Assembly: GCA_003154025.1 (NCBI GenBank)
Contig: PMCE01000369.1
Span: 11,637 to 46,365 of the forward strand
Reading direction: 5' to 3'
DNA: 34,729 nt
DNA from: Syntrophaceae bacterium
GTDB taxonomy: Bacteria > Desulfobacterota > SM23-61
Shown here piece after piece: positions 1-34,729 of this stretch. The notes under the pieces were generated by a model. That model did no database searches and was not told where the DNA came from. It saw nothing but the letters and a program-made list of their open reading frames with translations. The translations under genes and the position numbers were made by a program. Numbering within the stretch: the first letter of the stretch is position 1; each line of letters opens with the position of its first letter.

Positions 1-1
1 C

Positions 2-967
2 AAGGAATTGATGAAGAAGTACGACATCCCCACGGGAGAATCGGAGACCTTTACGGACCCCGGGGCGGCGGTGCGTTATGTAAAAGCCAAAGGGGCTCCC
101 CTGGTGGTGAAGGCCGACGGCCTGGCGGCGGGCAAAGGAGTGATCATTTGCCGCAAGGTAGAGGAAGCGTTCTCCGCGGTGGAACTCATCCTGGTTCAGA
201 AGGCCTTTGGTGCAGCTGGAGCGAAGGTCGTGGTCGAGGAATTCCTGGAAGGGGAAGAGGCTTCTTTCCTGGCCTTCACGGACGGCGAAAATGTTCTGCC
301 CCTTCCCACCTCGCAAGATCACAAGGCCATTTATGATGACGACCAGGGTCCCAACACCGGCGGGATGGGAGCCTATTCCCCCGCGCCCGTGGTGAGCGAG
401 AAAATCCACCGGGAGGTCATGGAGAAGATCATGATCCCCACCGTGCGGGGTATGGCCAAGGAGGGGAGAGAGTACCAAGGAGTCCTCTACGCCGGGCTGA
501 TGATCAAGGACGAGAAAGCCAAAGTCCTAGAATTCAACGCCCGCTTCGGGGACCCCGAGGCCCAACCCCTGCTGATGCGCATGAAGAGCGACCTGATCCC
601 GGTCCTGGAGGCGACGATCGACAAAAAACTGGCCGGTCAGAAAATTCAGTGGGAAGAACGTCCCTCGGTTTGTGTGGTCCTGGCTTCCGACGGCTACCCG
701 GGTTCCTACGAGAAAGGGAAGGTCATCTCGGGGCTGCAGGATGCGGCGAAAGTTCGCGACGCCTTTGTCTTCCATGCCGGGACGGCGTTGAAAGAGGGAA
801 GGGTGGTTACCAACGGCGGCCGTGTATTGGGAGTGACCGCCATAGGAGGCGGAATCCAGGAGGCGATCCAGAGGGCTTATGAAGCGGTGGGCAAGATCTC
901 CTGGGAGGGAGTCTATTACCGCAAGGACATCGGACGGAAAGCCATGCAGCGCATGGAAAAGAGGTAG
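2..967 (+). CDS. purD: Phosphoribosylamine-glycine ligase (GARS), 5' end outside the window
   Basis: This is the ATP-grasp enzyme that joins glycine to phosphoribosylamine, the second step of purine synthesis, in the cytoplasm. The reading frame is open from base 2, so the first roughly 100 residues of a protein usually about 420-430 long are missing. The visible part carries the GARS ATP-grasp signatures: VVKADGLAAGKGV, the acidic loop DDDQGPNTGGMGAYSP, and the metal-binding segment EFNARFGDPEAQP. The latter has Ala where Thr is usual after DPE, a mild change. The C-terminal domain (CVVLASDGYPG...) is complete and the gene ends in TAG. purE follows after 6 nt, so the two are almost certainly co-transcribed. 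The TTG at position 8 and ATG at position 11 are internal codons, not the start. Identification is certain from sequence motifs. Confidence 0.97.
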   Translation, partial: KELMKKYDIPTGESETFTDPGAAVRYVKAKGAPLVVKADGLAAGKGVIICRKVEEAFSAVELILVQKAFGAAGAKVVVEEFLEGEEASFLAFTDGENVLPLPTSQDHKAIYDDDQGPNTGGMGAYSPAPVVSEKIHREVMEKIMIPTVRGMAKEGREYQGVLYAGLMIKDEKAKVLEFNARFGDPEAQPLLMRMKSDLIPVLEATIDKKLAGQKIQWEERPSVCVVLASDGYPGSYEKGKVISGLQDAAKVRDAFVFHAGTALKEGRVVTNGGRVLGVTAIGGGIQEAIQRAYEAVGKISWEGVYYRKDIGRKAMQRMEKR

Positions 968-973
968 GCGAAG

Positions 974-1474
974 ATGAAAAACCCAAAGCCGCTGGTGGCC
1001 ATCATCATGGGGAGCGACTCCGACCTTTCGGTCATGGAAGAAACCGCCAAGATCCTGTCCGAATTTGAGGTTCCTTACGAAATGACCGTCAGCTCGGCCC
1101 ACCGTTCGCCCGAACGGACCGCGGAATACGCCCGCAAGGCCGAGGAACGGGGGATCGAAGTGATTATCGCCGGCGCCGGTGGAGCGGCCCACTTGGCAGG
1201 AGTCATTGCCGCGCACACGATCCTGCCCATCATCGGCGTACCCATGGAATCGGGGCTCCTGGGCCTTGATTCCCTCCTCTCTACGGTGCAGATGCCCGGA
1301 GGCGTACCGGTGGCCAGCGTGGCCATCGGCAAAGCAGGGGCCCGGAATGCGGGAATTTTGGCCGTCCAGATTCTTTCGGGGAAGAACCCGGAGCTGAAAA
1401 AATCATTGCACCGGTATAAAGCCAGCTTGGCCGCCAAGGTGGAAGAAACGGCCAAAAAGATCAAGAAGATTTAA
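974..1474 (+). CDS. purE: N5-carboxyaminoimidazole ribonucleotide mutase
   Basis: PurE converts N5-CAIR to CAIR in purine synthesis. The 166-residue length is normal for the family. The product shows the phosphate-binding start GSDSD near residue 13, SAHRSP with the catalytic His, [10 protein letters not shown], and the class-I-like segment [20 protein letters not shown]. The ATG at 974 lies 6 nt after the purD stop, which supports a purD-purE operon. No purK is visible in the window, so it must lie elsewhere if the N5-CAIR route is used. The class (mutase versus AIR carboxylase) is inferred from the bacterial-type motifs rather than proven. Confidence 0.96.
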
Positions 1475-1707
1475 CCGCAGAGAACATAGAGGATATGATA
1501 AATTCCAAATTACGAATCCCAAATCCCAAATAAATTCCAAAATCCAGGGGTTCAAACTGGAACGGCCTTATTTTATCCCCCCTTTGAATATTGGAAATTG
1601 GTGCTTATTTGGAATTTGATCCCGCGCTTCGCGGGATTGGTGCTTGGAATTTTTCTTCAATCCTCTGGGATCTCTGTGCCCTCTGCGGCTGAGAATATAG
1701 GATAAAC
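1475..1707. repeat. Interspersed inverted-repeat region (AATTCCAA/CCGCAGAG family)
   Basis: No gene is seen here. The stretch opens with CCGCAGAGAACATAGAGG and closes with the near-reverse complement, CCTCTGGGATCTCTGTGCCCTCTGCGG. Inside are opposed A/T-rich modules, AATTCCAAATTACG and CCCAAATCCCAAAT on one side and ATTTGGAATTTGAT and TTGGAATTT on the other. A small perfect-stem hairpin, ATCCCGCGCTTCGCGGGAT, sits around 1619-1637. The same AATTCCAA-type modules recur at 7741-7905. The layout is that of a large imperfect cruciform or non-autonomous repeat between two operons. Confidence 0.7.
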
Positions 1708-3408
1708 ATGGTTGAGACTCCCTGGCTGAAAAATTACGAGGACGGAGTTCCCCCTTCCCTGGAGTATCCCCAGGCTCCCCTGACGCGTTTCCTGCAAGAG
1801 TCGGCCGAATCATTTCCACAGAATGTAGCCATGATCTTCGCCGGGGAGAAATTCACCTACCGAGAGCTGCTGCAAAAGGTCGATTCCCTGGCCAAGGCAC
1901 TGGGAGCCTTGGGAGTAAAAAAGGGGGATCGGGTCGGCCTCCTCCTTCCCAACAGCCCCCCTTATATCATCGGGTACTACGCCATCCTGAAAGTGGGGGG
2001 CATCGTCGTCAGCCTGAACCCCCTCGCCGTGGAACGGGAGATTCTCCATTTCCTGAAACATGCCGACGTGCGGACCCTGATCGTCGCCGAGCCGCTCTTC
2101 CCGAGGATAGCGGAGATTGCCGGCCAGAGTTCGCTGGAAAATATCCTGGTGGCCTGCTTGCGGGAATGGGCCGATCTGAAAAAACCTTTTGCCGGCCCCC
2201 GCTTCTCCCTTCCTCCCCGAAAAAAGAAAGGGATCTATCTCCTGGAACCCCTGTTGGAAAAATACGCCACCAGAAAAGCCCCAGTCGTCCCCGTCGGGCC
2301 GGAGGATGAAGCGGTCCTGCAGTATACCGGGGCGATCAGCGAAGGGATGCGGGGAGTCGTCCTGACCCATGGGAACCTGGTGGCCAACACTTTGCAGATC
2401 CGAAGCTGGGTGGTTCGCGCGCGGAGGGGAAAGGAAGTCGTCATTTCGGTCCTTCCCTTCTTCCATGTTTACGGGATGGCCGTGGCCATGAATGTGCCCA
2501 TCTATCTGGCCGCAGCCATGGTCATTATCCCGCGGTTTGAGGTCATGGGCGCCTTGCAGGCGGTCCGACGCTACCGGCCGACTTTTTTCCCCGGGGTTCC
2601 CACCATGTTCGTGGCGCTTTCCCAGGAAAAGAACGCGGAAAGATACAACCTTTCCAGCCTGCGGGTATGTTACAGCGCGGCCGCCCAGCTATCCTTAGAG
2701 ACGCTGGAAGATTTTGAGAAGCTGACCGGGGCCCGAGTCACCGAGGGATATGGTCTAGCCGAAGCATCGCCGGCCACCCATTGCAATCCCATTTTCGGAA
2801 AGCGCAAACTGGGAAGCATCGGCCTTCCGTATCCAGATACGCTGGCGAAAATCGTGGATCTGGAGACCGGCAACCAGGACCTCTCTGCCGGAGAAGTTGG
2901 GGAACTCTGCATTCAAGGGCCGCAGGTGATGAAAGGATATTGGAAGAGCCCGGAGGAGACTGCCAGGGCGATACGGAACGGCTGGCTTTATACCGGCGAT
3001 ATCGCCCGGATGGATGAAGACGGGTATTTCTTCATCGTGGACGTCAAGAAAGACATGATCATCGCCGGCGGGTACAACATCTACCCCAAGGATATCGACC
3101 AGGTGCTGGCGGAGCACCCCAAGGTGGCTCAGGCTATAGCCGTAGGGATTCCGGACCGGTACCGGGGGGAGACGGTGAGAGCCTTCATCGTTCTCAAACC
3201 CGGCCAGAAGGCGGCCGAAGAAGAGGTCCTCGACTTCTGCCGGAAGAATCTGGCCAAATACAAAGTGCCGACTCAGGTTGAATTCCGGGCCTCCCTGCCC
3301 AAGGCGGGATCCAACAAGATCCTGAGAAGACTGCTGCGCCAGATGGTCATCGAGGAAGAGAAGAAGAAGGCGGGGTTCAAGGGGTCAAGAGTTCTAGGAT
3401 TTGAATAA
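1708..3408 (+). CDS. AMP-forming acyl-CoA synthetase/ligase family protein with altered core motifs
   Basis: The 566-residue protein belongs to the ANL superfamily (acyl-CoA synthetases, luciferase, NRPS adenylation domains), which activates a carboxylate as acyl-AMP and passes it to CoA. Recognisable elements are the N-terminal FTYRELLQKVDSLAKAL, the A5 region EGYGLAEASPATHCNP, Y-T-G-D431, the hinge Asp445, GGYNIYPKDID and the C-terminal catalytic lysine in SNKILRR (Lys537). Two motifs differ from the norm. The phosphate-binding A3 loop, usually YTGGTTGxPKG, reads Y206-T-G-A-I-S-E-G-M-R-G216, and the hinge normally VDRKKD reads V-D-V446-K-K-D. Substrate is unknown; a fatty-acid-like acid is the usual guess. 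The last dozen codons fall in an interspersed repeat. The gene stands alone between repeat blocks, with tsaC 107 nt downstream. It could be active with changed kinetics or a non-canonical paralogue. Confidence 0.88.
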   Translation: MVETPWLKNYEDGVPPSLEYPQAPLTRFLQESAESFPQNVAMIFAGEKFTYRELLQKVDSLAKALGALGVKKGDRVGLLLPNSPPYIIGYYAILKVGGIVVSLNPLAVEREILHFLKHADVRTLIVAEPLFPRIAEIAGQSSLENILVACLREWADLKKPFAGPRFSLPPRKKKGIYLLEPLLEKYATRKAPVVPVGPEDEAVLQYTGAISEGMRGVVLTHGNLVANTLQIRSWVVRARRGKEVVISVLPFFHVYGMAVAMNVPIYLAAAMVIIPRFEVMGALQAVRRYRPTFFPGVPTMFVALSQEKNAERYNLSSLRVCYSAAAQLSLETLEDFEKLTGARVTEGYGLAEASPATHCNPIFGKRKLGSIGLPYPDTLAKIVDLETGNQDLSAGEVGELCIQGPQVMKGYWKSPEETARAIRNGWLYTGDIARMDEDGYFFIVDVKKDMIIAGGYNIYPKDIDQVLAEHPKVAQAIAVGIPDRYRGETVRAFIVLKPGQKAAEEEVLDFCRKNLAKYKVPTQVEFRASLPKAGSNKILRRLLRQMVIEEEKKKAGFKGSRVLGFE

Positions 3409-3515
3409 AAACATGGTCCTAGGGGTCCAGGATTCAAGTGGCCGAGTGAACCGGACCACTACGAGCTTTTCTCCTTGAACCCTTGACCCCTCGAATCCTA
3501 GAACCCTCTATTGAT
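3375..3515. repeat. Interspersed repeat with GGGGTCAAG/GTTCTAGGATT units in both orientations
   Basis: Units TTCAAGGGGTCAAG and GTTCTAGGATTTGA at 3375-3405 recur as reverse complements around 3474-3509 (CTTGAACCC, TTGACCCC, AATCCTAGAACCC). The left copy lies inside the 3' end of the acyl-CoA ligase gene and supplies its last codons. The right copy ends just before the tsaC start. The arrangement is imperfectly palindromic and could form a cruciform or RNA hairpin. Confidence 0.65.
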
Positions 3516-4142
3516 ATGTCTTGCCAGATCCTCATAGCAAATTCCCGGGGAATCAAAAAAGCAGCCGAGATCGTTCTACAAGGCGGGGTCGTCGCCTTCC
3601 CCACCGAAACTTTCTACGGCTTGGCTGGCGAGGCCGGGAATGAAGCCGCTCTCAAGAAGATCTTTCAGGCGAAGGGCAGGGAGGAAGGGAAACCCCTCCT
3701 TCTTTTGGTGGCCGATAAAAGTTGGCTCCCTGGACTGGTCCAGGGGAACCCACCCCTGGCAGAGCGCTTGATGAATCAATTCTGGCCCGGCCCTCTTACT
3801 CTGGTTTTTAAAGCCAGCCCCCCCATCTCTCTTCTTTTAACCGCGAACACCGGAAAAATAGGTATTCGGGTTTCCAGCCATCCGGTAGCCCAGGCTTTGG
3901 TGCAGGCCGTCGGCCGGCCCATCACCGGAACCAGCGCCAACCTCTCCGGTCAACCCAGCACTTCAAGCGCCCAGGAGGTCTTTCAATCCCTGGGCGGGAA
4001 CCTGGAAGCAATTCTGGACGGCGGGAGAACGGCTGGCGGGCCGGGAAGTACAGTCCTCGACATCTCCGGACCTTTCCCCCGGATCATTCGGGAAGGGGCC
4101 ATAACCGGAAAGGAATTAGCCCCATTCTTCGGGAAGGCGTGA
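3516..4142 (+). CDS. tsaC: L-threonylcarbamoyladenylate synthase (TsaC/Sua5/YrdC family)
   Basis: This enzyme makes threonylcarbamoyl-AMP from Thr, bicarbonate and ATP, the first step of the t6A37 modification of ANN-decoding tRNAs. The 208-residue protein has the YrdC-fold signatures GGVVAFPTETFYGLAG, AKGREEGKPLLLLV, the WPGPLT turn, and GTSANLSG with S-T-V-L-D-I near the end. The length fits the short TsaC type without the Sua5 C-terminal domain. I chose the ATG at 3516. A TTG at 3483 is in frame and would add 11 residues, but these are encoded by the flanking repeat and lie before the conserved fold. No strong ribosome-binding site is visible before 3516. Confidence 0.93.
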   Translation: MSCQILIANSRGIKKAAEIVLQGGVVAFPTETFYGLAGEAGNEAALKKIFQAKGREEGKPLLLLVADKSWLPGLVQGNPPLAERLMNQFWPGPLTLVFKASPPISLLLTANTGKIGIRVSSHPVAQALVQAVGRPITGTSANLSGQPSTSSAQEVFQSLGGNLEAILDGGRTAGGPGSTVLDISGPFPRIIREGAITGKELAPFFGKA

Positions 4143-4178
4143 GGTTTGGAAAACCTTTCTTGGTTCTCATTTTTCTCC

Positions 4179-4206
4179 TTGACGGGGATTTCTCCGAAAG
4201 GATAAA
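4179..4206 (+). promoter_or_regulatory. Candidate sigma-70-type promoter for the triheme cytochrome gene
   Basis: TTGACG at 4179-4184 and GATAAA at 4201-4206 are separated by 16 nt. They lie about 90 nt upstream of the cytochrome start, in the gap after tsaC. The match is good at -35 and fair at -10. No operator is recognisable. Confidence 0.45.
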
Positions 4207-4293
4207 CTTATTTTAATGGCCCATTCGCCAATCAGAACTGGAAAATAAGGGAGAATTTTTAATCCAATTCGAAAAGGGAGGAAGAGTTTGCCT

Positions 4294-4632
4294 ATGAAAA
4301 TCTGGAGAATCGTCATCATTTCGACTTTGATCGTCTGCTTTGCCGCTCTGGGAACGGCCTTCGCCCAGGCCAAGAAGGTCGGGGGAGGGGATATCAAGTT
4401 CACTCCCAAGGGAGCGGACCCGGTTACGTTCAGCCATGAAAACCACGTGACCACGAACAAGCTGAAATGCACGGATTGCCACACCAAGATCTTTCCCATG
4501 AAGAAGCAGGATCTGAAAATAACCAAAGAATCCCATGGGCAGGACAAGCATTGCGCGGTGTGCCATAACGGGACCAAGGCATTCAGCCAGACGAAGGATT
4601 CTGAGTGCGTCAAGTGCCATAAGAAAGCGTAA
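4294..4632 (+). CDS. Periplasmic triheme c7-type cytochrome
   Basis: The 112-residue product starts with a clear Sec signal peptide (MKIWR, then a hydrophobic run to about residue 22, cleavage probable after AFAQA). It has three c-heme motifs: CTDCH (59-63), CAVCH (87-91) and CVKCH (105-109). His48, His51 and His81 are candidate distal ligands, as expected for bis-His c3/c7 cytochromes. The segments GGDIKFTPKGADPVTFSHENH and IFPMKK are typical of the c(7)-type triheme domain family, which is found as single proteins or strung in larger nanowire-like cytochromes. The ATG at 4294 has GGGAGGAAG about 9 nt upstream; the TTG two codons earlier is less likely. It is followed by a strong terminator, so it is probably monocistronic. 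Likely role: periplasmic electron transfer. Confidence 0.93.
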   Translation: MKIWRIVIISTLIVCFAALGTAFAQAKKVGGGDIKFTPKGADPVTFSHENHVTTNKLKCTDCHTKIFPMKKQDLKITKESHGQDKHCAVCHNGTKAFSQTKDSECVKCHKKA

Positions 4633-4657
4633 TCCTACCGCTCATTAGGTCCATCTC

Positions 4658-4692
4658 ACTGGCGTTGGGCCAAAGCTCAACGCCAGTTTTAT
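4658..4692 (+). terminator. Rho-independent terminator after the triheme cytochrome
   Basis: CTGGCGTTG (4659-4667) pairs with CAACGCCAG (4678-4686). The stem is extended inward by three pairs (one G-U) around a CAAA loop, giving about 12 bp, and is followed by TTTTATTAT. It lies 26 nt after the stop codon. The remaining 220 nt to resB hold only short direct repeats (AGACTCCGGAAT near 4711 and 4764) and no gene. Confidence 0.85.
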
Positions 4693-4916
4693 TATGAGTC
4701 ACTGCAAATCAGACTCCGGAATCCAAACACGAGACTCAGACTTGAGGCTGCAGATTCCAGCGGTAGACTCCGGAATTCTTTTGGTCTGGCCGAAGCTCAA
4801 GGCTGGAGAATGAAACCCATTATGCGCTGACCCTTGCACAGACGCTTACCCTTCCGGGGCCGTTTTCCCTGTTCGGTCTGATGTCTAAAGTCTAGGGCCT
4901 GCCGTCTGAATCACAG

Positions 4917-6323
4917 ATGAGGAACCCGGTGGCCGAGGAAAAAGAAAAAGGATTTCTTTCCGCTCTGTGGGATTCCCTATCCTCCGTCCGCCTGGCGATC
5001 CCCCTTTTAATCATCCTGGCCATGGCCTCGATCTTCGGCACGGTGATCCCCCAGAATGGCACGCCCGAGGAATATCTCCGCATCTATAAAATTTCCACTT
5101 ACAAGATCTTGCGAATCCTTGGCTTCCTGGACACGTACCATGCGGGGTGGTTCATCCTCCTTCTGGGTCTCCTGAGCCTGAATCTGGTGGTTTGTTCCTT
5201 AAGAAGATGGCCATCCGTCCGAAGGGTTTTTTCCCGGGCTGAAATCAAACCCGAAGAAGGGCAATGGAAGGCCGTACCTTCGGGAAGGAAGATCTTATTC
5301 CGGGGAGCGGCCAAGGCCTCTATTTCCCAGGTTCAACAGGGGCTCGCGCGGGTCTTCGCCCAACCCAGGGTTTTGGAGGGGGATGGAATCCGGTATCTAT
5401 TCGCCGAAAAGGGGAAATTCTCCCGGCTGGGCTTTTATTTTATCCATTTCAGCATCCTGGTCATCCTGTTAGGAGCCGTCATCGGGTCCTTCTATGGGTT
5501 TCGGGGGTACATAAACATCGTAGAAGGAGAATCGGTAGATCGGGTATTCCTAAGGAGTGGGCAGCAGGACCAGCCCCTGGGTTTCAAGGTCCGGCTGGAT
5601 CAATTCAGGGTCTCCTTTTACCCTACGGGTGCGCCCCAGGAGTTCAAGAGTAAGGTAACCATTCTGGAGGGAGACCGGGAGGTCCTGACCGAACCCATTC
5701 TGGTCAATCATCCCCTGACTTACAAGGGGATCTCCTTCTACCAGTCCAGTTATGGAGTCTCTTCGGTGGAGAAAGCCGTCCTCGAGGGAGTGGAACGGGC
5801 CTCGCGGAGGGGATTTACCCTCACCGTGCAGCCGGGAATGAAGGTTGAAATCCCAGGGACCCCCTATGCTCTGCTGCTGAATCGGTTCCTTCCAGACCTG
5901 CAGGGGATGGGCCCTGCTTTTCAAGCCATCCTTTTCGAAGGTACCCGGCCGGTGGAGAATCTGGTGATCCTCCAAGGCTCCTCCGATTTTGTCTCCCAGC
6001 GTCCGGGGCGCTTCCAGTTTCGAATACGGGAAATCGACCCCAGATACTACTCCGGCCTGCAGGTAACCCAAGACCCGGGGGTATGGGTAGTTTGGCTGGG
6101 CTGCTTTCTCATGATGGCAGGATTCTACATGGCCTTCTTCATGTCCCACCGCCGAGTCTGGGTTAGACTAACAGATAAGAAGGGCGAAACGCTGGTGGAG
6201 GTTGCCGGCTCCAGCCATCGGAACCGGTACGAGTTTGAGAAAGAGCTGGAGAGGATCGGGCAGTCGTTGCAAGGCCAGCTTTCCCAGGGACAGAAGAAAT
6301 CCTCCAAGGGAGACTCCGCATGA
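4917..6323 (+). CDS. resB: Cytochrome c biogenesis protein ResB (System II)
   Basis: ResB (CcsB-like) works with CcsA in the System II heme-delivery and lyase complex that attaches heme to apocytochromes outside the inner membrane. The 468-residue protein has the ResB layout. Membrane segments lie at about residues 25-45 (LAIPLLIILAMASIFGTVIPQ), 75-95 (WFILLLGLLSLNLVVCSLRR) and 170-190 (RLGFYFIHFSILVILLGAVIG). A large periplasmic domain follows, with NHPLTYKGISFYQSSYG, and a last segment lies near residues 395-410. The conserved pattern around GFYFIHFS supplies the heme-side His. The ATG at 4917 is the first in frame; no strong Shine-Dalgarno is evident. ccsA overlaps by 4 nt, so the two are translationally coupled. 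Confidence 0.95.
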   Translation: MRNPVAEEKEKGFLSALWDSLSSVRLAIPLLIILAMASIFGTVIPQNGTPEEYLRIYKISTYKILRILGFLDTYHAGWFILLLGLLSLNLVVCSLRRWPSVRRVFSRAEIKPEEGQWKAVPSGRKILFRGAAKASISQVQQGLARVFAQPRVLEGDGIRYLFAEKGKFSRLGFYFIHFSILVILLGAVIGSFYGFRGYINIVEGESVDRVFLRSGQQDQPLGFKVRLDQFRVSFYPTGAPQEFKSKVTILEGDREVLTEPILVNHPLTYKGISFYQSSYGVSSVEKAVLEGVERASRRGFTLTVQPGMKVEIPGTPYALLLNRFLPDLQGMGPAFQAILFEGTRPVENLVILQGSSDFVSQRPGRFQFRIREIDPRYYSGLQVTQDPGVWVVWLGCFLMMAGFYMAFFMSHRRVWVRLTDKKGETLVEVAGSSHRNRYEFEKELERIGQSLQGQLSQGQKKSSKGDSA

Positions 6324-7165
6324 TCAGTACCAAAATGATCGGCTCCGTAACCTTTTTATACCTTTTTTGCACGATCCTCTACTTTATTTACCTCGCTTTT
6401 CGGTCCGAGCGGATGGGAAAATTGGCCACCTGGGTCAGCTGGGTCAGCCTGGCGATCCAGACGGCGGCCATCCTGCTGCGATGGGTGGAGTCTTACCAGC
6501 TGGGTTTCGGTCATGCCCCCCTGTCCAACATGTATGAATCGCTGGTCTTCTTCTCCTGGTGCATCGCCCTTCTATACCTTCTCTGGGAATGGAGGCTGAA
6601 GTCCAGGGTAATCGGAGCATTTGCCTTCCCCTTTGCTTTTATCTTCAACGCCTACGCTTCGCTGGCCCCCGGGGTTTCGGCGAAAATCGACCCCCTGATC
6701 CCGGCCCTGCAGAGCAACTGGCTCCATGCCCATGTGATGGCCTGCTTTTTCAGCTATGCCTCCTTTGCCCTCTCCTGCGCGGTCAGCATCATTTACCTAA
6801 TCAAGTTGAAGAGGAAGGAAAAAGGGGAAAAAGAGGGCGCTCTGACTTCCCTGTTTCCTTCCCTGGATTCCCTGGATGAATTGGCTTACAAGACGATCGT
6901 GGTCGGCTTTCCCCTCCTCACCATCGGGATTGTCACCGGAGCGGCTTGGGCCAATTATGCCTGGGGCTCTTACTGGAGCTGGGACCCGAAGGAGACCTGG
7001 TCGCTGATCACCTGGTTTGTGTACGCCATCTTTCTCCATGCCCGGGTCACCCGGGATTGGCGGGGAAGGCGCACCGCCATCCTGTCCATCCTGGGCTTCG
7101 TCGCGGTCGTTTTCACCTACTTCGGGGTCAACTACCTGCTTTCCGGCCTTCACAGCTATGCGTGA
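6320..7165 (+). CDS. ccsA: Cytochrome c biogenesis protein CcsA/ResC (heme handling)
   Basis: This polytopic membrane protein of 281 residues is the heme-binding partner of ResB. The tryptophan-rich WWD-type motif is present near residues 215-230 (AWGSYWSWDPKETWSLITW), preceded by conserved NMYESLVFFSW and LHAHVMACFFSYASFA and followed by FTYFGVNYLLSGLHSYA. The length and about eight membrane segments are normal. The start overlaps the resB stop as ATGA and has AAGGGAG seven nt upstream. With the cytochrome gene upstream, this forms a small cytochrome c production neighbourhood. I use the name ccsA; some annotators call the same family CcsB or ResC. Confidence 0.96.
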   Translation: MISTKMIGSVTFLYLFCTILYFIYLAFRSERMGKLATWVSWVSLAIQTAAILLRWVESYQLGFGHAPLSNMYESLVFFSWCIALLYLLWEWRLKSRVIGAFAFPFAFIFNAYASLAPGVSAKIDPLIPALQSNWLHAHVMACFFSYASFALSCAVSIIYLIKLKRKEKGEKEGALTSLFPSLDSLDELAYKTIVVGFPLLTIGIVTGAAWANYAWGSYWSWDPKETWSLITWFVYAIFLHARVTRDWRGRRTAILSILGFVAVVFTYFGVNYLLSGLHSYA

Positions 7166-7221
7166 GCCAAGCGGGGCTTGGCCGCTCATGGCTGGCGGCC
7201 CATGGCTCGTAGCTTCGATTG

Positions 7222-7342
7222 TTTTGGAGTGCGCGCCGGCAGGACGGCGCTTTTTCGGGGCTTGGGGCCCGGTCTCCGCCCTGGGCGGCGCGACGCGTCG
7301 CGCCTTCTGAAAGCGGCGACACGTCGCCGCACTCCCCAAAAA
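7222..7342. repeat. 121-bp palindromic element with GAGTGC ends and two internal GC palindromes
   Basis: The ends are TTTTGGAGTGC (7222-7232) and GCACTCCCCAAAA (7329-7341), inverted copies of each other apart from a 2-nt indel. Inside are a perfect 18-bp palindrome GGCGCGACGCGTCGCGCC at 7287-7304, a near-perfect one GCGGCGACACGTCGCCGC at 7313-7330, and a short hairpin at 7233-7250. The spacer between the two large palindromes is TTCTGAAA. I recall similar GAGTGCGGCGAC-type dispersed repeats in other bacterial genomes, but cannot verify that here. It fills the gap between ccsA and the cyclophilin-like gene. Confidence 0.7.
7233..7256 (+). terminator. Possible intrinsic terminator of the resB-ccsA operon
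   Basis: GCGCCG (7233-7238) and CGGCGC (7245-7250) form a 6-bp GC stem with a GCAGGA loop, directly followed by TTTTTC. It sits 68 nt after the ccsA stop and lies within the palindromic element, so termination may be a by-product of the repeat. Confidence 0.5.
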
Positions 7343-7361
7343 CATTCTCCGAGGTGCGAAT

Positions 7362-7736
7362 ATGGAAAAGAAGATCAAAATTAAAGCCGGAAACGTGGAA
7401 GCCGATGCCGTTCTGAACGATTCGCCGACGGCCAAGAAAATCTGGGAAGCCCTACCCATCGAAGCGAGGGGAAACACTTGGGGCGATGAGATCTACTTCG
7501 CCATCCCGGTGAAATCTTCCCTGGAAAAAGACGCCCAGGAGCTGGTGGAAGTAGGGGACCTTGGGTACTGGCCCACCGGGAGCGCCTTCTGCATCTTCTT
7601 CGGACCCACCCCGGCGAGCCGGGGAAACGAAGTCCGCCCGGCGAGCGCCGTGAATGTGATCGGCAGGGTAGCCGGAGATGTCAAGGCTTTCAAGAAAGTT
7701 GCCGACGGGGCCAAGGTGAGGATCGAGAAGGCATAA
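7362..7736 (+). CDS. Cyclophilin-fold family protein (TM1367-like, formerly DUF369)
   Basis: The 124-residue protein looks like the small cyclophilin-like family: KIKIKAGNVEADAVLNDSPTA at the start, WGDEIYFAIP around residues 45-54, VEVGDLGYWPTGSAFCIFFGPTP around 67-90, and NVIGRVAGD near 100. Members share the cyclophilin barrel but generally lack the prolyl-isomerase active site, and their function is not known. There is no signal peptide. GAGGTG precedes the ATG at a suitable distance and lies just beyond the palindromic element. The gene is flanked on both sides by repeats and is probably a single-gene unit. Confidence 0.8.
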   Translation: MEKKIKIKAGNVEADAVLNDSPTAKKIWEALPIEARGNTWGDEIYFAIPVKSSLEKDAQELVEVGDLGYWPTGSAFCIFFGPTPASRGNEVRPASAVNVIGRVAGDVKAFKKVADGAKVRIEKA

Positions 7737-7740
7737 CCGA

Positions 7741-7905
7741 AATTTGAAATTCCAAGCTCCAAATCCCAAGTTCCAAACAAATTCAAAATTCCAATAATCC
7801 AACGCTCGAAACCTCCCGCGCATGACCCGATTGTACATTTTGGGCATTGAGTATTGGAATTTATTTGGGATTTGATGCTTGGAATTTGGTGCTTTTCTCT
7901 TTTCC
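7741..7905. repeat. Interspersed inverted repeat of AATTCCAA modules
   Basis: The left part reads AAATTCCAAGCTCCAAATCC and related copies. The right part has the opposed forms TATTGGAATTTATTTGGGAT and GATGCTTGGAATTTGGTGC. Modules are the same as those at 1475-1707. The centre (about 7800-7850) is unrelated and GC-richer. No open reading frame with coding character is present. Confidence 0.7.
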
Positions 7906-7914
7906 GCATTTGGA

Positions 7915-7944
7915 TTGCTTTCCCGCCGACGCCTTTGTTATAAT
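7915..7944 (+). promoter_or_regulatory. Sigma-70-type promoter for the first fmdB gene
   Basis: TTGCTT at 7915-7920 and a perfect TATAAT at 7939-7944 are separated by 18 nt. The expected RNA start is about 7951, only some 15 nt before the fmdB ATG, so the leader is very short. It starts the unit that runs into DUF502 and the AmmeMemoRadiSam genes. Confidence 0.65.
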
Positions 7945-7966
7945 GAAATAAAAAAGGAGTTTGGGA

Positions 7967-8188
7967 ATGCCCATCTTCGAATACCATTGCTCTAAATGTG
8001 ACCAGGACTTTGAAAAGATCGTCTTCAACGATAAGGCCAAGGTTCAGTGCCCCAAATGCAGCAGCGGCAAAGTGACCAAGAAAGTCTCAGCCTTCAGTTT
8101 CAAAAGCGGGTCCAAGTTCGTGGCCGCTTCTTCCAATGCGGGGGGATGCAGCGGCTGTTCCAGCCACCATTGCGGCACCTGCCATTAA
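7967..8188 (+). CDS. FmdB-family zinc-ribbon protein, short form
   Basis: The 73-residue protein begins MPIFEYHCSKCDQDFEKIV, the hallmark of the FmdB/CxxC zinc-ribbon family (originally a putative regulator of formamidase in Methylophilus). Paired cysteines CSKC and CPKC would bind one zinc. A C-terminal Cys/His-rich tail, CSGCSSHHCGTCH, could bind a second metal. The preferred start is the ATG at 7967, with AAAGGAG about 7 nt upstream; the TTG at 7961 is upstream of the conserved MPIFEY start. The DUF502 gene follows after 31 nt. Function of the family is unproven. Confidence 0.88.
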   Translation: MPIFEYHCSKCDQDFEKIVFNDKAKVQCPKCSSGKVTKKVSAFSFKSGSKFVAASSNAGGCSGCSSHHCGTCH

Positions 8189-8219
8189 TCCTTTTTGAAT
8201 CCCTTGCTCAGAGAAAGCC

Positions 8220-8840
8220 ATGGAGAGAATGAAGGGGGCGGTCAAGAGGACCTTTTTCGCCGGGCTGGTGGTGGTCGTCCCCATCCTGATCACCGCCTTC
8301 GTCCTCTACTGGCTCTTTAATCTCCTCGACGGGTTCCTCGGCCCCCTCATCCCTCAAATCAGCGGAAGAGAAATCCCCGGCCTGGGAATTCTCACCGAGA
8401 TCGTGATCATCTTCCTGGCGGGGATCGTGGCCACCAATGTCCTCGGCTCCCGGATCTTGAAATGGTTCCAGGAGCTGCTGACGCGGGCTCCGGTGGTCAA
8501 GAACATTTACCCCACGATCAAACAGCTGGTGGAAGCTTTTCATCCCTCCAAACGTTCCTCCTTCAAGAAGGTAGTTTTGGTTGAGTACCCCAAAATCGGT
8601 ACGTTTACCGTAGGTTTTTTGACCAGCGAGGTTTCCCTGAAGGGGGCCGGTCAGAACCAGCTTCTCTATTCGGTCTACCTCCCCACCAATAACCTGTATC
8701 TGGGAATGGTGGCCCTGTTCAGGCAGGAGGATGTGATCGTAACGAATTTCACCATCGAAGAGGGCCTGAAAATCGTTCTTTCGGGAGGGACGACCTTCCC
8801 CCCGACGATTCAGAAACAGAACCCAACCCCAATGCCATGA
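8220..8840 (+). CDS. DUF502 family inner-membrane protein
   Basis: The 206-residue protein matches the DUF502 pattern. It has a basic start (MERMKGAVKRTFFAG), two membrane segments at about residues 13-35 (LVVVVPILITAFVLYWLFNLL) and 55-75 (GLGILTEIVIIFLAGIVATNVLG), and a soluble part with VVKNIYPTIKQLVEAF, FKKVVLVEYP, and VYLPTNNLYLGMVALF. Function is not established. A second ATG three codons in (8229) is possible; the upstream ribosome-binding site is weak for both. The stop overlaps the next start as ATGA at 8837, so the gene is coupled to the amrB-amrA fusion if that start is used. Confidence 0.85.
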   Translation: MERMKGAVKRTFFAGLVVVVPILITAFVLYWLFNLLDGFLGPLIPQISGREIPGLGILTEIVIIFLAGIVATNVLGSRILKWFQELLTRAPVVKNIYPTIKQLVEAFHPSKRSSFKKVVLVEYPKIGTFTVGFLTSEVSLKGAGQNQLLYSVYLPTNNLYLGMVALFRQEDVIVTNFTIEEGLKIVLSGGTTFPPTIQKQNPTPMP

Positions 8841-10375
8841 GAAGATTTCCGGGGATCCGGTTGGATTGGTTTTCTCCTTTCATCCTGGCGACGGCTTGGA
8901 GCCTGGTCCTTTTAACCTCTGCGAACTGTCAGGAATGGGGCAGAGCCAAAGAGGAAGGGAAAGCTATGAGAGAAGAAGTAAGAAAACCCGCGGTGGCCGG
9001 TTCCTTTTACCCGGGGGACGCGAAGACTCTGTCCCGGCAGGTTCGGGAATACCTTTCCCTGGCGGCCAAGGAAGAGGTGGCGGGGGAAATCTTCGGGCTG
9101 GTTTCGCCCCACGCCGGTTACATGTATTCCGGTCTGGTCGCCGCCCATGCCTTCAAAATCGTGGAAGGGATGAAGTTCGACGCCGTGGTTATCGTGGCCC
9201 CGAGTCACCGGGCTCCGTTTCAGGGCGCCTCGGTCTATGACCGGGGAGGCTATGAGACCCCCCTGGGGGTTTTGCCCGTGGATAAGGAGATTTGCCAGAA
9301 GCTCAAGAATGAAAGCAACCTCATCCAATCGCTCCCCCAGGCTCACTCCCAGGAACACTCCCTCGAAGTTCAGCTCCCCTTCCTGCAGGAAGTACTGGGA
9401 AAGTTCAATCTCGTGCCCATCGTGATCGGAAGTCAGGACTACCATTCCTGTGAGGTCGTGGGGAAAGCCATCGCCCGCGCGGTGAAGGGGAAGAAGGTTC
9501 TGCTGGTGGCCAGCACCGACCTTTCCCATTACCACCCGTACGACCGGGCGGTGCAGTTGGATAAGATCATCCTGGATGATATTCAGGCTTTCGATGCCCA
9601 AAAACTGAGTCGGGATCTGGATGGGGGAAAAGGGGAAGCCTGCGGCGGAGGGCCAGTCATCGCGGTCATGGTGGCCGCCGGAGAATTGGGAGCCACCCGG
9701 GCTAAGGTCTTGAAATACCAAAACTCCGGCGACGTCACCGGAGACCGGTCCGCGGTGGTTGGATACGGGGCGGCGGTCTTCTACCGGAATTCAGGATCGG
9801 CAAAGAAAGAACCGGATGGCAGGAAAGCCGGGATCAGCCTGGGGTTAACGGAGGAAGAGAAAAAGATTCTCCGGCAGATCGCCCAGGCGGCGATTGAGAG
9901 ACGCCTGAAAGGCGAAAAAGCCACCCCGATCGACATACCCGGCGGGCACTTGAAGGAAAACCGAGGGGCCTTCGTTTCTCTCCACCGACGCGGCCAGCTC
10001 AGGGGGTGCATCGGCATCATTCAGCCGACCCGTCCCCTCTACCAGGTGGCGGAGGAGATGGCCGCGGCCGCAGCCTTTGAAGACACGCGTTTTGCGCCTC
10101 TTTCGGCTCAGGAACTCAAGGACCTCGACCTGGAGATCTCGGTCCTGACCCCTTTGCAGAGGGTCCAGGACATCCAGGAGATTGAAGTGGGCAAACATGG
10201 GCTGTACATCAAGAAGGGTTTCTATGCGGGTCTCCTGCTCCCCCAGGTGGCCACGGAGTACAAATGGGACCGGGTGACCTTCCTGGAGGAGACATGCCGG
10301 AAGGCGGGCCTGCCAAAGAACGCATGGAAGGAGAAGGGGACCGAGATCTACCTGTTCTCGGCGGATATTTTTTAG
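8837..10375 (+). CDS. AmmeMemoRadiSam system fusion protein AmrB-AmrA (MEMO1 + AMMECR1)
   Basis: The 512-residue protein joins two domains usually encoded as separate genes. Residues about 50-320 are a MEMO1/AmrB domain: KPAVAGSFYPG, SPHAGYMYSG, APSHRAPFQG, EHSLEVQLPFL, STDLSHYHPYD and CGGGP hold the His, Asp and Cys residues of the MEMO metal site. Residues about 337-512 are an AMMECR1/AmrA domain, with RGAFVSLHRRGQLRGCIG and EDTRFAPL. The first 43 residues include a hydrophobic stretch (residues 12-29) resembling a signal peptide. Two starts compete: ATG 8837 overlaps DUF502 but has no clear Shine-Dalgarno, while ATG 8966, which removes the hydrophobic stretch, has AAGGGA six nt upstream. 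The family's biochemical reaction is uncertain. Neighbours amrS and fmdB support the system assignment. Confidence 0.92.
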   Translation: MRRFPGIRLDWFSPFILATAWSLVLLTSANCQEWGRAKEEGKAMREEVRKPAVAGSFYPGDAKTLSRQVREYLSLAAKEEVAGEIFGLVSPHAGYMYSGLVAAHAFKIVEGMKFDAVVIVAPSHRAPFQGASVYDRGGYETPLGVLPVDKEICQKLKNESNLIQSLPQAHSQEHSLEVQLPFLQEVLGKFNLVPIVIGSQDYHSCEVVGKAIARAVKGKKVLLVASTDLSHYHPYDRAVQLDKIILDDIQAFDAQKLSRDLDGGKGEACGGGPVIAVMVAAGELGATRAKVLKYQNSGDVTGDRSAVVGYGAAVFYRNSGSAKKEPDGRKAGISLGLTEEEKKILRQIAQAAIERRLKGEKATPIDIPGGHLKENRGAFVSLHRRGQLRGCIGIIQPTRPLYQVAEEMAAAAAFEDTRFAPLSAQELKDLDLEISVLTPLQRVQDIQEIEVGKHGLYIKKGFYAGLLLPQVATEYKWDRVTFLEETCRKAGLPKNAWKEKGTEIYLFSADIF

Positions 10376-10449
10376 AGTGAAAGTGTAAGTGAAAGTGAAA
10401 GGGTAGAAAATTCTTTTTCCATTCACTTGCACTTGCACTTTCACTGTCG
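10376..10449. repeat. Imperfect long hairpin of AGTGAAAGTG units
   Basis: The left arm (AGTGAAAGTGTAAGTGAAAGTG) pairs imperfectly with the right arm (CACTTGCACTTGCACTTTCACT) over about 24 bp, around a short A/T-rich loop. It lies between the amrB-amrA fusion and the second fmdB gene. It could slow or attenuate transcription or protect an mRNA end; no U-tract terminator is present. Confidence 0.65.
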
Positions 10450-10464
10450 TTGGAGGTATTGGCC

Positions 10465-10803
10465 GTGCCCATCTATGAGTATGAATGCCAGGATTGCCAG
10501 GCCGTGAGCGGCTTTCTGGTGATGAAAAAAGAGGATGAAAAGAAAATTACCTGTCTGAGATGCGGGGGCAAGAAAATGTCCAAGGTGGTTTCTCAGGTTG
10601 CCTACCATCGTTCCGAAGCAGACCGCCTCGCCGAGTTCGATCCCCAGAAACCGACGGGAGAAGAATTTTACAAAGACTCCAGGAATATCGGTTTGTGGGC
10701 CAAGAAGCGCGCCAAGGAATTGGGAGCGGACCTGGGGCCCCAATTCGATGAGATTGTGGAAAACGCCCGCACGGGCAAGATCCTGAAGAAATACGGCTTA
10801 TGA
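10465..10803 (+). CDS. FmdB-family zinc-ribbon protein, extended form
   Basis: The 112-residue protein begins MPIYEYECQDCQAVSGFLV, the FmdB start, with CQDC and CLRC forming one zinc ribbon. Unlike the first FmdB protein, it has a 65-residue helical, charged extension (EADRLAEFDPQKPTGEEF, WAKKRAKELGADLG) that could bind a partner. I chose GTG 10465 because GGAGG lies 8 nt before it and it yields the conserved MPIYEY. A TTG at 10450 is in frame but overlaps the Shine-Dalgarno. The stop overlaps the amrS start by 4 nt (ATGA), strong evidence of a shared function or stoichiometry with AmrS. Function is unknown. Confidence 0.88.
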   Translation: MPIYEYECQDCQAVSGFLVMKKEDEKKITCLRCGGKKMSKVVSQVAYHRSEADRLAEFDPQKPTGEEFYKDSRNIGLWAKKRAKELGADLGPQFDEIVENARTGKILKKYGL

Positions 10804-11951
10804 TTGATGAAGTAGGGAGAAAAGCTCCGACCTTCTCCCGGCGGCGTTTTCTGAAAGCTGGTTTCTGCGCTGCTCTCTGCTGGTCTGTTTTGGGCTATCC
10901 TTCCGTCGCTCCTGCCCAGAAAGGAAAGAAAGGCCTCCTCGGACCCAAGGTTTCCCGCCATTATCAACCCCTGAAAGACGGAAAGATTCAGTGCCAACTC
11001 TGTCCCCGGGAGTGCATCGTGACTCAGGGCGGACGGGGTTTTTGCGGAGTGCGGGAGAACCGGGAAGGAAAGTATTACAGCCTGGTGTACGGCAACCCCT
11101 GTGCGATGCATGTAGACCCTGTGGAAAAGAAGCCCTTCTACCATCTCCTTCCGGCTTCCACCTCCTTCTCCATCGCCACCGCCGGGTGCAACTTCCGCTG
11201 CAAGTTCTGCCAAAACTGGGAGATTTCCCAGGTCGCTCCCGATGACACCTTCAATTACGACCTTCCTCCGGACAGAGTGGTGGACTCGGCCAAAAAGGCC
11301 GGGTCCCGGTCCATCGCCTATACGTATGTGGAGCCGACCATTTTCTACGAGTACATGCTGGACACCGCTAAGCTGGCCAGGAAAGAAGGAATTCTCAACG
11401 TGTACCACTCCAACGGGTTCATCAATCCTGGACCGCTGAAGGAGCTCTGCAAATTCCTGGATGGGGCGAATGTGGACCTGAAAGGTTTCACCGAGGATTT
11501 CTACGGAGGAATGTCCCAGGGACGACTGGCTCCAGTCCTGGGGACCCTGAAAACGCTGAAGACCGCAGGGGTCCATGTGGAAATCACCAACTTGGTCATC
11601 CCTACGCAAAACGACGACCCGGAAACGGTCCGCAAAATGTGCACTTGGATCAAAGACGAACTGGGGCCGGACACTCCCCTCCATTTTTCCCGTTTCTACC
11701 CCCTCTACAAACTTCGCAACCTCCCGCCCACTCCGGTTCCCACCCTGGAGAGAAACCGCAAGATCGCTACGGAAGCAGGGCTGGAGTATGCGTACATCGG
11801 AAACGTTCCGGGACATGAGGGAGAACGGACCTACTGTCCCGGGTGCAAGAAGCTCCTGATCTTCCGTCAGGGGTACTCCCTCGGGGAAATCAACCTGAAC
11901 AAGGGAAAGTGCAAGTTCTGCGGCAAGCCCATCTTCGGAATCTGGGCATAA
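10800..11951 (+). CDS. amrS: AmmeMemoRadiSam system radical SAM enzyme with Tat-like signal
   Basis: The 383-residue protein is the radical SAM member of the AmmeMemoRadiSam system. The cluster motif C130-N-F-R-C134-K-F-C137 is intact, and AYTYVEPTIFYEYM and VYHSNGFINPGPL are typical of this PflA-like family. It also has N-terminal cysteines (CQLCPREC, FCGV) and a C-terminal zinc-ribbon-like CPGC...CKFC. Residues 13-19 read S-R-R-R-F-L-K, matching the twin-arginine consensus, followed by a hydrophobic segment (20-33) and a plausible cleavage site at APAQ (37-40). No good alternative start exists downstream before the conserved domain, so the segment seems to be translated. Export of a SAM-dependent enzyme would be unusual. 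Product and substrate are unknown. It is coupled to the upstream fmdB by a 4-nt overlap. Confidence 0.93.
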   Translation: MIDEVGRKAPTFSRRRFLKAGFCAALCWSVLGYPSVAPAQKGKKGLLGPKVSRHYQPLKDGKIQCQLCPRECIVTQGGRGFCGVRENREGKYYSLVYGNPCAMHVDPVEKKPFYHLLPASTSFSIATAGCNFRCKFCQNWEISQVAPDDTFNYDLPPDRVVDSAKKAGSRSIAYTYVEPTIFYEYMLDTAKLARKEGILNVYHSNGFINPGPLKELCKFLDGANVDLKGFTEDFYGGMSQGRLAPVLGTLKTLKTAGVHVEITNLVIPTQNDDPETVRKMCTWIKDELGPDTPLHFSRFYPLYKLRNLPPTPVPTLERNRKIATEAGLEYAYIGNVPGHEGERTYCPGCKKLLIFRQGYSLGEINLNKGKCKFCGKPIFGIWA

Positions 11952-12004
11952 CCCCTCACTCCTACCCTCTCCCCGTTTCGGGGGAGAGGGCCGGGGTGAG
12001 GGGG
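11952..12004. repeat. Large GC-rich hairpin after amrS
   Basis: CCCCTCACTCCTACCCTCTCCCC and the opposed GGGGGAGAGGGCCGGGGTGAGGGG flank a GTTTC loop. It begins immediately after the amrS stop and is a common type of dispersed palindrome. There is no strong U-tract after it, so it is probably a repeat or mRNA-end structure rather than a classic terminator. Confidence 0.65.
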
Positions 12005-12070
12005 GGAATCATTTTCACCGGCCTTTTCATCCAAACTTAAAAGAACTAAATAAACCGAGGGGGTAGCCAA

Positions 12071-12520
12071 ATGATCAAAGACGATAGGAGTTACCATCTG
12101 AGGCTCCAGGAATTTTGCGATTGCTTCATGGAAACCGACTTCAAGAAGGAGCTGGAATTGGCCAGCAAAGGACTATCCGGCGACCCGGGGGGAGACCCGG
12201 ACGAATTGGCGTTGAAGTTTCTGGGGCTGGTTATGCTCTACGGAGCCAATGAGGAGGCCAAGAAGATATCGATGCAGAAATCCAAGGAGGGAAAAGTATC
12301 GTTCTCCGTAGAAGCCCGGGGAACATATCAGCTGCCTGCACCCGACTCTTCCCTGGCGGACCGGATTTTCTCCCTCGCCCGTTCCATGGTTCATCTGGAC
12401 AAAGACCAGGGCAAAATCTCCCTTTCTCTGGGATTGAGGAATGACCGCATGGAGCTAATGCTGGAGTTCGACCGAAAAGGCGGGAGCGAATCTTTCTCGA
12501 TCACCTTTCCAAAATTTTAG
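12071..12520 (+). CDS. Hypothetical protein, 149 residues
   Basis: I do not recognise this protein. It is soluble, with no signal peptide or membrane segment. The N-terminal half is helical and acidic (LQEFCDCFMETDFKKELELASKG; DELALKFLGLVMLYGANEEAKKI). The second half looks like alternating beta strands (GKVSFSVEARGTYQLP, DQGKISLSLGL, DRMELMLEFDRKGG, ESFSITFPKF). The ATG at 12071 is preceded by GAGGGGG about 8 nt upstream. The gene stands between the hairpin after amrS and an inverted repeat, so its relation to amrS is uncertain, but strand and spacing allow read-through. Codon use resembles the neighbours. Confidence 0.7.
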   Translation: MIKDDRSYHLRLQEFCDCFMETDFKKELELASKGLSGDPGGDPDELALKFLGLVMLYGANEEAKKISMQKSKEGKVSFSVEARGTYQLPAPDSSLADRIFSLARSMVHLDKDQGKISLSLGLRNDRMELMLEFDRKGGSESFSITFPKF

Positions 12521-12703
12521 TTGCTCGTTACTGGTTGCTCGTTGCTCGTCCCATATTTCCAGCCAGACTTTCGTCCTCTGAACCAGGAACCTGGAACCGG
12601 CAATGAGCAACCAGCAACCAGTAACAAGTCACCAGCAACGCGGAACCGGTAAGCCACAATTCGTCCCTAACCCGAAACTCGAAACGCGAAACCCGAAACT
12701 GGA
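12521..12703. repeat. Inverted repeat of TTGCTCGTTACTGG units
   Basis: GTTGCTCGTTACTGGTTGCTCG at 12521-12548 faces AATGAGCAACCAGCAACCAG and TAACAAGTCACCAGCAACG at about 12601-12640. A further run of GAAACCCGAAACT-like units follows up to 12700. It separates two convergent genes and may act as a bidirectional 3' structure. No coding potential is seen. Confidence 0.65.
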
Positions 12704-13654
12704 TTACACGTGATTCCGCAGTTGCAACTCCAGGGGATGAGGGTTTAAGTAATACTGTTCCTTGAGGTAGGGCTGATTATACTTGCGGACATAGTGATTC
12801 ATCAGCGTCAGGGGAACAATCAGCGGGAAGAGCCCCTGGCGGTATGCATCGATAATCCCAAGCATCTCCTGCTTCTCATCCGCTGACAGTTGTTCCCTGA
12901 AGTACCCCATCATGTGCGCCAAAACGTTGGCGTTCTTCTTAGGGGTGGTTTTCCTCTCCAGAGCCTCCATAAACAGGGTTTGATACTTCTCCAATAGGGT
13001 TTTGAAAGGAATTTCTTTCCCGGCGGCCACCAATTTTCCCATGGCCCGGTAAAACTCGGGACTGTGGGAAAGAATCAGAAGCTTGTGTCGGGTATGAAAA
13101 TTGATCATGCTTCCCAAACTCTTTTTCTCTGCTGCCGTTTCCCGCCACCGCTTCAGCGCGAAGATCCTTTCTATGAAGTTCTCCCGGAGGCCGGGATCAT
13201 GGAGGCGCCCCTCGTCTTCCACCGGGAGGAGGGGAAAGTGTTCCTTAAATATATGGGCGAAAACCCCTACCCCCACCTTGGCGGGCACCCCGTTTCGGTC
13301 GTAAACTTTGACCCGTTCCATGCCGCTGCTGGGGGAACCGCTCTTGAAGATATAGCCGCAAAGGTCCTCCTTTTCTAACTGCTTAACCCGCTTCAGGGCC
13401 CACTCAACCATCTGCTCGGTATGGTCCACATCGGTCCGGGTGGTAACCAGACGGGGGTTTTGGGGATCGCCCACCAACCGAAAAGGTTCTCGGGGAATAC
13501 CGAACCCGCATTCCACTTCAGGACAGACCGGGACGTATTCCACGTACTGCCCTAAGGTATCGGTGAGAAAACGATCTAGTTTGTGCCCGCCGTCAAACCG
13601 GACGTTCCCTCCCAGCAAGCAGGTGCTGATTCCCAGCCGGATCTTCGGTCGCAT
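12704..13654 (-). CDS. DUF523-DUF1722 fusion protein (TudS-like/YbgA-like)
   Basis: The 316-residue protein has an N-terminal DUF523 domain (about 1-150: ISTCLLGGNVRFDGGHK, PVCPEVECGFGIPREP, DLCGYIFKSGSPSSGMERV). The C-terminal DUF1722/YbgA domain (about 170-300) has FHTRHKLLILSHSP, NVLAHMMGYF and LIVPLTLMNHYVRKY. DUF523 includes the [4Fe-4S] thiouracil desulfurase TudS. Two of the cysteine positions used there are present, while the third (SPSC in TudS) is Ser here. My recollection is that fused family members often read SPSSG, so this is probably normal for the fusion type. The cellular role is unknown; RNA- or base-related sulfur chemistry is only a guess. It is transcribed alone on the minus strand. 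Confidence 0.88.
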   Translation of the reverse strand: MRPKIRLGISTCLLGGNVRFDGGHKLDRFLTDTLGQYVEYVPVCPEVECGFGIPREPFRLVGDPQNPRLVTTRTDVDHTEQMVEWALKRVKQLEKEDLCGYIFKSGSPSSGMERVKVYDRNGVPAKVGVGVFAHIFKEHFPLLPVEDEGRLHDPGLRENFIERIFALKRWRETAAEKKSLGSMINFHTRHKLLILSHSPEFYRAMGKLVAAGKEIPFKTLLEKYQTLFMEALERKTTPKKNANVLAHMMGYFREQLSADEKQEMLGIIDAYRQGLFPLIVPLTLMNHYVRKYNQPYLKEQYYLNPHPLELQLRNHV

Positions 13655-13721
13655 CTTCCGACGCCCCCCCCATGAGTGTCAATAGGCAGACTCCATTATA
13701 GGCTATACGGTCCGATTGCGG

Positions 13722-13850
13722 AATGCGGATTGCTGATTGTGGAATGAGAATCCCCCATTTTCCAAAGGGGGAAAATGGAATCCTTTGACGATTCCGGGCA
13801 AAAAAATTCTCCTCCCTTTGAAAAAGGGAGGACGGGAGGGATTTCTGGGA
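13722..13850. repeat. Hairpin-rich repeat between two minus-strand genes
   Basis: CCATTTTCC (13755-13763) pairs with GGAAAATGG (13770-13778), and CTCCCTT/AAGGGAG around 13812-13830 makes a second hairpin. GATTGCGGAATGCGGATTGC at 13724 is a degenerate tandem. The block lies between the CoA-transferase stop and the DUF523-DUF1722 start. No promoter stands out for the latter gene. Confidence 0.5.
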
Positions 13851-13902
13851 AGGCCTCTACAAGCGGCGGGACTATCGCGATCTTCGGCCTTCCCTGGCCT
13901 CG

Positions 13903-15414
13903 TCAATCCTTAAAATCGGCAGGGTTGTAGTCGGGCAGCATGGAGCCGTGCTCGAGAAGATTGCGATGGAGTTCGAAACACTTATCCAAGTTATGGCGGA
14001 TATGGCCGATGCGGGAATTTTCCAGATACCGGTAGAGGTAATCCCGGTAGGCGGGGTGAGCGCAGTTTTCAATCAGTGCTTTGGCCCGCTGCATGGGACC
14101 CAGACCGCGCAGGTCGGCCAGCCCCTGGTCGGTGACGATGATGGCTACTGAATGTTCCGTATTATCCACATGCGGACACATGGGAACGATGGCGGAGATT
14201 TTCCCCCCTTTGGTAACCGAAGGGCACATGAGGATGGAGAGGTAAGCGTTCCTGGAGAAATCGGCGCTTCCTCCGATTCCATTGATCACATCCGTTCCGT
14301 AGATGTGGGAAGAATTCTCGTTTCCGTAAATATCCACCTCCAGGGCGGTGTTCATGGCGATCACGCAGAGCCGTCGGATGATGCCGGGGTGGTTCGAGAG
14401 CTCCTGGGGACGCAGAACGATCCGGGGAGCGAAGAAGTCCATGTTCGCATAAATCTGCTGCAGCTTTTCCGGCGTAACGGCAAGGCTGGTCGAGCTGGCC
14501 GCCAGGAGCTTCCCTTCTTGCATGAGGTCGACCTGCGAGTCCTGGAAGACTTCGGTGAACATATTGAACGGAGGGATGTCCGGGCTTTTTCCGAACGCAG
14601 CCATGACTCCGTTGGTAATGTTTCCGACCCCGGCCTGCAAGGGAAGAAATTCCGGGGGGATCCGGCCGGCTCCCCGCTCTTCAGCCAAAAAGCGGACCAG
14701 ATGCTCGGCAATTTTCAGGCTTGCTTTGCTGGGGGGGCTGAAAGGAAGAACGTGGTCGGGTTCATCGTTTTCGACAATCCCGATGACCTTATGCGGGTCC
14801 ACCTGCGCATAGGGCCAGCCGATTTTGCTGATGGGGTCGTGAATCTGGATCGGATTCCGGTGAGGAGGAGGGGGGACGATCATGATGTCAGCCATCTCCC
14901 GGAGCCGCATAGAGTGATGTCGGTTGATTTCGATGATCACCTTCTCCGCGCATTTCAAATAAGTCGGAGTCGCCCCGATGGAGGTGGTCAGGAAAACCCG
15001 GCCATCGGGAGTGATTTCCGTGGCCTCAGCAATCGTCGTATTGATTTTTCCGAAAAAGCCGAAGCTGACGGTCTGCGGGACATGGGACAGGTGCATGTCC
15101 ACATATTCCACTTTTTGCTGGTTGATCATCTGTCTCAACTTGGCGCTGCTCTGGTAAGGAGCCCGCCAGGCGACGGCTCCGGCCTGAGCCAGAGCCTGAT
15201 CGATACTTTCCCCGCAGGAAGCCCCGGTGAGAATGCGGAGCTTGAAGGTTTGGCCTTTGGTATTCAGATCGGCAGCCCTTGCGGCCAGGGCTCTGGGCAC
15301 GGCCTTCGCAGCCCCGGCCGGGGTGAACCCGCTGAAGGCTACGGTGTCGCCATTGTTTATATGCGCAACCGCTTCCTCGGCAGTAATTCTTGGATAGTGA
15401 TTATGGACAGACAT
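13903..15414 (-). CDS. Acetyl-CoA hydrolase/CoA-transferase family protein
   Basis: The 503-residue protein belongs to the Ach1/Cat1/AarC family, which moves CoA between acetate, succinate or other acids through a glutamyl-CoA intermediate. Evidence: GDTVAFSGFTPAGAAKAVP near the start, GVGNITNGVMAAFG in the middle, and VDIYGNENSSHIYG, which contains the catalytic Glu. GIGGSADFSRNAYLS and VTDQGLADLRGLGPMQRA are also present. The likely job is succinyl-CoA:acetate (or propionate) CoA-transfer or acetyl-CoA hydrolysis in fermentation or syntrophic oxidation; the substrate cannot be read from sequence. I chose ATG 15414, with AAAGAGG 5 nt upstream. A start at 15528 would add 38 residues lacking family resemblance. 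It is probably monocistronic, driven by the promoter near 15600. Confidence 0.93.
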   Translation of the reverse strand: MSVHNHYPRITAEEAVAHINNGDTVAFSGFTPAGAAKAVPRALAARAADLNTKGQTFKLRILTGASCGESIDQALAQAGAVAWRAPYQSSAKLRQMINQQKVEYVDMHLSHVPQTVSFGFFGKINTTIAEATEITPDGRVFLTTSIGATPTYLKCAEKVIIEINRHHSMRLREMADIMIVPPPPHRNPIQIHDPISKIGWPYAQVDPHKVIGIVENDEPDHVLPFSPPSKASLKIAEHLVRFLAEERGAGRIPPEFLPLQAGVGNITNGVMAAFGKSPDIPPFNMFTEVFQDSQVDLMQEGKLLAASSTSLAVTPEKLQQIYANMDFFAPRIVLRPQELSNHPGIIRRLCVIAMNTALEVDIYGNENSSHIYGTDVINGIGGSADFSRNAYLSILMCPSVTKGGKISAIVPMCPHVDNTEHSVAIIVTDQGLADLRGLGPMQRAKALIENCAHPAYRDYLYRYLENSRIGHIRHNLDKCFELHRNLLEHGSMLPDYNPADFKD

Positions 15415-15590
15415 ACGTACCTCTTTCGTTCCCAGAAAACGACCATCGACGGATCTATGGTGGTTGGGATTTTTTTGTGGTGGAGGAATTTGTAGAAGAC
15501 AGGTCTTACATTTCTTGCGGTAAACCAATTCCTTTAGGTCTTTGATTTAATGAAAGAAAAAAATAGTCTCCGGTGCGACGACTCATTTAT

Positions 15591-15619
15591 TTTATACCAC
15601 AGGCCGGGCGTTAATTCAA
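15591..15619 (-). promoter_or_regulatory. Sigma-70-type promoter for the CoA-transferase gene
   Basis: On the minus strand, TTGAAT (15619-15614) and TATAAA (15596-15591) are separated by exactly 17 nt. The expected RNA start is near 15584, giving a leader of about 170 nt before ATG 15414. No recognised riboswitch fold was found in the leader. Confidence 0.6.
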
Positions 15620-15845
15620 CGACTTTAGGGTATTCATGCATCTCGAAAATGGATAGCAAAAGTCAGCCCTTGTTCCCAGGAGCCGAGCCCCGGGCCGCTT
15701 CCCCCGCCCTGGCTGGGCAAAGTGGGCGCAGGTTCCTCCGGGAGCCTACGGGGACCGTACCCCAGGCCTTCCAAATTGAGGCCAATGGGATTCTTTCGCC
15801 CCTTTGGGGAAGGGAAGAACCAGGGGAAAACCAGGGAAAAAAATC
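15620..15845. other. Intergenic stretch between divergent promoters
   Basis: This lies between the minus-strand CoA-transferase promoter and the plus-strand tRNA promoter. It is GC-rich, with short self-complementary pieces such as CCCGGG and TCCGGGA, and ends with GGGAAAA-type repeats. The ORF-like frames lack family resemblance. I see no gene, known RNA or operator. Confidence 0.4.
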
Positions 15846-15874
15846 TTGACAATGGGATGGATTAATTGTAGTTT
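15846..15874 (+). promoter_or_regulatory. Candidate promoter for tRNA-Leu
   Basis: A perfect TTGACA at 15846-15851 is followed after 17 nt by TAGTTT (15869-15874), a weak -10. The tRNA begins 24 nt after the -10 element. Placement and the strong -35 favour a tRNA promoter. Confidence 0.5.
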
Positions 15875-15897
15875 TTTTATATCCAATTCACCCGCGT

Positions 15898-15984
15898 GCC
15901 GAAGTGGCGGAATTGGTAGACGCGCTAGGTTCAGGGTCTAGTGTGGGTTCCCACGTAGGGGTTCGAGTCCCCTCTTCGGCACCA
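15898..15984 (+). tRNA. tRNA-Leu (anticodon CAG)
   Basis: The acceptor stem GCCGAAG (15898-15904) pairs with CTTCGGC (15974-15980), followed by discriminator A and an encoded CCA (15982-15984). The D-arm has GGAATTGGTAGAC. The anticodon arm CTAGG-TTCAGGG-TCTAG gives anticodon CAG. A long variable arm (TGTGGGTTCCCACGTA region) marks a class II tRNA, and the T-arm is GGGG-TTCGAGT-CCCC. It is 87 nt long and decodes CUG. Confidence 0.98.
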
Positions 15985-15992
15985 CGAAGAAG

Positions 15993-16026
15993 AAAAGGCG
16001 CAATCTTAAGGGATTGCGCCTTTTTC
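15993..16026 (+). terminator. Rho-independent terminator of tRNA-Leu
   Basis: GGCGCAATC (15997-16005) pairs perfectly with GATTGCGCC (16012-16020). The stem is extended by AAAA/TTTT and followed by TTTTTCTG. It begins 9 nt after the tRNA 3' end. Confidence 0.93.
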
Positions 16027-16081
16027 TGTTTGAGGCTACGCCTGGAAGCCGGAAAAGCTTATGGGGAACTGTGGGGGGAGT

Positions 16082-17053
16082 TCAGGAGCCAAAGATTAAG
16101 ATGAGGAGCCCGATCATGAGAATGATGCAGCCCGGCCAGATGGCTTGCACCCGTTCGCGCTCGTTGAAGAAGAGGACTCCGACGCCCAGCGTAACCGGGA
16201 TTTCGATCTGTTTTATGGCCTCCACGTAAGCGGCTGCGGAGCGAAGGTACCCCATGTTTCCAACGATAGTAGCAGTGGCAGCAAAACAGCCCATGGCGAA
16301 GAAGCGGCCGAGATAGCGGGGGAGAAGGTGCAAATGCTGAGTTGAATTCCTGAGCACCAGGGGAAAGGTTAGCAGGGAGGCAAAAAGGTAATTCGTCAGG
16401 GTGGAGAAGTAAGCGTCGCTCAGCTGAGCGGTTTTCTTGAAGAGCAAAATAGTCGGCGCCAGGGTTAGGGCGGAAAAAAGGGCATAGCGCATACCTCTTT
16501 CCCGCAAAAGGAGAAGGACCGGCTCGGCCAGGGAAAGACGGGCTCTGCGGATATTGAGAAGGTAGACTCCGAAGAGGCTAACCAGAATTCCAGCCATCCC
16601 CATGGGGGTGATGGTTTCATGCAGGAATAAAACCCCCAAAATGGCCAGCAGCACGACTTGAAGTTTCCAAATGATTACGGCGACGGAGATCTCGCCGTAC
16701 TTGAAGGCTTTGGAGAGAAGCAGGGTCGAAATGGCCTGGGAAAAAGCTGCTAGAAAGGAGTAGATCCAGTAGCCAGGCCCGACCTGTGGAAACCCGACGA
16801 TCCAGCTTGCCGCCAGGGCGAGGGGGAGGAGGAAGAAGAATCTCCCCCAGACACTTATGTATTCGTCCAGGCTGTGCCCCAGGTTCTTCATCACCGAATT
16901 TCGGCCGACCTGGCACAGCGCGGATGCGATTGAAAATAGCCACCACATGGATAGAATCCATTGTAATAAATTCCGCTCCTCAACGCTAGTCTTTTTGCCG
17001 CAGGTTTGGCTGCTTCCCGCGAAGGAATTCACCGAGAAGAGAATCTTTTGCAT
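16082..17053 (-). CDS. EamA/DMT-superfamily transporter
   Basis: The 323-residue protein is a likely ten-segment drug/metabolite transporter-family permease made of two EamA repeats. The first repeat begins near WWLFSIASALCQVGRNSVMKN and continues with WGRFFFLLPLALAASWIVGFP, LAAFSQAISTLLLSKAFKYGEISVAVIIWKLQV and ILVSLFGVYLLNIR. The second covers YALFSALTLAPTILLFKK through VAAIKQIEIP-type residues to IILMIGLLILIFG. The substrate cannot be predicted. I chose ATG 17053 because GGAGGAAAGGG lies upstream. The frame stays open to 17137, but the extra 28 residues are not family-like, and ATG 16948 lacks a ribosome-binding site. It stands alone, convergent with tRNA-Leu. Confidence 0.85.
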   Translation of the reverse strand: MQKILFSVNSFAGSSQTCGKKTSVEERNLLQWILSMWWLFSIASALCQVGRNSVMKNLGHSLDEYISVWGRFFFLLPLALAASWIVGFPQVGPGYWIYSFLAAFSQAISTLLLSKAFKYGEISVAVIIWKLQVVLLAILGVLFLHETITPMGMAGILVSLFGVYLLNIRRARLSLAEPVLLLLRERGMRYALFSALTLAPTILLFKKTAQLSDAYFSTLTNYLFASLLTFPLVLRNSTQHLHLLPRYLGRFFAMGCFAATATIVGNMGYLRSAAAYVEAIKQIEIPVTLGVGVLFFNERERVQAIWPGCIILMIGLLILIFGS

Positions 17054-17360
17054 TCTCGCCCTTTCCTCCCGAGATTCAAGGAGGCGTATTTCTCCTCTCG
17101 GGGAGAGAATGATTCGGGTGGTTTCTTTGATGATCAACTGAAAAGGGTGTGGTTAGACAATTGGAAGGAGGCAAAGAGGGATTCAGGACCTCAGAGGTTC
17201 GGATATGCCTCAATCCTTGATGAGAATGATTTTTGTTCCGCAGCGCAATAAATGTAAATTTGTGTCCAATATTGTCGCTCTCCTAGGAACTTATTTTTCT
17301 TCCCCAAATTTTTTATGAATTAAATTGAAGAGTTTCCGAAACAACTTCGGTTTGACCTCC

Positions 17361-17376
17361 AGGCATTTTTCTTGCA
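17361..17376 (+). promoter_or_regulatory. Candidate sigma-54 (-24/-12) promoter
   Basis: The sequence AGGCATTTTTCTTGCA has GG at 17362-17363 and GC at 17374-17375, exactly 10 nt apart. It includes a GGCA block and a TTGCA block, as in the sigma-54 consensus TGGCAC-N5-TTGCA. The RNA would start near 17387, 37 nt before a 43-codon ORF with a strong ribosome-binding site. A 5-bp inverted repeat, CCGAA-N5-TTCGG (17336-17350), lies just upstream. An activator site has not been identified. Confidence 0.55.
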
Positions 17377-17423
17377 GAAAGGTTATCCATTCGAGGAAGA
17401 ATCTTTTCGCAGAGGAGGAATTC

Positions 17424-17555
17424 ATGAGGTGGCTGGTTCATTACTTTAAAAATCGTCAAATAAGGAAGCACATGAAGAACCGGATCGAAGTTTGGTTATC
17501 GTCTGACAAAATCGAAAAAACCCTCCCTCGGGCGGCATTCCCGGTTAAGCATTGA
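17424..17555 (+). CDS. Small basic protein, 43 residues, function unknown
   Basis: I do not recognise this miniprotein. It starts MRWLVHYFKNRQIRKHMKN, is rich in Lys/Arg/His and has one tryptophan near each end of an amphipathic-looking N-terminal half. No membrane segment, signal peptide or cysteine is present. ATG 17424 is preceded by AGAGGAGG with the GGAGG core 5 nt away, one of the best ribosome-binding sites in the window. A sigma-54-like promoter lies 50-60 nt upstream. The frame is open from 17325 but the upstream part has no ribosome-binding site. Support is therefore from signals, not homology. It could be a real regulated small protein or chance. Confidence 0.45.
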   Translation: MRWLVHYFKNRQIRKHMKNRIEVWLSSDKIEKTLPRAAFPVKH

Positions 17556-17653
17556 ACCGCTCCTAATAATCTATCCGCCCCGATTGTCTTGAAGGGTTCA
17601 AATGGAGAGAAAAGTCTCACCCTATCAGTTTGCGGAAAAACTCAATTCTGGCA

Positions 17654-17743
17654 GTCATCGCGAGGAGTCCCGCGAAGCGCGGGACAATCTCAAAATGTTT
17701 GATTTTATTATGAATGAGATTGCTTCGCTTCGCTCGCAATGAC
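17654..17743. repeat. Interspersed GTCATTGCGAG-type inverted repeat
   Basis: GTCATCGCGAG (17654-17664) faces CTCGCAATGAC (17733-17743) with one mismatch. CAATCTCA faces TGAGATTG inside, and a perfect hairpin GTCCCGCG-AAG-CGCGGGAC occupies 17667-17685. This is a widespread bacterial repeat type. The rest of the 17556-17918 gap holds no gene that I can support. Confidence 0.8.
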
Positions 17744-17918
17744 ACCCAAAAGATTTTTTTGGCAACCTGCCAATGAACGCTTTTTGCTTCCCGGCTATAT
17801 CATGAACCCGGCCGAAAATGAATCCTGCAAATCCCCATTCGGGCAGTACCCGGGGCGGTGTCAGCGGCCCGAACCTCGCCTCCTCGTGGCGATTTATTTC
17901 TCTATTTGAGACACGATA

Positions 17919-18545
17919 TTAGCTCGATACCGCGTCGGTAGCAGGCTCCAGCAAGTCTTTCCTCTGGGCCTTTCCGTCACCGGGCCCGGGAGAGAGTTCA
18001 TCGGCGGGTGGCAGAAGACGCTCTCTTTTTGAGGGCAGATCATTTTCAATGACGGCGTCGACCCCGCCCGCAGTTATGGCCCACCCCCCGTTGTCAATCC
18101 GCTGAATCCAGCCTTTTTCCTTGAGATACCAGACGTGAAACTCCAGATACTTTTCCGGGACACCCAACAGCTTTTCCAGCTGGAAAATTCCGACCCCGGG
18201 ATTATCCGCATCCCGTCTTCGAGCGGTATAGAGCATCGACAGAATTGCCTGATAGATTCTCCGGTCCTCTTCCGCACCCTTCGAGGGGGCTGTCTGGGAA
18301 AAGATATCCCACTGACGGGTATTGGCCTGATCATATTTCGCGTCGTACCCAGCCCGCCTCTCAGGGTTCGATAGGGCCCGGTAGGCCTTCGTCAGATCGT
18401 CGAATCTATGGGCATCCCCCGTCTGTTTGTTATCGGGATGATACCGCTTGGCCAACAGCCGGTAGACCCGTTCTATGGTTTCCTGATCGGCTCTCGGACT
18501 CACCTGGAGGATTTCATAATAATCGTTGAAAGATTCCTGTGCCAT
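17919..18545 (-). CDS. J-domain (DnaJ-like) protein with C-terminal winged-helix-like region
   Basis: The 208-residue protein has an N-terminal J domain (about 8-72: DYYEILQVSPRADQETIERVYR, H36-P37-D38, FDDLTKAYRALSNPERRAGYD) that should stimulate a DnaK-type Hsp70. There is no Gly/Phe-rich linker, zinc domain or client-binding region, so it is not a full DnaJ. Residues about 92-165 (QAILSMLYTARRRDADNPGVGIFQLEKLLG, EKYLEFHVWYLKEKGWI, GGWAITAGGVDAV) look like a winged-helix fold with a wing hairpin. The tail is polar and disordered. The J domain may recruit Hsp70 to whatever the second domain binds. AGGAG precedes the ATG at 18545. Confidence 0.85.
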   Translation of the reverse strand: MAQESFNDYYEILQVSPRADQETIERVYRLLAKRYHPDNKQTGDAHRFDDLTKAYRALSNPERRAGYDAKYDQANTRQWDIFSQTAPSKGAEEDRRIYQAILSMLYTARRRDADNPGVGIFQLEKLLGVPEKYLEFHVWYLKEKGWIQRIDNGGWAITAGGVDAVIENDLPSKRERLLPPADELSPGPGDGKAQRKDLLEPATDAVSS

Positions 18546-18580
18546 TCGTTCGATCTCCTGCTTGTTAGATTAGGAATTCC

Positions 18581-18609
18581 TTAATATCCTCATGTATTTA
18601 CATCGGCAA
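18581..18609 (-). promoter_or_regulatory. Candidate promoter of the J-domain gene
   Basis: On the minus strand, TTGCCG (18609-18604) and TATTAA (18586-18581) are separated by 17 nt. The RNA would start about 30 nt before the ATG at 18545. No CIRCE or sigma-32-like element is visible. Confidence 0.4.
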
Positions 18610-18657
18610 TTTAATAATAAAGATAAAATAACTTGGTTATCATAAAGGTCTAATGAG

Positions 18658-20934
18658 TCATTTTTCAGAGGATGACCAGATAAATACGCTCATAATATTT
18701 GAAAAGTCATCCGTCCAGACCCTTGCCTCCGGATCAAACTGCAATGGGGTCCATCTATTATCCTTGCCTATTTCCCCCAAATCTGCAACCCGATGGACCA
18801 TCACGACCCAAATGGAACCGGTTTTCTTAATTTTTTCCTGAGCATTATCGATTTTTCTATCTTCCCGGACGAAGCACGCCAGGTTGGAATCTCCAGCCAG
18901 GGTTCCGAGAATGGGTTGAAGATTAAGATATCGATTGGAAATATGGAAGGCCAAAATTCCATCCTTGGCGAGTTTTTTAAGATAAAGGTTGATGGCCTCC
19001 CGCGTCAGAAGATGCACGGGAATGCCATCGGAGCTGAAGGCATCTATGATGATTAAATCATACTGAAAATCCGATGCCTTGGTCAGCGATAGCCTGCCGT
19101 CGCCCAAAACCACATCCACCTTGGCGGGGCAGTCAGTTAAAAAAGTGAAATATCGAGGATTACGGGCGATCTTTTCGACGGCGGGGTCCAATTCGTAAAA
19201 TGTCCAATGATGGTTCGGTTCCGCATACCCGGCTATGGACCCTGTTCCCAACCCGATCACCGCGATTTGCTTTCGGCTTTTTGTGTAGGAAAAGGCTTCA
19301 AAAATTTGTCCAAGCGGCCCGGTGCGATGATAATAAGTCAAAGGTTCGCGGCAATGACTGGGGTCCAGATTCTGTGCACCATGGAGAGTGGTCCCGTGGA
19401 AAAGAAGATTAAGGCCGGCCTTAGGGTCATTCTCGACTTTAAACACTCCAAAAAAGCTGCGCTCGGTATGAAGCACTTGATTTTGCCCGTTACCCCATAG
19501 AGAAAAAGCCAATATAAATCCTCCCACCCCTAATCCGAACCGCAAAGGGCGGCGGCAGAAGGAATAAAGGACGACTCCCAAGGAGGAAAAAGTAATGGTG
19601 ATCAAAACTATCCCGAGTTTGGGAGACCCTTCAAGAAACTGCCGGTATAATTCATGCCCAAACGTGGATACAGAAAAGGTTGAGCCTCCCAAGATCGCTG
19701 TAAAGATCAAGGGAAGAATCAGGTCCCTCCGGTGCTCCCGAAGGTTTTCTTTATCCGATTCGAGGCGAGGCCTGAGAAAGCAGGAAAAGATGATAACGAG
19801 CGGATACTCAGCCAACGAATTAAAGACCAAAGGGGCCGCCAGGGCGTTGAATATCCCGCCCAGAACCCCTCCGAAGGACAACCAGAGATAAAACTCGGTC
19901 AGGTGCAAAGTCGAGGGCCGGCTGTTGGCCAATTCGCCATGGCAAACCATGGAGGTCACGAAGAAACTGAATAAGTGAAGCGGTATGAAAAACCATTGCA
20001 TCGCCTTAGAGCCCCCAAATAAAGACATGAGCACGATCAATGGGAGTAAAATGAAGGGCTGCAACCAAACCATAGCTTTATGGTTCACAACCGCTTTGGG
20101 GGCAAATACCAGGATAAAAGTGATCAGATAAAGGGCCAGAGGCAGGATCCAAAGGAGGGGAACCGCGGCGATGTCGGTGGTTATATAATTCGTTACCCCC
20201 AGTAACAAGCTTGAAGGGGCAAAACTCAAGAGCACCCATCGAATTCTCTGGCCAATGGTGAGGGTATCGTGAGAGACGGATGTGAAAGCAGGGCCTTGGG
20301 ATTCAGCTGCGGTCCCTAAATTGCGATTTTGGGAGATTAAGCCTGAAGATCTTAGGAGGATCATCGCACAAATTGAAATCAGTCCGGCCAGGACAACATA
20401 ACCAAGCGACCAACCCTTAGCCTGCTGTGCTAAGGTTAGAATTGGTTCCGCCAGAATCGGAAAACCGAACAGGGCGATAATGCTACCAAGATTGCTAATA
20501 CTATAAAGAAAATATGGATCTTTTGACCAAGGGTGGCGGGTAAATGCAAACCACCTCTGCAGAAGAGGAGCGGTAGTGGAAAGAATGAAGAAAGGCAACC
20601 CAACCGAAATCAACAGCAGCATGGAAACCCCGCGAATGGGGTTGCTTTCCATGGATTGGGTCCAGCCTTCTGGAATAGCGATGGGAAGAGTGATAAGGGT
20701 CAACCATAGTATGCTCAGATGGACAACGACCTGCTGCCGCATTCCGAACCTTTTGGTTATCAAATGGGCATAAAGGTAACCTAACAGCAAAATCGTCTGG
20801 TAGAAGACTAGGCATACGCTCCAAACCGACGGCGATCCGCCCAAAAGGGGAAGAATCATTTTGGCGTACATCGGTTCGATCCAAAAAAGCAGGAGGGCGC
20901 TGATAAATAAGGAGAGTGAAAATAAAAAAAGCAT
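18658..20934 (-). CDS. Membrane protein with C-terminal spermidine-synthase-like domain
   Basis: The 758-residue protein has a long membrane part (about residues 1-480, roughly a dozen segments, starting FLFSLSLFISALLLFWIEPMYAKMILPLLGG). It ends in a Rossmann domain of the spermidine-synthase/methyltransferase type: IGLGTGSIAGYA near 560, FYELDPAVEKIARNPRYF near 580, GDGRLSLTK near 611 and IIIDAFSSDGIPVHLLT near 633. In true spermidine synthase the equivalent acidic loop binds putrescine. Here the Ser-Ser-Asp loop differs, as in other membrane-fused spermidine-synthase-like proteins whose substrate is unknown. Decarboxylated SAM or SAM as cofactor is an inference. AAGGA lies 8 nt before the ATG at 20934. 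The J-domain gene follows on the same strand but has its own candidate promoter. Confidence 0.87.
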   Translation of the reverse strand: MLFLFSLSLFISALLLFWIEPMYAKMILPLLGGSPSVWSVCLVFYQTILLLGYLYAHLITKRFGMRQQVVVHLSILWLTLITLPIAIPEGWTQSMESNPIRGVSMLLLISVGLPFFILSTTAPLLQRWFAFTRHPWSKDPYFLYSISNLGSIIALFGFPILAEPILTLAQQAKGWSLGYVVLAGLISICAMILLRSSGLISQNRNLGTAAESQGPAFTSVSHDTLTIGQRIRWVLLSFAPSSLLLGVTNYITTDIAAVPLLWILPLALYLITFILVFAPKAVVNHKAMVWLQPFILLPLIVLMSLFGGSKAMQWFFIPLHLFSFFVTSMVCHGELANSRPSTLHLTEFYLWLSFGGVLGGIFNALAAPLVFNSLAEYPLVIIFSCFLRPRLESDKENLREHRRDLILPLIFTAILGGSTFSVSTFGHELYRQFLEGSPKLGIVLITITFSSLGVVLYSFCRRPLRFGLGVGGFILAFSLWGNGQNQVLHTERSFFGVFKVENDPKAGLNLLFHGTTLHGAQNLDPSHCREPLTYYHRTGPLGQIFEAFSYTKSRKQIAVIGLGTGSIAGYAEPNHHWTFYELDPAVEKIARNPRYFTFLTDCPAKVDVVLGDGRLSLTKASDFQYDLIIIDAFSSDGIPVHLLTREAINLYLKKLAKDGILAFHISNRYLNLQPILGTLAGDSNLACFVREDRKIDNAQEKIKKTGSIWVVMVHRVADLGEIGKDNRWTPLQFDPEARVWTDDFSNIMSVFIWSSSEK

Positions 20935-20996
20935 GCAGAAATTCCTTAAATAAAATTGTTCAATTTAATTTAGCTCTCAAAGCCCAATAGTTGAAT

Positions 20997-21233
20997 TCAA
21001 TCTTCAACCTTGGCCCAGACGATATAGTTCTTATTAATAATGTATGCCTTTTTGGAGCTTTCTGTTGATTCTTCGGAAACTTCAACAAAGAATAATTCCT
21101 GCGCGTGTTTGATTAAATCAGATAATCTATGAAACCGATCGCCTATATTGATTTGTTCCTTGATACTTGAACCATCCGATAATTTAACCATTACATTCCT
21201 ATAATTTCTTACATAATTGTCAAGGTTGGCCAC
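20997..21233 (-). CDS. Small conserved-looking protein of unknown function, 78 residues
   Basis: The protein (MANLDNYVRNYRNVMVKLSDG at the start, then GDRFHRLSDLIKHAQELFFV and KKAYIINKNYIVWAKVED) looks like a small beta-rich single domain. Strand-turn patterns at VMVKLSDGS and AYIINKNYIVWAKV are suggestive. I recall similar small proteins in Deltaproteobacteria (possibly the DUF6812 group), with no function assigned. It starts with GTG at 21233, two nt after the stop of the decayed activator, and AAAGGAAAA precedes it inside that pseudogene's end. It may once have been co-transcribed with the activator. It is apparently intact. Confidence 0.65.
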   Translation of the reverse strand: MANLDNYVRNYRNVMVKLSDGSSIKEQINIGDRFHRLSDLIKHAQELFFVEVSEESTESSKKAYIINKNYIVWAKVED

Positions 21234-21235
21234 GA

Positions 21236-22837
21236 TTATTTTCCTTTCAATTCTGCAAAAAAAACGGCCCGGGTCGGCTGGAAGGCCCTAACGGCTAATT
21301 TTCCCAACGGAGTGGATTCGAAAAAAGGTTCTCTCCTAGTTTTCGCCATCTTGATTCTATACAGCAGGCTTTTGTAGCTGATATTCAACCGCCTAGCCGC
21401 TTCCCTGTGGTTCCACATGGTTTTTTCCATGGCGTCACAGATCGTTTTCCATGAAAATAACTCGGCCAGGATTTCTCGCTGTTTTTCCTGGATGACGTAT
21501 CGCTGTATGACATTCTGTAATTCTCGTTATTTCCCGGGCAGTCCTACGCCATGAGGGACTGCCGGAAGGAGTCACTCAACGACTTCATTTTTCTCCGGTA
21601 TTTTTCGGCCAATTTTGTGAGGTAATATTCTGCCAACAGGGGGGACTTGCTCTTTCCGGTTGCGCAAGGGAGGGAGGGTGATCTCAACCACGCTCAGCCG
21701 ATAGTAGAGGTCTTCCCGAAACCGGCCGGTCTTCATCGCCTCTTCGAGGTTTTGGTTGGTGGCGGCCAGAACCCGGACATCCACCCCGACGTTCTTTTTC
21801 TCTCCCAACCGGGGGAATTCATGGTCCTGCAAGACCTGAAGAAGTTTAGCCTGGAGAGAGGGACAGATTTCCGCAATCTCATCCCAAAAGAGAGTCCCCG
21901 CATTAGGCAAATCAATCTCCTCCAATTTTTACCGGCAGGCTTCGGTAAAAACCCCCCGCTCATACCCGAAGAGTTCGCTTTCCAGGAGCTCATCCGGAAG
22001 AGCGGCGCAGTTCACTTTCACAAGGGCTTTATCCCACCGATTCGATTTCCGATGACGCTATCGGTCTGCGACTTCTTTTCCCACCCTGCTCTCTCCCAAG
22101 ATCAAAACGGTCACATCCGTATCCGCAACCTGTTGGATGATCTCTTTCACCCGGTGCATCTTTTCAACACCGCATATGAATGGGTCTGGTTCCCGCGAGA
22201 TCCTCTCAGGTTCCGCATCCTCAGCGGGGAAAAGGGCGAGAGGGATATCGGCCATTGTCTGCCTTTCGGTTGGCTCAATTTCCAGATAGATCTCCTCTTC
22301 TTTGCAGATGCCCTAACCCCCCTATAGATCTACAGAAAGGAGGCCAGGGTGTTTTCCGGCTCTTAATCCTTCCGGGGGATGCAACGGCAGCTTCTGCCTC
22401 CGCAAGATATTCGACTTCCAGGGGAGAACCTCCGGCGAATTCCCTTCCTAGGAGATGTGCTTTGGCTCGATCCCCCGTCGGCACCATTCGCGGACATCCG
22501 AGACCTTCCGGTTTTCTCCGGCCAGAAAGCAGAGAGAACTGCGGTCCGCCCGGACCCATTCCGCGAGCATTCGCAGGCCATCGACGATTCCCTTATCAAT
22601 CTTCGGCCCTTCCAGTCTGGTGAGCTTGCTGGATAGGGTCCCGATCATGCGGTCGGTGAGCCGGGGCGCTGTCTTTTCATCGCCGGCAGGAGTTTCTTCG
22701 GAATTTCGTTCATGAATGGCGTCGAGCTTCGCCGTCATATATTGCTCGCCAGCGATGTTTCCCGAAGAGAAAGGGTAGACCGCCGCTTTGGGATTCGGGA
22801 GGGTTCGTAAATTTATGGCATGGGCTTTCATGACCAT
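21236..22837 (-). pseudogene. Decayed sigma-54-dependent transcriptional activator (GAF - AAA+ - Fis HTH)
   Basis: Reading one minus-strand frame through stops recovers a complete NtrC-family architecture. There is a GAF domain (VRADRSSLCFLAG, VREWCRRGIEP, LPWKSNILRRQ) and an AAA+ domain (VTVLILGESRVGKEVADR Walker [21 protein letters not shown] with a GAFTGA-like [27 protein letters not shown]alker [35 protein letters not shown]). It ends with a Fis-type HTH (NHREAARRLNISYKSLLYRI). Lesions are in-frame stops at 22448-22450, 22322-22324, 22313-22315, 22058-22060 and 21929-21931, and a one-base excess in a C6 run at 21639-21644. A stop at 21544-21546 and a compensating one-base loss near 21528 follow. 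GAFTGA's second Gly is also lost. The C-terminal 64 codons (21430-21236) remain open and could be a stray HTH peptide. It is not a working activator. Confidence 0.9.
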
Positions 22838-23005
22838 CCCTTTTCTCTAAATGGGCCTCTCTTCGTTTAGTGCGACCAGCGCCCCTGCAGAGGAGCCTGG
22901 AGTCCTCCACTCTCCTCCAAGAATAGGGGAATCCCGTTGATCCGGAGGCAGACGTAGAGCGTCTTCCTCATGGGAACCGTTGCCTTCCCCCAGTACCTCG
23001 ATGGG

Positions 23006-24016
23006 CTATGGGTCTTGTTTAGAAACGGAGGTCCCCGAGTGGAGGCGAGGGGCGGCATCCGGGGAAGAAAGCGCCTCTCTGGCCTTCTTCATCTTCTGGT
23101 GGGCCTGGACGTAAAACCCGGGTTTCATCTCGACGGCTTTCTCGAAGGATTCGACGGCTTCTTTCGTCCTTCCTCCGGCCATGTACAGGCAGCCCAGATT
23201 GTAGTAGGCTGTAGCTTCGTCGCCGGCTTTCTTGAAAGCTTCGAGGGCTTCCGGGTACCTTTCCAATTTGAACAGCCCGATGGCCATATTGTTGTAAACC
23301 TTGGAATTGGAAGCTTGGAGTTTGACCGCGCCCGTAAAGGCGGCCACGGCCTTATCGTTTTCTCCCTTTAACAAAAGAGAAACGCCAAGATTATTGTATA
23401 GGAGTCCAAATTCGGGCTGGACGGAGATGGCCTTTTGATACTGGGATATGGCCACATCATACTTTCCCTGGCGGTCGTACAAAACCCCTAGATAGTTGAA
23501 AGCCTGCCAGAGAGAGGGGTTCAGCTGAAGAGCCTTCAGAAAATTCTTTTCGGCTTCCGGAAATTCACCCGATTGGAAGTAACTCCGGCCTAGGCCTTCA
23601 TAAGCGGGAGCATAAGTAGGGTCGGCCAGGATAATCTCCTGAAATTCCTTCTTTGCCTCGTCTTTCATTCCCTTCTCAAGGTAGAGGTGGCCCATCTTGA
23701 ATCGAACCCGCAGATTGCGGGGATCCAGTTCAAGGGCTTTATGGTACTGGATGAAAGCCAGGTCCGAATTCCCCCTACTAAAATGCTGATCTCCCTGCTT
23801 TTCGTAGCCTTCCGCGTTCAACTCGGGGATTTTTTGGGAAATTTTCTTTTCGGCGGCCATTTCCGCCTTCTGCCGCTCCATAATCTTGCGGTATTCGCTG
23901 TCCTGGTTGAGGCTCTGCGTGCGGTTGGGAGAGGAAGAGGCACATCCCAGGGAACCGATCATCACCAGAATCGCCAGGCAGGCAAAAATCGCTGTGCGTC
24001 CTGCAGATTTCATCAT
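23006..24016 (-). CDS. TPR-repeat lipoprotein at the end of the Tad operon
   Basis: The 336-residue protein has a signal peptide ending in a lipobox-like IGSLG-C (Cys25), so it is probably lipid-anchored. About five to six tetratricopeptide repeats follow, e.g. EGYEKQGDQHFSRGNSDLAF, VRFKMGHLYLEKGMKDEAKK, AYEGLGRSYFQSGEFPEAEK, AFNYLGVLYDRQGKYDVAI, LYNNLGVSLLLKGENDKAV and YNNMAIGLFKLERYPEALE. TadD-type TPR lipoproteins are standard in Tad loci and help secretin or pilus assembly. GAGGGGGG lies before the ATG pair at 24016/24013. It overlaps the upstream TPR-LytR_C gene by 4 nt. It is the last gene of the operon. Confidence 0.9.
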   Translation of the reverse strand: MMKSAGRTAIFACLAILVMIGSLGCASSSPNRTQSLNQDSEYRKIMERQKAEMAAEKKISQKIPELNAEGYEKQGDQHFSRGNSDLAFIQYHKALELDPRNLRVRFKMGHLYLEKGMKDEAKKEFQEIILADPTYAPAYEGLGRSYFQSGEFPEAEKNFLKALQLNPSLWQAFNYLGVLYDRQGKYDVAISQYQKAISVQPEFGLLYNNLGVSLLLKGENDKAVAAFTGAVKLQASNSKVYNNMAIGLFKLERYPEALEAFKKAGDEATAYYNLGCLYMAGGRTKEAVESFEKAVEMKPGFYVQAHQKMKKAREALSSPDAAPRLHSGTSVSKQDP

Positions 24017-25386
24017 GATTTCCCCCCTCTACCGAGCCCCGGACCGGGAAGAATGTCTTTGCCGATGACAACTTTGACATTGATATTGGGACGGTCGAAC
24101 TTTTTCTGTTCCTCCAATCTTTGCAGCCCGGGAAGTTGGTCAGCTACCTGAGCGGCAAGTTCCTGGTAGCCATTCTGATAATAAATCCTGGTCTGGCGGT
24201 GCTTGAAATGATCGGCATTGGTGATTCGCCTGACGGGCAGCCCTTTGTCCTCCAGCTCTCGAGAGACCCTACGCGCCATTCCATTGGCCCCATTTCCGTT
24301 GGAGACTTCAATCCCCGCCTTTTTCATCGACAGGGGAGCGGGCTTTTCCAAGCCATGAGCAAGAGAAGGCGGGGGCGCAGGTTCTGTCCTCAAGGCGGGG
24401 GACGGAATGGGTTTCAATTCTACCGCCTTCACTCCGGAATCATCCTGTGCTTGAGCCACCCGAGTGTCTTCTACCGCGGAGAGCAGAACCGGTTCTAATT
24501 CCGGGGAGACAGGCCTGAGCCCACTTTGTTCATGATGGTAAGGTTTCGATATATCCTGCGCTACCTGATGATCCGAAATTGGGGAATTCTCTTCGGATTT
24601 CGGTTCAGGGACGGCTTCTTCTTTTTTCCGGTCAGAGGGTTGGAAGATCTTGGCCAGAGCATCGATTGCTTGCATAGCCATCCGGGCATGAATGAAGGAT
24701 GGGTCCAGGCTCAAGGCCTGGGAGTAATGGAACTGGGCAATCCGGTACAAACCCTGGCGATGATAAAACTGGGCGATGTTGAAATGGGCCTTTGAATCCT
24801 CACCAGCCAGTTGGAACTCGGTCAGAGCCAGATCCATATGGCCCATCACGGCGTATGCCAGCCCCAGATTGTTATGAAATTTTCCTTCCCGCTCATTTAA
24901 GGCAACAGCTTTCCGGAGAACGGGAATGGCCTCATCCGTTTTGCCCAGGAGGAGGTAGGAATATCCCAGGTTATTCAGAACATAATCCAGGTCGGGATTC
25001 AATCCCAGGGCCCTTTTATAGGATTCAGCGGCCCGGGCGTAATCTTTCAGGTGATCGTAAGATACCCCCATTCCGTTGTGGGCCTCGACATGTCGTGGGT
25101 CGATAAGGATTACTTTTTGAAACTCTTCGATGGCCTTCGCGTGCTCTCCCCTCTCCTGGTAATAACCCGCCAGCAGATAATGAGAGTCGGGATTTCCCGG
25201 GCGGGGGCGGACTTGGGACGCGAATTGGGAAATCAGGCCCTGCTCGCTACTCTTAATCTCCGGAGGGTCCGAAAAAACTCCCCGGTTCATGAAGTTCACC
25301 TGGGTCGAGCAACTGGTTACGGAGAATAGAGAAAAACCTCCAACCAGGCTGAGAGCAACCATTTTTTTAACTCTTTTTTTCATCAT
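24013..25386 (-). CDS. TPR lipoprotein with C-terminal LytR_C domain (Tad locus, TadD-like)
   Basis: The 457-residue product has a signal peptide with lipobox V-T-S-C (Cys26) and TPR repeats at about residues 65-240 (YLLAGYYQERGEHAKAIEEFQ, AHNGMGVSYDHLKDYARAAE, VLNNLGYSYLLLGKTDEAIP, HNNLGLAYAVMGHMDLALTE). A Pro/Ser/Glu-rich linker follows, then a LytR_C-type domain at about 350-445 (AGIEVSNGNGANGMARRVSR, TRIYYQNGYQELAAQVADQLP, NVKVVIGKD). TPR plus LytR_C proteins commonly accompany Tad genes; a pilotin or scaffold role at the outer membrane or periplasm is inferred. tadC lies 14 nt upstream and the second TPR gene overlaps by 4 nt. Confidence 0.9.
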   Translation of the reverse strand: MMKKRVKKMVALSLVGGFSLFSVTSCSTQVNFMNRGVFSDPPEIKSSEQGLISQFASQVRPRPGNPDSHYLLAGYYQERGEHAKAIEEFQKVILIDPRHVEAHNGMGVSYDHLKDYARAAESYKRALGLNPDLDYVLNNLGYSYLLLGKTDEAIPVLRKAVALNEREGKFHNNLGLAYAVMGHMDLALTEFQLAGEDSKAHFNIAQFYHRQGLYRIAQFHYSQALSLDPSFIHARMAMQAIDALAKIFQPSDRKKEEAVPEPKSEENSPISDHQVAQDISKPYHHEQSGLRPVSPELEPVLLSAVEDTRVAQAQDDSGVKAVELKPIPSPALRTEPAPPPSLAHGLEKPAPLSMKKAGIEVSNGNGANGMARRVSRELEDKGLPVRRITNADHFKHRQTRIYYQNGYQELAAQVADQLPGLQRLEEQKKFDRPNINVKVVIGKDILPGPGLGRGGKS

Positions 25387-25400
25387 TCAACCCCTCGTGT

Positions 25401-26363
25401 TCATTGTCCGCCCAGGGAGGGCATCAGGGTTCTGAATATGCGGATGACCGCCGGTCCCAGAATGGCTACGAAGAGGGAAGGAAAGATGAAAAAGATCAGA
25501 GGGAAGAGAAGCTTCACCGGCAGTTTTGCCGCCACTTCTTCCGCCCTCTGGAACCGCTTCACCCTCATGGCGTCCGAGTGTACCCGTAGCGCCTGGGAAA
25601 TGCTGGTCCCGAACCTCTCCGTCTGGATCAGCAGGGAGGAGAGGTTGTTCACATCTTCCAGATCCGTGCGAATGGCCAGGTCCCGGAAAGCATCCCGCCG
25701 GGTTTTCCCCGCCCTCAATTCCAGGCTCATCAGATTGAATTCATCACTCAAGGTCTTATTGCTCAATTTCATCTCATCCCCCACCCGGTTGATGGCCGCA
25801 TCCAGGCCTACGCCGGCCTCCGCGCAAACCACCATCAGATCCAGGGCATCGGGAAGGCCCAGCAGAATCTTTTCCTTCCGCCTGTCAATCTTTATCCGCA
25901 GCCACAAATTGGGCAGATAAAAGCCGGCCATGGCAGACAAGATGCAAAGACCGATGAAATGGAGGGGCTGCAGGGCCGGCAGGAATGAGAATTTAACCAC
26001 TGCGAAGAGCAGGGCAAAGAGGATAGCCAAAAAGGCCTTGCTTCCGAAAAAAATTAGAGAGGCATTCTCTTTCCGGATTCCCGCCTTCAAGAACCTCTTC
26101 CGGGTGTAGGAAGGGTCGCCTTCTTGAGCCGGTTTGGTCAGGCGTCCCAGGTTTCCCAGGGCCTTAAAGATCTTTCCCTTTATGGACGGAAATAAACCCG
26201 GTTTTTCCGGTTCTGTTTCCTGAGTCTCTTCCCCGGCCTCCCGGACTCTTTGGACGAGGTCGCGGCGCTCTTTGTGATGGCCGGCATAAAGATAAATACC
26301 CAGGATAAAAAGAAAAACACCGGCAAAAGCTAAGATGGCAATGAGCAAAAAGGTGTCGATCAT
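25401..26363 (-). CDS. tadC: Tad pilus inner-membrane platform protein TadC
   Basis: The 320-residue protein is the second of the paired GspF/T2SSF-type platform proteins. It has an N-terminal membrane segment (LLIAILAFAGVFLFILGIYLY), two more near residues 110-150, the GspF core (LPDALDLMVVCAEAGVGLDAAINRVGDE, LSSLLIQTERFGTSISQALRVHSD) and a C-terminal segment (LPVKLLFPLIFFIFPSLFVAILG). ATG 26363 has AGGAGG 4 nt upstream. The frame is open to 26705, but that extra part overlaps tadB out of frame and is not coding. It lies 8 nt after tadB. With TadB it anchors the TadA ATPase and moves pilin. Confidence 0.94.
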   Translation of the reverse strand: MIDTFLLIAILAFAGVFLFILGIYLYAGHHKERRDLVQRVREAGEETQETEPEKPGLFPSIKGKIFKALGNLGRLTKPAQEGDPSYTRKRFLKAGIRKENASLIFFGSKAFLAILFALLFAVVKFSFLPALQPLHFIGLCILSAMAGFYLPNLWLRIKIDRRKEKILLGLPDALDLMVVCAEAGVGLDAAINRVGDEMKLSNKTLSDEFNLMSLELRAGKTRRDAFRDLAIRTDLEDVNNLSSLLIQTERFGTSISQALRVHSDAMRVKRFQRAEEVAAKLPVKLLFPLIFFIFPSLFVAILGPAVIRIFRTLMPSLGGQ

Positions 26364-26371
26364 CTTTCCTC

Positions 26372-27349
26372 CTATACCTTGATGGCCACCAACTTTTTCA
26401 TGACCAATATCCCCAGGACCATCATCGCCCCGGCAAAGCCCACCATGATATTTCCGATGGGATCGGTAAATAGAATTTTCAGGTAATCCGGGTTCAGGAA
26501 GGCGAGAGCGGCAACCACCAGGAAGGGAAGGGCGACCAGGACAATGGCCGAAAATTTCCCCTCTGCGGAAAGGACCCGGATCCGACCATGGAGCTTGAAC
26601 CGCTCGCGGATCAAGTAAGCGATGTTTTCCAGGATCTCCGCCAGGTTCCCCCCGGTTTCCCTCTGGATGAGTACGGATATGACAAAAAATCTCAGGTCCG
26701 GGCACTCGACCCGGAGGGAGAGGTTTTTCATTGCCGTCTGAACATCTATCCCTAAATTGATCTCTCCCAGGGTCTTGTCGAATTCCGTGCCGATGGGATC
26801 CTCCATTTCGTCCGCTACCATCTTCAGCGCGCCCGTAAAGGCGTGCCCGGCTTTCAAGGACCGGGCCATCAGGTCCAGGGCTTCCGGCAACTGTCTCTCA
26901 AACTTCTGCATCCTCCTCCTCTTCTTGGAAAGGATGTGAATCCAGGGCAAAGGTCCTAGAATGAAGGCTAGTATTAACCCAACCAGATAACTGGAGAGCA
27001 TCCCCAAGCCGAGGATGAAGCCGGCCCCCGCCAGGACCAGGGAGAGCAACAGAAAGACCCCAAGGGGCTGCCTGATCGCCGCTTGTTCCAGGAGCAGGTT
27101 CATTTTCTGGCTCCAGTTTAGTTTCAGGAGGAACCGATTCAGCCAGGGAACCTCGCTCAACTTCACCCGCCGCTCCAGGCCGTCCTCCGCTTCTTCCAGC
27201 TCCGTGCCCGTCGAAGAGATATTCATGAGCCGAATGCGGACCCTTTTCTTTTCCGGGGCCCTCTGGGTTTGCCAGAGCGCATAGCTTCCCTCGATCAGAA
27301 GAAGGGTGGCGACAAAGATCCCAACTGCAATCAGAATGTCCATAGTCAT
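26372..27349 (-). CDS. tadB: Tad pilus inner-membrane platform protein TadB
   Basis: The 325-residue GspF-family protein has an N-terminal segment (ILIAVGIFVATLLLIEGSYAL), a central pair near residues 95-140, and the T2SSF core with LPEALDLMARSLKAGHAFTGALK and LIQRETGGNLAEILENIAYLIRER. It ends with segments around FSAIVLVALPFLVVAALAFL and IMVGFAGAMMVLGILVMKKL. I chose ATG 27349 (MTMDIL), with GAGAGA just upstream; the next Met two codons later is also possible, and upstream in-frame codons to 27397 lack support. It sits between tadA (84 nt gap with hairpins) and tadC (8 nt). Confidence 0.93.
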   Translation of the reverse strand: MTMDILIAVGIFVATLLLIEGSYALWQTQRAPEKKRVRIRLMNISSTGTELEEAEDGLERRVKLSEVPWLNRFLLKLNWSQKMNLLLEQAAIRQPLGVFLLLSLVLAGAGFILGLGMLSSYLVGLILAFILGPLPWIHILSKKRRRMQKFERQLPEALDLMARSLKAGHAFTGALKMVADEMEDPIGTEFDKTLGEINLGIDVQTAMKNLSLRVECPDLRFFVISVLIQRETGGNLAEILENIAYLIRERFKLHGRIRVLSAEGKFSAIVLVALPFLVVAALAFLNPDYLKILFTDPIGNIMVGFAGAMMVLGILVMKKLVAIKV

Positions 27350-27372
27350 TTCTCTCAAATAGTGAAATTGTA

Positions 27373-27393
27373 GGGCGATTCGGCGAATCGTCC
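27373..27393. repeat. Short hairpin between tadA and tadB
   Basis: GGGCGATTC (27373-27381) faces GAATCGTCC (27385-27393) around a GGC loop, with one mismatch. A second GC-rich palindrome, GGGCGCCCGCGCC, follows at about 27400-27412. It might tune expression within the operon or simply be a repeat. Confidence 0.55.
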
Positions 27394-27433
27394 GCATGAG
27401 GGCGCCCGCGCCGGGTCGCCCCTGCGATCTTGC

Positions 27434-28819
27434 TTATATTTCATACACCTTTTCGGCGTTGAAGAGGTCGGGAGGGACCGTAATGCCGGCCGCTTTGAAC
27501 CTCTCGACGAATTTGGGCCGTATTCCGGTCGCCCGGAACTTCCCCCTCACCGTTCCTTTGGCATCGATGGCGGTCTGCTCGAAATGAAAAATCTCCTGCA
27601 TGGTGATAACGTCCCCTTCCATTCCGGTAATCTCCTGAAAGCTGGCGATCTTCCTGGTTCCGTCCACCAGACGGGCGATCTGGATGATCACGTTCAGGGC
27701 AGAGCTGATATATTTCCGGATGGACCCGCTGGGGAAAGTATATCCGCTCATGGCTACCAGGGTTTCCAACCTCATCAAGGCATCGCGGGAAGCGTTGGCG
27801 TGGAGGGTTACGAGAGACCCGTCATGACCGGTATTCATGGCCTGGAGCATGTCCAGTACTTCCGCTCCGCGAACCTCACCCACAATGATGCGGTCCGGCC
27901 TCATCCGCAGGCTGTTTCGAACCAGGTCGCGAGCCGTCACCTCTCCCTTGCCCTCGATGTTGGGCGGCCGGGTCTCCAGCCGGATCACGTGTTTCTGTTT
28001 CATCTGCAGCTCTGCAGAATCCTCGATGGTGATAATACGTTCATTCTCCGGGATGAAGCGGGAAAGGACATTCAAAAGGGTGGTCTTCCCGGTGCCGGTG
28101 CCGCCGGAGATCAGGACATTCAGCCGAGACTTCACAATGCCCTTGAGAAGTTCGCCGATCTCCGGAGTTATGGTTTTCAAGGTAAGCAGGTCCTGAATCT
28201 CCAGGGGGTCCACGGCGAACCGGCGGATGGAAAGCATCGGGCCGTCGATGGCCAGGGGAGGGATGATGGCGTTGACCCGAGACCCGTCGGCCAGCCTAGC
28301 ATCGACCATGGGGCAGGATTCATCGATTCTTCGCCCAACCCCGGAGACGATTTTATCGATAATCCGGCGGAGGTGGGTATCGTCCTTAAATCGTCCTTGG
28401 GTAAGTTCTAATTTTCCAAATCTTTCCACGTAAATCTGATTATAGGTGTTAACCAGAATATCCGAGATCGTGGGGTCCTGCATGAAAGGCTCCAGGGGCC
28501 CCAGGCCGAGCACCTCATCCTGGATTTCCCGGAAAAATTTCTCCCGTTCCGCGGCATTTAAAGGGAACCCGTTGTCTTCCTGGAGCAGCCTCTCCATCAG
28601 TCGGCGAATCTCCTGCTTGATCCTGGTTTCATCGAGGCCATTGATGAGGGAAAGATCGATGAGGTCCAGCAGGCGATTGTGCATCCGGGTCTTTAATTCG
28701 TGGTATTCGTTGGATACCATCATCTGGGACCCTATTCCGAGGTTCTTTGTATTGATTGGGGCGGCTTCCTCTTTCTTCATGACCCCGTTTTTGGCAGATT
28801 GAAAAGTTAAAAAAGCCAT
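27434..28819 (-). CDS. tadA: Tad pilus assembly/secretion ATPase TadA (CpaF)
   Basis: This 461-residue hexameric GspE-family ATPase powers pilin assembly. It has a family-typical N-terminal part ([20 protein letters not shown]) and a Walker [10 protein letters not shown] near residue 240. The Asp-box ITIEDSAEL and [21 protein letters not shown] (Walker B region) are present, as is [12 protein letters not shown] with the His-box. All catalytic motifs are intact. I chose ATG 28819 (MAFLTF) with GGGAG about 8 nt upstream; the frame is open to 28864 but those 15 codons are not conserved. It lies 98 nt after cpaE, across a hairpin, and before tadB. Confidence 0.96.
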
Positions 28820-28863
28820 CTTGCCATCTCCCTTTCTCCTGATCGGCCGTTTCGCTCTTGTCA

Positions 28864-28889
28864 TTCCCCTCCCGCCGGGGGGAGGGGAA
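28864..28889. repeat. Perfect 10-bp hairpin between cpaE and tadA
   Basis: TTCCCCTCCC (28864-28873) pairs with GGGAGGGGAA (28880-28889). On the minus-strand transcript no U-tract follows, so it is more likely a processing or attenuation structure than a terminator. Confidence 0.6.
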
Positions 28890-28917
28890 ATTTTATTTGT
28901 TAGGCGATCATCTTTCT

Positions 28918-30093
28918 TTAAATGACCTTTTTACCCCAGAAGCCCATCTTCTCTTTTTCCGGTTCTTTTCCCGGCCGGCTTTTCTCCATCAGGGATATAG
29001 CCAATTCCCGGAAGTTTTTGCAGATCTCCCCACCGGTGCCCACCTGGAAAATGATTTTTCCCTGGTTGATGGACGCCATGGCGGTCTGAAAATCATTGGG
29101 AATCTGCCAGTAAATCTTGTGGTTTAGGCTTTGTTCCGCTTCTTTGAGGGAAATCACAGAGTTTTTTTGGTAACGGTTGATGACGATCCGGATTTTATCC
29201 GTCCCGGAGAAGCCCAATCTCTGGCAGGTCCACAGGAGCTTTTTGACATTGGTAAGACAGGGCAGGCTCAGGTTGGCGACCAGCAGGCTGCGGTCGGCCA
29301 TCCCCAGGATCTTTAGGGACAAATCATCTACGGACTGCCCGCCGTCCACTACCGTAAAATCGAAGGTCTCCTGCATGGCTTCCAAAAGCTTCTCCAAAAT
29401 TTCCGGGGTTATCCGGTTCACTCCGTCCAGCCCGGCGGGCGAAGCGAGAACCGAAATCCCAGAGGGGTGTTTGAAAAGGATGCTTCTCAAAAGGGTTGCA
29501 TCCACCCGGGAGATGTTCTTGACTACTTCTCCCCAGTCGAAGGAGGACTTTATATCCAGAAAAATGGGGATCTCCCCGAAGTTCAGGTTCATATCCACCA
29601 GGGCCACAGACTGGGACTTGTCCCGCTCGGCAAGACCGGCCGCAAGATTTACGGCAATGGTGGTGACTCCCACTCCCCCCTTGCTGCCGATGACGTGGAT
29701 GATTTTCCCCCTCTTCTTTGGCTGCTTAACCGGGGAGAGACCCTTCCAACCCTCTCTGAATTTGGCCAGGGAATCCCGTACCTCTTCCCCTTTTATGGGC
29801 TGGGAAAAAAATTCTTTGGCCCCGGCTCTCAGGGCCTCGATCAGGACATTGGGCTCCAGGTGGGGGGAGGTCAGGAAAATGGCCCCCACCGAGCCGGTGG
29901 ACTGGAGGGAACGAATGATCTGGAACTCTTGTTTCAGGTCTTCTCCGATTTCGAGGATCAGAAGGTCGCAACCCTCCGAAGAATCAGATTCTTTCAGCCG
30001 GAACCCTTCCGCCGAAGAGAGGATTTTTTCTATCTCCCTCCTTACCTCCCCGTTCTTGATCTCCAATTGAACAGAAATTAAATCACCCGACAT
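28918..30093 (-). CDS. cpaE: Tad pilus localisation ATPase TadZ/CpaE
   Basis: The 391-residue protein has a receiver-like N-terminal domain (about 1-120; GAIFLTSPHLEPNVLIEALRAGAKEFFSQPI). A MinD/ParA-type ATPase follows, with GSKGGVGVTTIAVNLA near residue 140, ALVDMNLNFGEIPIFLD, FTVVDGG and IRIVINRYQK. The P-loop reads KGGVGVTT, so the usual Lys before Thr is Val. Atypical Walker A motifs are known in TadZ/CpaE, so this is not taken as inactivation. The family localises the Tad apparatus, often at a cell pole. AAGAGG precedes the ATG at 30093. It sits between the VWA protein gene and tadA. Confidence 0.93.
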   Translation of the reverse strand: MSGDLISVQLEIKNGEVRREIEKILSSAEGFRLKESDSSEGCDLLILEIGEDLKQEFQIIRSLQSTGSVGAIFLTSPHLEPNVLIEALRAGAKEFFSQPIKGEEVRDSLAKFREGWKGLSPVKQPKKRGKIIHVIGSKGGVGVTTIAVNLAAGLAERDKSQSVALVDMNLNFGEIPIFLDIKSSFDWGEVVKNISRVDATLLRSILFKHPSGISVLASPAGLDGVNRITPEILEKLLEAMQETFDFTVVDGGQSVDDLSLKILGMADRSLLVANLSLPCLTNVKKLLWTCQRLGFSGTDKIRIVINRYQKNSVISLKEAEQSLNHKIYWQIPNDFQTAMASINQGKIIFQVGTGGEICKNFRELAISLMEKSRPGKEPEKEKMGFWGKKVI

Positions 30094-30128
30094 TTCTCAC
30101 CTCTTCCATTTCCAAACGGATGTGCTTC

Positions 30129-31418
30129 TCACGCAATCAGGCGTAATTTGATTTCTTTAGCGATCTTTTTAAAAATAGCTTCAAGGTCAGCGGAGGTGGG
30201 GGCATAATATTCATAAGTCGGCCCACTGGCGATTTGTCCGAGAACAGTCTTATCCACATCTCCAAGCCCGATAATATAAATCTTGATGTATTTATCCTTC
30301 AACTCCTGAGCGTGGTCTATGGCCATCTGCCTGGCGGTGTTACAGATATAGGGCGCTAATATGGAGTCAGGTTTTCCGCACTGAAGGGGGTTAGATAAAC
30401 CGTATTTGGGATCTGAAAATACGTACCATTTCGTGTTTAGATATCGTCCGCCCGCACCGCTACAACTCGTCTTGGGATTTCCGCTTGTGGGATTTCCATC
30501 TCCCGTTGGAGTTGGGGGCAGGGTCGAGGTAGAATAAAGATTTTCCGAATTTGTATATCCCATATAGCCATACACTGTGTCGCAGTTCTGGCCGGTGCCC
30601 ATCACTACGGCGTCATAGTCTATTCCGTTGCGTCTGAACTTACCCGAGAAAGCAGTTGGATGCCCGTCGGTGAAGAAGATCATATACTGTTGCTTGCGCT
30701 TGTCTCCTGGAATGCCGGTCTGATCGGTAAAACCACTCGGTCCGTCGGCCTGATCTATGGCATACTCCGCATTGGTTGCTCCGGTAGCATTCATGGCGTT
30801 AATCTTCGTCGTCATGGCCGAAACATAATTAGTTGTGAGCGGCAGATCCACGGTTACCCCGGTGGCGAAACTGATCAGCCCCATTTTGTCCGTATCCTGC
30901 GTCTCTGTGAAGTAGTCCAGAAAGCTCGTGGCCGCCGTCTTTAAGTCCCTCAAGGGGGTCCCGGCCATGGACCCCGACCTGTCCAGGATCATCATGATTT
31001 CCACTTCATTTTTTTGCGCTACCCCTTGGGTATTAACCGCGATCTGATTGACCCCAAACAACCGGGCCAGAATCGCCTGGGCATTGACGGCGCCCGTCAC
31101 CTTGATGCTTTTGCTGTCTACATTCTGGGTGGTAAATAAGATTGAGCCCGCCGCCCCTGTGCCGGGTGTTTCCGCATACCCCGGGGGGAAATTCTCTTTT
31201 CCGATATCTTGCACGATGGCATCTACGGTAACGTACGGGTTGGATATGTTCTTTGCGCCGGCCAAGGCGGCGGCATCCACGCCTTTGGAAAGCTCGGCCC
31301 GGACCAGGTACCATCGCCCCACTTCCATCCCCAATGCAACGAAACCCACGAGCACAACTAATAGAAGACCAAAGACGATTAACACCGCGCCCCTTTGGTT
31401 CTGAATCATACTTTTCAT
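30129..31418 (-). CDS. TadG-like pilus protein with von Willebrand factor A domain
   Basis: The 429-residue protein has a class-III-like N-terminal anchor (QRGAVLIVFGLLLVVLVGFVALGMEVGRWY, then ELSKGVDAAALAGA) seen in TadG/TadE-type pseudopilins. A VWA domain follows from about residue 145, with a full MIDAS start D-R-S-G-S-M and conserved TGATNAEYAI and MIFFTDGHP. A central insert contains a Cys and Gly/Pro/Ser/Thr-rich stretch. I chose ATG 31418, with GGAGGG about 7 nt upstream; two codons earlier a TTG is in frame. Likely a surface or periplasmic minor component with metal-dependent adhesion; this is inferred from VWA function. It lies 35 nt before cpaE. Confidence 0.9.
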   Translation of the reverse strand: MKSMIQNQRGAVLIVFGLLLVVLVGFVALGMEVGRWYLVRAELSKGVDAAALAGAKNISNPYVTVDAIVQDIGKENFPPGYAETPGTGAAGSILFTTQNVDSKSIKVTGAVNAQAILARLFGVNQIAVNTQGVAQKNEVEIMMILDRSGSMAGTPLRDLKTAATSFLDYFTETQDTDKMGLISFATGVTVDLPLTTNYVSAMTTKINAMNATGATNAEYAIDQADGPSGFTDQTGIPGDKRKQQYMIFFTDGHPTAFSGKFRRNGIDYDAVVMGTGQNCDTVYGYMGYTNSENLYSTSTLPPTPTGDGNPTSGNPKTSCSGAGGRYLNTKWYVFSDPKYGLSNPLQCGKPDSILAPYICNTARQMAIDHAQELKDKYIKIYIIGLGDVDKTVLGQIASGPTYEYYAPTSADLEAIFKKIAKEIKLRLIA

Positions 31419-31483
31419 CCTCAACCCTCCATATTCAGTATCTGCTCAGGCATAGTCTACCTCCCCCCCAAGGGTGAATTCAG

Positions 31484-32035
31484 TTAGAAAACGGATTTAG
31501 ACCCGATAATGATCCCATCCCCATCCGGTAACAGAATATTCTGGATAAACTTGGGGAGAGGAGTAATCGGGCGGTATTTGTAAAAGACTTCCACCACCGT
31601 AAGGCCGGAGATGTCGGAGGTTTGATGGCCGAAATCAAACTGCAAACGTTTGTACAGGGGCTGAGAAAGCCCCAAATATGAATGACCGCTGCCGAACCCA
31701 CTACTTACAGCTAGACTCCCTGAATTATCCTGGAAGTCGATCGTAGGGTTGGGCAAGGCTTGAGTTGCTCCTGCTTTGATCTGGGTAACGAATATCCTTC
31801 CCCAAGTCTGGAGGTCGAGCGGACTGCCGGAGGATTGCAGCATAAGGAGAAGGTCATTTCCAACCTTAATGTCGCGGGAAGCCAGGCTTCCTCCTTCACG
31901 GCTCACATTGGTTACCACCAATCTTGCCTGGACCAATCTGCCAAAATCGATGACCGCAAAAGCCAGGATGCAAAGGATGGGAAGAATGAGAGCCAGTTCG
32001 ATAGTCGCAATGCCTTTTTCCTTATTATTTTTCAT
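31484..32035 (-). CDS. TadE-like minor pseudopilin, first downstream copy
   Basis: The 183-residue protein starts MKNNKEKGIATIELALILP, the TadE-type N-terminus with a Glu five residues into the hydrophobic segment after a possible Gly processing site. The remaining part is a globular beta-rich domain. TadE family members are processed by the prepilin peptidase and act as minor pseudopilins. ATG 32035 has GGGGAG 8 nt upstream; the frame is open further upstream to 32113 with no signals. It lies 65 nt before the VWA gene and shares strand and style with the neighbouring tadE copy. Confidence 0.88.
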   Translation of the reverse strand: MKNNKEKGIATIELALILPILCILAFAVIDFGRLVQARLVVTNVSREGGSLASRDIKVGNDLLLMLQSSGSPLDLQTWGRIFVTQIKAGATQALPNPTIDFQDNSGSLAVSSGFGSGHSYLGLSQPLYKRLQFDFGHQTSDISGLTVVEVFYKYRPITPLPKFIQNILLPDGDGIIIGSKSVF

Positions 32036-32131
32036 AATTCTTACTCCCCAAAATTCAATTCCCAAAACTTTGGCCGGGCCATTCCTTTGGACGGCGTCGC
32101 GGCTGCTGCGCATGGCCTTTTCATCCTATCC

Positions 32132-32617
32132 TTAATTAAATAATTCATTTCGGTACGTGGCTTCTGCCTGGAGGCCGACGGTTCCTCCAGAGAAAAAATT
32201 ACCGATCATAGGGGTCAGGAAGGCGAATGTATATTGGGTCCTCACCCGCATATAGTCTCCTGGCGCACCGGCATTTTGAGTCCCTTTCCACCCCGTAGGA
32301 TCAGTGTAATTGCCTTGAATCGGATAAATGCTGATGCTTAGGCTTGAGGGATTAAGAGCGACGGCAGCTTGGTCTTGAATAGTCGCCACAATGGATGCCT
32401 CTCTGCTCATGGGCTTTCCCATTGGATCATTTAAGGTCGCACCCACTAGAGCGAGTCGGACCCCCTCACGGGTGGCAAATTGCAGAGTATGCTGAACAAA
32501 AAAATACCTACCGAAGTCGATAATCCCCATGATGAGCAAGAGAAATATGGGCAATACGAGGGCGAACTCCACCACAGCTGTACCTTTGTCATTTGCATCC
32601 CTTTTCCCCAATTTCAT
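32132..32617 (-). CDS. TadE-like minor pseudopilin, second upstream copy
   Basis: The 161-residue protein starts MKLGKRDANDKGTAVVEFALV, followed by a hydrophobic segment and FGRYFFVQHTL, typical of TadE. Val-Glu-Phe after Gly-Thr-Ala is the conserved pre-pilin-like feature. The globular part shares the pattern of the adjacent copy but differs in sequence, so this is an old duplication. GGGAGG is 9 nt before ATG 32617. Two TadE-type proteins plus one TadG-type protein are a common set in Tad operons. Confidence 0.9.
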   Translation of the reverse strand: MKLGKRDANDKGTAVVEFALVLPIFLLLIMGIIDFGRYFFVQHTLQFATREGVRLALVGATLNDPMGKPMSREASIVATIQDQAAVALNPSSLSISIYPIQGNYTDPTGWKGTQNAGAPGDYMRVRTQYTFAFLTPMIGNFFSGGTVGLQAEATYRNELFN

Positions 32618-32723
32618 GATTCTGGCCCTCCCGGATAAGCTGTCAAATAACCTGAAAAGCTGGCCCATTCAGGATCGCTTTATTCCGGATTTCCACATTT
32701 TCCAAGTCATTCACTCCTCCGCG

Positions 32724-33002
32724 TCATTGTTGGTTCGTATAGCCCGTCCTAAAAGTGTAACCGGGAGCTGCCTGCGGTTTTTCAAAATCCTTCTGGTATT
32801 TTTCCATGGTGTACTTGGCCGCTCCCCCGTCAAAGCCGGCCACCGGCTCCAGGTTTTTCCCGGCCTGGGGATTCAAGGTCTGGTTAAACGTAGAGAGTTT
32901 CACCGAAGTCCCGAAATCCATCGCTACCCGAGTGGGTCCGGCGCAGGCCGCTGCGCCCAGTAACAGGGCGATCATTCCGACAACCAATAATCCATTTTTC
33001 AT
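32724..33002 (-). CDS. Small Tad-locus lipoprotein of unknown function
   Basis: The 92-residue product has a signal peptide with an Ala-rich lipobox (LLLGAAA-C, Cys20) and a short mature part (DFGTSVKLSTFNQTLNPQAG, then FRTGYTNQQ). I do not recognise a domain. ATG 33002 has TGGAGG about 6 nt upstream. The longer open frame to 33119 runs through repeat sequence. Its place between the secretin gene and the tadE genes suggests a pilotin or assembly factor; this is inferred. Gene spacing (141 nt from cpaC) includes hairpins. Confidence 0.75.
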   Translation of the reverse strand: MKNGLLVVGMIALLLGAAACAGPTRVAMDFGTSVKLSTFNQTLNPQAGKNLEPVAGFDGGAAKYTMEKYQKDFEKPQAAPGYTFRTGYTNQQ

Positions 33003-33039
33003 TCTTTCCTCCATTTGGTTAGAAGATCTTTCCAATGAT

Positions 33040-33130
33040 CTCCCCTCCCCTGACGGGAGGGAAATAAGGGGAGAGGGAATCCAGCCTTCTTCACTCCCAC
33101 GCTCGCTTTCTCCCCTCAAAGGGAGAAGGG
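33040..33130. repeat. Hairpin-rich repeat between cpaC and the small lipoprotein gene
   Basis: TTCTCCC (33108-33114) pairs with GGGAGAA (33121-33127). Opposed CTCCC/GGGAG units occur at 33041-33062. Pieces such as CCCTCTCCC and GGGAGAGGG recur elsewhere, e.g. after amrS. The block probably forms mRNA structure inside the Tad operon. Confidence 0.5.
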
Positions 33131-33143
33131 TAAAAAACGGGCA

Positions 33144-34601
33144 TTATTTCTGGGTGATGTGCCCGAAATTCCCTTCCAACTGCAATTGCTTGTCCACCCC
33201 GGCCGACGGGGACCCTGGTTTGGAGGACTTCCTTTTCTCTTCGCCCTCCATTTTTCCCAGCAGGTACCATTCAAAATCATCCGGCTCGATATACTGATCC
33301 GTAGGTAAAGTCTGCTTGGTCAAATCCATGGGTTTGACCAGATGAGGAGTGACAATGATAATCAATTCCGTTTCGTTCTTCTGAAATTCGGTGCTTCGGA
33401 AGAGTGCCCCGAGGATGGGAATGTCGCCCAAGAGGGGGAATTTGTTGATCACTTCCCGAGTTTCGTTCTTGAGCAGGCCGGCAATGGCAAAGCTCTGCCC
33501 GTCGCCCAGCTCGATGACCGTGGAAACCCGCCGGGTGGTCAGCGCCGGCACTATGTACCCACTGATGGTTATCGCTTGGGAAAAATCGAGTTCGGAGACT
33601 TCGGGGGCCACCTGCATGTTGATCTTGTTACCGTCCAATACCGTGGGGGTAAAATTGAGCGCCACTCCATAGGGCTTGTAATCGATGGTGATGACCACAA
33701 AACCGCCGGCGCCTGCTTGGGGGACCGGGATGGGGTATTCTCCCCCGGCCAGGAAATTGGCCTTTTTCCCGCTCATGGTGATGAGGGTGGGTTCTGCAAG
33801 AACTTTCAAAAGGCCCTCTTGTTTCAATGCATCCACGAATACGGTCCAGGTAGCGCCATTTTGCAGGAACCGGAGGATGCCACTGACGTTATTCGAGACC
33901 CCCAAGTCGGAGGCTGGATAGCCAGTCGTAGGGACGCGGGTGAGCCCATTCAGCAAACTCAGCCCAAAGCTCTGGCCGTTGGAAGCGAGGTAACTAAAGT
34001 TAATGCCCAGCCTGCGCAGAAGACTGCGGGACATTTCGGCCACGCGAACCTCCAGCATGACCTGTTGCACCCCGCCGACCGACAATAAATTGACCACTTT
34101 TTTTGGAAAATATGACTCCGCCAAGGCCAGCACTTGGGAAAGACTGGTGGTGCTGGAAACGTTTCCCGATAGGGTGATGCTTTCATGGGTCGCGGTTGCT
34201 TGAACCCCTTTCTCTTCGGGGAGAATCCTATTCAGGGCTTCCTTAAACCGGGCAATGTCCGGTGAAACCTCCAGATGAACCACCGCGGAAACTTTATCGT
34301 CCGCTTCCCAGAAAGTGAGGGTCGTCGTCCCTGGGGCTTTCCCGGTTATATAAACCTGCTGTGGGGTTATCACCATGGCATCGGCGATTTCCGGGGCAGC
34401 AAGGGAAACCCTCCTGACCGGGTCGGGGGTGGCGATGATCAGGGATTTACCCATGGTCAGATTTAACTTCTGGGGGGAGGTAGTCTCCAGCTTGATCCGA
34501 GAGGGCCCTTCACCCCAGCTCTGAATGGGAAAAATCAGGCTGAAGATAATAAGCAATGATGCAAAGACGATCGGACTTTTCTTGTCGCTTCGGACGTTCA
34601 T
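33144..34601 (-). CDS. cpaC: Tad pilus outer-membrane secretin CpaC (RcpA)
   Basis: The 485-residue protein forms the secretin ring through which the Tad pilus exits. It has an N-terminal signal peptide (residues about 1-30), a pilus-type N-domain (LNLTMGKSLIIATPDPVRRVSLA, ADAMVITPQQVYITGKAPGTTTLTFW), a BON-like region (ATATHESITLSGNVSS) and the secretin core. The core includes LLSVGGVQQVMLEVRVAEMSR, LAEPTLITMSGKKANFLAGGEYPIP, VLDGNKINMQVAPEVSELD and the C-terminal FPLLGDIPILGALFRS. All are standard. GGGAGG precedes ATG 34601, which overlaps the cpaB stop as ATGA. Confidence 0.96.
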   Translation of the reverse strand: MNVRSDKKSPIVFASLLIIFSLIFPIQSWGEGPSRIKLETTSPQKLNLTMGKSLIIATPDPVRRVSLAAPEIADAMVITPQQVYITGKAPGTTTLTFWEADDKVSAVVHLEVSPDIARFKEALNRILPEEKGVQATATHESITLSGNVSSTTSLSQVLALAESYFPKKVVNLLSVGGVQQVMLEVRVAEMSRSLLRRLGINFSYLASNGQSFGLSLLNGLTRVPTTGYPASDLGVSNNVSGILRFLQNGATWTVFVDALKQEGLLKVLAEPTLITMSGKKANFLAGGEYPIPVPQAGAGGFVVITIDYKPYGVALNFTPTVLDGNKINMQVAPEVSELDFSQAITISGYIVPALTTRRVSTVIELGDGQSFAIAGLLKNETREVINKFPLLGDIPILGALFRSTEFQKNETELIIIVTPHLVKPMDLTKQTLPTDQYIEPDDFEWYLLGKMEGEEKRKSSKPGSPSAGVDKQLQLEGNFGHITQK

Positions 34602-34729
34602 CGGATTCCTTCCTCCCTTTCAAATTTCACTTCGCTGACCTTGGTTCCCATTATTACTTCTACGATATGCGCCGGCGGCTTGGCCGGGGGCTTTTCTTTC
34701 GGTTCCGCCGAGAGCGCCAGGAAGGGCTG
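34598..34729 (-). CDS. cpaB: Tad pilus protein CpaB (RcpC), C-terminal fragment
   Basis: The last 43 codons of a gene entering from beyond the right window edge read to a TGA at 34600-34598, overlapping the cpaC start. The end contains a Pro/Lys-rich stretch (KEKPPAKPPA) and HIVEVIMGTKVSEVKFE, which resembles the C-terminus of CpaB/RcpC proteins (VEVIRG-type). In Tad loci cpaB directly precedes cpaC, which agrees with this place. The rest of the gene is outside the window. Confidence 0.8.
   Translation of the reverse strand, partial: QPFLALSAEPKEKPPAKPPAHIVEVIMGTKVSEVKFEREEGIR

Follow-up and report, generated by a model that had tools for sequence, protein, structure and literature searches.

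The AmmeMemoRadiSam module in the stretch of DNA that we analysed (34,729 nucleotides, hereafter the window) appears to belong to an envelope-targeted branch of its family, and we regard it as likely that in this branch the radical SAM enzyme AmrS leaves the cytoplasm via Tat, the Memo-AMMECR1 fusion via Sec, and that the two meet outside the membrane. Both linked proteins carry export signals, as do their relatives; therefore the system probably works outside the inner compartment. Export of the AmrS module, an idea raised in the original prediction, is well supported at the level of sequence: the signal is found throughout the branch, its type follows whether Tat machinery is present, and in most cases the partner bears a signal of its own. 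AmmeMemoRadiSam proteins are little understood, with no reaction known to us for the family, and export is unexpected for a radical SAM enzyme, since SAM, reductant and cluster assembly are found in the cytoplasm and such enzymes are accordingly assumed to work there.

All genes described here lie on the + strand. A DUF502 membrane protein (8220..8840; PF04367), in a gene order also found in locus L001, ends in an ATGA overlap with the start of the 512 aa Memo-AMMECR1 fusion (AmmeMemoRadiSam proteins B and A; 8837..10375), which scores 297.6 bits with TIGR04336 and 186.3 bits with TIGR04335, both above cut-off. The fusion comprises a hydrophobic Sec-type N-terminal segment (residues 1-43; 8837..8965; another possible start is the ATG at 8966), a Memo domain (8981..9781) and an AMMECR1 domain (9866..10372). 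Residues H92, H124 and C269 of the Memo domain align with H49, H81 and C244, the iron ligands of human MEMO1 according to PMC11081632. An FmdB-type zinc-ribbon protein (10465..10803; TIGR02605, 43 bits against a cut-off of 31.3) sits between the fusion and AmrS genes in both the window and L001, the two loci inspected for it, and its stop overlaps the AmrS ATG (10800) as ATGA. AmrS itself (383 aa; 10800..11951) reaches 377.4 bits with TIGR04337 against a cut-off of 220, and the adjoining Memo and AMMECR1 partners (8837-10375), with both models above cut-off, place it in an AmmeMemoRadiSam module.

The original prediction had seen in AmrS a Tat signal combined with an intact cluster motif, and both readings hold. 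The motif SRRRFLK (S13-K19; 10836-10856) is followed by the uncharged stretch A20-Q40, which includes A37-P-A39 and Q40, and the cluster motif CNFRCKFC (11187..11210) contributes C130, C134 and C137. We annotate residues 1-39 (10800..10916) as a Tat-type signal peptide with an AxA site, APA/Q, and predicted cleavage between A39 and Q40. The protein matches, with RR, a Tat rule defined as RR or KR, x, one of F, G, A, V, M or L, one of L, I, T, M, V or F, and then at least 13 uncharged residues. The Tat HMM TIGR01409, a recogniser rather than a definition, gives 14.5 bits on the window AmrS, below its cut-off of 16.7; it lies outside the 25 most-matched families of 115 aligned AmrS (E 0.01), so that at most 17 of the 115 match it. 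Like Tat-exported iron-sulfur proteins (features compared as given in PMC10924467), AmrS combines twin arginines, a moderate h-region, AxA and a positive early mature region.

The prediction was to be judged by whether close homologues carry the segment, and 114 of the 120 best AmrS homologues do, with SRR, TRR, CRR or PRR in 83 and the KR forms TKR or NKR in 31. Five of the six exceptions start past the conserved C65-C72 and therefore look incomplete, and the gene call of the sixth begins at a Met within the signal. An alignment of 115 AmrS, proposed earlier with the twin Arg and AxA in mind, shows R15 and L18 to be invariant and F17, A39 and Q40 to be conserved in at least 90%. The Tat rule is matched by 104 of these 115 sequences (window included; also allowing RK adds none), by 0/49 cytosolic AmrS paralogues and, as background, by 28/526 other clustered ORFs (10 RR, 8 KR and 10 RK); it fails in 15 of the 64 Tat-class loci. 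RK, a poor Tat motif, occurs in five Omnitrophota.

A tree computed from the core only has a branch with SH-aLRT 90 that sets apart 87 signal-bearing AmrS together with two odd rows. The cytosolic paralogues, which often share genomes with the signal-bearing branch, lie outside it and begin at aligned residue ~49, without the extension; Desulfoferrobacter suflitae DRH4, for example, has cytosolic copies (L098 and L148) besides L024. The cytosolic AmmeMemoRadiSam system has the same three domains (TIGR04335, TIGR04336 and TIGR04337, all scores above cut-off) and the same cluster, SAM-site and extra cysteines as the window system. Unlike it, the window AmrS has a 48-residue extension with a signal, the Memo-AMMECR1 protein has a signal, and the signal-bearing branch has conserved residues of its own, e.g., W283, A323, W140 and K135. 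The branch is present in many phyla.

The scripted class calls used an over-strict hydrophobicity threshold, and rows were re-sorted by hand before the tree was computed: 24 rows with a visible motif moved to Tat, three to cytosolic and four from Tat to Sec-type, and the single rows L043, L074 and L093 were reassigned to Tat, Sec-type and cytosolic, respectively. Four contig-edge rows (L002, L011, L046 and L062) were excluded from the tree, and ten long-branch cytosolic rows were set apart in the column comparison. The AmrS and Memo counts come from the best 80 of at least 575 confirmed loci and thus describe near relatives rather than the whole family; the AmrS places represent a chosen part of the sites (55 stretches), as do the Memo places (58 stretches). 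The L093 gene is frameshifted, a hydrophobic start lying in a different frame. At L090, one of the copies sits behind an integrase-like reading frame.

The type of signal agrees with the export machinery. TatC, searched in a chosen 50 of the 80 genomes behind the loci, occurs in 29 of the 31 whose AmrS is twin-Arg-like and in 0 of the 19 whose AmrS has a Sec-type segment instead (Fisher p 7e-12); within Omnitrophota the numbers are 3/5 and 0/17 (p 0.0065), in a set that includes L063 as assigned by tree placement. Incomplete assembly as the cause of missing TatC is ruled out, because SecY was found in 21/21 of the TatC-negative genomes and TatA/B was missing in the same 21/21. Corrected for kinship, the association between Tat signal and TatC falls short of significance, with 2-3 independent switches; a test on just 2-3 pairs cannot reach 0.05. 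The RK genomes L042 and L043 have neither TatC nor TatA/B.

We propose that AmrS would fold and gain its cluster in the cytoplasm, cross the membrane by Tat and then be cut at APA/Q, while the fusion would be sent by Sec, with a second, cytoplasmic form from ATG44 possible. The two would meet on the outside of the cytoplasmic membrane. There AmrS would probably still use SAM, could draw an electron from a redox carrier that is extracytoplasmic or in the membrane and might, jointly with the iron-binding Memo domain, modify some substrate.

Functioning radical SAM chemistry outside the cytoplasm is a further step that we infer. AmrS has a radical SAM barrel of the pyruvate formate-lyase activating enzyme type; compared with that enzyme (PDB 3cb8), it adds the N-terminal signal and extra N- and C-terminal cysteines. 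The CX3CX2C motif is invariant in 87/87 signal-bearing and 37/37 main-clade cytosolic AmrS, and the cluster residues and the probable SAM residues are unchanged in the signal-bearing proteins. Eight further cysteines are invariant. Among the curated glycyl radical activase models listed as matches, AmrS scores far below every cut-off (best, 47.1 against 250.2 bits), and the window proteins run against Pfam include no glycyl radical enzyme. That AmrS cleaves SAM outside, supplied by dedicated membrane partners, in a genuine extracytoplasmic radical SAM system is a plausible, if tentative, reading. An alternative explanation, which we consider rather unlikely, is that AmrS is exported and performs no SAM chemistry outside, serving in iron-sulfur or metal handling or acting a single time with pre-loaded SAM. 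We know of no source of SAM outside the cytoplasm. The iron-binding fold of Memo retains H92, H124 and C269 (PMC11081632), and the eight extra cysteines could hold further metal sites. However, E178, P179, D226, K228 and CX3CX2C are conserved at 99-100% in the 87 signal-bearing AmrS, which would be unexpected after loss of SAM cleavage.

The neighbours of AmrS in its relatives bear on how such chemistry might be sustained. In BLAST clusters, each named from one representative, DsbD_2 adjoins 18/22 Sec-type vs 0/64 Tat-type AmrS, and a NapH-like polyferredoxin adjoins 9/64 of the Tat type; within Omnitrophota DsbD_2 lies next to 18/20 Sec-type loci (including L063 by tree) and 0/5 twin-Arg-type loci. 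Where Tat was lost, AmrS may have taken up a Sec signal and acquired DsbD_2 as a neighbouring thiol-electron conduit, as if its cysteines were kept reduced for cluster assembly outside. Transport by Sec would mean unfolded AmrS, and we know of no [4Fe-4S] assembly outside. Membrane-embedded spermidine-synthase-like proteins, which might handle SAM-type compounds, are found at 22/86 signal-bearing loci.

The hydrophobic N-terminus of the fusion, before M44, is real and, as had been said of it, optional. ATG44 is preceded by GAGGAAGGGAAAGCT, a good ribosome-binding site; none is visible at ATG1, and the gene calls of many homologues begin at the corresponding Met, giving ~469 aa. The window fusion may therefore start at ATG44 and stay inside. 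If it did so in the main, AmrS would be exported while Memo-AMMECR1 remained in the cytoplasm, the compartments differing here; two relatives with Tat-type AmrS, G004 (L007) and G009 (L019), fit this picture in that the Memo and AMMECR1 copies examined have no signal (one G009 Memo match was left out). We nevertheless think such a division unlikely, as close relatives called at 512 aa retain the hydrophobic start, and 17 of 47 signal-bearing fused copies elsewhere have no start codon near the Memo domain, so that the signal must be translated. The dN/dS of the extension against L001 (0.88 over 42 codons) is uninformative.

Signals are found on 47/51 fused Memo-AMMECR1 copies and on 6/41 standalone Memo copies in the fetched loci (94 Memo matches, leaving uncounted L150, a repeat of L093, and the second half of a broken L001 gene). 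At least one signal-bearing Memo or AMMECR1 is encoded in 46/50 genomes, namely 27/31 of the twin-Arg type and 19/19 of the Sec type; in the three Desulfobacca-type genomes the hydrophobic start is on AMMECR1 and absent from Memo. Memo or AMMECR1 lies within 4 kb of AmrS in 42/86 signal-bearing vs 2/49 cytosolic-labelled rows; among Tat-class loci adjacency is weak (24/64), and just 13 of the 43 flanked by 2.5 kb or more on each side show it. Those two cytosolic-labelled rows are L031, a copy at the same locus as a Tat-type one, and the frameshifted L093. A reading of the fusion as a lipoprotein in the window's group was rejected because, by eye, the Cys varies, giving way to G, Y, S, F or L in part of the close relatives; SANC also lacks a typical -1 residue. 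Some distant Memo proteins (L060 and L071) resemble lipoproteins.

The original prediction left open whether the AmrS segment exports the enzyme or tethers it, and of the two it is export that has the better support. An uncleaved tether that keeps AmrS on the cytoplasmic face, with nothing exported, would leave the enzyme where SAM and low-potential reductants are, would agree with the retention of every SAM and cluster residue, and would suit L060, L066 and L075, whose long segments have, by eye, no obvious cleavage site. However, the domain after a Tat signal goes outside, A39 and Q40 show the conservation expected of a cleavage site, the positive-inside rule favours the N-terminus in and the catalytic domain out for 22/22 Sec-type segments, and the partner mostly has its own signal; we therefore judge the inward tether improbable. 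That the Tat-like look reflects chance or a gene-start artefact is scarcely credible despite the TIGR01409 score and the background matches to the rule: homologue conservation and rule counts rule out a chance motif, the signal type agrees with TatC, AmrS has a single ATG (10800) upstream of conserved C65 (a TTG is at codon 31), and dN/dS over codons 1-41 against L001 is 0.36, though the core is at 0.06.

The persistence of export signals across many phyla, even as their type changes, suggests that the chemistry, or at least the enzyme, is wanted outside. For Memo and AMMECR1, which have human relatives, export would narrow the role in these bacteria to something reachable from the envelope. 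Human MEMO1 is cytosolic and without AMMECR1, whereas the window Memo is fused to AMMECR1 behind a hydrophobic segment. In our searches of the openly licensed literature we found no radical SAM enzyme described as exported; Burroughs et al. 2019 reportedly extended the Memo contexts and may mention secreted forms.

The DsbD_2 and NapH-like membrane redox neighbours are absent within this window. Upstream of the module lie a triheme c7-type cytochrome (4294..4632; PF14522, 55.7 bits, from 4288; TIGR04257, 67.8 bits against a cut-off of 40), a ResB-like cytochrome c assembly protein (4917..6323; PF05140, E 2.5e-107) and a CcsA-like one (6320..7165; PF01578, E 9.2e-59), whose tie to AmrS is one of proximity alone. 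The cytochrome begins with a Sec-like signal ending in GTAFAQ and is a possible extracytoplasmic electron carrier that could be linked to the AmrS module.

The best explanation for the AmmeMemoRadiSam module of the window, and one that we hold to be quite probable, is a branch of these systems targeted to the envelope, in which the radical SAM enzyme AmrS would leave via Tat and its partner, the Memo-AMMECR1 fusion, via Sec. Our confidence in this reading was lowered slightly because in two genomes no signal was seen on the partner. The AmrS of the window carries SRRRFLK at residues 13-19, then 21 uncharged residues up to APAQ, and then KGKKG; the sequence features of the Tat signal named in the original prediction are present. 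According to PMC10924467, the h-regions of Tat signals are less hydrophobic than those of Sec signals, and positively charged residues in the c-region or at the start of the mature protein aid Sec avoidance; the window AmrS matches both traits as described there. Among the 120 best homologues of 8000 scored candidates, the motif reads SRR in 78, TKR in 30, TRR in 3, and CRR, PRR and NKR in one each; five proteins start past the conserved cysteines of the N-terminus, and a sixth has its start called at a Met within the signal. Conservation of the twin Arg and of AxA had been proposed as a check; in an alignment of 115 full-length proteins that includes the window AmrS, R15 and L18 never vary, and F17, A39 and Q40 are each conserved to at least 90%.

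A rule combining a Tat-like motif with an uncharged stretch was scored on the AmrS sets and on clustered ORFs. It was satisfied as RR or KR in 104 of the 115 aligned proteins, in 49/64 loci with a twin-Arg-like start (Tat-class; 41 RR, 5 KR, 3 RK, 15 missed), in 3/22 loci with a hydrophobic segment instead (Sec-class) and in none of the 49 AmrS copies labelled cytosolic, against a background of 28/526 other clustered ORFs. The NCBIfam TAT model stayed below cut-off on the window AmrS and was missing from the 25 families that the 115 aligned proteins hit most frequently.

The genome scan comprised 80 loci, the best of a longer list, from Desulfobacterota-type MAGs, Omnitrophota, Zixibacteria, Cloacimonadota, Aminicenantes, KSB1 and others (loci fetched from these genomes carry L numbers). 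Further AmrS copies, sought in 50 of these genomes with 55 stretches fetched, are mostly cytosolic paralogues that lack the extension and start near aligned residue 49 with MKEALLYEKL or a similar sequence; additional Tat-type copies lie in L083, L084, L086, L087, L090, L092, L110 and L126. In a tree built from 335 columns of 136 catalytic cores (extension excluded, short search without bootstrap), one side of a branch with an SH-aLRT of 90 holds 65 Tat-class and 22 Sec-class rows and two odd rows, namely L093, which is frameshifted and has its hydrophobic start in a different frame, and one L090 copy situated behind an integrase-like frame. Because the signal-bearing rows group on one side of this branch, the extension marks an old AmrS branch and is no local accident.

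TatC, sought in 50 of the 80 genomes, is present in 29/31 with a twin-Arg-like AmrS versus 0/19 with the strongly hydrophobic Sec-type replacement segment (Fisher p 7e-12), and within Omnitrophota alone in 3/5 versus 0/17 (p 0.0065; this count includes L063, assigned by tree position), although kinship leaves just two to three independent switches of signal and TatC, too few for significance. SecY is present in all 21 TatC-negative genomes; TatA/B was found in 0/21 of these and in three TatC-positive Omnitrophota. Only L042 and L043 depart from the agreement with TatC; their motif is RK, and Tat is absent. Since all 22 Sec-type segments carry more positive charge before the hydrophobic stretch than after it, the enzyme is predicted to lie outside. 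That an export signal was kept while its type was swapped is the strongest sequence argument that an outside location would matter.

Signals are also found on the partner. Of the 51 fused Memo-AMMECR1 copies in the fetched loci, 47 have an in-frame start codon followed by a hydrophobic stretch; L148 and L149 lack the signal, and their genomes hold signal-bearing copies too (L024, L033), while L050 and L093 look hydrophobic at this place but were assigned no start codon by the rule. In the genome of L029, whose fused copy has a signal, a second, split copy (L183) has none. Of 41 standalone Memo copies, six bear a signal: those of L001, L027, L060 and L071 are parts of genes that are split, broken or cut by a contig end, and those of L011 and L191 belong to a divergent Memo-like type whose start resembles that of a lipoprotein (FATCSQSGGEG in L191). 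L027 encodes Memo and AMMECR1 separately, with a hydrophobic start on each; AMMECR1 alone has such a start in L152, L154 and L156, and the Memo of those three genomes (L151, L153, L155) is without one. At the level of genomes, Memo or AMMECR1 with a signal was found in 27/31 of the twin-Arg type and 19/19 of the Sec type. The four genomes in which none was found are those of L050, L093, L007 and L019, and the last two have only signal-less copies among those fetched (for L019, all but one Memo hit). The hydrophobic segment of the window fusion had been called optional, a description that holds: the internal start codon ATG44 (window 8966) follows a good to strong ribosome-binding site and permits a shorter form, so that one gene could possibly yield two proteins, the shorter one cytoplasmic.

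On the plus strand of the window, a triheme c7 cytochrome (4294-4632), ResB and CcsA (4917-7165), a cyclophilin-like protein (7362-7736) and DUF502 (8220-8840) precede the Memo-AMMECR1 fusion (8837-10375), an FmdB-type zinc ribbon (10465-10803) and AmrS (10800-11951); the fusion and AmrS both start in an ATGA overlap with the preceding gene. Judged by translated sequence, this order is repeated in L001, which comes from a Syntrophaceae MAG; there AmrS is 83% identical, and the fusion is interrupted by a stop. Memo or AMMECR1 lies within 4 kb of 24/64 Tat-class, 18/22 Sec-class and 2/49 cytosolic-labelled AmrS, the last two being L031 (a second copy in the same locus) and L093. With at least 2.5 kb of flank on both sides the counts are 13/43 Tat-class and 8/9 Sec-class; contig ends account for partner absence only in part. 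Several Tat-class genomes hold a signal-bearing fusion elsewhere (L136-L143, L145, L146).

Neighbours of 86 signal-bearing AmrS were clustered by BLAST, with family names taken from one or two representatives per cluster. A DsbD_2 (CcdA-like) membrane protein adjoins 18/22 Sec-class and 0/64 Tat-class AmrS (L058:4859-5506 and 17 other loci); it lies downstream, mostly directly after Memo-AMMECR1. A NapH-like membrane polyferredoxin adjoins 9/64 and DUF362 proteins 8/64 Tat-class AmrS. Together with the spermidine synthase-domain protein and the second radical SAM protein described below, these families suggest a redox supply that crosses the membrane, their counts being lineage-clustered and not corrected for kinship. 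In the window, the sole redox-type neighbours are cytochrome c7 and ResB/CcsA, tied to AmrS by proximity only.

In the most likely sequence of events, AmrS would receive its cluster in the cytoplasm, be exported by Tat, be cleaved between APA and Q, form a complex with Sec-exported Memo-AMMECR1, take an electron from an envelope carrier and modify some envelope substrate. The weak step is the arrival of SAM outside; alternatively, SAM may be loaded before export, or SAM chemistry may have been lost in the exported AmrS. In the openly licensed literature, one paper names an AmmeMemoRadiSam gene beside a prophage, the figure legend of another that mentions the system names amrS, amrB and amrA, and PMC7159879 mentions Memo-Ammecr1 systems, citing Burroughs et al. 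2019. No description of an exported, periplasmic or extracytoplasmic radical SAM enzyme was seen among the search results from openly licensed papers.

A multi-span membrane protein containing a spermidine synthase domain occurs in 17/64 Tat-class and 5/22 Sec-class loci from several phyla (L042:2775-4880, minus strand, and 21 others). A second radical SAM protein, about 25% identical to AmrS and with its own Tat-like, TRRDFI-type start, is found in 11/64 Tat-class loci, or 12 counting the left-out L011 (L003:1568-2614, L005:11285-12328; also L004, L006-L011, L013, L015 and L019). Tandem AmrS pairs occur in L084, L087 and L090, mostly both with Tat-like starts; the first AmrS of the L090 pair, behind the integrase-like frame, has no signal. 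In L081 (G001:C298) a cytosolic AmrS copy is directly preceded by a second TatC gene, the two domain matches being about 110 bases apart. Elsewhere in the window, reading frames of 758 aa (18658-20934, minus) and 447 aa (14152-15495, plus) have no Pfam match at E 0.001; the latter, overlapped by a 541-aa frame on the opposite strand, may be no gene. A tRNA-Leu (cag) lies at 15898-15984, and a Tad-type pilus or secretion cluster (23006-34601, minus) encodes TPR proteins, two T2SSF, T2SSE, a ParA-like ATPase, TadE/TadG-like proteins and a secretin.
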